A DNA stretch of 64,000 nt from Closterium sp. NIES-65 (Eukaryota; Streptophyta; Zygnematophyceae; Desmidiales; Closteriaceae), in contig CANXME010000532.1 of NCBI GenBank assembly GCA_948144175.1, positions 5,001 to 69,000 on the forward strand. Direction: 5' to 3'. The notes below the pieces were generated by a model. It saw only the letters and a list, made by a program, of their open reading frames with translations. It was not told the origin of the DNA and did no database searches. The position numbers and the translations under genes were made by a program. Position 1 is the first letter of the stretch. Every line of letters begins with the position of its first letter. Of the stretch, positions 1 through 64,000 are shown piece by piece.

Positions 1-41
1 GTTGCTGAAGTTTGCCTTTTGTTTGTTACTCTGTTTGTCCT

Positions 42-43
42 TG

Positions 44-77
<34 letters not shown>

Positions 78-127
78 CACCCACACACACAGACACACAC
101 ACGCACGCACGCACGCACGCACGCACA
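42..127. repeat. CA/GCAC microsatellite
   Basis: Runs of CA dinucleotides pass into GCAC tetranucleotides. This is the left flank of Copia element A, and a matching CA tract resumes at 7377 on its right, so the element split one microsatellite. Confidence 0.9.
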
Positions 128-237
128 TGTCAGAATGAGGAATGGATGTTGCATTGATGTTGGTTGGGGTACATATGACAAACCCTAACTTCTGTACCCC
201 CTAAGACAAACCTCACTACAGGCTACAACATTTGACA
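128..237 (-). repeat. 3' LTR of element A
   Basis: 110 bp, TG...CA ends. The purine-rich tract just upstream on the minus strand (238-250, CTATGGGGGTG) is the likely polypurine tract. Confidence 0.93.
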
Positions 238-445
238 CACCCCCATAGCCTAAGTGAGGGGTGTCTAGCAAAAAACAAAAAAAAAGAGTACGGTCACAAG
301 ATCAGTCCAAAAGAAAACAAAGCTCAGGGTGGATCACAACGTCACCACACACTCTGAGCACAAGCAACAGTGGCCACAAGGCCAGTCCAAGAGATCACAA
401 GTATATATAGTAAGTGTACAGACGAAGCAGGCAATAAACTCAAGT

Positions 446-2730
446 CTACGCATGACTAGAACCTGTGTCAACAAGGCCTAAGTGCACACAACACCTCTGG
501 TGGTCACAAGGCGGAAGCGCCTTGGTGAAGATGTCTGCAGTGTTGGCCTCGGACTCTACAAACTCGAAGCGAGCCTGTCCACGCCTCTGCAACTCTCGCA
601 GAAGAAAGTACCTGACGTGAATGTGCTTCACTCTGCTCTCCAGTCGCGGCTCACGACAGAGGAGGATCGACGCCTTGTTGTCAGTAAACAAGGTCGGTGC
701 AGAGCTCGGCCGCTCGCCAAGGTCGGCGAGCAAGAAGGTCAACCACCGCAACTCCTGTGCCGCCATGGCACCAGCGTAAATCTCAGCCTCAGCTGTAGAG
801 GTCAAGACAGAAGAGGAGCGCGTGGAACGCCAGGAAACAGCTCCAGAACCCAGACTGAAACAGTACCCCTGAGTAGACCTGTGAGTCTCAGCGTCGTCAG
901 CGTAAGAGGAGTCACAGTGACCAGTGAGTACGACAGACTGCTGCCCTCCAAGAACTAGCCCCACGCCTGATGTAGTCGCTAGGTACTTCGCCACCCTCAC
1001 AGCTGCCGTCCAGTGAACAGGACGGTGTCTCCCTGGCGCAACAAAGCGCGCAAGGATGCTGAGAGGGAAGGCGAGGTCCGGGCGAGTACAAGTCATCAGG
1101 TACATGAGGCAACCCACAAGCTCTGCGTAGGGACCACTAGGCTCAAACGGCTCGTCAGGAAAGGGACCAGTGAGTCTGTGGTCAACAGCTAGAGGTGTGC
1201 GCTGTACGGTGGAGTGCTGAAGCCCGAACCGCTGAAGGACCTGCTGCACCATGTGTGACTGTGAGAGTGTAATGGTGCGAGCGGCTCTGTCCCTGGTGAT
1301 CTGCAGGCCAAGGTAGTGGCGCAGCTCACCAAGATCAGTGCACGTGTGTCTCTTCTGCAGTTCGGACTTCACGTCTGCCAAAGCAACCCTGTCCGAAGTG
1401 GCGAAAACGAGGTCGTCGACGTAGACCAGAACAAAGAACGGTGTGGAGCCACGACGAACGAACAGCGACGGGTCGGCAGAAGACGGCTGGAACCCAAGGT
1501 CAGAGAGGGTAGAACGCAGAGTGTCGTGCCACTCACGAGGGGCCTGGCGAAGACCGTAAACAGGTCGCCTCAGCCTCCACTGGGTCCCAGGAGGGAAAGT
1601 GCCAGTGAAGGCCGAGGGACGACGCAACCAGACCTCCTCGTGTAGACTGCCCTGAAGGAAAGCAGTGGAGAAGTCAAGAGAGTGTAACTCGTAGTCTCTC
1701 TGTGCTGCTACGTGTAGTAACACCCGAAGAGTGGTCATCTTCGGGGTAGGTGCGAAGGTCTGAAAGAAGTCAACTCCCTCGCGCTGACTGAAACCTCTAG
1801 CCACGTAGCGCGCCTTGAAGACCGGGGGAGATCCCGGTGGCCGCTTCACCCTGTAGATCCACATGCCGTCGACTACGTTCGCCCCAGGGGGGGGAACCTC
1901 ATCGACGTAGGTGCCTGTGGATCTGTAGGAGGCCATCTCTGCGTCCATGGCAGCTCTCCACTGAGAGGCCCAAGGCCCTGACACTGCCTCAGCGTAAGTG
2001 CGAGGAGTCGGAATGTCAAGGGCGTCGGGGTCACCCTCAGGGGCGAGGAGCATGGCACAGAGATGAGGGGAAGCGGCCGCCAGGAACTCTAGCTCAAACT
2101 GCCTGTCCTCTAGGGCGTCACAGCCAAGGGCAGACACACCCCCGACGACCAGAGGACTGGTAGGAGGAGCAGTCACAAGCGTGGTGGCGTAGTCAAGGCG
2201 GCGGGTAGAGGCAAAGTCAGTAACCGCGGCAGTAAGAGCGGACACAGAGGACACAGAGACACGAGGGTGAGTAACAAGAGAGGCGAGAACACGAGAGAGA
2301 ACAGGACGGTACGTGCGGTAGTAGTCAGTGACAGGAGTAGGGAGCGACACAGTGAGGGCCGACTCAGGAGGAGACGGAAGCACAGACTGAGACGGACGAG
2401 GTGGACTAGAAAGAAGGAAGGCAGTACGAAGGTCAGTGAAGGGAACAGGAGACGAGGGACGAGCACGAGGGGAGCGACGAGTAGCCCAAGAACGAGACGG
2501 AGGAGAAGAGGACAAGGGCGGAGAACTGGGGAAAACAGCGGGGGAGGAGTCAGGAGGAGGAAACGTGGGACCGTAGACAGGAGGAGAGGCGGAGGAGGGA
2601 GGAGAAGGGGAGGGGAGACCAAGGATCCGAAGGCCCGAGACAGGAGGAGGAAGTGGCTGCTGCTGCTGCGGCTGCGACTGCTGCTGCTGCGGACGCGGCT
2701 GCTGCTGGGACTGCTGCTCCTGCGGGTCCA

Positions 2731-2765
<35 letters not shown>

Positions 2766-4532
2766 TGCGGCTCCAGCTGCTGCTGCTGCTCCTCCAGCCG
2801 CTGAAACTCCCTCTCCTCTCTCTCCAACGCCAGCTGCTCGTCACGGGCACGGCGAACACGAGCCTGGTGCCTAGTCGGGTAGGGGTGGGGGGGTGGAGTA
2901 GTGTCCGAAGCAGCGGCAGCTCCAGAGTCCACCTCAGAAGAACTAGGCGCACCACCCCCAGAGGCAGCACTAACACCAGCTCCAGAACCAGGCTCACCTG
3001 AACCCGAAGGAGGCGCACCCTCACCCCCAGACGCAGCACGTCCAGTGTCCGCGCGGCCAGCACCAGCTCCCGGACGACAAGAGTCCTCTGCACCCACCGG
3101 GTCAGCTCCAACTCCAGAACCAGAAACTCCAGCTCCAACCCCAGCTCCAACTCCAGCACCCCCAAAACCAGAAACTCCAGTGCCAACTCCAGCTCCAACT
3201 CCAGCTCCAACTCCAGCACCCCCAGAACCAGAAACCGGTACAGGAACAGGCGCCGCACCAACCTCTCGAGAGCTAGCACCAGCGGCACGCTGCGAGGAGG
3301 ACTGTGGGGAGGGAGGCTGTACCGGAGGGGCTACCGAAGGAGGAGGGGTAGCCTGGGACACACCTGACGGGGCTGGACCAGGGGGGGGAGGCTGTACCGG
3401 TGGAGCAGGAGGGGGAACGGCAGTCAGGAAGAGGGGGGGAGGAGGAACCGGGAGACCTCGACTGGGGTACCTGACGTAGTACGGAGTGGACTCCTCGAAA
3501 CGGACGTCACGGGAGTCAAAGAACCGGTGAGAGGGAGGGTGGTAAAAGGTGAAGTCAGAGGAGTCCTCAGGGAAACCAAGGAAGACACAGGGGACGGCAC
3601 GAGGCGAGAGCTTGTCCGCAGAGGTGTCGCGGACAAGAGCCAAGCACCCCCAGACACGAAACCGCGACGCAACACCAGGGGACCCTGTCCAAAGACTGGT
3701 CGGTGAAACCTCTGGTCGAGAGACACGTGGCCAGAGGTTCAGCTGGTGCGCGGCGTACCTGACCGCGTAGGGCCACAGAAAATGGGGGGCACAGGCGTGA
3801 GTCAGGGAGGTGCGGGCGATCTCCATGACCAGGCCTATGCGGCGCTCAGCAACCCCATTCTGCTGTGGGGACTCTGGAAGCGTCCAGGACTGACGAATGC
3901 CCTGCTCGCGACAGAATCCAGCGAGAATGCCGGAGCGAAACTCACCCCCACGGTCGGAGTGGAGACAGCTGACACGACGACCACGAGTGTCCTCAGTGGT
4001 GAGCAACCACCTGATCAGCGTAGAAGTCACCTCAGACTTCTTCGCCAGAGGGAACACTGTGGTGTAGCGGGAGAAGTCGTCAACGACCACCAGAAAGTAA
4101 CGCTCACGCTCAGGGCCTAGACGAGGGGCTGGGCCCCAGACGTCCAAGTGAAGCGTCTCAAAAGGCTCGGTGGCCGGACGAAGGGAGGAGGAGTGAGGGG
4201 TGGCGCGCAGCCTACCCTCGACGCAGGGACGACACGGCGGCGCAGGCGAAGGCGGCAGCGACGGCAAGACACGTGGGAGGCCTAGGACAAGACGCTGACT
4301 AGACATAGCGCGCAGACGTGGAAGGGACGGGTGCCCCATCCGGTGGTGCCACAGAACGGTGGGGTGGGCAAGCGACCGGCAGGAGCACGACGCAGCGACT
4401 GGAACAGACGTAGGAACCTGACACGACACAGACACCTGGGGGGACGTAGCAACCTGGTGAGACGCGGGGACCCGAACGGGGGGGGAAACCGGGGGCAGTG
4501 GCAGTAGGGGGGGCTGCTGGTGCGGCCGCTGG

Positions 4533-4580
<48 letters not shown>

Positions 4581-6511
4581 GGCTGCGGCTGCTGCTGCTG
4601 CTGCGGCTGCTGCTGCGGCGCACGCGGGCCAGTGTGAAGAGTGTAGAGACCCGAGCCCGGCTCAGCAGTAAAGGTAGCAAGAGGCTGGTAAGAGTCTCCG
4701 TCAACACACACCGCAGTCTCTCCAGAAGGCTCAAACCACACACCCACGTGATGACTCACGAGGGGTCGCACGCCCACCAAGTTCCGGGAGAACGAGGGGA
4801 CGTGAAACCCAGTGAGAGACCCGGAGGGAGCAGCAGGACACGGTAAAGTGGTAGTGTGACGTGCAGTGACTGGTCCCGTAGTGGGATCAGCCAACGCTAC
4901 AGAAACAGGCGCAGGAAGTGGTGTAAGTGTCGTGCTGTCCCGAAAGAAGCAGTGGGAGGCTCCAGAGTCCAGTGTGAACGACAGCGAAGCGTCCTCTGAG
5001 GTAGTCGCTGGTCTAGAGTCTACACAAGTACCTACACTAGCAACAGGCAACTGAGCAAGACTAGCACCTAAGCTAACAACACCAGAGTAAACAGAGTCAG
5101 AAACACTAGAGTCAACAACAGCATACATAGCATGAGGAGCACTAATCAGATCAACTAACTGCTCAGCAGACATGCCCCACAGAGCGGAGCCGTAGCGCTG
5201 AACCAGAGGAAGCCAGTCAGGAGCAGGACCGCCAACCCCGTAGGTCAACCGGACCGTGTCAGTGAGCTGAGCAAAGCACTGACCAGGGGGGTGAAAGCGG
5301 CCACAAGGGTGGCCCCGACGAGGACCTGTCTGAACTTGGTAGGGGCAGGGAGGGTAAGCAGCACCGCGCTGGGGCTGACGCAGCCCCGACCCCGGAGCCA
5401 GCTGCTGACGCTGCTGCTGCTGAGGCTGCTGGGAGGAAAGGGGCTGCTGCTGCTGCTGAAGGTGCTGCTGACGCTGAGCCTGGTACCACACCGCTGCTCC
5501 ACCTAGCGGGGCCGGCAGTACAGGAGGCGACTGACGAGCTCGAGGGTCGCCGCCACCAGCAGGTGCAGTGGAGTCACCAGCCGCTGCACGAGGGGTCTCT
5601 CCAGACGCTGCACTCCCACCACCGCCAGTCGCAACAGCACCCCCACTACCTCCGCTACCTCCGCCTCCACCTCCACCGGAACCACCTTTCTTGCCCCCCC
5701 TGCCGCGGGACCGCGACGCAGTCGTAACAGCAGCCGCAGTCGCGTCAGTAGCGGCAGTGGCAAGAGAGGCAGTGAAGGTGGGTAACTGCGGGACTGTGCA
5801 CCCGTGGAAGAGTGGGGGGGACACAGTACCAGAGGCGGCAGCTACCGAACGAAGGTTGCTCTCGACGTCCTTGAGTGCAGACTCAAGGACCTCGATAGTC
5901 AGCTCACTAGGGTGCTTCAGCAGAAGCGCGTCACGAACGGAGGCAAGGCGGTCAGGGAGGCTAGTGGCGATGAAATAGACAGTAATCGCCATGGGGGGAG
6001 GAAGCAGTGCAAGCTGTGCCTCAGTGCAAGCAGCGCGGTAACTAGCGTCGAGCGAGCGGAGGTGAGCGATCAAGTCAGCAGAGCGCTCAAACGAGGCAAG
6101 ATCAGGAAACAGGAACGGGAGGAAAAGACGGCCGAGAGAGACAGTAGCGGGAGTAGAGTAGCGGGCCTTAATCGCAGTGAGGTACGCAGCAGCGGTGCGA
6201 ACCTCAGTAAAGTGGACCTCCTCAGACTCAGGGAGGAGGCTGCTGAGTGCGATGCAGGCCGCAGCGTCACGCGACGTCCAAGCCGTCCGGTCAGCGCGCT
6301 GTCGGGCAAAGCGAGCCGTAGCAGCGTCGTCAGGAGCAGGGCCTAAAGCGGTAGGCTCGGGGGGCTCGGGGAGGTCACCAGTAGCGTGTGACTAGAAGGT
6401 CTCGCCCCCCTGGACCTGACTCTCTAACAGACGACGAGCGCGAAGAAGCCAGACGGAAAAGTCAAGGGGTCTACCGTCAGCGTCGAAACGAAGAACTCGC
6501 GGAGTCGCCAT
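446..6511 (-). CDS. Copia gag-pol polyprotein of element A, one in-frame stop
   Basis: One reading frame from ATG 6511 to the stop at 446, interrupted only by TAG at 6392-6394, about 40 codons in. The part after the stop is open for about 1,980 codons. In order: gag helical region, Gly-rich linker, Gln/Pro-rich tracts, a zinc-knuckle-like motif C-x13-C-x3-H-x4-C (about 5340-5270), the protease motif LDSGAS (about 4970), a long CAG-encoded Gln tract (4530-4580), integrase HH...CxxC and DDE core (SDRGGEF, SPQQNG), a Pro/Gly linker, RT with YVDD (about 1415) and RNase H with TEAEI. The product would make virus-like particles and then copy and integrate the element. The stop could be a recent mutation, or could be read through; the sequence does not decide. 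Confidence 0.9.
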
Positions 6512-6574
6512 AGTGAGAACCAACGCGAACGAACAGGCGAGTAACAACCGGGGGGGAAGAGGACTCAGTCGCAC

Positions 6575-7240
6575 CGGAAGAGCGGGCTAGGGCGACGGGC
6601 CAAGACGTAGGGTAGGGCAACGGGCCAGGGCCTAGGGTAGGGCGACGGGCCAGAGCCTAGGGAGGGCGACGGGCCAGGGCCTAGGGAGGGCGACGGGCCA
6701 GGGCCTAGGGAGGGCGACGGGCTAGGGCCTAGGGAGGGCGACGGGCCAGGGCCTAGGGAGGGCAACGCGACGGGGGAAAGGGCGGGAGCGACGCGACGGG
6801 GCAGGGCGACGCGACGGGACAGGGCGACGCGACGGGGCAGGGCGGCGCGACGGAGCAGGGCGACGGGACAGGGCAGGGCGACGCGACGGGGTAGGGCGAC
6901 GCGACGGGACAGGGCGACGGGACAGGGCAGGGCGACGCGACGGGACAGGGCGACGGGACGGGGGGGGAACAGGCGGGCGCGACGCGACGGGGGGAACAGG
7001 CGCGACGCGACGGGGGGGAACGGGCGCGACGCGACGGGGGGAACGGGCGCGACGCGACGGGGGGAACGGGCGCGACGCGACGGGGGGAACGGGCGCGACG
7101 CGACGGGGGGGAACGGGCGTGACGCGACGGGGGAGATGGCGCTAGGCTCGGTACTAGGCGCGGTAACAACGAAACTGGTACGAACGAGAGGTAGGATCAG
7201 GCTCGGGAGGTACGAACGGAGAACGGAGGAACGGGATCCC
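6575..7240 (-). repeat. GC-rich minisatellite leader of element A
   Basis: Between the primer site and gag lie degenerate tandem repeats. Units of about 24 bp with a GGGCCAGGGCCTAGG core occupy 6580-6770, GCGACGGGRCAGGGC units 6775-6960, and units of about 25 bp with GACGCGACGGGG 6966-7135. It is stop-poor in several frames because of composition, so the open frames here are not taken as coding. Confidence 0.85.
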
Positions 7241-7252
7241 ACAGGATCCTAA

Positions 7253-7266
7253 CCTAGCTGATACCA
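7253..7266 (-). promoter_or_regulatory. Primer binding site of element A
   Basis: On the minus strand TGGTATCAGCTAGG directly follows the 5' LTR. TGGTATC is the usual start of a Copia primer site complementary to the 3' end of initiator-Met tRNA; the match weakens after about 9 bases. Confidence 0.7.
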
Positions 7267-7376
7267 TGTCAGAATGAGGAATGGATGTTGCATTGATGTT
7301 GGTTGGGGTACATATGACAAACCCTAACTTCTGTACCCCCTAAGACAAACCTCACTACAGGCTACAACATTTGACA
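7267..7376 (-). repeat. 5' LTR of element A
   Basis: 110 bp, read as identical to 128-237, with TG...CA ends, followed by the gcaca duplication. Confidence 0.95.
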
Positions 7377-7466
7377 GCACACACACACACACACACATAC
7401 ACACACACACACTCACACACACACACACACATACACACACATACATATATATTTATATATATACTT
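7377..7466. repeat. CA microsatellite and AT-rich flank
   Basis: CA repeats with occasional T, then a TA-rich stretch that abuts the left end of the DIRS-order element N1. Confidence 0.85.
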
Positions 7467-7553
7467 ATTGTGAAAGCTTGCTTAGTCCATCTTGCAAAGG
7501 CAGCGTGCTTCATTCCAAGTGGCAAAGGCAGCGTGCTTCATTCCAAGTGGGTA
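7467..7553 (-). repeat. Repeat B2 of N1
   Basis: Matches B1 at 7782-7839, from ATTGTGAAAGCTTGC through CATTCCAAGTGG, but with the last 28 bp or so duplicated inside B2. Confidence 0.85.
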
Positions 7554-7589
7554 ATACAACGTTCTCGTTCATAAATGATACACAATGGG

Positions 7590-7781
7590 GTGGGTGGTGG
7601 GAAAGTAAACTAGAAAAGTTGGAAATGAAGAACGTGGGTGAAGGCGACTGAACCCACGTCCCTCTTTTGTAGGCAAAAGAGGGGTGAGTAGCGTCGAGCC
7701 GCTACCTTTGCTTTGCTGGCCACGTCCTCGCTTTCACAATACGAAATTTGAAAAAGTGTTACACTTTTAAAAATTATAATA
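7590..7781 (-). repeat. Repeat A2 of N1
   Basis: Nearly identical to A1 at 13074-13236 (shared from GGAAAGTAAACTAG to GAAATTTGAAAAAG) and to the A1 remainder at about 19150-19183. Confidence 0.88.
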
Positions 7782-7839
7782 TTGTGAAAGCTTGCTTAGT
7801 CCATCTTGCAAAGGCAGCGTGCTTCATTCCAAGTGGGTC
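7782..7839 (-). repeat. Repeat B1 of N1
   Basis: About 58 bp shared with B2. It overlaps the 3' end of the recombinase frame, so the end of the protein is encoded in the repeat. Confidence 0.82.
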
Positions 7840-8894
7840 TTCTGAGGCAAGTGCATTTTGGGTCGGCGGTGCCTCTCCGACGATTGCTGGTGCCGACCAG
7901 GCGACGGGGCTGCAGAGGTGTCCTGCAGCCGGGTGGAGAGGTCGATGAGTTGGTCTTGGGCGATGGTGACGTAGAGATCCTTCGCACCGTCGCTGCGCCA
8001 TCGCCCCATTCGTTTGAAGAGCCGGTCAGGGATGCCTAACGCCGCTGCTGCTGTTGCCGCGCCCTTGCGGAATGAGTGTGTCCCGATGTGTGTGGCGTCG
8101 AGCCCTGCCTTCTTGCACGCCTCGAGGCACCAGCTCCGAATGGTTGGGTATGAAGGCGATTTGTCGTGCGGCGAGGCCTGTGCCCTTTTGTTGAAAACCC
8201 GAATCAGTGGCCCGTGAGGCATGTTTGCAAGGCCTGCGATGCGAATGAACTCCCGTGTGCATCTCACTGCGCAGTAGGGCCCTGGTGACGCTGCGACCGG
8301 AATCCACGTGCCCTTGCCTTCTTGGTCCGTCTTAGAGTAGGGAATCAGTAGCCACATTGCCTCCCCTTCGAACTGAATGTCGTTCCATTGGAGGGAGATC
8401 AGGTCGGAGTAGCGCAGGAATGCCGCGAACATCAAGAGAGGTATCAAGCCTTTCTGATATTCCGCCGGCACTGTTGATTCCAGGAATGGTCGTGCCATGT
8501 TGTGCACTTGATGTAGTGACACGGGTTCCTTGGTCCTTGTTGGGCGTAGGCCATGTCGCTTAGCGAACTCTCGTACTTGCAGCGTGAACGGGCCGTTCGT
8601 TGGGGATGCCTCTCCGGTCATTCGATGGGCGAAGGCTACGGCAGAGCATGTGAGGTTGATCGCTGACGTTGTTGCCTTGTTGTTCAACGCATGGACTAGG
8701 TAGAGTGCCAGCGTGAGGTCCGTCGCTGGCAGAAAAGCTAGCTTGACTCGGGTGCAAAAGTTGCGAAATTTGAGCCAGTAAGGCTGGTATGTCTCGATCG
8801 TAGACGGTGCGCGAACATCATTTATAACTTGTAACAGTTGGTTTTGAAGCTGGGTCAATAATCCTGAAAGAATTAACACTCGAATATTAGTCAC
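7824..8894 (-). CDS. Tyrosine recombinase of N1
   Basis: About 356 codons. The N-terminal half resembles a core-binding SAM-like domain (STIETYQPYWLKFRNFC). The C-terminal half holds the catalytic set: Arg in the FLRYSDL region, HSFRKGAA (HxxR), GRWRSD and the nucleophile Tyr in KDLYVT. It would join the circular cDNA to the chromosome. There is no ATG near the start: the frame opens over the RT stop codon, and a TGACTAAT motif followed by a CAG (about 8860) suggests expression from a spliced RNA. The frame appears intact. Confidence 0.85.
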   Translation of the reverse strand: MTNIRVLILSGLLTQLQNQLLQVINDVRAPSTIETYQPYWLKFRNFCTRVKLAFLPATDLTLALYLVHALNNKATTSAINLTCSAVAFAHRMTGEASPTNGPFTLQVREFAKRHGLRPTRTKEPVSLHQVHNMARPFLESTVPAEYQKGLIPLLMFAAFLRYSDLISLQWNDIQFEGEAMWLLIPYSKTDQEGKGTWIPVAASPGPYCAVRCTREFIRIAGLANMPHGPLIRVFNKRAQASPHDKSPSYPTIRSWCLEACKKAGLDATHIGTHSFRKGAATAAAALGIPDRLFKRMGRWRSDGAKDLYVTIAQDQLIDLSTRLQDTSAAPSPGRHQQSSERHRRPKMHLPQKTHLE

Positions 8895-10944
8895 GTATGA
8901 TATTTTACATGCAAGGCAATTATTGGGCTATGGGGTAGGCCTAGTCCGGAAAATGCTGTTGCATGCGAACCAGGTCGAAGGCACTGGCTGCCTTGAGCGA
9001 GTGGCAAGCATGCGATCACTTCTGGGGCCCATGTCTCTGGGGAGGGTTGTAGCAACGGCCACCATGCTGCTCCCGGCCACTTGGGGACGACGAGTGTCAA
9101 CTCGGCTTGTGTGCGCCTGGCGTGAGAGAGTGTGGCTGGGATCAAGCCGGGGGGCGGAAAGGTGAAGCACCGCTCGCCTTTCCACGAGATCGAGAACGCG
9201 TCAATTGCTGTGGCACTTGGGTGCGGTATCTTGGAGCAGAATCGTTGCAGCCTCCTGTTGCTAATGTTCGCGAAAAGGTCGATCGTATGGGGGCCCCATC
9301 GACGTTCCAGTAGGCGAAACCATGGCATGTGCAGCGAGTAGTCGTCATGGTCTTGGAGTTTTGACAGTTCGTCCGCGTGGGCGTTGAGCTCCCTTGGGAT
9401 CCATTCGATTGCCAGACGTGTATGGTTCTTGAGGCAAAACTGTATGACTGCTTGACAAGTCAGTGTGAGCCGAGGTTGACTGGACCCCCCTTTGCGCAAG
9501 ATAAACATGACTCCTTGGTTGTCCACGCGAACCAAAACGTGGCCGCCTGTGAGATGGGACGCAAATGTCTGTAGCGCCCAGAGGACACCCTCGAGCTCCC
9601 TTTGAGTGCTTGAGGTTGGGAGGAGCTCGCTCGGCATGCTGGCGCTTGCTTCGTACGACGCGTCGGTAAACTTGGTGAGGGTGGCGCCCCAGTTGTGAGC
9701 GCTCGCGTCGACGTGGATCACAGCATCGAATTGATGGCTTAGGTGAAATGGGGCACCGTTAAACTGGTCGAAGTGCAGTTGCCAGAAGATTAGCTCCTCG
9801 ATGGCGGCCCGTGTCAGCCCGATCCTTGAGTTCCAGGATGCGGCTGTCTCGATCAATTGTAGCAGCTCGTGGCTGAAGGCGCGTGCTGCTGTGCCCAATG
9901 CGAGGGACATAGAGCTCAACATTCCGGTGATACGAGCGACTTCCCGAATTGGAGCTTGCTGGCCGCGTTGCCCCTTGGAGATGAGTGTGTGCAGCTTGTC
10001 GAGGAACTGCGCTCGCCGATCGGAGCCGATGCTAAACATGCCGCATGTCGTGTCCAGCTCCATCCCCAGAAATCGTGTTTGATGGGCCGGCTGGAGGCGT
10101 GATTTCTTTTCGTTGATCACGAAACCTGCCGCCCCGAGGTCTCGGAGAACCTCTGTGCATGTCTTGCGTGCGTGCTCCGCCGAGTCGCAGAGGAATAGCA
10201 GGTCGTCCACATATGGGACTACGCGCACGCCCCGCGCCCGCCAGCGTTTGGCCAATTGCTTGATCAACTGGGTGAAGACGAAAGGTGCTGTCGCCAGTCC
10301 AAACGGCAAGGCTCGGAAGCAGTAGAACTCGCCTTCGAATTGGAAGCCTAGGAACTTCCAGCACGAAGGGTGCATCTCGACATGGTGGTAGCCCGATTTT
10401 AGGTCAATGGTGAACAGTGTGAAGTAAAGAAAACAGGAATGAAATGACTAAGGAAAGATTGGGTACAAATACAACCCTAGAAACCCTGTACCCCATATGT
10501 GCTACCCCACTATAGCCTACAGCAACTATGTCATATAAATCTGACAAACAGCCAGTCGTTGCGTCGAATGATCTCCGAAACGCGATTCAGGCCCTCGTAT
10601 TTGAATTTAGTGACTTGGAGGTGTTGGTTGACCTTGCGTAGGTCGAGGATGAGGCGACATTTGTCGCGTTGTTCTACCACGTTGAGTGGGCTCACGCACG
10701 AGAGCGCAGTCCGCGAGGCGACCTTGGTTGCCGCGCCCGATGTGATTAAGTCGCGAATGGCCTCACGAGTGAACGTGGTGTGTGCATGAACACCCGCGTG
10801 GTTTGTGGTTTCGAAGGGTGGCGGTTCCGTAGTTTTCCAAGGCAGCCAATATCCCCTGGCAATAATAGAGATGATAAAACTGCTGTCGCACCACGATATC
10901 CACCAATGCAGTTGGTTACGCAATCGGTTGCGCATGACCTTCAC
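8891..10944 (-). pseudogene. RT-RNase H of N1, split by a solo LTR
   Basis: Two same-sense pieces, 10944-10552 and 10412-8891, join after removing the insert at 10418-10546 and one copy of its 5-bp duplication. Motifs include LNVVEQ...RLILDLRKVN, IDLKSGYHH at the break, LPFGLATAPF, YVDDLLF, and RNase H (HVDASAHNWGATL, RVDNQGV, ELNAHADELSK). The C-terminal extension (WGPHTIDLFAN) is shared with N2. The frame stays open upstream of 10944 without a clear start. Confidence 0.85.
10418..10546 (-). mobile_element. Solo Copia LTR inside N1 RT
   Basis: 129 bp with TG...CA ends, flanked by aacag on both sides (10413-10417 and 10547-10551). It resembles the LTRs of element B1. It lies in minus orientation and is left from an element that lost its body by LTR-LTR recombination. 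Confidence 0.93.
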
Positions 10945-11158
10945 TGTGTCATCTGTGACCGCGTTCTCGTATGGGTCCCATTCCGCCTCTCGCCACTTGT
11001 CGTCCGCTACTGCGCGTGGGGCAACCGGGGTGTGGTGTATTGGGTGATTAGCCTTTGCCCGTAGGACCAGCCCGGGGGCTTATGCATACTCGGTGCTACG
11101 CCTTCCGTCTCTCCTTGTATCCTCCCTCCTCTAGTCTTCCTTTCTCCATGTTTCTTGC

Positions 11159-11163
11159 TCTCA

Positions 11164-11214
<51 letters not shown>

Positions 11215-11400
11215 TCTCTCTCGCTCTCACTCTCTCGCTCTCGCTCTCTCTCTCTCGCTCTTGCTCTCTCTCGCTCTCTCTCGCTCTCTTTCCCTCCCTC
11301 TCCCTCTCTCTCTCTCTCTTTCTCTCTCTCCCTTTCTTTTCCTTGCGTTCTCTCTCTCTCTCTCTCGCTCGCTCTCTCGTTCTCTTGCTCACTCCTCTTC
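11159..11400. repeat. TC-rich microsatellite in the gag-RT spacer of N1
   Basis: Long imperfect CT runs with a short CA tract. A pure TC run sits at the same place in N2. Confidence 0.9.
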
Positions 11401-11580
11401 CGATCTTTCCATTTGCTCTTCTTCTCGAACTCTGCCCCGTATTCGCACGTTTTCCTTCCATCTCGTTTTCTTCCTCTTTCCTTCGTACTCTTCCCTTCAA
11501 GTCAGGGGGGCGCTTGGGCTGGAATGGCTGCCTTGGCTTTACTTCCTTCTCTCCCACTTTGTTTGGTTGCATGTGTGGGT

Positions 11581-11581
<1 letters not shown>

Positions 11582-11612
<31 letters not shown>

Positions 11613-11635
11613 AAAACCAGAGGCAAACTTTTATT
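11582..11635 (-). terminator. Poly(A) signal and A30 tract after N1 gag
   Basis: On the minus strand AATAAA (11630-11635) is followed 18 nt later by 30 consecutive A (11611-11582). This is the layout of a cleaved and polyadenylated mRNA end, yet it lies between gag and RT of one element. Confidence 0.7.
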
Positions 11636-11800
11636 ACCACACATGGGTACATAGCATGTACTGCCCCCATAGCTACCCTTATGGCTAGGGATTTCTAAAG
11701 CCTCCAGCCCATACTCCCTGCTAGCTACCAGCCATGCACCCTCGGTGCTCCACCTACGCCCCCCGGCATAGTGGCAAGGGGCTCCACCCCGTGTGCCTCC

Positions 11801-12988
11801 TCACACGACGGGTGAGGGGCCTTGAGCGCCCCGCCCTCCCATAGGGCAAGCATTTGCCATATGGCCGGGCTGGCCGCACCGGAAGCACACCCCTTTGAAG
11901 CGGGGCTCGTGGCAGCTTGCGGGAGGCATGCCCTTGCCTTCCGTGTCGCCATCTCGGGTAGGCATGCGATTACCGCGAGTGTAGCCGGCGCGTGCACGCT
12001 TGAGAGCTGCCACATCCGCAACGGCGAGCTTGTAAGAGCGGGAGGTTAACACGCTCTTGGACTGGTATAGCTGAAAACGATCGGCAGCCTCGAACCCCGC
12101 CTCGTCCGCCACCAAGAGGACTTCGAAGCGCTTGTGGATGAGCGTTTCGATTTCCGCAACGTTGGCGAGTGCGCTTTCGATGTCGCCGTGCTGGAGCTTG
12201 AAATTGACGTGCTTCAGGTGTGCCTGGATAGCAGAGAAAACCTCCGCCTGATCGCGCACGCCCTTGCGCATGAAGGTGGTAGGTGCGGGTGTGGGGTTGA
12301 GGGGTGGAAGAGAAGGTGCTGGTGCAATAACGCGACGACGGGTGATGTTATTGGGGGCCTCACCATCATCGTTGTCTGAGTCGTCGCTGTCGGCTTGAGC
12401 GGCGATTGGTGCCGGTACGGGAGCGGGAAGAGGTGCGGCAGTGGTCTCGTTGACGCGAGCAGCCTTGTTTGCGCGGGGAGCGTTGACTTCTTTCTGATTT
12501 TCGATTTTTGCAGGTGCATAATTATAGTCGGAGGAAGTTGCGATTGTTACTGGGGCTTGCTGCTGTAACATCGAAAGCAGTGCCTGCATCTGCTGCGCAG
12601 TGAGGGACGCGAGGGGGTTGACTGGGGCGGCTTCTGCTGGGGTCGCTGCCTTCAGTCGCTTCTGCAGGGTGGGCCCCGGCTGACCAGCGTCGCCGTCCGC
12701 GTCAGCCGGCGTTGACTTGACTGGCGCGCGCGGCTGCCTGGCGGCCACACGCTCGTCAGCAGGAGGCACGCGCGACTGTTTCACAGCCGCGCGTGCTTCT
12801 TCGGAGGGGGCTCGAGAGTTGCTCCCGAGCAACACTTCGACTCCTGAAGTGCCCTCGCCGAAATTGTCTTCGGCAGGGCGTTTTCCGCGGCGGTCGGTTG
12901 CCCCGGGCGCGTTCGCGTGCTCCGAAGCGTTTCCGGGGTTGTTGGTCTTTTCCGCCTCTCGATTAAGTGCAGTGTTGGCGTGAGCCAT
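11801..12988 (-). CDS. Gag of N1 with CCHC zinc knuckle
   Basis: 395 codons from ATG 12988. The N-terminal half is Ala/Pro/charged and probably disordered; around residue 175 a Gln-rich helix (QQMQALLSMLQQQ) follows; residues of about 245-345 form a helical block conserved with N2; and a classical knuckle CFRCGQPGHMANAC (C-x2-C-x4-H-x4-C) is near the C-terminus, which ends GPSPVV as GPAPVV does in N2. It would bind element RNA and assemble particles. The frame is intact. Confidence 0.82.
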   Translation of the reverse strand: MAHANTALNREAEKTNNPGNASEHANAPGATDRRGKRPAEDNFGEGTSGVEVLLGSNSRAPSEEARAAVKQSRVPPADERVAARQPRAPVKSTPADADGDAGQPGPTLQKRLKAATPAEAAPVNPLASLTAQQMQALLSMLQQQAPVTIATSSDYNYAPAKIENQKEVNAPRANKAARVNETTAAPLPAPVPAPIAAQADSDDSDNDDGEAPNNITRRRVIAPAPSLPPLNPTPAPTTFMRKGVRDQAEVFSAIQAHLKHVNFKLQHGDIESALANVAEIETLIHKRFEVLLVADEAGFEAADRFQLYQSKSVLTSRSYKLAVADVAALKRARAGYTRGNRMPTRDGDTEGKGMPPASCHEPRFKGVCFRCGQPGHMANACPMGGRGAQGPSPVV

Positions 12989-13073
12989 ATTCGCCAGGTT
13001 GTGTTGGAGAATGTCTGTGAGAAGGGTCGACGGGGACTTGAACCTCGGGAGAGATTGCGTCTTCGCCAGGATG

Positions 13074-13236
13074 AACGAGAACTAGGAAAGTAAACTAGAA
13101 AAGTTGGAAATGAAGAACGTGGGTGAAGGCGACTGAACCCACGTCCCTCTTTTGTAGGCAAAAGAGGGGTGAGCAGCGTCGAGCCGCTACCTTTGCTTTG
13201 CTGGCCACGTCCTCGCTTTCACAATACGAAATTTGA
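13074..13236 (-). repeat. Repeat A1 of N1 (main part)
   Basis: Matches A2 (7590-7781) up to GAAATTTGAAAAAG, where N2 begins. The remainder appears at 19150-19183. Confidence 0.87.
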
Positions 13237-13404
13237 AAAAGCTTGCTTTCTTGTCCTTATAATTTGGCATCGTTCTCATTGCAACTGGCTTATTACAACA
13301 TATGCATCGTTCGTAAACACATGCTAGTACATGCAAATATTACTAGCTATGGAGTCGTCCGTCCAAGCAGCTGTGGTCTTGTAGTTGGTCCGGGGTGGGT
13401 GGTG
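13237..13404 (-). repeat. Repeat B2 of N2
   Basis: Its first 55 bp or so (CTTGCTTTCTTGTCC...GCAACTGG) repeat B1 at 13598-13650. It ends at GGGTGGGTGGTGGG, which also marks the B2/A2 boundary in N1. Confidence 0.82.
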
Positions 13405-13591
13405 GGGATGTTGATTGAGCCGTTGGAAAACGAGAAACGTGGGTGGAGGGAATGAACTCCAACCCACGGTTTTTGTAGTTGGAGAAGGGCGTTTAGCGCG
13501 CTTCGACGCTGCCAAATATTCGGTACAGTCAGCTTCGCTTTCACAATACACAATTTTGAAAAACATCAATGTGTTTAAAAATTATAATATT
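13405..13591 (-). repeat. Repeat A2 of N2
   Basis: Almost identical to A1 at 18968-19150, from ATGTTGATTGAGCCG to GTTTAAAAATTATAAT. Confidence 0.9.
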
Positions 13592-13650
13592 GAGAAAGCT
13601 TGCTTTCTTGTCCTTATAATTTGGCATCGTTCTCATTGCAACTGGGGCCT
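13592..13650 (-). repeat. Repeat B1 of N2
   Basis: Shares about 55 bp with B2 and overlaps the 3' end of the recombinase gene. Confidence 0.82.
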
Positions 13651-14681
13651 CTGAGACATGGCCAGTGGTGGCTTGCGGTTGCGTAAGAGTGCCTCTGCGT
13701 GCTGTTCTGGGGGCAGCGCGTATGTCGGGTCCTGTAGGTCGCGGGATGCCTTGATAAGATGTCCGACGTATGGTGTGACGTACATCTCTTTGGCGGTGTC
13801 ACTTCGCCACCTGCCATCCTTTTGAAGATTCTGTCCGGCACGCCGATGTTGGCGGCTACGGTTGCCGCGCCCTTTCGGAAGGAGTGCGTGCCGAGCTGCT
13901 GCTCCCCAAGTCCTACTTTGGCGAATGCTTCTTTACACCAGTTTCGGATCGTTGTGTACGAGGGTGGCTTGGCCTGGCCCTTGTTGGCTGAAGCGTGGCT
14001 GAAAACGCGAATCAACGACCCCTCGGAATGAGGGCCATAGCCAGCGAGTTGGAGGAAGCGTTGGGTGCAGCGCACGGGGCAACAAGGGTCCGTCGTTGCG
14101 GCGATGGGAATCCAGGTTCCACGACCAGCCTGGTCCGTTTTTGAGTGTGGGATGAGGATCCACATGACTGCATCGTCGAATTGGATGTCTTGCCACTGGA
14201 TGGCAACGAGGTCGGAGTATCGCAAAAATCCGGAGTACATGAGGATAGGGATCAACCCCTTCTGAAATTCAGCGGGATTGTCCGACTGCAAGTAGTTCGC
14301 GGACATGTCCCGAACTTGTTGGATTGATACGGGCTCCTTCAAACGACTAGGGCGAGGGCAGTGTCGTTTCGCGTAGTCCCGCACTTGGGTGGTAAACGGT
14401 CCGACAGTCGGGCATTTGCTTCCAGTCATGCGATGGGCGAAGCTGACTGCCGAGCACGTGAGGTGCACTACAGACAAGGTTGCTTTGCGTTGGATTGCAT
14501 GCACCAAGTATAGCGCGAGGGTCATGTCGGATGCGGGAAGAAATGGAAGATCCACCTTTGTGCAGAAGGCCCGAAACTTGGCCCAGTACGGTTCGTATGT
14601 ACGGATTGTCGAATTCGCTCGCGATTGTGTGAGCATGTTGATGAGTTGGTTGTGTAGCTTTGGGAGCGGATCTGGACACAA
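13614..14681 (-). pseudogene. Tyrosine recombinase of N2, frameshifted before the catalytic Tyr
   Basis: About 355 codons, homologous to the N1 recombinase over the core-binding domain and HSFRKGAA. Near 13817 a G is missing on the coding strand compared with N1 (GRWRSD region), so the frame leaves homology just before the Tyr nucleophile; the correct residues continue in another frame to about 13640. As read, the protein lacks its nucleophile. The start has no ATG; a TGACTAAT motif and a CAG precede the homologous frame, as in N1. Confidence 0.83.
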
Positions 14682-14698
14682 GGCGCGTACATTCTCAA

Positions 14699-16792
14699 TT
14701 AGTCAAAAACCACCCGAAGTGCGATGATTGGGCTGTGTGGTAATCCAGTGCCTGAAAAAGCAGCGGAATGTGTTCCAGCTGCCAGGCATTGGCTGCCGTG
14801 TGTCAAGGGAATGTGCGCGTGGATGTACGGTGCCCAGTTGCGTGGGGAAGGTTGTAAAAGTGGCCACCAGTTTGCACCCGGCCAGTGTGGGATGATCAAT
14901 GTGAGCGATGCACGGGTGCGCTGTGCGTGATGGAGGACGGCCGGAACTAAATGGGGCGGGGGGAACGCAAAGCTATTTTCTGATGTCCATGCGAGCGAGA
15001 ATGCATCGACTGCGGTGGCTTGTGGATGAGGAATTTTAGTGCAGAAGCGTGGCAGCTGGGAGTTGCGGGAGTTTGCAAAGAGGTCGATGGAATGGGGACC
15101 CCAACGCCGTTCTAAGATGCGGAACCACGGCGTCTTCAACGAGTAGTCGTCATGATCGACTGCTTTTGAGAGCTCATCGGCGTGTGAGTTTAGCTCCCGT
15201 GGGATCCATTCGATGATTAGACGCGTGCCGTGCTCCATGCATAGTCGAATGATGTCTTGGCAGGCCGTGGTAAGGTCGGGGCTGCGCGAGCCACCTTTGC
15301 GAAGGATGAAGAAGACGCCCTGATTGTCCACCCGCACAAGAACATGTTTGTGCGTGATCTTGCTGGAGTATGTTTGGAGTGCCCAAAGCACACCTTCGAT
15401 CTCCCTCCGTGTGCTGGACGTCGCTCGCAGCGGCTCTGGCATTGTTGCGCTAGCTTCTTCGAGGCCGCCAGGAAATGTGGTCAAAGTGGCGCCCCAACTG
15501 TGAGCGCTAGCATCCACATGGATGACAGCGTCGTAGCTGTTTCGAACGTGAAACGGTGCACCGTTGAACCTGTCAAACTCTTCGAGCCAGAAGTTTAGCT
15601 CCTCAGCCGCGTTTGGGGGGATGATCACGCTGCTTTTCCATGAAGGTGCGTCATTGATCACTTGTAGCATGGCGTGGCTGAAAGCACGAGCTGTTGCGCC
15701 CAGCGCGACGCCCATTGACGCGAGCATGCCTGTGATTCTGGCCACTTGGCGGACTGAGACGGGTCGACATGCCTTGCTTGCGCTCAACAGGTTCCGAATG
15801 GTTGCATGTAGTGAGGCTCGTCGTTCGGGACCGATGGTAAATCGGCCTGTGGCCGTGTCTAGCTCCACACCCAAGAATCGAAGGTGTTGCGATGGTGACA
15901 GCTGTGATTTCTTCGCATTTATCACCAAACCTGCTGCTTTAAGGTCCAGTATTACACGGTGGCAAGTAGCCTGCGCGTGAGCTTTTGACTGGCAAAGGAA
16001 TAAGATGTCGTCCACGTATGGTACTACTCGGATGCCTTGCTCCCGCCAGCGACGGGCTAGCTGCTTGATGAGTTGCGTGAAGATGAATGGGGCTGTCGCA
16101 AGACCGAACGGCAATGAACGAAAGGAGTAAGTGCGCCCATCGAATCCAAAACCGAGAAACTTCCAGCATGAAGGATGGATATCGATGTGATGGTACCCGG
16201 ATTTGAGATCAATAGAAAACATCCAATCCCCAGCGCGTGCCACGTCTGCCACACGGCTGAGTCCTTCGTACTTGAATTTTGGGACGATGAGGTTTGTGTT
16301 GACTTTTCTCAGGTCGAGGATGAGCCTGCATTTTTCTTTCTGCTCGACCACGTTAAGTGGGCTTATGCACGTAAGCTCGCTTGCGGCTGTCTCGACTGCA
16401 GCTCCGGTCTCTGTGAGTTCTTGGATGGCAGTACGTGTGAACGACGCATGCGCGTATGCACCAGCGTGGTTACGCTCCCGAAAGGCCTGTGGTGGGCCGT
16501 GGCTCCATGGAAGCCAGTAACCGTTGGCGATGATGGATAGGACGAGGCTGCAAGGGCACCATGAGCTCCACCACGCAAAGGTCGAGCGAAGCCGACCGCA
16601 CATCCGTGTGACGGTTTTGTCCGTGACGGCAAATTCGTACGGGCCATCGTCGCGAGGCACCTCGTATTGTTGTGCTCCTGTATGTACGGCAAGGAAATGA
16701 ACGCGAACAATCAGGTTGCACGCCTTAATTAGTTCATGCGTGTGACATATACATGCATGCGCGAAAAATGAACCGTCAACAGTGAGGACCAT
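14699..16792 (-). CDS. RT-RNase H of N2
   Basis: 697 codons from ATG 16792, uninterrupted. RT motifs: LNVVEQKEKCRLILDLRKVN, IDLKSGYHHIDIHP, LPFGLATAPF, YVDDILF (about residue 270). RNase H: HVDASAHSWGATL, the Glu-bearing RREIEGVLWALQ, RVDNQGVFF and ELNSHADELSK. The last 150 residues (WGPHSIDLFAN...) are shared with N1. It copies element RNA and degrades the hybrid strand. It stops 17 nt before the recombinase frame opens. Confidence 0.92.
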   Translation of the reverse strand: MVLTVDGSFFAHACICHTHELIKACNLIVRVHFLAVHTGAQQYEVPRDDGPYEFAVTDKTVTRMCGRLRSTFAWWSSWCPCSLVLSIIANGYWLPWSHGPPQAFRERNHAGAYAHASFTRTAIQELTETGAAVETAASELTCISPLNVVEQKEKCRLILDLRKVNTNLIVPKFKYEGLSRVADVARAGDWMFSIDLKSGYHHIDIHPSCWKFLGFGFDGRTYSFRSLPFGLATAPFIFTQLIKQLARRWREQGIRVVPYVDDILFLCQSKAHAQATCHRVILDLKAAGLVINAKKSQLSPSQHLRFLGVELDTATGRFTIGPERRASLHATIRNLLSASKACRPVSVRQVARITGMLASMGVALGATARAFSHAMLQVINDAPSWKSSVIIPPNAAEELNFWLEEFDRFNGAPFHVRNSYDAVIHVDASAHSWGATLTTFPGGLEEASATMPEPLRATSSTRREIEGVLWALQTYSSKITHKHVLVRVDNQGVFFILRKGGSRSPDLTTACQDIIRLCMEHGTRLIIEWIPRELNSHADELSKAVDHDDYSLKTPWFRILERRWGPHSIDLFANSRNSQLPRFCTKIPHPQATAVDAFSLAWTSENSFAFPPPHLVPAVLHHAQRTRASLTLIIPHWPGANWWPLLQPSPRNWAPYIHAHIPLTHGSQCLAAGTHSAAFSGTGLPHSPIIALRVVFD

Positions 16793-16938
16793 ACGGACGG
16801 TTTGTCGTCATTCCATATAGGGCGTCCGATCGCACCTTGGCAAACTCTTTCTCATACTCTCTCCTTTTCCCTCCCCTCGTTTTTTTTTTTTTTTTTCTGG
16901 AGGATTGATGCTTGGGACCATGATCATGCTTCCCTCGT

Positions 16939-16940
16939 GT

Positions 16941-17019
<79 letters not shown>

Positions 17020-17020
17020 C
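16939..17020. repeat. TC dinucleotide run in the gag-RT spacer of N2
   Basis: About 40 near-perfect TC units, at the place of the CT-rich tract in N1. Confidence 0.93.
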
Positions 17021-17283
17021 TTTCTCTCTCCCTCTCTTTTTGGATGTGTTTCCATTGTTGTTTGAGCATTTGCATGCTTCGCTTGTCATGAGCTCGTGTC
17101 TTTTCGCGCGTGCCTTTACTTGGGCTAGGCGACATCGCTATGCCCTACTCCCCCCCCCTTGCTCCTTCTCACCCTTTTTGGGCTTCCAACGGTTGAACCA
17201 GGGCTGCTCATCCTTGCCATGCATGGTGGCGGTTGAGTGAGGAGCGTACGTACTCTCTTTTTCTCCCTCTCCCCTTCTCCTCC

Positions 17284-17336
17284 TTTTTTTTTTTTTTTTT
17301 TTTTTTAATCCGTGACAAACAAGAGGGGCCTTTAAT
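17284..17336 (-). terminator. Poly(A) signal and A23 tract after N2 gag
   Basis: On the minus strand ATTAAA (17331-17336) is followed 24 nt later by 23 A (17306-17284), paralleling N1. Confidence 0.65.
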
Positions 17337-17411
17337 AAAATCCCTATCTCTCATGGTCATACATTGTCATGCCTACTAGCATGTTTCTCATCCCATCAAT
17401 TGGGGCATACG

Positions 17412-17550
17412 GGGGACCGAGAGGCATTCTTCCTCTTCCCCAAAGCTAGACCTACGGCCATACTTTATTACCCTATCCTAGGGGACCGAGAGGCATTCTT
17501 CCTCTTCCCCAAAGCTAGGCCTATGGCCAACTTCTACCACCCTATCCTAG
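17412..17550 (-). repeat. Tandem duplication of about 69 bp in the N2 gag 3' region
   Basis: Two adjacent copies starting GGGGACCGAGAGGCATTC, at 17412-17480 and 17481-17550, with a few differences. Confidence 0.88.
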
Positions 17551-17655
17551 GGCTGGCCATGGCCACCGCAAGCCCTACTAGGCTGCCCACGGTCTAAGCA
17601 CTCAAAAGTGCACCGTGCATCGCGCCTAGAGGCGCGCTTCACCATAGCCCGAACC

Positions 17656-18855
17656 TTACACAACCGGTGCGGGTCCTTGGCCCCCATGCCCATTCCGAGG
17701 GCAGGCATTGGCGACGTGGCCTGGCTGTCCGCAGCGGAAACACGAACCACGAAAGCCTTGGAAGTTGCCCGAGGTTGGAGGGCCACGTTTTGGGGCGAAC
17801 GCCTTGGCGCCGTGGTTTCCACCACGGTGGGAGCGAGCGTGAGCGCCCGCCGCTCGGTCCATGGCAGCCACGTCCGCGACGGCTTGCTTGAACGGCCGCG
17901 AGGTGAGAAGGCTTTTCTCCAGGTACATCTTGTAGCGCTTGGCAACGCGGTCGTCGGATGCGTCTTCGACTTGAAACATGTCGAAGCGCGCGGAAATGTC
18001 GTCGAGGGCGGCGACGACCATTTCGAGTCCGCCCGCCGAGTCGCCGTGCTGCAGCTTGTGCTCTGCGTGTTTCAGGTAGGCCCGCATGTCCTCCAGAATC
18101 TCCGCTTTCGCCCGCACGTGCTCGTCGTTGAACGTCGCCGCCGACCAAGTGGTGTTAGTAGTAGAGGGGAGGGGGGGAAGATGCTCCATGGAATGAAAAT
18201 TTGCGGTATGGACCGGAGCCTCACCATCATCGTCGTCGGAGCCGTCGGTGTCGTTGTCGGCCGCTGGCGCAGGTGGGATGCTGGCTGGTGCTTCCTTGTT
18301 GTGCCGGTTCGCCGTTGTTCCTCGCGCTCCTTTTTCTTTTTTTGCGTTTTCCTTGTTAGCAGATGCAGACGCCGCGGGTTGTGCAATTTCCGTAGCTGTA
18401 ACGCTGGCGGGTTGTTGCTGTAACAGGGACAGAAGCGCAGCGACCTGGTCCGGAGTCAACGCGTTGGTCAACGCCGGGGTCGTCGCGTCAGAAGAAGTCG
18501 ATGTTCGGCGCCTCTGGCGCTGACGCGACGGTCCAGCCACAGGCGCCGGCGTGTGCTCCGCGTCAGGCGCGTGTGGCACCCCAGGTGCTGCAGGTGCCGC
18601 CGTCGCCACTTGCGCCACACGCGCCTCAGGCGCCACAGGCGCCACAGGGGCCGAGGGGTGCTGCTGCTGGGGCGGGCTCGAGTTTTTGTTGACCTCGAGC
18701 CCGCCCAACAGCACGTCCACGGCAGTTGGGGCGGGCGATCCTTCCTCTGCCCGCCGCTTGTTACGGCGATCGCCCGTCATTTCTCGGGCGTTACGGTCGG
18801 AGTCGGAAACCGGCGCAGACGAATTGACGCGGTTAAGTGCCGGCGTAGACGCCAT
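17656..18855 (-). CDS. Gag of N2 with CCHC zinc knuckle
   Basis: 399 codons from ATG 18855. Ala/Pro-rich disordered N-terminus, the helix LTPDQVAALLSLLQQQ, an acidic patch (DGSDDDDGEAP), a conserved helical block, and CFRCGQPGHVANAC near the end. Organised as in N1 but diverged outside the helical block and knuckle. Frame intact. Confidence 0.82.
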   Translation of the reverse strand: MASTPALNRVNSSAPVSDSDRNAREMTGDRRNKRRAEEGSPAPTAVDVLLGGLEVNKNSSPPQQQHPSAPVAPVAPEARVAQVATAAPAAPGVPHAPDAEHTPAPVAGPSRQRQRRRTSTSSDATTPALTNALTPDQVAALLSLLQQQPASVTATEIAQPAASASANKENAKKEKGARGTTANRHNKEAPASIPPAPAADNDTDGSDDDDGEAPVHTANFHSMEHLPPLPSTTNTTWSAATFNDEHVRAKAEILEDMRAYLKHAEHKLQHGDSAGGLEMVVAALDDISARFDMFQVEDASDDRVAKRYKMYLEKSLLTSRPFKQAVADVAAMDRAAGAHARSHRGGNHGAKAFAPKRGPPTSGNFQGFRGSCFRCGQPGHVANACPRNGHGGQGPAPVV

Positions 18856-18967
18856 TGTAGATCGATTGTGGTTGAAAATGTCTTGCAGAAGTGTTGAGGG
18901 TGACTCGCCTCTGGGAAGGGTGCGAGTTCTAGCCAGCTTGGACGGGGAAAAGAACTACTCGAACGGA

Positions 18968-19150
18968 AATGTTGATTGAGCCGTTGGAAAACGAGAAACG
19001 TGGGTGGAGGGAATGAACTCCAACCCACGGTTTTTGTAGTTGGAGAAGGGCGTTTAGCGCGCTTCGACGCTGCCAAATATTCGGTACAGTCAGCTTCGCT
19101 TTCACAATACACAATTTTGAAAAACATCAATGTGTTTAAAAATTATAATT
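18968..19150 (-). repeat. Repeat A1 of N2 (5' terminus)
   Basis: Matches A2 at 13405-13591. Beyond it lies the broken-off end of N1 A1 (TTTGAAAAAGTGTTACAC...). Confidence 0.9.
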
Positions 19151-19183
19151 TTGAAAAAGTGTTACACTTTTAAAAATTATAAT

Positions 19184-19470
19184 GTGTGCTCTTGAATTGG
19201 TCTTAATGGTCGTTTTCATGTGCTCACATATTGTGTGGTGACATTGTGATCAATCCTAAATTCGACTTATTGACTGGTACTGTGACCACTTGTTTACTTT
19301 GCTTGTTTACATTCCCCTCTCTTAGCCTATGGGGGTGTGTCAAGCTATGCTATGTAGTTTAACTACTGGCAGACTGTAGTGGATTGGTTCCTAGGGGGTA
19401 CACAAATTTTCTCGATAGTTTTCTTGTAGCGTTCCTCCTTCACCCTACTCAACAATTCTCTCTAACTACT
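19184..19470 (+). mobile_element. Decayed Copia 3' end with LTR remnant
   Basis: 19184-19337 aligns by eye with the 3' untranslated region of the Copia group (TGTGGTGACATTGTGATC..., CCTATGGGGGTG), and an LTR begins at about 19338 with TGTCAAG. The right end is unclear, about 19470. N1 inserted at its left edge. Confidence 0.6.
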
Positions 19471-19671
19471 TAACTTGATTTCTACACACCTGCACCTACA
19501 ACCAGGGTATAGCAGTAGTAGGAACTCTGGTGGTGACCATATGATTCTAAAAGCCACTCACAGCTCACAAAATCCGAGTAAAGTTATGTGATGTGATAAC
19601 AACGTTCAGTACATCCCCTAAGGGTTGATATTAGACAAGCATGCTAGTACCGTAGGCCAGAGCCTACTGGA

Positions 19672-20985
19672 TTACAGTGGAGTCAGGCCAACCACACCTG
19701 GAAACATGCAAAATGTGTTGTAGGAATAATTATGGAGCATAAAGCAGAGATCAAGTACACGAGATACTGAAAAGGTAAACTCACCGCAGGCAAGACGACC
19801 ACCAGCGTTTCCAGTGGTGCTGCTCAGCTCGTGTCCACCTGAACAGCAAAGCAAAAGTTGGGAAGCAGGAGTATATTGGTAGCCCATTCAGAAGCCCTGC
19901 TGGAACAAAATCAGACAGCTTCCGCCTTCGTAAGTATCGTGGATGTATGAAAAGACTCACCCTTCCCAAGATCGTCCTCTCCTTCGTGGATGACTAAGGC
20001 GCGTCCCACAACAGAGTTGGGTCCAGAAAGAGGAATCTGCACTTGGGAGATGTGAAACGCTTGATAATAAATGAACTTTGAGCCGAGCGGGTACGGCAGT
20101 GCTTCAAATGCATAACGTAGGTGTGCTCCGAGACAAGAACACACATATCCGCGAGACAAACCTGTGAATCAACTATGGTCACTTCAGCCACACCCTCAGC
20201 GTTGGCTACGACATTGCCGAGGTCACCGGCATGGCGAACCTCGTCACCAGGAGCACCGTGCGTCAAGCCCTTGGGGTTGAAGTGAGGGCCTGTTACGATC
20301 ACAATGGGTTTACAGGTGACGTCACTTCATGTAACAGTGTCGAAATCCACGATAGAAAAACCTAAAAAGGTACAGAAAGCATGGCATCCGCCCCGGAATA
20401 ACTCACCTGTCGACATGCAGCCGTTGGTGGTGTCACCAAACTCGTGCTGCACACAATTTGAGGTAAATGGTGTCAGTGCAAATAACGGGATCACGTGGGG
20501 GAAATGCGCCACCTGACAATACTGCGTACCAAGTGGAAACCGTGGTTGCCGGGAGCCAGTCCAGTAATCTTGAGAGTGACGGTAGTGGGGCCTGCGTGCA
20601 GAAAGTATGTAGCGTCAGATGTGCGCCTTCATGACAACCCGATGCTGACGTACACAAATGCTTAGACATCATTACCGTCATCCTCTTGAAGCAGACTAAC
20701 GACACCCTCGACTCCAGCAGTGCCCTTCAGAACGGCGACAGCCTTCTTTGACACTGCCATCACCTGGACATAAAAGAAAACAACTTAATTTGGATAAACT
20801 TCCTGGTTGCGTGATCTACAGGCACGAGTCAAAACCGTAAATAGCGGGCGTACCTTGAAAGACGCAGGCCTCCTGACAGCGGGAGCAACGGACACCACCC
20901 GGATAGCCTGGTTAGAGAACTTATTGAGGCTTGGTGCACCGATGAAAGAGGACCTGAGAGTCATGGAGGTCGCGGCAACAGCCAT
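19672..20985 (-). CDS. CSD2: Chloroplast Cu/Zn superoxide dismutase, eight exons
   Basis: Exons (minus): 20985-20854, 20763-20676, 20591-20530, 20446-20407, 20289-20162, 20036-19961, 19838-19785, 19697-19672. All seven introns (83-125 bp) start GT and end AG, and the joined frame encodes 201 residues. Residues 1-44 are Ser/Arg/Ala-rich, like a plastid transit peptide. The rest is the SOD fold: copper ligands His93, His95, His110 and His167; zinc ligands His110, His118, His127 and Asp130; disulfide Cys104-Cys193; active-site Arg190. [10 protein letters not shown] and [10 protein letters not shown] are signatures of the plastid isoform. The enzyme converts superoxide to oxygen and hydrogen peroxide in the stroma. 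It appears intact and is the only clear host gene here. Confidence 0.95.
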
Positions 20986-21184
20986 GGCTGAGAAGCTAGG
21001 CCTCCAAGAGGTCAGTCAGGGGTTGGGCGAACAAATTGAAAATCAGTGTCAACTGTGCTTGGCGGTTCAGAAATGTGACTGACTGAAGATGTTAAGGGGT
21101 AGAAGGGAAGAAGTATAGACATTCATTCATTGGTACCACGTGGCAGTATCTTAGAGTTGCTTGTGGATGTGCTGATCCCGATGA
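20986..21184 (-). promoter_or_regulatory. SOD 5' flank (promoter-proximal region)
   Basis: About 200 bp between the SOD start codon and the foldback element. It must hold the 5' UTR and core promoter unless these lie farther away. I see no convincing TATA box. Confidence 0.4.
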
Positions 21185-21192
21185 AGGAAAAC

Positions 21193-21358
21193 AGGGTTTT
21201 CAGCTTAGCGGGGACAGGTATCCCGACCCCTCCGCTTTCAGGGGATGGGTTTCGCAACCTGGGCACAGTTTTTGCAAAAGGCTGGGCTAAGGGGGGACAG
21301 TTATCCCTCAGGTAAGGGACTCGAGCTCTCAATGAGCCACGTGTCTTACTTTTCACAG
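21193..21358 (+). repeat. Left arm of foldback element
   Basis: Reverse complement of 21803-21967, beginning AGGGTTTTCAGCTTAGCGGGG. Confidence 0.88.
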
Positions 21359-21440
21359 AGAGCTTACTGTAGGTGTTCAATCACAGATTCCCTACTGCTC
21401 TGGCTTGTCGTTTCAGCCCAAAATAATTCACGCGGAAGAG

Positions 21441-21478
21441 TCGTTTAGCTAGCCCATTTGGGCGGCGGCGCTAAACGA
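21441..21478. repeat. Short hairpin in foldback centre
   Basis: GTCGTTTAGC near 21440-21449 pairs with GCTAAACGAC at 21469-21478. Confidence 0.7.
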
Positions 21479-21550
21479 CGCTACCGGGAACAATAAGGGC
21501 AAGGCATTAAAAATACCCCTAGGGAACCTGACGCATTTTTGGGAGGGATC

Positions 21551-21597
21551 AACCCTAAACACGGGAAAGGGCATTGATTTTAGGGTTGATGCCTCCC
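21551..21597. repeat. Hairpin in foldback centre
   Basis: A 19-nt arm GGGAGGGATCAACCCTAAA pairs with TTTAGGGTTGATGCCTCCC across a loop of about 10-20 nt, with one mismatch. Confidence 0.75.
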
Positions 21598-21802
21598 TGA
21601 GTCGCGTCTCCTCCGATTGGGATTAATTTTTTTCGGGTCAGGGGATGCAATATATATTCCCACATTTTCTCAGGGTGTCTGGTGCAATATACAGCTTTGG
21701 GAACAGCAGTTTGACTAGCCACCCCAAACGTGCGCTTGATTCGGTAGAAAAGACAAGCATGCGCAGTGCAGAATTTCTGATTGCATGTGTACAGTGATCG
21801 AG

Positions 21803-21967
21803 CTGTGAAGGATGAAAAACGTGGCTCATTGAGAGCTCGAGTCCCTCACCTGAATGATAACTGTCCCCCCCTAGCCCAGCCTTTTGCGGAAACTGTGCGC
21901 AGGTTGCGAAACCCGTCCCCTGAAAGCGGAGGGGTCGGGATACCTGTCCCCGCTAAGCTGAAAACCC
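21803..21967 (-). repeat. Right arm of foldback element
   Basis: Inverted copy of 21193-21358, ending GCTGAAAACCC. Confidence 0.88.
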
Positions 21968-21975
21968 AGGAAAAC

Positions 21976-22438
21976 ACGTCGAGCACACATGCTTGCTGAT
22001 CTGTTGAGCAGTCGAACTGCCACAAGGGATCGATCTATGTTCTGGAAACCGCCCAAGTTCAAAGAACTTGCCAGTTGTCCATGTCGGGCTGCGTCAATGT
22101 CCTCTCCTATTACAGATCTCACTCTTTCCTAGGGTTGCTTAACGTTAGACCACCGTATGTTAAAATCCTGCAATGCCACTCAGAGAAAAATCCAATTCCT
22201 TGCTTTGCGTCCAGCAGGTCCTCTAACAGGATTTTTGGCTCCTTATTATTGCTGCCAATCTCAGCCGACTCACCTGCGAATATTTGAGTATCGAGTATCC
22301 CCGCGTATTTTTTCTTGAATTATGATTTCAGCGGATACAATATTACCTGTCTTGTCGTTTATTCTTTTTTTTTTAATGTTGAGATAAATGAATTGAGAAT
22401 TACTGTGCATCCCTACCAGTAGCAAGTGAAGCGTGCAG
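21976..22438. other. Intergenic, no gene seen
   Basis: AT-rich unique sequence between the foldback element and B1. No coding signal or RNA gene recognised. Confidence 0.6.
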
Positions 22439-22557
22439 TGAGAGAAGTTGAACGGGAATGATGAATGAGTAAGTGAAAGTTGGGTACAAAAGCAAACCCT
22501 AGAAAACACTACCCCATATGCGCTACCTCACTATAGCTATGTCATATATATCTGACA
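22439..22557 (-). repeat. 3' LTR of B1
   Basis: 119 bp. It lacks about 10 bp (CCTACAATAG) that the 5' LTR keeps. Confidence 0.92.
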
Positions 22558-22768
22558 CACCCCCATAGGCAAAGTGGGGGAGAACAAGGGGTCACAAGAC
22601 CAGTAAAGCAAAGCAAAACAAAGCAAGCTCAGGGTGGATCACAAAGTCACCACACAGTCCGAGCACAAGGTCAAGGCCACAAAGCCAGTTCACATGCAGG
22701 GGTGCACATATATATATAACTCTAAACAAGCAAGAGCAGGTATATAGATATGCAAAGTACAAGTAAGA

Positions 22769-25700
22769 TCAAGAGGTGAGCAAGTGAGGTAAGACAAGTA
22801 CAAGTCCCAACTGAGTACAGAAGGGCTGATGATCACAAGGCGGCAGTGCCTTGGTGAACACATCAGTAGTGTAGGCCTCAGAGGCCACGTACGCAAGTCG
22901 CAACTGACCACGCTGCTGCAGCTCACGAACAAGGAAGTAGCGGAGAGCAATGTGCTTCGTTCTGTGCTCCAGTCTCTGCTCTCGACACAAGGCCAGCATG
23001 GCCTTGTTGTCTACGTACAGCACTGGAGGAGAACGAGGCCGCTCTCCAAGGTCAGTCAGCAGGTAGGTGAGCCAGCGAAGCTCCTGTGCGGCCATGGCCC
23101 CGGCGTAGATCTCAGCCTCACAACTGGAGCCGAGAACAGAAGACGAGCGAGTAGCCCGCCACGAAACAGAGCCGGAACCAAGGCTGAAGGTGTAGCCCTG
23201 TGACGACCGCTGCGTAGCCTGGTCGTCAGCCCAAGAAGCGTCCGCGTGCCTAGTGAGGACCACTGGACTCCGCCCTCCAAGCACTAGCCCCATGCCCGAC
23301 GTACTGCACAAATAGCGCAACACCCTCTTCGCTGCAGCCATGTGCTCCGGTCTGTGTCTCCCAGGAGCAACATAGCGTGCGAGAATGCTAAGAGGGTATG
23401 CAAGGTCAGGTCGTGTGCAGGTCATCAGGTACATGAGGCAGCCAACAAGCTCTGGATACGGGCCACTCGACTCTACGGACTCATCCGAAGGCAGAGCCGA
23501 GAGCGAGTGGCGAGTAGGCAGAGGAGTGGCCTGAGGCGAGGAGTACGTGAAGCCGAAGCGCTGAAGGACCTGCTGCACCATGTGTGACTGAGTCAGAGTA
23601 AGGGTGCGCTGTGCTCTGTCCCGGGTGATCTGCAAGCCAAGGTAGCTGCGCAGTTCACCCAGGTCTGTACACGTGTGTCTCTTCTGCAGCTCGGACTTCA
23701 CGTAGGCGAGTCCAGTAGTGTCAGCTGTGGCAAAGACCAAGTCGTCGACGTACACGAGGATGTAGAACGGCGGCAGAGAGGTGTCGGTGCGGAGAAACAG
23801 CGACGGGTCGGCAGTAGAAGGAGCAAACCCAAGAGCCGCAAGTGTAGTCCTCAGTGTGTCGTGCCACTCACGCGGTGCCTGGCGGAGACCGTAGACTGGC
23901 CGTCGGAGGCTCCACTGGGTGCCAGGAGGGAAAGTCCCAGTGAAGCCAGGTGGACGGTGCAGCCAGATCTCCTCGTGCAGGCTACCCTGCAAGAAAGCAG
24001 TGCTGAAGTCAAGAGAGTGGAGCTCGTAGTCGCGCTGAGCGGCTATGTGCAGCAGCACCCGAAGAGTGGTCATCTTCGGGGTGGGAGAGAAGGTCTGAAA
24101 GTAGTCAACTCCCTGCCGCTGACTGAAGCCACGAGCCACGTACCGCGCCTTGAAGACAGGTGGAGAGCCCGGCGGCCGCTTCACCCTGAAGATCCACATG
24201 CCACTGACGATGTTCGCCCCAGGAGGGGGAACCGCGTCAACGTAGGTGCCTGTGGACTTCCAGGAAGCCATCTCTGCATCCATAGCTGCCTGCCACTGAG
24301 AGGAGTAGGGACCCTCTACGGCCTCCGCGTAAGAGCGCGGACTCGAGATGTCTAGTGCATCCGGGTCTCCCTCAGGGGCAAGTAGTACGGACGCGAGATG
24401 AGGTGAAGCAGCAGCCAGACACTAGAACTCCTCCTGCCTGTCCTCAAGGACGTCCGTGCCAAGAGCACACTCACCCCCGACGGACGGAGGACACACAGAC
24501 TCAGACTCAGCAACAAGACTAGCAGCGTAGTCTAGACGACAGCGAGCAGCAAAATCGACGAGCACAGCAACAAGCGCAGACGCAGCAGTGGACTCAAAAG
24601 AGGGGTCAGTGACGACTGTAGCAAGGAGACGTGTGACAGTAGGACTGGCAGTACGGAGAGAGTCTGACTCTGGGTCGGCAAGTGCAGGAAGAGAGGACTC
24701 AGGAGGAGAAGGCAAAGGGGCACGCAGAGGAGCAGTGGACGGACGCAGAGACATCCGGTGGGTGCCAGGGACAGGAGGAGGACACTGACGCGAACCGCGA
24801 CTACTAGCGTGAGCAGCACGAACAGGCGACGCGGGACGAGACGCAGGCTCACGACGCTCAGCAAGACCTCCAGTAGGACCAGTGTAAGGAGAGGGAGCAG
24901 GAAGTGGGGAGGCGGGCTCTAACTGTGACTGTGACTGGACAGGCGGTGGACACTCTACAGGAGGAGAAAGACCAAGAACCTGCTGCAGGAGCGGAACGAA
25001 GTACGGCCGAGGCCGCGCGGCAACTGCAGACACAGCAGGGACAGCACTAGCACCCTCAGCGGCAGCACCAGCGCCAACAGCACCTCCAGCTGCAGGACCT
25101 CCAGCAGCACCAGCAGCACCCGCAGCAGGACCACCGCCAGGAAGGACAGCAGCAGTCTCAGCACCAACACCCTTAGTAGCTCCAGCGCCAGGCGGAACCG
25201 AAGGCCCAGGAGCCCCGGGACCGGCGGCACAAGTACCCTCAGCGGCCGAAGAAGCTCCAGCTCCAGCAGTACGCCTCCAGCGGCGAGCAAACCACTCGCG
25301 CAGCTCCTGTGGAGAGAGTGGCTCCCGCCGAGACGAAGCACCCGGAGAGCCTCCAGGCCCCGCACCGCGAGACGCCAGAAGGGGAGGTCCAGTGGCCGCA
25401 GGCTCCGCAACTCCAGGCTCAGCAGCACCCCCTGGCTGAGTAGCTCCTGACGTAGCACCCCCAGGCTCAGCACCCCCAGTCGTAGCACCCCCAGGCTTAG
25501 CACCCCCAGACTCAGCACTCCCAGGCCCAGCACCCCCAGGCTCAGCACCCCCAATCGCAGTACCCCCAGGCTCAGCACCCCTAGGCTCAGCGCCCAAGCG
25601 TGCAGCACCCCCAGAGTCAGCACCCCCAGGCTCAGCACTCGCAGCAGTACCAGAGTCACCAGCAACCTCGACCGGCTCGACTGCGTCTACCTGGGACACA

Positions 25701-27472
25701 CCTAAAGGGGCAGGACCCCGGGGGGGAAGGGGGTCTACCTGGGGGGGACCTGGCACAAGGAAGTGCGGTGGCGGGGGGAGGGAAGGAGTGCGGTAGGGGA
25801 AGAGGCGGTAGAAGGGGACTGACTCGTTGAACGTGACGTCCTGGGAGGACAGAACACGACGAGAGGAGGGGTGGTAGAACTGCCACCCTGGGGCGTCAGG
25901 GGGGAAGCCTAGGAAGACACAGGGAGCAGCATGAGGGGACAGCTTGTCCGCAGACAAGTCGCGGAAAAACGCCCGAGATCCCCAGACAAGGAACGCAGAC
26001 GCATCGCCGACCTTCCCCGTCCACAAGAGAGCTGGGGAGGTCTCCGGCCGGGAGACCCTGGGGTGAATGTTGATCTGATGCGCCGCGTACCGAACCGCAA
26101 ACGGCCACAGAAAATGGGGGGCAGCCGCATGCATCATGGACGTACGAGCGACGTCCATGACCATGCCAATGCGGCGCTCAGCAATCCCATTTTGCTGTGG
26201 AGAGTCCGGAAGCGTAAAGGTCTGGCGGATACCTCGTGCACGACAGTAGGCTCGCAGAAGGCCAGAGGAGAACTCTCCACCTCGGTCAGAGTGCAGACGC
26301 AGGACAGGAAAGTCCGAGCCGAAGCTCCTCCTGAGCTGGAGACGAGCTGCGCGGATCCAGTCGATCAACACCTCAGTGACATCACCCTTGCTGCGCAAGG
26401 GGAAGACTGTGGTGTAACGCGAGTAGTCGTCAACCACCAGCAGGAAGTAGCGCTCGTGACCCTGTCCACGGACGCGGGCCGGGCCCCACACGTCCATGTG
26501 AAGCGTCTGCAGAGGATCCTCTGTCAGGGGAAACTAGGAGGAGTGAGGGGCAGCCCGGAGCCGCCCCTCGACACAGGGGACACAGGAAGGTACTGGCCCC
26601 GAAGGAAGGGGAGGGAGAGACCGGGGGAGACCAGAGACAAGGACACGGGAAGCCATGGCCCGAAGAGAAGGCAAGGAGGGGTGGCCAAGACGGTGGTGCC
26701 ACAGGAGAGTCTCGTGAGACAGGAGGCGACACGAGCAGGGGGCAGACTCAGGACCAGACCTGGACGCAACAGCAAACACCTAACTCGACGCAGCTACCTG
26801 GCCAGACGCAGGGACAGGAGGAGACTCAGTGGTCAGGGTGTAGAGACTCGACCCCGGCCGACGCAAAAACGTGGCCAGGTGTCGGCCTATGCGGGCGTCC
26901 GAGCAGTGGGTCACCCGCTGACTCGCAGGAGTAAACTGGTGGACCCCCCCATCCTGCAGGTCAGCACCACTCACCAAGTTCGTCGAGAACGAGGGGAGGT
27001 ACAGACCAGACAGGGTGCCCGAGGGGACAGCCGAACACGGGAGGACAGTGGAGAAGTGAGAGAGGACAGGTCCCCCAGAGGGGTCAGCCAGGGAGACTGC
27101 AACCGGCCGACCAAGCGGCGTGAGTGTGGTGCGGTCTCGAAAGAAGGAGCAAGAAGCCCCTGAGTCAAGTGTGAAGGTGAGGGAGGCCGAAGCCGACGCA
27201 GTACCTGAGAGCGCAGCCTCACCAGTACCTGAGAGCGCAGACGCACTGGCACCTAGAGCAGCAGCCTCACAAGCACCTAGCGTAGCAGTACCAATGCCCG
27301 GGTCGGGCGGGAAACACCGGTAACAGTCACCCTCATCACTAATAGTCACAGCATACATGGCAGCAAGGATAGCATGAAATTCAAGATCAAAGATAGCTAC
27401 GCCAGCCCTAGACAGCTCTCCCCAGCGGGGAATCTCACTAGCCTCGAGGAACTGCTGGCGCCAAGCGTCCAT
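22769..27472 (-). pseudogene. Copia protease-integrase-RT-RNase H of B1
   Basis: A single frame across 4.7 kb with TAG stops at 26780, 26534 and 24422; each aligns with a Gln codon in sister copies. Order: protease LDSGAS (about 27160), integrase HHRLGH...CVPC and SDRGGEF/SPQQNG, a repetitive Gly-Ala-Glu-Pro linker (25380-25680), RT with YVDDLVF (about 23745) and RNase H ending at 22769. The last 504-codon segment (24283-22769) is open. Confidence 0.9.
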
Positions 27473-28692
27473 CAGGCGGCCAAAGCAGCGCTGGGTGGGG
27501 TGGGCACCCCCACACTGCTCACCCGCGCGGTCGCCGGAACGAAGGACGTAGGTGCACGGACCAAAACCCCCACCACGCTGACGCTGCGCGTACCACTCAC
27601 GGAGCTGCTAAGGTGGGGGGATGTCCTGAGAACGCTGCTGCTGCTGCTGCTGCTGGCGCTGACCACCGCCAGAGCCGCTCCGCTGCGGGGCACCACCCCG
27701 ACCAGCTCCACCCCCTCCGCCACCGCCGCCTCCACTCCGCCACCACCGCCGCCTCCGCTCCCACCGCTACCGCCGCCACCGCCTCCGCCTCCGCTGCCGC
27801 CACCACCACCACCACCCCCGCCACCACTCCCACCGCCACCCCCACTCCCTCCGCCGCCTCCACCGCCACCTCCACCGCCCCCGCCAGCTCCACCCGCGCC
27901 CTTGCCCCCCTTGCCCTTGCCAGGTCGGCGTCTCCCGCTAGGGGCAGACGCCGCGCCGACCGACTCAAGACCAAGCAGGTCGGCAGCAGCAGCAGAGGCA
28001 ACAGAGGGCAGCAGGGGCGAAGGAGAACACCCCTCAAAGATGGGGGTGCGAGGGTCACCCCGAGAGGCTCCTACAGCGACGATGCTCTTCTCCGCCGCTA
28101 GGAGGGCCTTCTCGAGGAGGTCAACAGTGAGAGTGGTGGGATAGACTGAGAGAAAGTGGTTCCTGACTACGCGAAGGGAGTCAGGGAGGCGTGTGACTAT
28201 GTAATAGAGAGTGATGTACATGAGGGGGGGGTTCTTGGCGCAGAACTCAGCAGGAAGTGCGGCGCGGTAGCGAGTGTCACTAGTGCGGAGGTGCGTAATG
28301 AGGTCGGCGACTGTGGGAAAGGCAGCAAGGTCAGGAAAGAGGTACGGTAGCATGAGGCGGCTCAGTGCAGCAGTGGCAGGAGAAGAGTAGCGCGCAATTA
28401 GAGCGTCGTACAAGGTCTGAGCACTCTTGTATTGACTAAAGTGCGCGCGCTCAGTGGTAGGCAGGTGACGACGCACAACAAGACGTGCAGCAGCATCGCG
28501 GGTGGCCCACTAAGAGCGAACAGTGGGGTCAGCGTCAGTAGCAGGGGCAGGAGAGGCGCCAGAGGTGAGGTCAAAGAGAGAAAGACCGTCCGCCCTATCG
28601 CACTGTAAAAACAGCTGCAGGTCGTCGACCCAGACCTCAAAGTCAATGGCTCGACCCTCAGCGTCAAAAGTGAGGACACTAGGGGTAGCCAT
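27472..28692 (-). pseudogene. Copia gag of B1
   Basis: Starts at ATG 28692 (MATPSVLTFDAEGR). TAG at 28510 replaces a Gln codon. The frame then runs through the gag helical region to a Gly-rich tract of about 80 residues (27720-27900). A frameshift follows near 27620-27650, in a CAG-repeat region, and TAG at 27608 also replaces a Gln codon. The C-x13-C-x3-H-x4-C motif is read in the shifted frame. Confidence 0.85.
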
Positions 28693-28754
28693 GACGACGA
28701 TAGACTAGCAGTGCAAGCAGTAGGGGAAGGGCACGCAGTGACAGTGGGGCTGCG

Positions 28755-29760
28755 CTCACCGGACAGGGCAGGTCGGGCGGCTCGGTTGTAGAGCGGCTCG
28801 GCTGCTGGGCGGCTCGGCGACTGGGCGGCTCGGCGGCTCGGCGCTCGGCTGCTGGGCGGCTCGGCTGCACAGCGGCTCGGCGGCTGGGCGGCTGGGCGGC
28901 TCGGCGCTCGGCTGCTGGGGGGCTCGGCTGAATGGCGGCTCGGCTGGTGGGCGGCCGGGCGGCTCTGCAGCTGGGCGGCCCGGCTCCTCCGGTACTCGGC
29001 GGCGCGGCGGTCGGCTGCTCGGGTGCACGCTGCAGGGTGGTGCTGCGGTCGGCGGCTCGGGTGGCGGGCAGGAGAGGAGAGTGGCAGGGCCGCAGCAGAC
29101 GGGCGGCGGGGCCCCAGGTGCAGGGCGGCGGGGCCGCAGCAGAAGGGCGGCGGGGCAGGTAGAGTCGGGCGGCGGGGCCGCGAGGTGTAGGGCGGCGGGG
29201 CCGCTAAAGCAGGGCGGCGGGGCCGCGAAATGAAGGGCGGTGGGGCCGCGAGGTGTAGGGCGGCAGGGCCGCTAAAGCAGGGCGACGGGGCCGCTAAGGA
29301 AGGGCGGCGGGGCCGCTAAAGTAGGGCGGCGGGGCCGCGAAATGAAGGGCGGCGGGGCCGAGAAAGCAGGGCGGCGGGGCCGCGAGGTGTAGGGCGGGGG
29401 GGCCGCTAAAGCAGGGCGGCGGGGCCGCGAGGTGTAGGGCGGCGGGGCCGCGAGGTGTAGGGCGGCGGGGCCGCTAAAGCAGGGCGGCGGGGCCGCGAGG
29501 TGTAGGGCGGCGGGGCCGCTAAAGCAGGGCGGCGGGGCCGCGAAGTGTAGGGCGGCGGGGCCGCTAGGTGTAGGGCGGCGGGGCCGCTAAAGCAGGGCGG
29601 CGGGGCCGGTAAAGCAGGGCGGCGAGGCCGCGAATCAGGGGCGGCAGGGCCGCGACAGTAGGGCGGCAGGGCCGCTAGGGGAGGGGAAGGCCGCTAGGGC
29701 GGCTCGTCGAGTTAACAGCCCGAGGCGCGACTCGGGATGAGCGCGCTTCGGGCAGTAAAA
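28755..29760 (-). repeat. GC-rich minisatellite leader of B1
   Basis: Tandem units of about 22-23 bp with GGGCGGCGGGGCCGC cores at 29060-29690, and CGGCTCGGCGGCT units at 28770-28990. Non-coding leader between primer site and gag. Confidence 0.87.
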
Positions 29761-29819
29761 AAAAAATCGAAGTGGTGGGCCCTAGGCGCAGTTCCCACAG
29801 GGGAACCTGCTCGATACCA

Positions 29820-29948
29820 TGAGAGAAGTTGAACGAGAATGATGAATGAGTAAGTGAAAGTTGGGTACAAAAGCAAACCCTAGAAAACTTTACCCCATAT
29901 GTGCTACCCCACTATAGCCTACAATAGCTATGTCATATATATCTGACA
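29820..29948 (-). repeat. 5' LTR of B1
   Basis: 129 bp, TG...CA, flanked by tgcag. Confidence 0.94.
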
Positions 29949-29953
29949 TGCAG

Positions 29954-30344
29954 TTGCGAGTACAAATGCGAAGGGGCAGAATCACGCGAAACGTCGCGTA
30001 CGATTGGAGGCATCTAGACCATCGGAACAGAAGCATCGGGCAGCTGCAACACGAAGGACATGGCGGGAACAAGTTCGTAACCGGTTCCCCGCATCGCACG
30101 GTTGTGTTTCACTGCAATAAGGAAATGTACCCCTTGAAGTACATGGCTAGTCTATGTCGTTTCGAATTCCCTTCGTATTATGATGTAAGCACATGCACCG
30201 GAATACTTCGGATATAAACGCATGTGCGCTTATAATAAAAACAGTGTTGTTAAGGGGGGTGCGCTCATAATTTAGTCAAATTTATAAGAGCATTTGCTTA
30301 TATAATAAGAAATATGTTTTAAATACACCAAATTGTGCATCTCA
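29954..30344. other. Intergenic, no gene seen
   Basis: Unique sequence between B1 and a decayed Copia copy. No coding or RNA signal recognised. Confidence 0.55.
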
Positions 30345-33230
30345 GTCTTTCAGTTTCCAATCGGTCAGCTTCTACCGTCTCTTCCCCCACACGTCTTCTC
30401 CTGTCCCCCCGCTGCCCCTTTTCCTGGTTCCAGGTTAACCCCCCGGTAGACCCCCACCCCCCTTCGCGTCCTGCTCCTTCAGGTGTGTCTCAGGTAGTAT
30501 CACCCACCGTAATTGAGCCTTTGGAGGTCTCCTCTGGCCCGACTGAGGGGGGTGGCCCTGCTGTTGGCGACACTACGGCCTCTCGTTGCTCCCCGCGCTC
30601 GAAGACCCCTCCTAGCTTCCCACCTAGGCCGTCTTCATCGCCTTAGGAGCCTGTCGCGACGAACTCCTGTGCTGCTGGGGGTGGTGGTGCTGGAGGCGTA
30701 GACTCTGAGGGTGCCGACGCTTGAGGCGCTAGTTTGGGGGGTGCTCCCGCTGGAGGTACTGAATGTGCTAGAGTTGGAGGTGCTGGAGCTGGAGGTACTG
30801 GAGCTGGAGGCGCTGGTGCTGGCGGTGCTGTCGCTGGAGGAGCTGGAGGTACTAGAGCTAGAGGTACTAGTGCTGGATTTACTGGAGGTTCTGGTTCTGG
30901 GGGTGCTACTCGGTCACTACAGCCGCGACCGATTTTCTAGCCACCGCCGCAGTCGTCACTGCCACCACCTGACTTGGCGCTCGCCAGGTGCTCAGTCATC
31001 CGTCTCCAATGGTGCTACTCCTCGTCTATTGTGTCCACCGACAGACCAATCCCGCCCACAGTTACAGTATGACTCCCCACTTCCTCCTCCTTCTCCTTAC
31101 ACTGAGTCGACAGTCTCCCTGACTGAGCGTCGAGAGCCTGCGTCCCGTCCGGCCACACCTATTTGTTCTCGTCGTGCACCCCGTGTTTGTCCTCCACAGG
31201 TGCCTGACACTCACACAATTGCACTTTGTCCTTACTCTGTTCCTTTGAATCTGACTGTCATCCATCCGTCGGGGGGTGAGCTTGCCCTTGGTAGTGATGT
31301 CCTCGAGGACAGGCAGTTTGAGCTCAAGTGCTTTGCGGCTGCTGTACATCATCTCGCTGTCACGCTGCTTGCCCTTGAGGGAGACCCGGATGCACTAGAC
31401 ATCCTGACCCTGCGCTTTTACGATGAGGCGATCACGTGTCAATACTCCTCTTATTGGTAGACAGCCGTGGACGTAGAGATGGCATCCTAAAAGTCCACAG
31501 CATGTACGTCGATGTAGTTCCCCCTCCTGAGGCGAACATAGCCGATGACATGTGGATTTTCAGGGTGAAGCGGCCGCCGGGTTCTCCGCCTGCCTTCAAG
31601 GCGCGTTAGGGTTTAGGGTTCAGTCAACGACAAGGGGTCTACTTCTTCCTAACTTTCTCCCCCACCTTGAAAATGACCACTCTTTGGGTGTTTCTGCACG
31701 TTGCAGCACAGCGTGACTACGAGCTGCACTCTCTCGACATCTCCACAGCTTACTTGCACGGCAGCCGTCATGAGGAGATCTGGCTGCGCCGCCCACCTGG
31801 CTTGACTGGGTCGTTTCCTTTGGGTACCTAGTGGATCCTCCGGCGGCCAGTCTACGGTCTCCGCCAGGCGTGCCGCGAGTGGCACGACACAGTGAGGACA
31901 ACACTTGCGGCTCTTGGGTTTGTTCCTTCCACTGCTGACCCGTCGCTGTTTCTGTGCACCAAACCTTCTCTACCGCCGTTCTACATCCTCGTGAACGTCG
32001 AGGACTTGGTCTTTGCTAATGCTAACATAGAGGTACTGGCCCCTTGCGAAGGCGGAGCTGCAGAAGAGGCACATATGCAATGACATGGGTGAGCTTCACA
32101 GCTATCTTGGCTTCTAGATCACCCAGGGCAGAGCAACGCGCACCATCAGTCTGACACAGGCACGCATGGTGCAGCAGGTCCTTTAGTGCTTCCACTCCTC
32201 GCCACAACCCACTCCTCTACCTACGAGCCGCTTGTTCTCAGCTTCACATTCGGACGAGTCTGTAGAGCTGAGTGGTCCGTATCCAGCGCTTGTGGGCTGC
32301 CTCATGTACCTGATGACGCGCCCTCAACCTGTCCTCGCGTACCCTCTCAACATCCTGGCGTGCTTCGTTGCGCCTGAGAGGCACCGCCCTGAACACTACC
32401 GGGTTGCGCAAAGGGCACTCAGACGCTTCTTGGTCCAGCGACCAGGAGACCCAGCTGTTGCCACAGGGTTACACTTTTAATCTTCGCACTGGTTCTGTCT
32501 CCTAGAGGTCCACCGACTCGTCTTCTGTACTTAGTTCCAGCTATGAGGCAGATATCTAAGCTGAGGCTATGGCTGCACTGGAGTTACGCTGGCTGACCTA
32601 CTTGTTGACAGACTTGATTAAGTGGCCTTGTTCTCCTCCAGTTCTGTACGTCGACAACATGGCCATGATTGCCTTGTGTCGGGAGCAGAGATTGGAGCAC
32701 AGAATGAGCACATTGCTCTTCGTTGCTTTCTCGCATAAGAGCTTCACCACCGTGGTCAGCGTGGCCTCACAAGCCAACACTGCTAATATTTTCACCAAGG
32801 CCCTGAGAAGTGGTGATCATTAGCGCTTATGCACTGCTCTTGGGCTTGTGCCCACTCTGCCTCACTTGCTTGTCTCTTGACTCTGCCTTGTAGTGTGATA
32901 TATATCTACTTGCTTACTTTTGCTATGTTCACTGTATTGTTTGTGCTATTATAACATTGCATGTGAACCGGCCTTGTGGCCGCTTACTTGTGCTCGAGCT
33001 ATGTGATGATCTGAGATCCACTCTGAGCTTTGTTTTTTGCTTCTGTTGACTGGTCATATGATCGCTTGTTGTTCTTGCAATTCCCCACTTTGCCTATGGG
33101 GGTGTGTCAAACTACAAACATAGTTGTTAGGTTGTAATGGGGCACATAATATGGGGGATAGCACTTCTACGGTTTGTACTTGTATCCCAACCCTTGCTAA
33201 TCCAATCATAACTTAGGGTTTAGGTTTAGG
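30345..33230 (+). mobile_element. 5'-truncated, heavily decayed Copia copy
   Basis: Homology to the Copia group starts abruptly in the integrase C-terminal region (about 30345), continues through the linker, RT (FYILVNVEDLVFAN replaces YVDD at about 31980) and RNase H to about 32820, then a 3' UTR, and an LTR starting near 33105. Stops and frameshifts occur throughout. Gag, protease and most of integrase are absent. It is the oldest copy here. A telomere-like tract at about 31608-31620 replaces 16 bp of RT. Confidence 0.85.
33105..33230 (+). repeat. Decayed 3' LTR
   Basis: Begins TGTCAAAC after CTATGGGGGTG. The right end is uncertain. It contains a tract resembling TTAGGGTTTAGG. Confidence 0.55.
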
Positions 33231-33571
33231 CGTCTCTTCGTCGGGTGAAGCATCGCATCCTGACGGCACTCCTTGATGGTGTTCGCGACTAGCTTAGCTG
33301 CCGACATCGACGTCGGCTTATGAACGCGCGGATGCTTTGACGTTCACGTGAGAGGGGCTGAAAGGTAGGAGATGGTGGGTAAGACGTTGTAGGTTGTAAT
33401 GCATGATGACATCAAGACATTGTTCTCCTATACCCGATGTATGACGAGCAGTGTAGGGATTAAGTTAGACGCACACTATGAACAAAACCAGAATACGATG
33501 ACACACAGAGCTATCCAGCTCATACTGTACAACACAATGCATCTAAACTTGTCAGTGAAGCCGGCGTGGAT
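33231..33571. other. Unassigned sequence
   Basis: No recognisable gene. It may belong with 33748-34440, which the solo LTR separates from it. Confidence 0.4.
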
Positions 33572-33747
33572 TGTGAAAATAAGGTGTAGAAGAAGGCGCC
33601 ATAGCTAGGAAAGTCCTAGCTAGGCAAGAAACAGTTTAGGCAAAAGAGGGGTTCACTAGCAGGAATGAGGATACAAATAGCAAACCCTAGAAGGGTTGTA
33701 CTTGCTATAGAGCACCCCACTACAGGCTAGAGCATAACATTCTGACA
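33572..33747 (-). mobile_element. Solo Copia LTR
   Basis: 176 bp, TGTGAA...CTGACA, flanked by tggat (33567-33571 and 33748-33752). Its inner 90 bp or so match the F-type LTR in reverse; the outer part is longer than in other copies. Confidence 0.88.
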
Positions 33748-33848
33748 TGGATGTGGCGGGGTTTGTGGACGTTGGCACCTCCATGCCCGAATGCACATTA
33801 ATGTGGCTCACTCCGCCACCGTCTACATCATGCGGGTCGGCAGCGGCC

Positions 33849-34370
33849 TTAATCCTTCTGGTACAGCTCCATGTACTGGAACCAAGGAGGCTTTGCCACA
33901 GCGTCACCGCCATAAGTGGTGTCGCCTTTGCGCGACTGCTTCCAGAGGCGTACGAGGTTTCGCCATTGCTTCCGGACGGCGTTGGTGTTTCTGATCCAAC
34001 TGGGATTTCCTTTCTCGTTATGAGCGACAATACAAGCACAATATTGGGAGCCTTGTTTCCCAGTTTCAGGCTCGAGTTTGTCCCACATGAACCAGCACGC
34101 TGCTATGAAGATGGCGTTCTTGCACAACGACAAGATGCTCTTGGCGACGGGAGCTCCCTCGCGCTTCTTCGGAGTGCTATGGGTACTTCTGCTGACCGCG
34201 GCTTTGCCTTTCCCTTTGGCAAAGCATGCAGCCCTTATTGCGTTGCGACGACGCGTCAGGGTCTGTGGTTGTGCCTCCTCCTCCGCCTCGTACGTAACCC
34301 TTCGCCTCGTTCTAACGTTCTCATCCTCCGCGACGTCTTCCTCGTCTAGACCCCTCCATTTCGTCCACAT
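33849..34370 (-). pseudogene. Unassigned ORF with trihelix/Myb-like C-terminus
   Basis: 173 codons, Arg-, Lys- and Glu-rich at first, then an aromatic region and WIRNTNAVRKQWRNLVRLWKQ followed by PPWFQYMELY. The Trp spacing recalls Myb/SANT or trihelix DNA-binding domains, found both in host factors and in Harbinger-type transposon proteins. An acidic stretch in another frame upstream (about 34340-34440) suggests a frameshifted longer gene. I cannot name it. It lies just beside the solo LTR at 33572. Confidence 0.35.
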
Positions 34371-34440
34371 CGTGGTCGTTGTCGTCCGACGAAACAGAGT
34401 TGGCGAAGAAGTCAGAGTCGTCGAGGACTTTGAGGTTACG

Positions 34441-34938
34441 CGACGTGGCTCTGCGATCTAGATCACGGTAGGAAGATTCAGAGCTCTGAGGTTACATTGT
34501 TTTTCTTGGCGGCAGACGTGGCGTTTAGGGGTAGAGGCCAGCTACATTCGCGATCTGGTCGTTCATCCACCTAATCTAAGGGAATTCATTTAGGTCGGTA
34601 GGGCATTTGTCATGATTGTCTTTGTTGCGGAGCTTGCGCTTGTGAGCCGTGGCTCCGGGGTGGACCATTGTGAAAAGAGACTAGGAAGTAGATGTGAAAT
34701 TGGGTTCGGTTGAGTCGAAGTAATGGATGTTGGGCACTTTGTCTTGGAAAAGAGAGCTGGCTTAAACCTTTAGGGATATTGTGGATGTGCATGCCCCAAA
34801 CAATGCTGGCCTTTTCGTGTCGAAAATCACGAGGTGCCGAAGTGTCCGGATCATGGTTGACTTAAAAACAAAAACCATTCTGAAAATGTTTTCTCAAAAA
34901 AAAAAACCCCACAAAAAAAGAGGCGACGATATCGTCTT
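34441..34938. other. Intergenic, no gene seen
   Basis: AT-rich unique sequence up to the left end of element D. Confidence 0.5.
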
Positions 34939-35021
34939 TGTCAGAACATTATAGCTTATGCTTTTGTGTAGGCTGTAGTGGGGTAGCCCATATAGGGTAC
35001 AGCCCAATTTAGGGCTAGCAC

Positions 35022-35153
35022 TGTCAGAATGTTATTGTTCTCTAGCCTGCAGTGGGGTACTCTATAGCGAGTACAACCCCTTAGGGTTTCCTATATGTAT
35101 CCTGCTGCTTTCTAGTGAACCCCCTCTCCTTCATTCTCGTTCTAGTTTTCTCA
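35022..35153 (+). repeat. 5' LTR of F
   Basis: 132 bp, TGTCAG...TTCTCA. Confidence 0.94.
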
Positions 35154-35239
35154 TGTTATCAGAGTGGTTCCGATCCTAGGACCCAACTGCTTCCGCTGCT
35201 CCTCTGTGCTCGGCACGCCCCGTGGCGTGCCCCTCGCGC

Positions 35240-35740
35240 TTCTCTTAGCGGCCCCGTTGCTGCCCTTCCTAGCCCCTCGCGGCCCCTTCGCGGCCCCGTT
35301 GCCGCCCTTCCAGGCCCCTCGCGGCCCCTTCGCGGCCCCGTCGCCGCCCCTTTCGCGGCCCGTCGCCGCCCTTCCGCGGCCCCGTCGCCGCCCTTCCGCG
35401 GCCCCGTCGCCGCCCTTTCAGCAGCCCCGTCGCCGCCCTTCCGCGGCCCCGTCGCCGCCCTTTCAGCGGCCCCGACGCCGCCCTTTCCGCGGCCCCGTCG
35501 CCGCCCCTTACAGCGGCCACGTCGCCGCCCTTCAGCGGCCCCGTCGCCGCCCTTCCGCGGCCCCGTCGCCGCCCCTTCAGCGGCCCCGTTGCCGCCACCC
35601 CTTCAGCGGCCCCGTCGCCGCCCTTCAGCGGCCCCGTCGCCGCCCTTCAGCGGCCCCGTCGCCGCCCTTCAGCGGCCCTGTCGCCGCCCTTCCTCGGCCC
35701 CGTCGCTGCCTACAGCGGCCCCGGCCCCGCCCCGGCCATG
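35240..35740 (+). repeat. GC-rich minisatellite of F
   Basis: Units of about 22-24 bp with CGGCCCCGTCGCCGCCCTTC cores, the sense-strand equivalent of the leaders in the other Copia elements. Confidence 0.87.
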
Positions 35741-35863
35741 CCCCGCCGCCAGCCGCGGCGCACCGGTGCACCGCCCTCCCCCCCTTTTCCCGTCGCCAAC
35801 CTGGGGGGGGGGGTCGAGCGTCACCCCTTCTGCCGCCTGCTTTGGCGCCCTGGGAGGCCGCGC

Positions 35864-35900
<37 letters not shown>

Positions 35901-36554
35901 CTACCCGCCATCCCGCCCTGCCCTGTGTTAGGGTTTGGGGGTGGTAAGAAGGGGGTGACGGGTGTGTGGTCTCCCCTGCTCCTCCTCCTCCTTCGTCTCC
36001 CACTGCTGCAGCTGTCGCTGAGGGGGGTGGAAATGTGGGAGCCTGGGGTTTAGGGTTTAAGGGGGGTACTGTGGGAGTGGAGCTAGGGTTTTGAGGGAGG
36101 TGGATGTGTGGGCGTCTGGGGTTTCGGGTTTACGGGGGGTGCTGTGGGTGTAGGGTTAGGGTTTGAGCAGGGGGTGTGTGAGAGGGGCGTTGGGCAGTTG
36201 GGGGAGGTTGCGTGGAGGCAGCAGTCTTGTCGTCAGCAGCACCAGCAGTCCGGAGGCTACAATCTCCAGTAGTCGCCAGTCGCCTGTGGGTCACTTGCTC
36301 GTCTGCCGCTACTTTTAGCAGCGGAGCCAGTTACTACTGTAGTCCGGGCCTTTGCTTCGGTAGCCACTGAGCCAGCAGCTCGTCTGTGTGTCTGCAGCGT
36401 CAGCAGTCGCCTCCCATCTTCTCTCCCCCACAGTCTCTCCTCCTCCTCACTTGCCCTCTGTGATTAGCTCTAGCCTTACTTACCTATTGTGAACTCCTGC
36501 TCTACGCCTACTTGCTCATTGTGCTGATTACACCCCACTTTGGCTATGGGGGTG

Positions 36555-36686
36555 TGTCAGAATGTTATTGTTCTCTAGCCTGCAGTGGGGTACTCTATAG
36601 CGAGTACAACCCCTTAGGGTTTCCTATATGTATCCTGCTGCTTTCTAGTGAACCCCCTCTCCTTCATTCTCATTCTAGTTTTCTCA
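36555..36686 (+). repeat. 3' LTR of F
   Basis: 132 bp, one G-to-A difference from the 5' LTR near its end. Confidence 0.94.
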
Positions 36687-36859
36687 AGCACTTTTACCCA
36701 ACTCTTTCATAGTGCATTAATTCTCGTTTCAGTTTTCTTTTGGTAACGAGCAGGTTCCCTCGTGGGAACTGTTCCTAGGGCCCACCGATTCGATTTTTTT
36801 TCCTGCCCAGAGCGCGCTCAGCCCTTGCCCGAGTCGCGCTCCCCCTTTCTCACTGTGTC

Positions 36860-37400
36860 GCGCCGCCCTTGACGGCCCCGATCCGCCGCCCTAGCGGCCC
36901 CGTCGCCTACCCCGCGGCCCTCGAGCTGCCCTTCCCGGCCCCAATTCGCCGCCCTTTCGGCCCCGTCACCTACCCCGCGGCCCTCGCGCCGCCCTTCCCG
37001 ACCCGGCCCCGACCCTGCGGCCCCGTCGCCTACCTGCGGCCCCGCCGCCTACCTGCGGCCCCGCCGCCTACCTGCGGCCCCGTCGCCAACCTGCGGCCCC
37101 GCCGCCTACCTGCGGCCCCGTCGCCTACCTGCGGCCCCGTCGCCTACCTGCGGCCCCGCCGCCTACGTGCAGCCCCGTCGCCTACCTGCGGCCCCGTCGC
37201 CTACCTGCGACCCCGTCGCTGCCCTTCCCGGCTCAGGCGCCGCCCTTTCTCGGCCGCGACGCCGCCCTTCCCGACCCGGCCCAGTCTCTGCTGGCCCCGT
37301 CGCCTACCCTAGGGCCCCGGCGCCCCCCCCTTCCCGGCCTCGGCCCAGCCCCTGCTGGCCCCCTCGCACGCCCTTCCTGGCCCCGACCGCGCCTTCACGC
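36860..37400 (+). repeat. GC-rich minisatellite leader of D
   Basis: Repeats with GCCCCGTCGCCTACCTGCG cores, clearest at 37018-37225, between primer site and gag. Confidence 0.85.
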
Positions 37401-37702
37401 GGCTCCGCCGAGCTACTGCCGAGCCGCCAGCGCCACCCGAGCCGCCGCGCCACCTGAGCCGCCCGAGCCGCCGTCCCGCCGAGCCGCCCGAGCCGCCCGA
37501 GTCGCTTGAGCTGCCCGAGCCGCCCGAGCCGCCCGAGACGCCCGAGCCGCCCGAGCTGCAGTTCCTGCCGAGCCGCCGAGCTGCAGTTCCTGCCGAGCTG
37601 CCGAGCCCCCGAGCCACCCGAGCCGCACTGTCCGGTAAGAGCAGCGCCTCTGTCACTGCACTGCCCTTACCCCACTGTTCGCGCTACTAGTCTACTACTG
37701 TC

Positions 37703-38985
37703 ATGGCTACCCCTAGTGTCCTCGCTTTTGACGCTGAGGGTCGGGCCAGACTTTGATGTCTGGGTAGATGACCTGCAGCTTTTCCTACAGTGCGATAGGG
37801 CAGACGGTCTCTCCCTCTTTGACCTCACCTCTGGTGCCTCTCCTGCCCTTGCTGCTGATGCTGACGCCACTGTTCGCTCACAGTGGGCCACACGCGATGC
37901 TGCTGCACGTCTTGCTGTGCGTCGCCACCTGCCTACCTCTGAGCGTGCGCACTTTAGCCAGTACAAGAGTGCTCAGACCTTGTACGACGCTGTAGTTGCA
38001 CGCTACTCCTCCCCTGCCACTGCTGCACTGAGCCGCCTCATGCTACCGTACCTCTTCCCTGACCTTGCTGCCTTTCCCACAGTCGCTGACCTTATTACGC
38101 ACCTCCGCACTAGTGACACTCGCTACCGCGCTGCGCTTCCTGCTGAGTTCTGCGCCAAGAACCCCCCCCCCCATGTACATCACTCTCTACTACATCGTCA
38201 CCCGCTTCCCTGACTCCCTTCGCGTAGTCAGGGACCACTTCCTCTCAGTTCGCCCCACCACCCTCACCGTTGACCTCCTCGAGAAGGCCCTCCTAGCAGC
38301 GGAGAAGATCATAGTCGTTGTAGGAGCCTCTCGTGGTGACCCTCGCACCCCCATCTTTGAGGGGTGTTCCCCCTCCCCCCTTTCGCCCTCTGTTGCCTTT
38401 GCTGTTGCGGCCGACCTCGTTGGGCTTGAGTCGGTCGGTGCGGCGTCTACCCCTAGCGGGAGACGACGCCCTGGCAAGGGCAAGGGGGGCAGGGGCGCTG
38501 GAGGAGCTAGCGGGGGCGGTGGAGGCGGCGGTGGAGGCGGCGGAGGGAGTGGGGGTGGCGGTGGGGGTGGTGGCGGGGGTGGAGGTGTCGGTGGCGGCAG
38601 TGGAGGCGGAGGCGGCGATGGCGGTGGCGGTGGGAGCGGAGGTGGTGGCGGAGGTGGCGGCGGTGGAGGAGGCGGTGGCGGAGGAGGTGGAGCTGGTCGG
38701 GGTGGCGCTGCGCAGAGGGTCGGCTCCGGTGGAGGTCAGCGCCAGCAGCAGCAGCAGCAGCAGCGCACTCGTGACATCCCCTCCCCTCAGCAGCTCCGTG
38801 AGTGGTACACTGCACGCCAGCGGGGTGGGGGTACTGGTCCGTGCACCTACGTCCTACGCACCGGCAACCGCGCGGGTGAGCAGTGCGGGGGTGCGCACTC
38901 CACCCAGCGCTGCTTTGGCCGCCTGACGCACGCTTGGCGTCACCAGTTCCCGGAGGCCACGGAGATCCGTCTAGGGCGGGAGTAG
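37703..38985 (+). pseudogene. Copia gag of D
   Basis: ATG 37703. Relative to sister copies two bases are missing near 37745, shifting the frame, and the C-run near 38161-38172 shifts it again. The gag helical region, a Gly-rich linker of about 75 residues (38500-38700), a CAG-encoded Gln run, QLREW and the C-x13-C-x3-H-x4-C motif are recognisable. Another frameshift near 38970 separates it from the protease. Confidence 0.85.
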
Positions 38986-40680
38986 CTGTCTTTGACCTTG
39001 ACTTTGATGCTATTCTTGCTGCCATGTATGCTGTGACTATTAGTGATGAGGGTGACTGTTACCGGTGTTTTCTGCCCGACCCGGGCATTGAGACTGCTGC
39101 TCTAGGTACTTGTGAGGCTACTGCTCTAGGTGCTAGCGAGGCTGCTGCTCTAGGTGCTCGTGCGTCTGCTCCCTCAGGTGCTGGTGAGTCTGCTCTCTTA
39201 GGTACTGCGTCGGCTTCGGCCTCCCACACCTTCACCCTTGACTCAGGGGCTTCTCGCTCCTTCTTTCTAGACCGCACCACACTCACGCCGCTTGACCGGC
39301 TAGTTGCAGTCTCTCTGGCAGACCCCTCTGGGGGTCCTGTCCTTTTTCGCTACTCCACTACCCTCCCGTGTCCGGCGGCCCCCTCTGGCACCCTGTCTGG
39401 TCTTTACCTCCCCTCGTTCTCTACGAACTTGGTGAGTGGTGCTGACCTCCAGGATGCGGGGGTTCACCAATTCACTCCCGCGCGTCAGCGGGTGACCCAC
39501 TACACGACCACTCGGACAGGTCGACACCTGGCCACGTTTACACGTCGGCCGGGGTCGAGCCTGTACACACTGACCACTGCGTCTCCTCCAGTCACTGCGT
39601 CTGGTCAGGTAGCTGAGTCGGGTCAGATGTTAGCTGGAGCGTCCAAGTCTGGTCCTGAGTCTGCCCCCTGCTCGTGTCGCCTCCTGTCTCACAAGACTCT
39701 CCTCTGGCACCACCGCCTTGGTCACCCCTCCCTGCTTCGTCTCCGAGGCATGTGTCATTGTCTCTGGTCTTCCCCGGTCCCTCCCTCCCCTTCCTCATGG
39801 GCCTGCCCCTACCTGCGTCCCCTGTTTCGAGGGGCAGCAGCGGGCTGCCCCTCACTCCTCCCAGTTTCCTTCGACAGAGGCCCCGCTGGAGATGCTTCAC
39901 ATGGACGTGTGGGGCCCGGCCCGCGTCCGTGGACAGGGTCACGAGCGCTACTTCCTGCTGGTAGTTGACGACTACTCGCGTTACACCACAGTCTTCCCCT
40001 TGCGCAGCAAGGGTGATGTCACTGCAGTGTTCATCGACTGGATCCGCGCAGCTCGTCTCCAACTCAGGCAGAGCTTCGGCTCGGACTTTCCTGTTCTGCG
40101 TCTGCACTCTGACAGAGGCGGAGAGTTCTCCTCTAGCCTTCTGCGAGCCTACTGTTGTGCATGAGGCATCCGCCAGACCTTCACGCTTCCGGACTCCCCA
40201 CAGCAAAATGGGATTGCTGAGTGCCGCATTGGCATGGTCATGGATGTCGCTCGTACGTCCATGATGCATGCGGCTGCCCCCCATTTTCTGTGGCCGTTTG
40301 CGGTTCGGTACGCGGCGCATCAGATCAACCTTCACCCCAGGGTCTCCATGCCGGAGACCTCCCCACCTTTGCTGTGGACGGCAAAGGTTGGCGATGCGTC
40401 TGCGTTACGTGTCTGGGGATCTCGGGCGTTTGTTCGCGACTTGTCTGCGGACAAGGTGTCCCCTCGTGCTGCTCCTTGCGTCTTCCTTGGGTTTCCCCCT
40501 GACGCGCCAGGGTGGCAATTCTACCACCCCACCTCTCGCCGTGTTCTGTCCTCCCAGGACGTCACGTTCGACGAGTCGGTCCCCTACTACCGCCTCTTCC
40601 CCTACCGCACTCCGTCCCTCCCCCCGCCGCCGCTCTTCCTTGTACCAGGTCCCCCCCCGGTAGACCCCCTCCCCCCTTAG
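38986..40680 (+). pseudogene. Copia protease-integrase of D
   Basis: Protease LDSGASRSFF near 39240, GAG-pre-integrase HHRLGH near 39710, a frameshift near 39750, then integrase LHMDVWGPARV, SDRGGEF, and TGA at 40162 where sister copies have a CGA Arg codon. The frame resumes through SPQ-type catalytic sequence and FLGFPPDAPGWQFYHP to TAG at 40678, which replaces a Gln codon. Confidence 0.87.
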
Positions 40681-43523
40681 GGTCCTGCCCCTTCTGGTTC
40701 TGGTTTGTCCCTTAGGAGCTTGTCGAGATTACTGGTGACTCTGGTGCTGCTGAGGGTGCTGAGCCTGGGGGTGCTGACTCTGGGGTTGCTGAGCGCGTGG
40801 GTACTGCGCCTGGGGGTGCTGAGCCTGGGGGTGCTGCGACTGGGGGTGCTGAGCCTGGGGGTGCTGAGCTTGGGGGTGCTGAGCCTGGGAGTGCTACCCC
40901 TGGAGGTTCTCCGGGTGCTTCGTCTCGACGGGAGCCCCTCTCTCCACAGAAGCTGCATGAGTGGTTTTCCCGGCGCTGGAGGCGTGCTCCTGGAGCTCGA
41001 GGTTCTCCAGCTGCTGAGGGTGCTGGTGCCGCGGGTCCCGGAGGTGCTCGTGCTGGGAGTACTGGAGCTGCTGGGCCTGCGGGTGCGACTGAAGCTGGTG
41101 GTGCTGAGGGTGTTGGCGCGGAGGCTGCTGCTGTCGGTCCTGGTAGCGGACCTTCTGGGGGTACTATTGGTGCTGCTGGAGGTACTGGAGCTGGAGGTGC
41201 TCCTTGCGCTGGTGCAGCCGCTGGGGGTACTGGTGCTGTCTCTGCTGACTCTGGAGTTGCCGCGCGGCTTCGGTCATACTTCGTTCCGCTCCTTCAGCAG
41301 GTTCTTGGTCTCCCGCCTTCTACTGGTCCTTCTCCTCCCTTAGAGTGTCCACAGCCTGTCACGTCACAGTTACAACCGGCCTCCCCACTGCCTGCTCCTT
41401 CTCCCTACACTGGTCCTACTAGAGGTCTTGCTGAGCGTCGTGAGCCTGCGTCTCGCCCTGCGTCCCCTGTCCGCCTTGCTCGCACTAGTGGTCGTGGTTG
41501 GCGTCAGCGTCCTCCTCCTGTCCCTTGCACGCACCGGATGTCTCTGCGTCCGTCCACTGCTCCTCTGCGTGCCCCTTTGCCTTCTCCTCCTGAGTCCTCT
41601 CTTCCTGCTCTTGCCGACTCGGAGTCAAACTCTCTTCGTGCTGCCAGTCCTACTGTCACGCGTCTCCTTGCTACTGTTCTCACTGACCCTTCCTTTGAGT
41701 CCACTGCTGCGTCTGCCTTAGTTACTGAGCTCGTCGACTTTGCTGCTCGCTGTCGTCTAGACTACGCTGCTAGTCTTGTCGCTGAGTCTGAGTCTGTGTG
41801 TCCTCCGTCCGTCGGGGGTGAGTGTGCCCTTGGCACGGACGTCCTTGAGGACAGGCAGGAGGAGTTCCAGTGCCTGGCTGCTGCTTCACCTCATCTCGTG
41901 TCCGTACTGCTTACCCCTGAGGGAGACCCGGATGCACTTGACATCCCAACTCCGCGCTCTTACGCGGAGGCGATAGAGGGTCCCTACTCCTCTTAGTGGC
42001 AGGCAGCTATGGACGCAGAGATGGCTTCCTGGAAGTCCACAGGCACCTACGTTGACGAGGTTCCCCCGCCTAGGGCGAACATCGTCAGTGGCATGTGGAT
42101 TTTCAGGGTGAAGCGGCCGCCGGGTTCTCCGCCTGTCTTCAAGGCGCGCTACGTGGCTCGTGGCTTCAGTCAGCGGCAGGGAGTTGACTACTTTCAGACC
42201 TTCTCTCCCACCCCGAAGATGACCACTCTTTGGGTACTGCTGCACATAGCTGCTCACCGTGACTACGAGCTGCACTCTCTTGACTTCAGCACGGCTCTCT
42301 TGCAGGGCTGCCTGCACGAGGAGATCTGGCTGCGTCGCTCACCTGGCTTCACTGGGTCTTTTCCTCCTGGCACCCAGTGGAGCCTCCGGCGGCCAGTCTA
42401 CGGTGTCTGCCTGGCCCCGCGTGAGTGGCACGACACACTGAGGACTACACTTGCGGCTCTTGGGTTTGCTCCCTCTACTGCCGACCCGTCGCTGTTTCTG
42501 CGCACCGACACTTCTTTGCCGCCGTTCTACATCCTCGTGTACGTCGACGACTTGGTCTTTGCCACAGCTGACACTGCTGGACTCGCCCACGTGAAGTCCG
42601 AGCTGCAGAAGAGACACACGTGCACAGACTTGGGTGAACTACGCAGCTACCTTGGCTTGCAGATCACCCGGGACAGAGGACGCCGCACCATTACCCTGAC
42701 TCAGTCACACATGGTGCAGCAGGTCCTTCAGCGCTTCGGCTTCACGTACTCCTCGCCTCAGGCCACTCCTCTGTCTACTCGCCACTCGCTCTCAACTCTG
42801 CCTTCGGATGAGTCCGTAGATTCGAGTGGCCTGTACCCAGAGCTTGTTGGCTGCCTCATGTACCTGATGACCTGCACTCGACCTGACCTTGCATACCCTC
42901 TTAGCATTCTCGCACGCTATGTTGCTCCTGGGAGACACAGACCGGAGCACATAGCTGCAGCGAAGAGGGTGTTGCGCTACTTGTGCAGTACGTCGTGCAT
43001 GGGGCTTGTGCTTGGAGGGCAGAGTCCAGTAGTCCTCAGTGGGCACGCAGACGCTTCTTGGGCTGACGACCAGGCTACGCAGCGGTCGTCACAGGGTTAC
43101 ACCTTCAGCCTTGGTTCCGGCTCTGTTTCGTGGCGGGCTACCCGCTCGTCTTCTGTTCTCGGCTCCAGTTGTGAGGCTGAGATCTACGTCGAGGCCATGG
43201 CTGCTCAGGAGCTTCGCTGGCTCACCTACCTGCTGACTGACCTCGGAGAGCCGCCTCGTTCTCCTCCAGTGCTGTACGTAGACAACAAGGCCATGCTGGC
43301 CTTGTGTCGAGAGCAGAGACTGGAACACAGAACGAAGCACATTGCTCTTCGCTACTTTCTTGCTCGTGAGCTGCAGCAGCGTGGTCAGCTGTGTCTTGCG
43401 TACGTGGCCTCTGAGGCCAACACTGCTGATATCTTCACCAAGGCACTTGCGCCTTGTGATCATCAGCGCTTCTGTACTCAGCTGGGTCTTGTGCTTGCCT
43501 TGCCTCACTTGCTCACCTCTTGA
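40681..43523 (+). pseudogene. Copia linker, RT and RNase H of D
   Basis: A Gly-Ala-Glu-Pro repeat linker (40720-40920) leads into an open segment 40797-41996 that ends with TAG for a Gln codon. The frame then stays open 42009-43523: MDAEMASWKSTGTYVDEV, YVDDLVF (about 42540) and RNase H (HADASWADD, SSCEAEIY, HIALRYF), ending HLLTS. That RT-RNase H segment alone is uninterrupted. Confidence 0.9.
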
Positions 43524-43739
43524 CCTTACTTGTACTGTTACATATATATATACACCTGCTCTTGCTTGTCTAGCCTTTTATATATATATATGTACTCCTG
43601 CATGTGAACTGGCCTTGTGGCCTTGACCTTGTGCTCGGAATGTGTGGTGACTTTGTGATCCACCCTGAACTTGCTTTGCTTTGCTTTGCTTGACTGGTCT
43701 TGTGACCCCTAGTACTACCCCACTTTGCCTATGGGGGTG

Positions 43740-43870
43740 TGTCAGAACATTAGGGCTTATGCTTTTGTGTGACTGTAGTGGGGTAGCCTATATAGGGTAC
43801 AACCCAATTTAGGGTTAGCACTTGTACCCAACTCTTTCATAGGGCATTCATTCTCGTTTCAATTTTCTCA
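43740..43870 (+). repeat. 3' LTR of D
   Basis: 131 bp, TGTCAGAAC...TTTTCTCA, followed by gtctt. Confidence 0.93.
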
Positions 43871-43875
43871 GTCTT

Positions 43876-44508
43876 AGGGTTGCGAAGCTTTTTACATAAA
43901 TGTAAGTACATAATTCTCTACAATCTATTAATCTGTACATAATACTGTAGTATGACACAGACTTGGCATTTTTTTCCTACATGCATAAGATTCAGAAAAA
44001 CGTGTCCCAGGTTTTGAACTTGATGCCTTTTGATCCCCAGGTTTTTCTTCAACCACTACCACTACTCAGACGTTTGTGTGTTGTACAAGTATAAGTATTT
44101 TGATTTTGCGACAAATCTGACCCTTCCTTAGGGTTTGACCCTCCCTCCTAACTCTCGCTGGTTGAGCTCCCTGTTAGTCAGGCTCGACCTACTAGTTCCT
44201 AATAAGGTGAGAGCCCTAACCTATCAAGCAGAATTTAGTTTGATGATTGCTAGCTAGACTAACATATTTTATACTCTAGTGTTGACCGCGTTTAGAAGAT
44301 GTCAGTTGATTAAGCTTAGGTTTTAGACTTGTTAAGACTTCAGCTCAGGTGATCGTAAGCCTGCACAATTCTTCTGTTCTAAATCGTTCCCTTTTCTTTG
44401 TTGAATTCTTATTGCCTCGTGTTCTTACTTCCTTAATTCTATTCTACTAGATAGTTAAACTAGTATGCCGTTTTCATATGTCTAGGTGCATCTTAGCTAG
44501 CTGAACTT
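43876..44508. other. Intergenic, no gene seen
   Basis: AT-rich unique sequence between D and H. No coding or RNA signal recognised. Confidence 0.6.
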
Positions 44509-44541
44509 TGTTAGAATATTATGTTTCTCTAGTCTGCAGTG

Positions 44542-44662
44542 TGAGAATCGAAACGAGGATGAGTGCACTAAGGAATGGTATGTGGTACAAATATGCAACC
44601 CTAGAAATGTGTACCCCACATAGGCTACCCCACTACAGCCTACAGAACATTATGATTTGACA
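44542..44662 (-). repeat. 3' LTR of X
   Basis: 121 bp, TGAGAATCG...GATTTGACA, clearly different from the LTR at the right edge of Y. Confidence 0.88.
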
Positions 44663-44869
44663 CACCCCCATAGGCAAAGTGGGGGAGAACAAGGGGTCAC
44701 AAGACCAGTCAAGCAGAACAAAGCAAAGCTCAGGGTGGATCACAAAGTCACCACACATTCCGAGCACAAGTTCAAGCCAGAAGGCCAGTTCACATGCATG
44801 AGCACATATATATATAAAAGGCTAAACAAGCAAGAGCAGGAGTATATATATGTGACAGTACAAGCAAGG

Positions 44870-47119
44870 TCAAGAAGTGAGCAAGTGAGGCAAGGCAGGC
44901 ACAAGACCAAGCTGAGTACAGAAGCGCTGATGATCACAAGGCGCAAGTGCCTTAATGAAGATATCAGCAGTGTTGGCCTCAGAGGCCACGTACGCAAGTC
45001 GCAACTGACCACGCTGCTGCAACTCACGAGCAAGTAAGTAGCGGAGAGCAATGTGCTTCGTTCTGTGCTCCAGGCGCTGCTCCCGACACAAAGCCAGCAT
45101 GGCATTGTTGTCTACGTACAGCAATGGAGGAGAACGAGGCGGCTCTCCGAGGTCAGTCAGCAAGTAGGTGAGCCAGCGAAGCTCCTGAGCAGCCATGGCT
45201 CCTGCGTAGATCTCAACCTCACAACTGGAGCCGAGAACGGAAGACGAGCAAGTAGCCCGCCACAAAACAGAGCCGGAACCGAGGCTGAAGGTGTAACCCT
45301 GTGACGACCGCTGTGTAGCCTGGTCGTCAGCCCAAGACGCGTCTTCGTGCCCAGTGAGGACCACTGGACTCTGCCCTCCAAGCACTAGCCCCATGCCCGA
45401 CGTACTGCACAAGTAGCGCAACACCCTCTTCGCTGCTGCCATGTGCTCCGGTCTGTGTCTCCCAGGAGCAACATAGCGTGCAAGAATGCTAAGAGGGTAT
45501 GCAAGGTCAGGTCGTGTGCAGGTCATCAGGTACATGAGGCAGCCAACAAGCTCTGGGTACGGGCCACTCGACTCTACGGACTCATCCGAAGGCAGAGCTG
45601 AGAGTGAGTGGCAAGTAGGCAGAGGAGTGGCCTGAGGCGAGGAGTACGTGAAGCCGAAGCGCTGAAGGACCTGCTGCACCATGTGTGACTGAGTCAGGGT
45701 AATGGTGCGGCGTGCTCTGTCCCGGGTGATCTGCAAGCCAAGGTAGCTGCGCAGTTCACCCAGGTCTATGCACGTGTGTCTCTTCTGCAGCTCGGACTTC
45801 ACGTGGGCGAGTCCAGCAGTGTCAGCTGTGGCAAAGACCAAGTCGTCGACGTACACGAGGATGTAGAACGGCGGCAAAGAAGTGTCGGTGCGCAGAAACA
45901 GCGACGGGTCGGCAGTAGAGGGAGCAAACCCAAGAGCCGCAAGCGTAGTCCTCATTGTGTCGTGCCACTCACGCGGTGCCTGGTAGAGACCGTAGACTGG
46001 CCGCCGAAGGCTCCACTGGGTGCTAGGAGGAAAAGTCCCAGGTGGGCGGCGCAGCCAGATCTCCTCGTGCAGCCTACCTCGCAAGAAAGCAGTGCTGAAG
46101 TCAAGAGAGTGAAGCTCGTAGTCGCGCTGAGCGGCTATGTGCAACAGCACCCGAAGAGTGGTCATCTTCGGGGTGGGAGAAAAGGTCTGAAAGTAGTCAA
46201 CTCCCTGCCGCTGACTAAAGCCACGAGCCACGTACCACGCCTTGAAGACAGGTGGAGAACCTGGTGGCCGCTTCACCTTGAAGATCCACATGCCACTGAC
46301 GATGTTCGCCCCAGGTGGGGGAACCGCGTCAACGTAGGTGCCTGTGGACTTCCAGGAAGCCATCTCTGCATCCATAGCTGCCTGCCACTGAGAGGAGTAG
46401 GGACCCTCTATCGCCTCCGCGTAAGAGCGCGGAGTCGGGATGTCAAGTGCATCCGGGTCTCCCTCAGGGGTAAGCAGTACGGACACGAGATGAGGTGCAT
46501 CCTGCCTGTCCTCAAGGACGTCCGTGCCAAGGGCACACTCACCCCCGACGGACGGAGGACACACAGACTCAGACTCAGCAAGAAGACTAGTGGCGTAGTC
46601 TAGGCGACAGCGAGCAGCAAAGTTGACGAGCTCAGCAACTAGGGTAGACGCAGCAGTGGACTCAAAAGAAGGGTCAGTGACGACAGTAGCAAGGAGAAGC
46701 GTGACAGTAGGACTGGCAACACGAAGAGAGTCCGACTCCGGGTCGGCAAGAGCAGGAAGAGAAGACCCAGGAGGAGAAGGCAAAGGGGCACGCAAAGGAG
46801 CAGTGGACGGACGCAGAGACATCCGGTGCGTGCCAGGGACAGGAGGAGGATGCTGACCTGAACCGCGACCACTAGTGCGAGCAGCACGGACAGGCGACGC
46901 AGGGCGAGACGCAGGCTCACGACGCTCAGCAAGACCTCCAGTAGGACTAGTGTAGGGAGACGAAGCAGGCAGTGGGGAAGCCGGCAGTAACTGTAGATGT
47001 GACGGGTCAGGCAGTGGACACTCTAAGGGAGGAGGAGGACTAGTAGAGGGCGGGAGACCAAGAACCTGCTGAAGGAGCAGAACGAAGTACGACCGAGGCC
47101 GCGCGGCGAATCCAGACAC
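44870..47119 (-). pseudogene. Copia RT-RNase H of X
   Basis: A 749-codon open segment from the linker to the normal C-terminus, with YVDDLVF near 45850 and the RNase H motifs HEDASWADD and CEVEIYAG. Small in-frame deletions relative to sisters occur before RT (near 46498) and after HRPP. It is cut off from integrase by frame changes near 47100 and 47650. Confidence 0.85.
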
Positions 47120-48634
47120 AGCAGGGACAGCACCAGCACCCCCAGCGGGAGCACCAGCGCCAACAGCACCTCCAGCTGCAGTACCTCTAGCAGCACCAGC
47201 AGCACCCGCAGCAGGACCGCCGCCAGGACTGACAGCAGTAGCCTTAGCGCCAACACCCTGAGCAGCTCCAGCTCAAGTCGTACTCGCAGGCCCAGCAGCT
47301 CTAGCACTCCTAGTACGAGCACCTCCGGGACCGGCGGCACCAGCACCCTCAGCAGCCGAAGAAGCTCCAGCAAAACGCCTCCAACGCCGGGCAAACCACT
47401 CGCGCAGCTCCTGTGAAGAGAGTGGCTCCCGCCGAGACGAAGCAACCGGAGGACCTCCAGGCCCAGCACCGCGAGACGCCACACGAGCAGGCCCAGCGGC
47501 CGCCGGCTCCGCACCCCCAGGCTCAGAAGCTCCAGACGTGGCACCCCCAGGCTGAGCACCCCCAGGCTCACTACCCCCAGGCGTAGCACCCCGAGGCTCA
47601 CCACCCCCAGGCGTAGCACCCCTAGGCTCAGCACCCCCAGGTGTAGCACCTCAGGCCCAGCACCCCCAGTCTCAGCACCCCTAGGCTTAGCACCCCCAGT
47701 AGTACCACCCGAAGGCCCAGCACCCCCAGGCGTAGCACCCACACGCTCAGTACCCCCAGAGTCAGCACCCCCAGGCTTAACACCCGCAGCAGCACCAGAG
47801 TCACCAGTAACCTCGACAGGCTCGACTGCGTCTACCTAGGACACACCTGAAGGGGCAGGACCCTGAGGGGGGAGGGGAACTACCGGGGGGGAACCTGGCA
47901 CAAGGAAGAGCGGTGGCGGGGGGAGGGAAGGAGTGCGGTAGGGGAAGAAGCTGTAGTAGCGGACCGACTCGTCAAACGTGACGTCCTGGGAGGACAGAAC
48001 ACGACGAGAGGTGAGGTGGTAGAACTGCCACCCTGGCGCGTCAGGGTGGAAGCCAAGGAAGATGCAAGGAGCAGCACGAGGGGACAACTTGTCCGCAGAC
48101 AAGTCGCGGACAAACGCCCGAGATCCCCAGACACGGAACGCAAACGCATCGCCTACCTTCCCCGTCCACAGCAAAGCTGGGGAGGTCTCCGGCATGGAGA
48201 CCCTGGGGTAAAGGTTGATCTGATGCGCTGCGTACCGAACGCAAACGGCCACAGAAAATGGGGGGCAGCCGCATGCATCATGGACGTACGGGCGACGTCC
48301 ATGTCCATGCCAATGCGGCGCTCAGCAATCCCATTTTGCTGTCGAGAGTCCGGAAGCGTAAAGGTCTGGCGAATGCCTCGCGCACGAAAGTAGGCTCGCA
48401 GAAGGCCAGAGGAGAACTCTCCGCCTCGGTCAGAGTGCAGACGCAGAACAGGAAAGTCCGAGCCGAAGCTCCTCCTGAGCTGGAGACGAGCTGTGCGGAT
48501 CCAGTCGATCAACACCTCACTGACTTCACCCTTGCTGCGCAAGGGGAAGACTGTGGTGTAACGCGAGTAGTCGTCAACCACCAGCAGAAAGTAGCGCTCG
48601 TGACCGTGTCCACGGACGCGGGCCGGGCCCCACA
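47120..48634 (-). pseudogene. Copia linker and integrase of X
   Basis: Includes the Gly/Ala/Pro-rich linker with frameshifts, TAG at 47836 for a Gln codon, and integrase catalytic-core sequence up to the junction with Y. Confidence 0.82.
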
Positions 48635-51126
48635 AGTAGCGGAGAGCAATGTGCTTCGTTCTGTGCTCCAGTCTCTGCTCTCGACACAAGGCCAGCATGG
48701 CCTTGTTGTCTACGTACAGCACTGGAGGAGAACGAGGCGGCTCTCCGAGGTCAGTCAGCAGGTAGGTGAGCCAGCGTAGCTCGTGTGCAGCCATGGCCCC
48801 GGCGTAGATCTTAGCCTCACAACTGGAGCCGAGAACAGAAGACGAGCGGGTAGCCCGCCACGAAATAGAGCCGGAACCAAGGCTGAAGGTGTAACCCTGT
48901 GACGACCGCTGCGTAGCCTGGTCGTCAGCCCAAGAAGCGTCTGCGTGCCCAGTGAGGACCATTGGACTCTGCCCTCCAAGCACAAGCCCCATGTCTGACG
49001 TACTGCACAAGTAGCGCAACACCCTCTTTGCTGCAGCCATGTGCTCCGGTATGTGTCTCCCAGGAGCAACATAGCGTGCGAGAATGCTAAGAGGGTATGC
49101 AAGGTCAGGTCGAGTGCAGGTCATCAGGTACATGAGGCAGCCAACAAGCTCTAGGTACGGGCCACTCGAATCTACGGACTCATCTGAAGGCAGAGCTGAG
49201 AGCGAGTGGCGAGTAGGCAGAGGAGTGGCCTGAGGCAAGGAGTACGTGAAGCCGAAGCGGTGAAGGACCTGCTGCACCATGTGTGACTGAGTCAGGGTAA
49301 TGGTGCGGCGTGCTCTGTCCCGAGTGATCTGCAAACCAAGGTAGCTGCGCAGTTCACCCAGGTCTGTGCACGTGTGTCTCTTCTGCAGCTCGGACTTCAC
49401 GTGGGCGAGTCCAGTAGTTTCAGCTGTGGCAAAGACCAAGTTGTCGACGTACACGAGGATGTAGAACGGCGGCAAAGAAGTGTCGGTGCGCAGAAATAGC
49501 GACGGGTCGGCAGTAGAGGGAGCAAACCCAAGAGCCACAAGTGTAGTCCTCAGTGTGTCGTGCCACTTACGCGGTGCCTGGCGGAGACCGTAGACTGGCC
49601 GCCGGAGGCTCCACTGGGTGCCAGGAGGAAAAGACCCAGTGAGGCCAGGTGGGCGTTGCAGCCAGATCTCCTCGTGCAGACTGCCCTGCAAGAAAGCTGT
49701 GCTGAAGTCAAGAGAGTGAAGCTCGTAGTCACGGTGTGCAGCAGTACCCAAAGAGTGGTCATCTTCGGGGTGGGAGAGAAGGTCTGAAAGTAGTCAACTC
49801 CCTGCCGCTGACTAAAGCCACGAGCCACGTACCACTCCTTGAAGACACGCGGAGAACCGGGCGGCCGCTTCACCCTGAAAATCCACATGCCACTGACGAT
49901 GTTCGCCCCAGGCGGGGGAACCTCGTCAACGTAGGTGCCTGTGGATTCCAGGAAGCCATCTTTGCGTCCATAGCTGCTTGCCACTGAGAGGAGTAGGGAC
50001 CCTCTATCGCCTCCGCGTAAGAGCGCGGAGTCGGGATGTCAAGTGCATCCGGGTCTCCCTCAGGGGTAAGCAGTACGGACACGAGATGAGGTGAAGCAGC
50101 AGCCAGACACTGGAACTCCTCCTTCCTGTCCTCAAGGACGTCCGTGCCAAGGGCACACTCACCCCTGACGGACGGAGGACAGACAGACTCAGTCTCAGCA
50201 ACAAGAGTGGCGGCGTAGTCTAGGCGACAGCGAGGAGCAAAGTCGACGAGCTCAGCAACTAGGGCAGACGCAACAGTGGACTCAAAGGAAGGGTCAGTGA
50301 CAACAGTAGCAAGGAGACGCGTGACAGTAGGACTGGCAGCACGAAGAGAGTCCGACTCCGGGTCGGCAAGAGCAGGAAGAGAAGACTCAGGAGGACAAGG
50401 TAAAGGGGCACGCTGAGGAGCAGTGGACGGACGCAGAGACATCCGGTGCGTGCCAGTGACAGGAGGAGGACGCTGACGGGAACCGCGACCACTAGTGCGA
50501 GCAGCACGGACAGGCGACGCAGGGCAAGACGCACGCCCACGACGCTCAGCAAGACCTCCAGTAGGACCAGTGTAGGGAGACGGAGCAGGCAGTGGGGAGG
50601 CCGGCTGTAACTGTAACTGTGACGCGACAGGCTGTGGACACTCTAAGGGAGGAGGAGGACAAGTAGAAGGCGGGAGACCAAGAACCTGTTGAAGGAGCGG
50701 AACGAAGTACGGCCGAGGCCGCGCGGCGACTCCAAACACAGCAGGGACAGCACCAGTACCCCCAACTGCAGCACCAGCACCAGCAGCACCTCCAGCTCCA
50801 GTACCTCCAGCAGCACCAGTAGCACCCCCTGCAGGACCGCCTCCAGGACCGACAGCAGTAGCCTCCGCGCCAACACCCGCAGCACCTCCAACTCCAGAAG
50901 TACCCGCAGGCCCAGCAGCTCCTGTACTCCTAGTACGAGCACCTCCGGGACCGGCGGCACCAGCACCCTCAGCAGCAGCAGAACCTCCAGTACCAGCAGC
51001 ACCTCCAGCTCCAGCAGCTCGCCTCCAGCGCCGGGCAAACCACTTACGCAGCTCCTGTGGAGAGAGTGGCTCCCGGCGAGACGAAGCACCCGGAGAACCG
51101 CCACGCACAGCACCGCTAGACGCCAC
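48634..51126 (-). pseudogene. Copia linker, RT and RNase H of Y
   Basis: Frameshifts near 49740 and 49950 separate linker and RT parts. The RT-RNase H segment from 49751 runs in frame across the X-Y junction into X integrase, making a chimeric open frame to 48153. YVDNLVF (about 49440) replaces the usual YVDDLVF, changing a catalytic Asp. Confidence 0.87.
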
Positions 51127-51256
51127 ACGAGCAGGCCCAGCTCCCTCAGGCTCAGCACGTCTAGGCTCAGCACCTCCAGGCTCAACACCTCCAGGCGTAG
51201 CACCCCGAGGCGAAGCACCCCCAGGCTCAGCACCCCCAGGCTCAGCACTCCTAGGC

Positions 51257-52462
51257 TCAGCACCCCCAGGCGTAGCACCCTTGGCTCAGCACCCCAGAGT
51301 TAGCACCCCCAGGCTCAGCACCCTCAGTAGCACCAGAGTCACCAGCGGCCTCGACAGGCTCAACAGCGTCTACTTGGGACACACCTGAAGGGGAAGGACC
51401 CTGAGGGGGGAGGGGGTCTAGCGGGGGGGGACCTGGCACAAGGAAGAGCGGTGGCGGGGGGAGGGACGGAGTGCGGTAGGGGAAGAGACGGTAGTAGGGG
51501 ACCGACTCGTCGAACGTGACGTACTGGGAGGACAGAACACGGCGAGAGGTGGGGTGGTAGAACTGCCACCCTGGTGCGTTAGGGGGGAAACCCAGGAAGA
51601 CGCAGGGAGCAGCACGAGGGGACAGCTTGTCTGCAGACAAGTCGCGGACAAACGCCTGAGATCCCCAGACACGGAACGCAGACGCATTGCCAACCTTCCC
51701 TGTCCACAGCAAAGCTGGGGAGGTCTCCGGCATGGAGACCCTGGGCTGAAGGTTGATCTGATGCGCCGCGTACCGGACCGCAAACGGCCACAGAAAATGG
51801 GGGGCAGCCGCATGCATCATGGACGTACGGGCGACGTCCATGACCATGCCAATGCGGCGCTCAGCAATCCCATTTTGCTGTGGAGAGTCCGGAAGCGTGA
51901 AGGTCTGGCGGATGCCTCGTGCACGACAGTAGGCTCGTAGAAGGCTAGAAGAGAACTCTCTCCCTCTGTTAGAGTGCAGACGCAGAACAGGAAAGTCCGA
52001 GCCGAAGCTCCGCCTGAGCTGTAGACGAGCTGCGCGGATCCAGTCGATCAACACCGCAGTGACATCACCCTTGCTGCGCAAGGGGAAGACTGTGGTGTAA
52101 CGCGAGTAGTCGTCAACCATGAGCAAGAAGTAGCGCTCGTGACCCTGTCCACGGACGCGGGCCGGGCCCCACACGTCCATGTGAAGCGTCTGTAGTGGGG
52201 CCTCTGTCGGGGGAATCTGAGAGGAGTGAGGGGCAGCCCGCTGCCGCCCCTCGACACAGGGGACGCAGGTAGGGCCAGGCCCCGGAGGAAGGGGAGGGAG
52301 GGACCGGGGAAGACCAGAGACAAGGACACGGGAGGCCATGCTTCGGAGACGAAGCAGGGAGGGGTGACCAAGGCGGTGGTGCCAGAGGAGAGTCTCGTGA
52401 GATAGGAGACGACACGAGCAGGGGGCAGACTCAGGACCGGACCTGGACGCTGCAGCAAACAC
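51257..52462 (-). pseudogene. Copia integrase of Y
   Basis: An open segment of 401 codons: HHRLGH...CVPC, LHMDVWGPARV, SNRGREF in place of SDRGGEF (a catalytic Asp changed), SPQQNGIAERR and FLGFPPNAPG. A frame change near 52480, at a telomere-like insertion, separates it from protease. Confidence 0.87.
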
Positions 52463-53525
52463 TTGACCCGACCCTAAACCCTAAACCCTGACCAGACGCA
52501 GCAACCGGAGGAGACGCAGTGGTCAGCGTGTACAGGCTCGACCCCGGCCGACGTGTAAACGTGGCTAGGTGTCGGCCTGTCCGAGCGTCCGTGCAGTGGG
52601 TCATCCGCTGACTCGCAGGAGTGAACTGGTGAACCCCCGCATCCTGTAGGTCAGCACCACTCACCAAGTTCGTAGAGAACGAGGGGAGGTAAAGACCAGA
52701 CAGGGTGCCAAAGGGGGCCGCCGGACACGGGAGGACAGTGGAGAAGTGAGCAAGGACAGGACCCCCAGAGGGGTCTGCCAGAGAGACTGCAATTGGCCGA
52801 CCAAGCGGTGTGAGTGTGGTGTGGTCTCGAAAGAAGGAGCGGGAAGCCCCTGAGTCAAGAGTGAAGGTGTGAGAGGCCGGAGCCGACGCGGTACCTGAGA
52901 GAGCAGACTCACCCGCACCTGAGGAAGCAGACTCACTAGCACCTAGAGCAGCAGCCGCACCTGTACTTGGAGCAAGAGACTCATTAGCACCCAGAGCAGC
53001 AGCCTCACCAGCAACTAGAGCAGCAGGCTCTATACCCGGGTCATGCGGTACGCACAGGTGAGTGGCACGGTCAGCACTAGTAGGCAATGCATACATGGCA
53101 CTGAGAATAGCATCATAGTCAAGAGCAAATATATCTACCCTCTGCCTAAGCAACTCCACCCAGTCGGGGAGCTCAGCCTCGTTGCCAAACTTGGTACGCC
53201 AGGCGTCGCTCAGACGGGCGAAGTAGCGGGACTGTGTGTGACTAGGTGTCCCACAAGGCTGACCAGTCCGAGCACCAGTGCGAATCACGTAAGAGCAGCG
53301 AACAGAACAGAGAGACCCTCTACTCTGAGCGTACCACTCAAGAAGCTGCTGGGGCGTGAGAGACGCGCGTGGGCGTCGCTGGAGCTGCATCTGGCCCCCG
53401 CCAGTAGTAGTAGCAGCAGTAGTGGTAGCAGTAGCAGCACCGCCACCCCTACAACCCCAACCAGCGTACCACTTACGCAGCTGCTGGGGCGTGAGGGACT
53501 CACGCGGACGTCGCTGGGGCTGCAT
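52431..53525 (-). pseudogene. Truncated Copia gag-protease of Y
   Basis: 364 codons from ATG 53525. The N-terminal gag domain is missing. QRRPR-SLTPQQL-WYA is duplicated in tandem (about 53384-53525), then a diverged knuckle (C-x13-C, distal Cys replaced), and the protease LDSGASRSFF near 52850. The C-terminus is scrambled by a TTTAGGG-like insertion at 52472-52492. Confidence 0.85.
52472..52492 (-). repeat. Interstitial telomere-like tract in Y
   Basis: Nearly three TTTAGGG units on the minus strand (plus: CCCTAAACCCTAAACCCTG) replace about 8 bp present in sister copies. Confidence 0.85.
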
Positions 53526-53649
53526 CTGGCTCCGCTAGTAGAATTAGGAGCAGGAGTAGCAGCAGTAAGGCGAGCAGCCAGGCAGGCCGAAAGGCAGGCA
53601 CGCAGGCAAGCAAGCAGCGGGCAGCGCGCTAGCAGGGCAGGGGCTCACT

Positions 53650-54560
53650 AGTGGTGGGAAGAGCAGGCTCGGCGACTTGGCGACTCGGCGGTGCGGGCGG
53701 CTCGGGCGGCTTGGCGGCACGGCGGCTCGGCTGCAACTACGGCTCGGTGGCTCGGGCAACTCGGGCGGCTCGGCGGCAACTGCGGCTCGGCGACTCGGCG
53801 GCTCGGGTGGCTCGGGCGGCTCGGCGGTACGGCGGCTCGGCAGCAACTGCAGCTCGGCGGCTCGGCGACCCGGCGGCTCGGGCGGCTCAGATGGCGCTGC
53901 GGCTCGGGCGGCTCGGGTGGCTCGGGCGGCTCGGTAGCAGCTCGGCGGCGCCGGCGGCTCGGTGGTGACGGCGGGGCCACTTGGGGACGGCGGCGGGGCC
54001 AGGTGGAGCGGCGACGGGGCCAGCAGAGGTGGCGCCGGGGCCGCAGGGTAGGTGACGGGGCCAGCAGAGGCGGCGCCGGGGCCGGGAAGGGCGGCGCCGG
54101 GGCCGCAGAGGTAGGTGACGGGGCCAGTAGAGGCGGCGCCGGGGCCGGTAAGGGCGGCGTCGGGGCCAGCAGAGGTGGCGCCGGGGCCGGGAAGGGCAGC
54201 GCCGGGGCCGCAGGGGTAGGCGACGGGGCCAGCAGAGGCGGGGCCGGGTCGGGAAGGGCGGCGTCGGGGTCGCCGGGATAGGCGACGGGGCCAGCCGAGG
54301 TGGCGCCGGGGCCAGGAAGGGCGGAGCCGGGGCCGGGATGGGCGGCGCCGGGGCCGCAGGGGTAGGTGACGGGGCCGCTAGGGCGGCGGATCGGGGCCGC
54401 GAGGGCGGCGCGACGCGGCCGCTAGGGCGGCGCGTCGAGATGGGGCCGCGACGGGGCAGCAAGGGGTCGCGCGCGGCTCCCCTGGGCGCCGCGACGGGGT
54501 AGCGGGGAGTGGCGCGCCTAGAAGGAACGGGGCCGCGCGCCTCGGGGCGCGCGCTAGAGA
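53650..54560 (-). repeat. GC-rich minisatellite leader of Y
   Basis: CGGCTCGGGCGGCT units at 53660-53960, then units of about 30 bp with GGCGCCGGGGCCG at 53980-54370. Confidence 0.85.
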
Positions 54561-54656
54561 GAAATAGGTCGCACGCCACGGGACGTTCGACAGATCGAGT
54601 AGCAGCGGAAGCAGTAGTAGGGCCCACAGGCCAGGAGCATATGTGCTCTGAAACCA

Positions 54657-54785
54657 TGTGAGAATGAACGAGAATGAATGCACTATGAAAGAGTTGGGTA
54701 CAAGTACTAACCCTAATTGGGTTGTACCCCATATAGGCTACCCCACTACAACCTACACAAAAGCATAAGTTATAATGCTCTGACA
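54657..54785 (-). repeat. 5' LTR of Y
   Basis: About 129 bp, resembling the LTR of D in reverse complement and unlike that of X. Confidence 0.88.
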
Positions 54786-55162
54786 CCCGTTGCTCCAGTC
54801 GCTCGTGAGTCCGTTGCTCCTGCCGCTTAGAGTTAGCCGCGGAGCCAGTTACTCCAGTAGCCCGTGTGCTAGTTGCTCCAGTTGCCAGTGTGTCAGTTGC
54901 TCCAGTTGCCCGTGTGCCAGTTGCTCCAGTTGCGCCGTGTGCCAGCAGCTTCAGCTGCCGCCCACTACCTCCTCTCCTCTCATAGTCCCTCCTCCTCCAC
55001 ACTTGCCCTCTGCGATAGCCTCTAGCTTTGCTTACATTTGTGAACTTTAAACTGTTGCCTCTTGTACTTGTGCTCAGAATGTGTGGTGACATTTTGATCC
55101 ACCCTGAGTTTGTTCTGCTTTGCTTGTTGTGCTGATTACACCCCACTTTGACTATGGGGGTG

Positions 55163-55291
55163 TGTCAGAATATTATGTTTCTTTAGTTTGCAGTGGGGTA
55201 CTTTATAGTGAGAACAACCCTTTTAGGGTTTGCTATATGTATCCCAATGTTTGCTAGTGCCTCTCTCTTCTTCATTCCTCATTTCTTCACA
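55163..55291 (+). repeat. 3' LTR of H
   Basis: 129 bp, TGTCAGAATATTATG...CTTCACA, after CTATGGGGGTG and before aactt. Its start matches 44509-44541. Confidence 0.88.
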
Positions 55292-55296
55292 AACTT

Positions 55297-56071
55297 ACGT
55301 ATGTTCTCATGTCGTTTTTCTGTTGTTTTCTTACTTGGCGTTTTCCGTTTTCCTGTTTTTCCATTTTCCTTACTCCCATTCTTTCTCTTATCTTCATTCC
55401 AGCCTCTTTGCTCTGTAGTAGGTTTTCCTTCGTGTCTACTTTTTGTATTATTCGCGTGTCCTTCATATCTACTACATCTTCTATACAACTTCACATCCGT
55501 TCATTGATGCTCTGTTTTTTGCATCTTTGCTTATTCTTCCTTGTTTGGTTTATCCATTTACTAACGCCGTCTACTAATTCATGTTGCTGGCCGTTTGAAT
55601 CGCATCTAATTTTGAATTGACATATTTCGTTGTCTTCCTGATTGTGACTACATCAACATCGCCAGCGCCAATGCAATGTGTTTGTGGCATTTGGAACGAT
55701 CAGACGCGCGCCAATTGCTCGTGGTGAGTCATTTCTTGATCCTCAAGGTAGATTCTCTATGATTTTCTCATTCTCCTCCTCACGTTCTCATCTCCTAGAA
55801 CCCGAGTGCTTCTTCTTTCCTAGCAGTTCTCCTCACTTTCTACTCACTTAGAACCGCCGCATACCCTCATCCTCTTCGTTTCTTATTTCAATCTATCCTC
55901 ACATTTCATTTCCCAATTTCTTTGAATTGGAATGTATTGCACGTTTCTTCTTTATTTTTACTAGTATACGCGCCGTTCCTCTCATTGCGTCGTAGTAACT
56001 TCCTTTATGCCGCATCTTCCATCATTCATTTTCCTTTTATTTTCTCACCTTTTCCATCTTAGCTTCTTTTC
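55297..56071. other. Intergenic, no gene seen
   Basis: Pyrimidine-rich, AT-rich sequence with only chance open frames. No gene recognised. Confidence 0.6.
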
Positions 56072-56213
56072 TGTCAGAATCCCAACCACTAGACCATTGG
56101 GATAAAAGGGCTTGTTTTAGTAGCGGGTCAGTGCGCCCATAACCCCCCAGGCAAACGCGCCTGTAACCTTCCCTAGGATCGATCGGGGATCTCACAGTGT
56201 AGCTCTACTGACA
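56072..56213 (-). repeat. 3' LTR of TRIM
   Basis: 142 bp, about 5% different from the 5' copy by eye. Confidence 0.9.
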
Positions 56214-56276
56214 CCCCCCCACACTGGGAGGCCCAGGACTGAGCACAGTAGCAACGGCCAACATGTGCATACACCG

Positions 56277-56331
56277 GGATTTGAACCCGAGACCGCTCTG
56301 ATACCATATCAGAATCCCAACCACTAGACCA
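56277..56331 (-). promoter_or_regulatory. tRNA-like box A/box B region of TRIM
   Basis: On the minus strand TGGTCTAGTGGTTGG (about 56317-56331) resembles a box A and GGTTCAAATCC (56277-56287) matches box B, about 30 nt apart as in tRNA genes, with the hairpin CTGATATGGTATCAG between them. Confidence 0.6.
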
Positions 56332-56448
56332 TTGGGATAGAAGGGCTTGTTTCAGTAGCAGGTCAGTGCGCCCATAACCCCCCAGGCAAACGCGCATGTA
56401 AACCCCCCTAGGATCGATCGGGGATCTCACAGTGTAGCTCTACTGACA
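56307..56448 (-). repeat. 5' LTR of TRIM
   Basis: 142 bp, adjacent to the primer site. Confidence 0.9.
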
Positions 56449-56508
56449 TGTTCCTCTTTCTTTTCACATATATTTTTTTACTTCTCTTTCCTCTCTTCAT
56501 TTCTATTT

Positions 56509-56640
56509 TGAGAAGAAGTGAACGAGAATGAATGAACTATGAATGAGGTGAGTACAAATATGAAACCCTAATTGGGTTGTACCCCCTATGGGATACCCCA
56601 CTATAGCCTACACAAATAAGTAAGCTATAATGTTCTGACA
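56509..56640 (-). repeat. 3' LTR of E
   Basis: 132 bp, TGAGAAGAAG...TTCTGACA, D-like in sequence. Confidence 0.9.
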
Positions 56641-56852
56641 CACCCCCATAGGCAAAGTGGGGGAGAACAAGGGGTCACAAGACCAGTCAAGCAAAGCAAA
56701 GCAAAGCTCAGGGTGGATCACAAAGTCACCACACATTCCGAGCGCAAGGTCAAGGGCCACAAGGCCAGTTCGCATGCAAGATCATATATAGAGATATACA
56801 AGAGTCAAGCAAGCAAGAGCAAGAGTATATATAGGTCAAGGTACAAGCAAGG

Positions 56853-59800
56853 TCAAGAAGTGAGCAAGTGAGGCAAGACAGGCACAAGACCCAGCTGCGT
56901 GCAGCAACGCTGATGATCACAAGGCGCAAGTGCCTTGGTGAAGACATCAGCAGTGTTGGCCTCAGAGGCCACGTACGCAAGTCGCAACTGTCCACGCTGC
57001 TGTAGCTCACGATCAAGAAAGTAGCGGAGAGCAATGTGCTTTGTCCTGTGCTCCAGTCGCTGCTCTCGACACAAGGCCAGCATGGCCTTGTTGTCTACGT
57101 ACAGGACTGGAGGAGAACGAGGCGGCTCTCCAAGGTCGTTCAGCAGGTAGGTGAGCCAGCGAAGCTACTGAGCAGCCATAGCCCCGGCGTAGATCTCAGC
57201 CTCACAACTGGAGCCGAGAACAGAAGACGAGCGAGTAGCCCGCCACGAGACAGAGCCGGAACCAAGGCCGAAGGTGTAACCCTGTGACGACCGCTGCGTA
57301 GCCTGGTCGTCAGCCCAAGAAGCGTCTGCGTGCCCAGTGAGGACCACTGGACTGCGCCCTCCAAGCACTAGCCCCATGCCCGACGTACTGCACAAGTAGC
57401 GCAACACCCTCTTCGCTGCAGCCATGTGCTCTGGTCGGTGTCTACCAGGAGAAATATAGCGTGCGAGAATGCTAAGAGGGTATGCAAGGTCAGGTCGTGT
57501 GCAGGTCATCAGGTACATGAGGCAGCCAACAAGCTCTGGATACGGGCCACTCGACTCTACGGACTCATCCGAAGGCAGAGCTGAGAGCGAGTGGCGAGTA
57601 GGCAGAGGAGTGGCCTGAGGCGAGGAGTACGTGAAGCCGAAGCGCTGAAGGACCTGCTTCACCATGTGTGACTGAGTCAGAGTAATGGTGCGCTGTGCTC
57701 TGTCCCGGGTGATCTGCAAGCCAAGGTAGCTGCGCAGTTCACCCAGGTCTGTGCACGTGTGTCTCTTCTGCAGCTCCGACTTCACGTAGGCGAGTCCAGC
57801 ACTGTCAACTGTGGCAAAGACCAAGTCGTCAACGTACACGAGGATGTAGAACGGCGGCAGAGAGGTGTCGGTGCGCAGAAACAGCGACGGGTTGGCAGTA
57901 GAAGGAGCAAACCCAAGAGCCGCAAGCGTAGTCCTCAGTGTGTCGTGCCACTCACGTGGCGCCTGGCGAAGACCGTAGACTGGACGCTGCAGACTCCACT
58001 GGGTACCAGAAGGGAAAGACCCAGTGAAGCCAGGTGGGCGGCGCAGCGAGATCCCTCATGCAGGCTGCCCTGCAAGAAAGCTGTGCTGAAGTCAAGAGAG
58101 TGCAGCTCGTAGTCACGGTGAGCAGCAACGTGCAGCAGTACCCGAAGAGTGGTCATCTTCGGGGTGGGAGAGAAGGTCTGAAAGTAGTCAACTCCCTGCC
58201 GCTGACTGAAGCCACGAGCCACGTAACGCGCCTTGAAGACAGGCGGAGAACCCGGCGGCCGCTTCACCCTGAAGATCCACATGCCACTGACGATGTTCGC
58301 CCCAGGAGTGGGGACAGCGTCAACGTAGGTGCCTGTGGACTTCCAGGAAGCAATCTCTGCATCCATAGCTGCCTGCCACTAAGAGGAGTAGGGACCCTCT
58401 ATCGCCTCCGCGTAAGAGCGCGGAGTCGGGATGTCAAGTGCATCCGGGTCTCCCTCAGGGGTAAGCAGACGGACACGAGATGAGGTGAAGCAGCTGCCAA
58501 GCACTGGAACTCCTCCTGCCTGTCCTCAAGGACGTCCGTGCCAAGGGCACACTCACCCCCGACGGACGGAGGACAGACAGACTCAGACTCAGCGAAAAGA
58601 CTAGAAGCGTAGTCTAGGCGACAGCGAGCAGCAAAGTCGACGAGCTCAGCAACTAAGGCAGACGCAGCAGTGGACTCGAAGGAAGGGTCAGTGACGACAG
58701 TGGCAAGGAGACGCGTAACAGTAGGACTAACAGCACGAAGAGAGTCCGACTCCGGGTCGGCAAAAGCAGGAAGAGAGGACGCAAGCGGACAAGGCAAAGG
58801 GGCACGCAGAGGAGCAGTGGACGGACGCAGAGACATCCTGTGCGTGCTAGGGACAGGAGGAGGACGCTAACGCGAACCACGACCACTAGCGCGAGCAGCA
58901 CGGACAGGCGACGCAGGGCGAGACGCAGGCTCACGACGCTCAGTAAAACCTCCAGTAGGACCAGTGTAGGGAGAAGGAGCAGGCAAAGAGGAGGTAGGCT
59001 GCAACTGTAACTGTGACGGGACTGGCTGTGGACAAGCTAAAGAAGGAGGAGGACCACTAGAAGGCGGAAGACAAAGAACCTGCTGCAGGAGTGGAACGAA
59101 GTATGGTCGAGGCCGCGCGGCGACGCCAGACACAGCAGGGACAGCACCAGCACCCCCAGCAGGAGCACGCGCTCCAGCTGCACCTCCAATAGCGCCAGAA
59201 CCTCCAGCAGGACCAAGAGTACCCGCAGCAGTACCGTCAGCAGTAGTCTCAGCTCCAACACCCTCAGTAGCGCCAGCTCCAGCCGAACCTGCAGGCCCAG
59301 CAGCTCTTGTACTCCCAGTACGAGCACCTCCGGGACCCGCGACAGCAGCACCCTCAGTAGCCGAAGAACCTCCAGCACCAGCAGCAAGCCTCCAGCGCCG
59401 GGTAAACCACTCGCGCAGCTCCCGTGGAGAGAGTGGCTCCCGCAGAGACGAAGCACCCGGAGAACGCCCAGGCGGAGCACCTCCAAGCGCAGCACCCCCA
59501 GGCTCAGCACCCATAGGCTCAGCACCTCCAGGCGCAGCACCCCCAGGCTCAGCACCCCCAGGCTCAGCACCCCCAGACTCAGCACCCCCAGGCTCAGCAG
59601 CCCCAGGCTCAGCACCCCCAGTTGCAGCACCCCTAGGCTCAGCACTCTCAGGCTCAGCAACCCCAGTCGCAGCACCCCCAGGCTAAGCACCCTCAGCAGC
59701 ACTAGAGTCACCAGTGACCTCAACAGGCTCGACTGCGTCTACCTGGGACACACCTGAAGGGGACGGACCCTGGGGGGGTAGGGGGTCTATCGGAGGGGGA

Positions 59801-60540
59801 CCTGGTACAAGGAAGAGCGGCGGCGGGGGGAGAGACGGAGTGCGGTAGGGGAAGAGGCGGTAGTAGGGGACCGACTCGTCAAACGTGACGTCCTGGGAGG
59901 ACAGAACACGGCGAGAGGTGGGGTGGTAGAACTGCCACCCAGGCGCGTCAGGGGGGAACCCCAGGAAGACGCAAGGAGCAGCACGAGGGGACAGCTTGTC
60001 CGCAGACAAGTCGCGGACAAACGCCCGAGATCCCCAGACCCGGAACGCCGACGCATCGACAACCTTCCCCGTCCACAGCAAGGCTGGGGAGGTCTCCGGC
60101 CTGGAGACCCTGGGGTGTAGGTTGATCTGATGCGCCGCGTACCTCACCGCAAACGACCACAGAAAATGGGGAGCAGCCGCATGCATCATAGACGTACGAG
60201 CGACATCTATGACCATGCCAATGCGGCGCTCAGCAATCCCATTTTGCTGCGGGGAGTCCGGAAGCGTGAAGGTCTGACAGATTCCACGCGAGCAACAGTA
60301 GGCTCTCAGAAGGCCAGAAGAAAACTCTCCGCCTCTGTCCGAGTGCAGACGCAGAACAGGAAAGTCCGAGCCAAAGCTCTGCCTGAGCTGGGGACGAGCT
60401 GCGCGGATCCAGTCGATCAGCACCTCAGTGACATCAACCTTGCTGCGCAAGGGGAAGACTGTGGTGTAACGCGAGTAGTCGTCAACAAGAAGCAGGAAGT
60501 AGCGCTCGTGACCCTGTCCACGGACGCGGGCTGGGCCCCA
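56853..60540 (-). pseudogene. Copia integrase (part), RT and RNase H of E
   Basis: From the solo LTR the frame continues as WGPARVRGQGHERY through SDRGGEF and SPQQNG to TAG at 59683. Then an open linker follows to TAG at 58867 (Gln codon), a 1-bp loss near 58468, TAG at 58379 (Gln codon), a 1-bp loss near 58050, YVDDLVF at about 57835, TAG at 57165 (Glu codon) and the RNase H end at 56853. At least six lesions. Confidence 0.88.
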
Positions 60541-60670
60541 TGTCAGAATATTATCTTATTGTTCTAGCCTGTAGTGGGGTGCTCTATAGCGAGTACAACC
60601 CTTCTAGGGTTTGCTATTTGTATCCTCATTCTTGCTAGTTCAATCCTCTTTCTTCCTTCTAATTTTGACA
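60541..60670 (+). mobile_element. Solo LTR inside E integrase
   Basis: 130 bp, TGTCAGAATATT...TTTTGACA, flanked by cccca (60536-60540 and 60671-60675), in plus orientation, opposite to E. Removing it with one duplication restores a continuous reading frame. Confidence 0.94.
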
Positions 60671-62937
60671 CCCCACACGTCCATGTGAAGCGTCTGCAAC
60701 GGGGCCTCTGGCGGAGGAAACTGAGTGGAGTGAGGGGCAGCCTGCTGGCGCCCCTCGACACAGGGGACACAGGTAGGGCCAGGGCCCTGAGGAAGGGGAG
60801 GGAGGGACCGAGGGAGACCAGAAACAAGAAGACGGGAGGCCATGCCTCTGAGCCGAAGCAGAGAGGGGTGACCAAGGCGGTGGTGCCAGAGGAGAGTCTC
60901 GTGAGACAGGAGACGACACGAACAGGGGGCAGACTCAGGACCAGACTCGGACGCTGCAGTAAGCACCTGACCCGACGAAGTGACCCTACCAGACTCAACA
61001 ACCGGAGGAGACGGAGTGGTCAGTGTGTAAAGGCTCGACCCCGGCCTACGGGTGAACGTAGCCAGGTGTCGGCCTGTGCTAGCCTCTGTGCAGTGCGACA
61101 CCCGCTGACGCGCAGGAGTGAACCGGTGTACTCCCCCATCCTGTAGGTCAGCACCACTCACCAGGTTCGTAGAGAACGAGGGGAGGTAGAGACCAGACAG
61201 GGTGCCAGAGGGAGCCGCCGGACACGGGAGGACTGTGGAGAAGTGAGACAGGACAGGACCCCCAGAGGGGTCAGCCAGAGACACCGCAACCGGCCGACTA
61301 AGCGGCGTGAGCGTGGTGCGGTCCCGAAAGAAGGAGCGAGAAGCCCCAGAGTCAAGGGTGAAGGTGAGGGAGGCCGAAGCCGACGTAGTACCTGAGAGCG
61401 CAGACTCACCAGTACCTGAGGATGTAGACGCACTAGCACCTAGAGCAGCAGCGTCGCAAGCACCTAGGGCAGCCGCCTCACCAGTACCTAGAGCAGCAGT
61501 CTCAATGCCCGGGTCGGGCGGGAAACACCGGTAACATTCACCCTCATCACTAATAGACACAGCATACATGGCAGAAAGGATAGCATCAAAATCAATATCA
61601 TAGATGGCAACGCCCGCCGTAGACAGCTCGCCCCAGCGAGGGATCTCTGTGGCCTCCGGGAACTGGTGACGCCACGCGTCCGTCAGGCGGCCAAAGCAAC
61701 GCTGGGTGGGGTGCGCACCCCCACACTGCTCACCCGCACGGTCGCCGGTGCGCAGGACGTAGGTGCACGGACCAAAACCCCCACCCCGCTGGCGTGCAGT
61801 GTACCACTCACGGAGCTGCTGAAGTGACAGGGTCTCACGACCGCGCTGCTGCTGCTGGCGCGGACCACCACCGGAGCCACTCCTCTGCGTAGACCCACGA
61901 CCAGCTCCACCGCCACCCCCGGCGCCTCCGCCGCCTCCGCCGCCTCCGCTACTACCGCCACCTCCGCCGCCTCCTCCACCGCCGCCACCTCCGCCACCTC
62001 CGCTCCCACCGCCATCGCCGCCGCCGCCTCCGCCTCCACTGCCGCCACCGACACCTCCACCCCCACCACCACTCCCATCGCCACCCCCACTCCCCCCGCC
62101 GCCTCCACCTCCACCTCCACTGCCTCCGCTCGCCCCTCCAGTGCCCCTGCCCCCCTTGCCCTTGCCAGAGCGGCGTCTCCCGCTAGGGGCAGACGCCGCA
62201 CCGACCGACTCAAGACCAAGGAGGTCGGCCGCAGCAGCAGAGGCAATAGAGGGCAGAAGGGGGGAGGGGGAACACCCCTCAAAGATGGGGGTGCGCGGGT
62301 CACCACGAGAGGCCCCTACAGCGACTATGCTCTTCTCGGCTGCTAGGAGGGACTTCTCGAGGAGGTCAACAGTGAGAGTGGTGGGACAGACTGAGAGGAA
62401 GTGGTCCCTGACTACGCGAAGGGAGTCAGGAAGGCGAGTGACTATGTAGTAGAGAGTGATGTACATGGGGGGGGGGTTCTTGGCGCAGAAGTCAGCAGGA
62501 AGCGCAGCGCGGTAGCGAGTGTCACTAGTGCGGAGGTGCGTAATGAGGTCAGCAAGTGTGGGAAAGGCAGTAAGGTCAGGGAAGAGGTACGGTAGCATGA
62601 GACGGCTCAGTGCAGCAGTAGCAGGGGAGGAGTACCGCGCAACTACAGCGTCATACAAGGTCTGAGCACTCTTGTACTGACTAAAGTGCGCACGCTCAGT
62701 GGTAGGTAGGTGGCGACGCACAGCAAGACGTGCAGCAGCATCGCACGTGGCCCACTGAGAGCGAACAGTGGCGTCAGCATCAGCAGCAGGGGCAGGAGAG
62801 GCGCCAGAGGTGAGGTCAAAGAGAGAGAGACCGTCAGCCCTATCGCACTGTAAGTACAGCTGGAGGTCGTCAACCCAGACCTCAAAGTCAATGGCTCGAC
62901 CCTCAGCGTCAAAAGCGAGCACACTAGGGGTAGCCAT
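60671..62937 (-). CDS. Gag-protease and start of integrase of E
   Basis: About 755 open codons from ATG 62937 to the solo LTR. Order: gag domain (MATPSVLAFDAEGR, residues 1-220), GKGKGG then a Gly-rich linker of about 90 residues, Gln run, QLREW, the knuckle-like C-x13-C-x3-H-x4-C, protease LDSGASRSFF, HHRLGH...CVPC and LHMDVWG, where the insertion cuts it. It is the only complete family-B gag-protease frame in the window. The frame also runs open upstream through the leader, but that reflects composition. Confidence 0.9.
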
Positions 62938-62999
62938 GACAACAGTAGACCAGCGGTGCAAGCAGTAGGGAAAGGGCAGTGCAGTGAGAGAGGTGCTGT

Positions 63000-63830
63000 G
63001 CTCACCGGACAGTGCTGCACGGGCGGCTCGGCGGAAGAGCGGCTGGGCGGTATGGCGGCTCGACTGCTGGGCGGCTCGGCTGCACGGCGGCTGGGCGGCT
63101 CGGCGGCAGGGCGACCCGGCGGCTCGGTTGTGCTGCTGCAGGGCGGCGCGGCTGGGTGAGGCGGCTCGGGCGGCTCGTGCGGCGGGCGGCTCGGGCGGCT
63201 CGGGCGGCGGGCGGCGCTGCAGTAGTTGAAGGCGGCGGGGCCGCAACTGAGGGCGGCGGGGCCGCAAATGAGGGCGGCGGGCCGCAGGTGAGGGCGGGGA
63301 CGGGCCGCAACTGAAGGCGGCGGGGCCGCAGGTGAGGGCGGCGGGGCCGCAACTGAGGGCGGTGGGGCCGCAGGTGAGGGCGGCGACAGGGCCGCAGCTG
63401 AGGGCGGCGTCGGGGCCGCAGGTGAGGGCAGCGACGGGCCGCAGGTTAGGGCGGCGATGGGGCCGCAGCTGAGGGCGGCTTCGGGGCCGCAGGTGAGGGC
63501 GGCGACGAGCCGCAGGTGAGGGCGGCGACGGGGCCGCAGCTGAGGGCTGCAACGGGGCCGTAGGTGAGGGCGGCGGGGCCGCAACAGAGGGTGGCGGGGC
63601 CGCAAGGGAGGGCGGCGACGGGCCGCAGGTGAGGGCGGCGACGGGGCCGCAACCGAGGGCGACGATGGGGCCGCAACCGAGGGCGGCGACGGGGCCGCAA
63701 CCGAGGGCGGCGACGGGCCGCAAGAGAGGGGGCGGGGCCGCAACTAAGGGCGGCGGGGCCGCAAGTGAGGGCGGCGGGGCCGCAAGGAAGGCCGCTAGGG
63801 CGGCTCGACGAAGGTAGAGAGAGGAGCGCG
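63000..63830 (-). repeat. GC-rich minisatellite leader of E
   Basis: Units of about 20-22 bp with GGGCGGCGACGGGGCCGCA and GAGGGCGGCGGGGCCGCA cores at 63220-63790, CGGCTCGGGCGGCT units nearer gag. Confidence 0.86.
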
Positions 63831-63899
63831 ACTCCGGGAGCGCGCTCCGGGCAGGAAAAAAAAAAATCGATGTGGTGGGCCATAGGCACAGTTCCCACG

Positions 63900-63919
63900 A
63901 GGGAACCTGCTCGATACCA
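63900..63919 (-). promoter_or_regulatory. Primer binding site of E
   Basis: On the minus strand TGGTATCGAGCAGGTTCCC directly follows the 5' LTR, the same site as in B1 and close to that in D. Confidence 0.7.
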
Positions 63920-64000
63920 TGAGAAACTTAGGACGAGAATGAAAATGACAAGGAAAGTTGGGTACAAGTACAAACCCTAGAAAGCTGTACCCCATATGTG
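63920..64000 (-). repeat. 5' LTR of E (partial)
   Basis: 81 bp visible, TGAGAAACTTAGG..., closest to the LTR of B1 and the solo LTR at 10418. Confidence 0.85.

Follow-up and report, generated by a model that had tools for sequence, protein, structure and literature searches.

The analysed stretch of Closterium sp. NIES-65 DNA, here called the window (64,000 nucleotides; contig CANXME010000532.1, positions 5,001 to 69,000), contains two retrotransposons of the DIRS order on the minus strand, one nested in the other, and the order is supported by their domains and layout. The outer element N1 spans positions 7467-19183 and the inner element N2 spans 13232-19149, the latter bounds being those of the family's own ends, which corrects an earlier reading. 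The first-pass annotation had proposed this order and an A1-gag-RT-RH-YR-B1-A2-B2 arrangement for both elements. An unguided repeat scan, checked by direct reading, and Pfam matches bear this out, the layout of both being A1-gag(CCHC)-RT/RH/MT-like-YR-B1-A2-B2. In window coordinates the features are (a slash marks a joint):

7467-7523, minus: N1 B2, 3' terminal repeat in coding sense and left end of N1 in window sense, beginning /ATTGTGAAAG
7600-7780, minus: N1 A2, from the repeat scan and the A1/A2 comparison
7781-7837, minus: N1 B1; the A2/B1 join TTATAAT/ATTGTG is an internal copy of the circle junction
7824-8927, minus: N1 YR frame, 367 aa, Pfam Phage_integrase 2.8e-10
8891-10417, minus: N1 frame with the 3' part of RT, RNase H and MT-like region; Pfam RVT_1, RVT_3, weak Dam (E 0.11)
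10418-10546, no strand assigned: solo LTR of 129 bp, TG..CA, TSD CTGTT, interrupting N1 RT (overall RT span 8891-11079)
10547-11079, minus: 5' part of N1 RT, 58% identity to N2 RT across 144 aa
11801-13081, minus: N1 gag, CCHC zinc knuckle, Pfam zf-CCHC 1.2e-6
13085-13231, minus: left piece of N1 A1, from the repeat scan, direct reading and the A1/A2 comparison
13232-13288, minus: N2 B2; its first ten letters, TTTGAAAAAG, are those of the target and replace the family's ATTGAGAAAG
13408-13588, minus: N2 A2, from the repeat scan and the A1/A2 comparison
13589-13645, minus: N2 B1, junction TTATAAT/ATTGAG
13614-14702, minus: N2 YR frame, Pfam match; shifted ahead of the catalytic tyrosine in the window copy
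14699-16807, minus: N2 RT/RNase H/MT-like frame, 702 aa, open; Pfam RVT_1 3.5e-23, RVT_3, weak Dam (E 0.0072)
17656-18954, minus: N2 gag, CCHC zinc knuckle, Pfam zf-CCHC 1.5e-5
18969-19149, minus: N2 A1, ending TTATAAT/; right end of N2 and the same end across the family
19150-19183, minus: right piece of N1 A1, ending TTATAAT/; right end of N1

N2 interrupts A1 of N1, and the two halves rejoin as had been claimed: the rejoined A1 equals N1 A2 in 180 of 181 letters, and A1 and A2 of N2 are equal at 181/181 positions. In all eight other N1-family copies read, the left end is /ATTGTGAA, the same end as that of N1. The layout is not due to chance, because its junctions recur in dozens of copies and full layouts were found in fetched copies. 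Genome-wide, at least 40 N2-type junctions were scored (21 identical over 321 bp) and at least 27 near-full places carry N1-type junctions (7 identical), the window's own junctions being included in both counts. Both elements had been called complete, which holds for their layout and not for their coding capacity, since the solo LTR lies inside N1 RT and the YR frame of N2 is broken. Of 19 other copies fetched, 13 keep the tyrosine motif in frame. That the gap in N1 RT might be an intron was rejected on the basis of the TG..CA termini, the 5-bp TSD and similar stretches elsewhere in the window. Stretches related to the solo LTR lie at 22451-22560 and 29837-29948, as well as elsewhere.

In both elements RVT_1, RVT_3 and Phage_integrase exceed the Pfam cut-offs, the last indicating a tyrosine recombinase and not a DDE integrase, and zf-CCHC is above cut-off in both gags, a zinc finger in gag being a Pat1-like feature. 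Among the catalytic residues, an alignment shows R, HSFR, W and Y in N1 YR, and R, HxxR and Y align between N1 and an N2-family copy, the frame of the window N2 breaking before Y. Downstream of RNase H the sole Pfam match in both elements is a weak one to Dam (PF05869), below cut-off. Aligned parts of N1 and N2 share 58-65% identity in RT and 61% in YR. Ty3 is among the relatives of N2 RT with solved structure, while a PDB sequence search using YR gave no convincing match. The best NCBIfam match of an N2-family YR is a XerA/integron-integrase model (36 bits, cut-off 220), and a viral_contigs scan for relatives returned 27 pattern matches with none confirmed. The repeats are direct and split (A1-B1-A2-B2), as in PAT-like elements, and lack the inverted terminal repeats and internal complementary region of DIRS1-like ones. 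By layout and domains, N1 and N2 probably represent two related families of PAT-like DIRS retrotransposons.

Among described elements the closest in layout is the 'echinoderm-form' Pat1-like group, which, as described in PMC4157794, has in common with N1 and N2 the split direct repeats, a zinc-knuckle gag, RT/RH, an MT-like region (a weak match here), a YR in the same direction and internal repeats downstream of YR. The host here is a streptophyte, however, and the likeness is one of layout. Toc3 and Kangaroo of green algae share green hosts, split direct repeats and membership of the DIRS group, but are described in that account without the zinc finger that N1 and N2 possess, and Kangaroo has an inverted YR with its internal repeats between MT and YR, in contrast to the forward YR found here (PMC4157794). 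Ngaro and Viper share the A1-[ORFs]-B1A2B2 layout and are presented in these sources as having no MT domain (PMC4157794; PMC8547959), whereas N1 and N2 show the sub-cut-off Dam match, a weak argument against Ngaro. The element type itself is known, and what is new here is the insertion rule.

That termini and insertion rule could be read from such a nest had been expected, and 41 left and 42 right ends, with both ends at 34 sites, confirmed this. In window orientation the element reads ATT...TTATAAT and the joints lie at TTATAAT/ and /ATT. No target duplication was observed: 3 of 34 two-ended sites have a direct repeat of at least 2 bp, none of them above 3 bp, against 3.8 expected from shuffling, and the sole duplication-like exception is the window N2, which we ascribe to homology. 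It had been suggested that empty sites might place the ends elsewhere; where a similar uninterrupted site aligns well, the called ends are supported and no letters are gained or lost. For N2 itself, the empty site is the unbroken A1 of 8 other N1 copies; for N1, the best match found was a weak one of 71%.

The target can be written as AA-N6-NTT, arranged like the circle junction AAT-TATAAT-ATT with a 6-bp spacer, which it resembles at two short inverted half-sites only, AA (-9, -8) and TT (+2, +3). T is enriched at +2 (33/42, p 7e-12) and +3 (28/42, 1e-7), and A, more moderately, at -9 (24/41, 5e-5) and -8 (23/41, 2e-4), the last two values becoming about 0.008 and 0.03 once corrected for 160 tests. 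In an offset control with 32 joined-flank sites, which still include one duplicate (L053) and L040, the true position scored 2.91 of 4 and all 80 other offsets scored lower (mean over all 81 offsets 1.14, sd 0.32); the next best, at most 2.28, was a neighbouring offset; with a motif of AA/TT, offsets next to the true one score well too. The spacer differs from TATAAT by 4.17 of 6 letters, close to the 4.34 expected by chance, so it needs no homology. For DIRS1-like elements, PMC3266345 likewise describes no target duplication, termini that are often NTT and mostly ATT, and proposed integration at the 3-bp junction. Those elements have inverted terminal repeats, in contrast to the direct, split ones here, and the published rule is an identical 3-bp site (PMC3266345), whereas ATT stands at +1 to +3 in just 7 of 42 targets here, with a longer dyad and a free spacer. 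For these two families the '3-bp identical site' thereby gives way to a dyad whose spacer is free. In Table 3 of the DIRS1-like source, several elements also begin and end with unlike trinucleotides (PMC3266345).

Some copies deviate. L012 has an odd left end and the window N2 itself breaks the left-end rule; L040 and the old N1 copy C1358 end in TTATAA+A, L085 reads TTATGAT, and the old copy C1867 has an altered A-end. L041 and L054 are without B2, and no right end was found on searching L054-L057. At L045, a good empty site, the letter at -1 is A when filled and C when empty. Several rows are left out of the logo counts: L053 and L056, whose flanks are those of L052 and L055; on the right side L013 and L018, which both read TTATAAT/ but were missed by the search pattern, together with L040 (odd end), C1867 and C1358; and on the left side L012 and the window N2, with their odd ends. 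L054 yielded neither end. L026 and L027 fall outside the end-reading sample, and five further N2-type copies (L083-L087) were added with right ends only. Flanks are not all unique because some sites lie in repeats.

The joint is one-sided: the spacer is the target's at left junctions and the circle's at right ones. None of 41 left ends has TATAAT, and the target is unlike ATT at +1 to +3 in 28 of 34 two-ended sites, yet the left end keeps ATT. Of 90 occurrences of the A-end word genome-wide, 89 run on into TATAAT. Since 34 of these words are internal A2 copies, they are uninformative on the joint; 35 are terminal A1 (34 with TATAAT) and 21 are in neither list. Exchange of two strands should yield both spacer orders and only one was seen, from which we infer that a single strand is exchanged at integration. 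A literature search, with most subscription papers beyond its reach, found neither a one-sided joint nor an AA-N6-NTT target described.

We therefore propose, with a probability of about 0.83, that N2 inserted into A1 of a pre-existing N1 by recombinase-driven strand exchange at one edge of the spacer in a half-site dyad. The element's recombinase would bind both half-sites in the target and in the cDNA circle, and strands would be exchanged at one spacer edge only, between -1 and +1. Known YRs cut 5' of the spacer; if so here, the exchanged strand would be the coding strand of the element. The joint might afterwards be resolved by replication or repair, much as in integron cassettes, and a second exchange, which would require spacer homology, would be absent or traceless. 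Integron cassette insertion is a tyrosine recombinase joint made by one strand exchange, resolved by replication and free of overlap homology; the parallel drawn here is one of outcome only. In the N2-in-N1 case the target's TTTGAAAAAG and the usual N2 start ATTGAGAAAG are alike in 8 of 10 letters, so the joint could have migrated or been converted to the target's letters, and both N2 edges would then read alike.

Tyrosine recombinase sites usually are dyads with a 6-bp spacer. That layout would suit the ordinary process, in which both strands of a double-stranded circle are exchanged across the spacer; mismatch repair favouring one strand, or biased survival, would then leave only one of the two product orders to be seen. 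The DIRS-1 review's model does use a double-stranded circle, circles having been seen (PMC5633606). Such repair would, however, have to correct the left always to the target (0/41 with TATAAT) and the right always to the circle (34/35), and unbiased replication of both strands would give equal orders; we regard this course as unlikely, though it deserves consideration. It is improbable that an end-joining enzyme linked linear cDNA bluntly into a blunt break, with YR inactive or only picking the site. Such joining needs neither duplication nor homology and agrees with the intact, well-aligned empty sites, but end-joining commonly trims or adds letters, and the target copies the circle-junction dyad with its 6-bp spacer, a sign that a recombinase binds both. 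An origin of the nest by recombination of one element with another, homologous or unequal, could draw on their similar termini and the TTTAAAAATTATAAT common to both, but was rejected as very improbable: N2's right end lies exactly where other copies end in unrelated flanks, N1 A1 rejoins without loss, and the joint has the half-site letters AA (-9, -8) and TT (+2, +3) around it. Least credible, and also rejected, is TTTGAAAAAG as a recombination core or 10-bp target-site duplication, for although it stands at both N2 edges (13232-13241, 19150-19159) and once in N1 A2, the longest direct repeat in 34 other two-ended sites is 3 bp, at chance level, well-aligned empty sites show no duplication, and the target letters continue N1's A1; of the two options first offered for it, core or chance homology, homology stands, as a special case of target and element.

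It is tempting to speculate that, beyond the single-edge insertion of N2, YR retrotransposons integrate by exchanging one strand at a short AA-N6-NTT dyad with a homology-free spacer, the cDNA circle perhaps being single-stranded or nicked, a generalization to which we give slightly less than an even chance. In the textbook scheme two strands are exchanged and the overlap is homologous; the reading would depart from this and, if true, would explain how such elements insert almost anywhere without duplication. Against the target rule, DIRS-1 is reported to target its own copies with no apparent sequence preference (PMC5633606). The same 2017 review regards the proposed DIRS cycle as not fully proven by experiment and leaves it to future work to map new DIRS-1 insertions (PMC5633606). 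DIRS-order integration is mostly a model, and dozens of near-identical copies in one genome make readable data; the one-sided joint bears on strand-exchange models.

Complete DIRS-order elements had been called uncommon in plants; such elements are not uncommon in this genome, with 971 YR candidates at a loose first look and 114 scored and matched. A 2022 review omits DIRS for land plants and describes them as found until then in green algae only (PMC9033089); abundant DIRS elements are documented here in a streptophyte genome. A further family in the same genome comprises 82 YR rows at 84-85% identity.

The A and B repeats (split direct repeats) of the two elements were recovered by an unguided repeat scan of positions 5000-22000 and then placed by direct reading. 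The features are as follows.

7467-19183, minus strand: N1, a DIRS-order retrotransposon
13232-19149, minus strand: N2, a second DIRS-order retrotransposon, nested in N1
10418-10546: TG..CA element of 129 bp with TSD CTGTT, which breaks the RT of N1

The first-pass annotation had proposed a nested DIRS pair of layout A1-gag-RT-RH-YR-B1-A2-B2 in which the two halves of N1 A1 rejoin, and this was borne out by the repeat scan, direct reading and Pfam. Each is encoded on the minus strand and reads, in the coding direction, A1, gag, RT/RNase H, YR (tyrosine recombinase), B1, A2 and B2. N2 is housed by the A1 of N1, and after its removal the 181-letter A1 differs from A2 by one mismatch. In both elements, a CCHC knuckle (gag), RVT_1 and RVT_3 (RT frame) and Phage_integrase (YR) were found above the Pfam cut-off. 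The sole match 3' of RNase H was to a Dam methyltransferase model, below the cut-off (E 0.0072 and 0.11); a putative MT domain is given as a defining feature of DIRS-group elements in PMC4157794. By the features described there, N1 and N2 have an echinoderm-form Pat1-like arrangement, a statement on layout and not on clade membership. The catalytic YR residues can be aligned between N1 and an N2-family copy. Since the N1 and N2 proteins are only 58-65% identical (YR 61% over 275 aa, RT 58-65% over 144 and 506 aa), the elements belong to separate families. The A repeats of both families carry, close within their TTATAAT end, a short inverted repeat (7740-7780 and 13545-13588; AAAAGTGTTACACTTTT is one example) that may have a role for the recombinase or in priming. 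Just left of N1, GC-rich tandem arrays (6585-7133, units of ~24, 18 and 23 bp) stand beside a CA/TA microsatellite.

The search for left ends covered, besides the two window elements, 37 further copies of the N2 family and 8 of the N1 family (window orientation; / marks the joint between -1 and +1). The N2-family end was /ATTGAGA in 34/37 other copies, the exceptions being L012, with an odd end, and L041 and L054, both without B2; the left end of the window N2 is odd too. All 9 N1-family elements read begin with /ATTGTGAA. Right ends were TTATAAT/, except in L040, L085 and two old N1-family copies (C1867, C1358), and none was found when sought in L054-L057. Once duplicate flanks and odd ends were removed, 41 left rows remained (32 from the N2 family, 9 from that of N1) and 42 right rows (35 from the N2 family, 7 from that of N1); 34 sites have both ends.

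Direct repeats of at least 2 bp were shared by the two flanks at 3 of these 34 sites (longest 3 bp), against 3.8 expected from shuffled pairings; thus, target duplication is absent. Relative to flank composition, the enriched letters were T at +2 (33/42), T at +3 (28/42), A at -9 (24/41) and A at -8 (23/41). For 32 sites with joined flanks, a score over these four positions was 2.91 at the true junction and lower at all other offsets from -45 to +35, the two neighbours coming next (2.28 and 2.22). The internal B1/A2 copy gives AAT-TATAAT-ATT as the junction of the proposed cDNA circle, and therefore two inverted half-sites and their spacing are common to target and circle. The six-letter target spacer shows no preference for TATAAT (4.17 mismatches vs 4.34 expected). 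ATT occupies +1 to +3 in 7/42 targets, and T is present at +2 or +3 in 39/42. According to PMC3266345, integration requires a junction of 3 bp that is matched identically at the genomic site; the terminal trinucleotides tabulated there are mostly NTT. The N1 and N2 families agree with this rule on TT and the lack of duplication, but not on site identity. Start and end trinucleotides are unequal in several elements of that table, which fits a tolerance of mismatches.

The called ends were checked by aligning the joined flanks of 32 insertions against the window and the long loci. Clear uninterrupted relatives were found for L013 (window 126-244, 98%), L045 (97%) and L021 (85%); those of L029 and L043 are adjoining tandem-repeat units, and agreement was weaker, ~74%, for L047 and L051. 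In all seven, no letters are gained or lost at the joint, so that the well-aligned sites upheld the ends; at -1, L045 has A in the filled and C in the empty site. Alignments for L015, L046 and L049 were too loose to decide, L018 matched itself alone, and the remaining 20 of the 32 had no match across the joint in the window and long loci. For N1, the best match of the joined flanks, 71%, was counted as no evidence for an empty site. The empty site of N2 is the intact A1 of N1, found in 8 other N1 copies. Local empty sites are provided for the N2-family insertions L029, L043 and L047 by the repeated units in which they lie.

A two-strand exchange over a 6-bp overlap should, after replication, yield two equally frequent classes of copies: one with the target spacer on the left and that of the circle on the right, and one with these swapped. 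Against this, TATAAT was present at the left end in 0/41 rows, and 34/35 terminal A1 ends carried it. In the whole genome the family A-end word occurs 90 times (34 internal A2, which are uninformative, 35 listed terminal A1 and 21 in neither list), 89 of them with TATAAT attached, the exception being L040 on contig C2087. The target differs from ATT at +1 to +3 in 28/34 two-ended sites, and ATT is nonetheless kept at the left. The boundary therefore stands at -1/+1 in almost every copy read. The most economical interpretation is that one strand is exchanged at the joint, which would then be resolved via replication or repair.

Within N1, N2 targeted ACGAAA/TTTGAAAAAGTG, and its own start is ATTGAGAAAG; the two agree in eight of ten letters. 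The right end of the window N2 is regular and the left bears TTTGAAAAAG. Because of the 8/10 agreement, local migration or conversion could account for this odd end. Of the two earlier proposals for the ten-letter word at both N2 edges, a recombination core was not sustained, and homology is retained, taken as that between two related elements. In L018, the A1 end likewise adjoins a related element, at the left end of the latter (DIRS-in-DIRS), and a 71% match suggests that L049 lies among N1-like repeats. In Dictyostelium, DIRS-1 copies are known to insert into one another (PMC5633606).

The 129-bp element in the N1 RT is best read, from its sequence, as a solo Copia LTR, because similar stretches (22451-22560 and 29837-29948) flank Copia reading frames at ~22.4-29.9 kb; others lie near 7306-7369 and near 167-230. 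Much of 22000-64000 consists of Copia-type frames that contain long stretches rich in proline/alanine/glycine; several of the frames are broken. In the window N2, the YR frame shifts ahead of the catalytic tyrosine. Among 19 other N2-family copies, compared as 8.9-kb stretches, the tyrosine motif was in frame in 13, and all three frames were open by simple tests in nine (two with common flanks). End to end, 13/19 cover the element at 98.8-99.7% identity to the window N2; L054-L057, four older copies, are broken.

In the genome (874 Mb, 2400 contigs), the N2 junction was present at no fewer than 40 places, 21 identical over 321 bp (40 scored of 1396 first-look candidates, hence lower bounds), and the N1 junction at 27 or more near-full places, 7 identical (40 scored of 846). 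Among 114 scored of 971 candidates for a YR query, 30 were 99-100%, 2 were 90% and 82 were 84-85% identical to the N2 family; the last group therefore represents a further DIRS family, with a stop-free YR in 71/82 rows and outnumbering N2-family rows among those scored. On contig C2241, L011 and L012 are opposed in direction with left ends ~1.5 kb apart, one of them odd. A 2022 review (PMC9033089) omits DIRS for land plants because the order was known until then from green algae only. The telomere-type repeats and domain content of the genome suggest a streptophyte host, perhaps an alga and not a land plant. Dirigent and LTP_2 had no match in this genome and likewise none in the control genomes, so absence is not implied. 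NAC-domain stretches numbered 40, with none in any control genome, and TTTAGGG telomere-type repeats gave 2820 matches vs 1 for the control.
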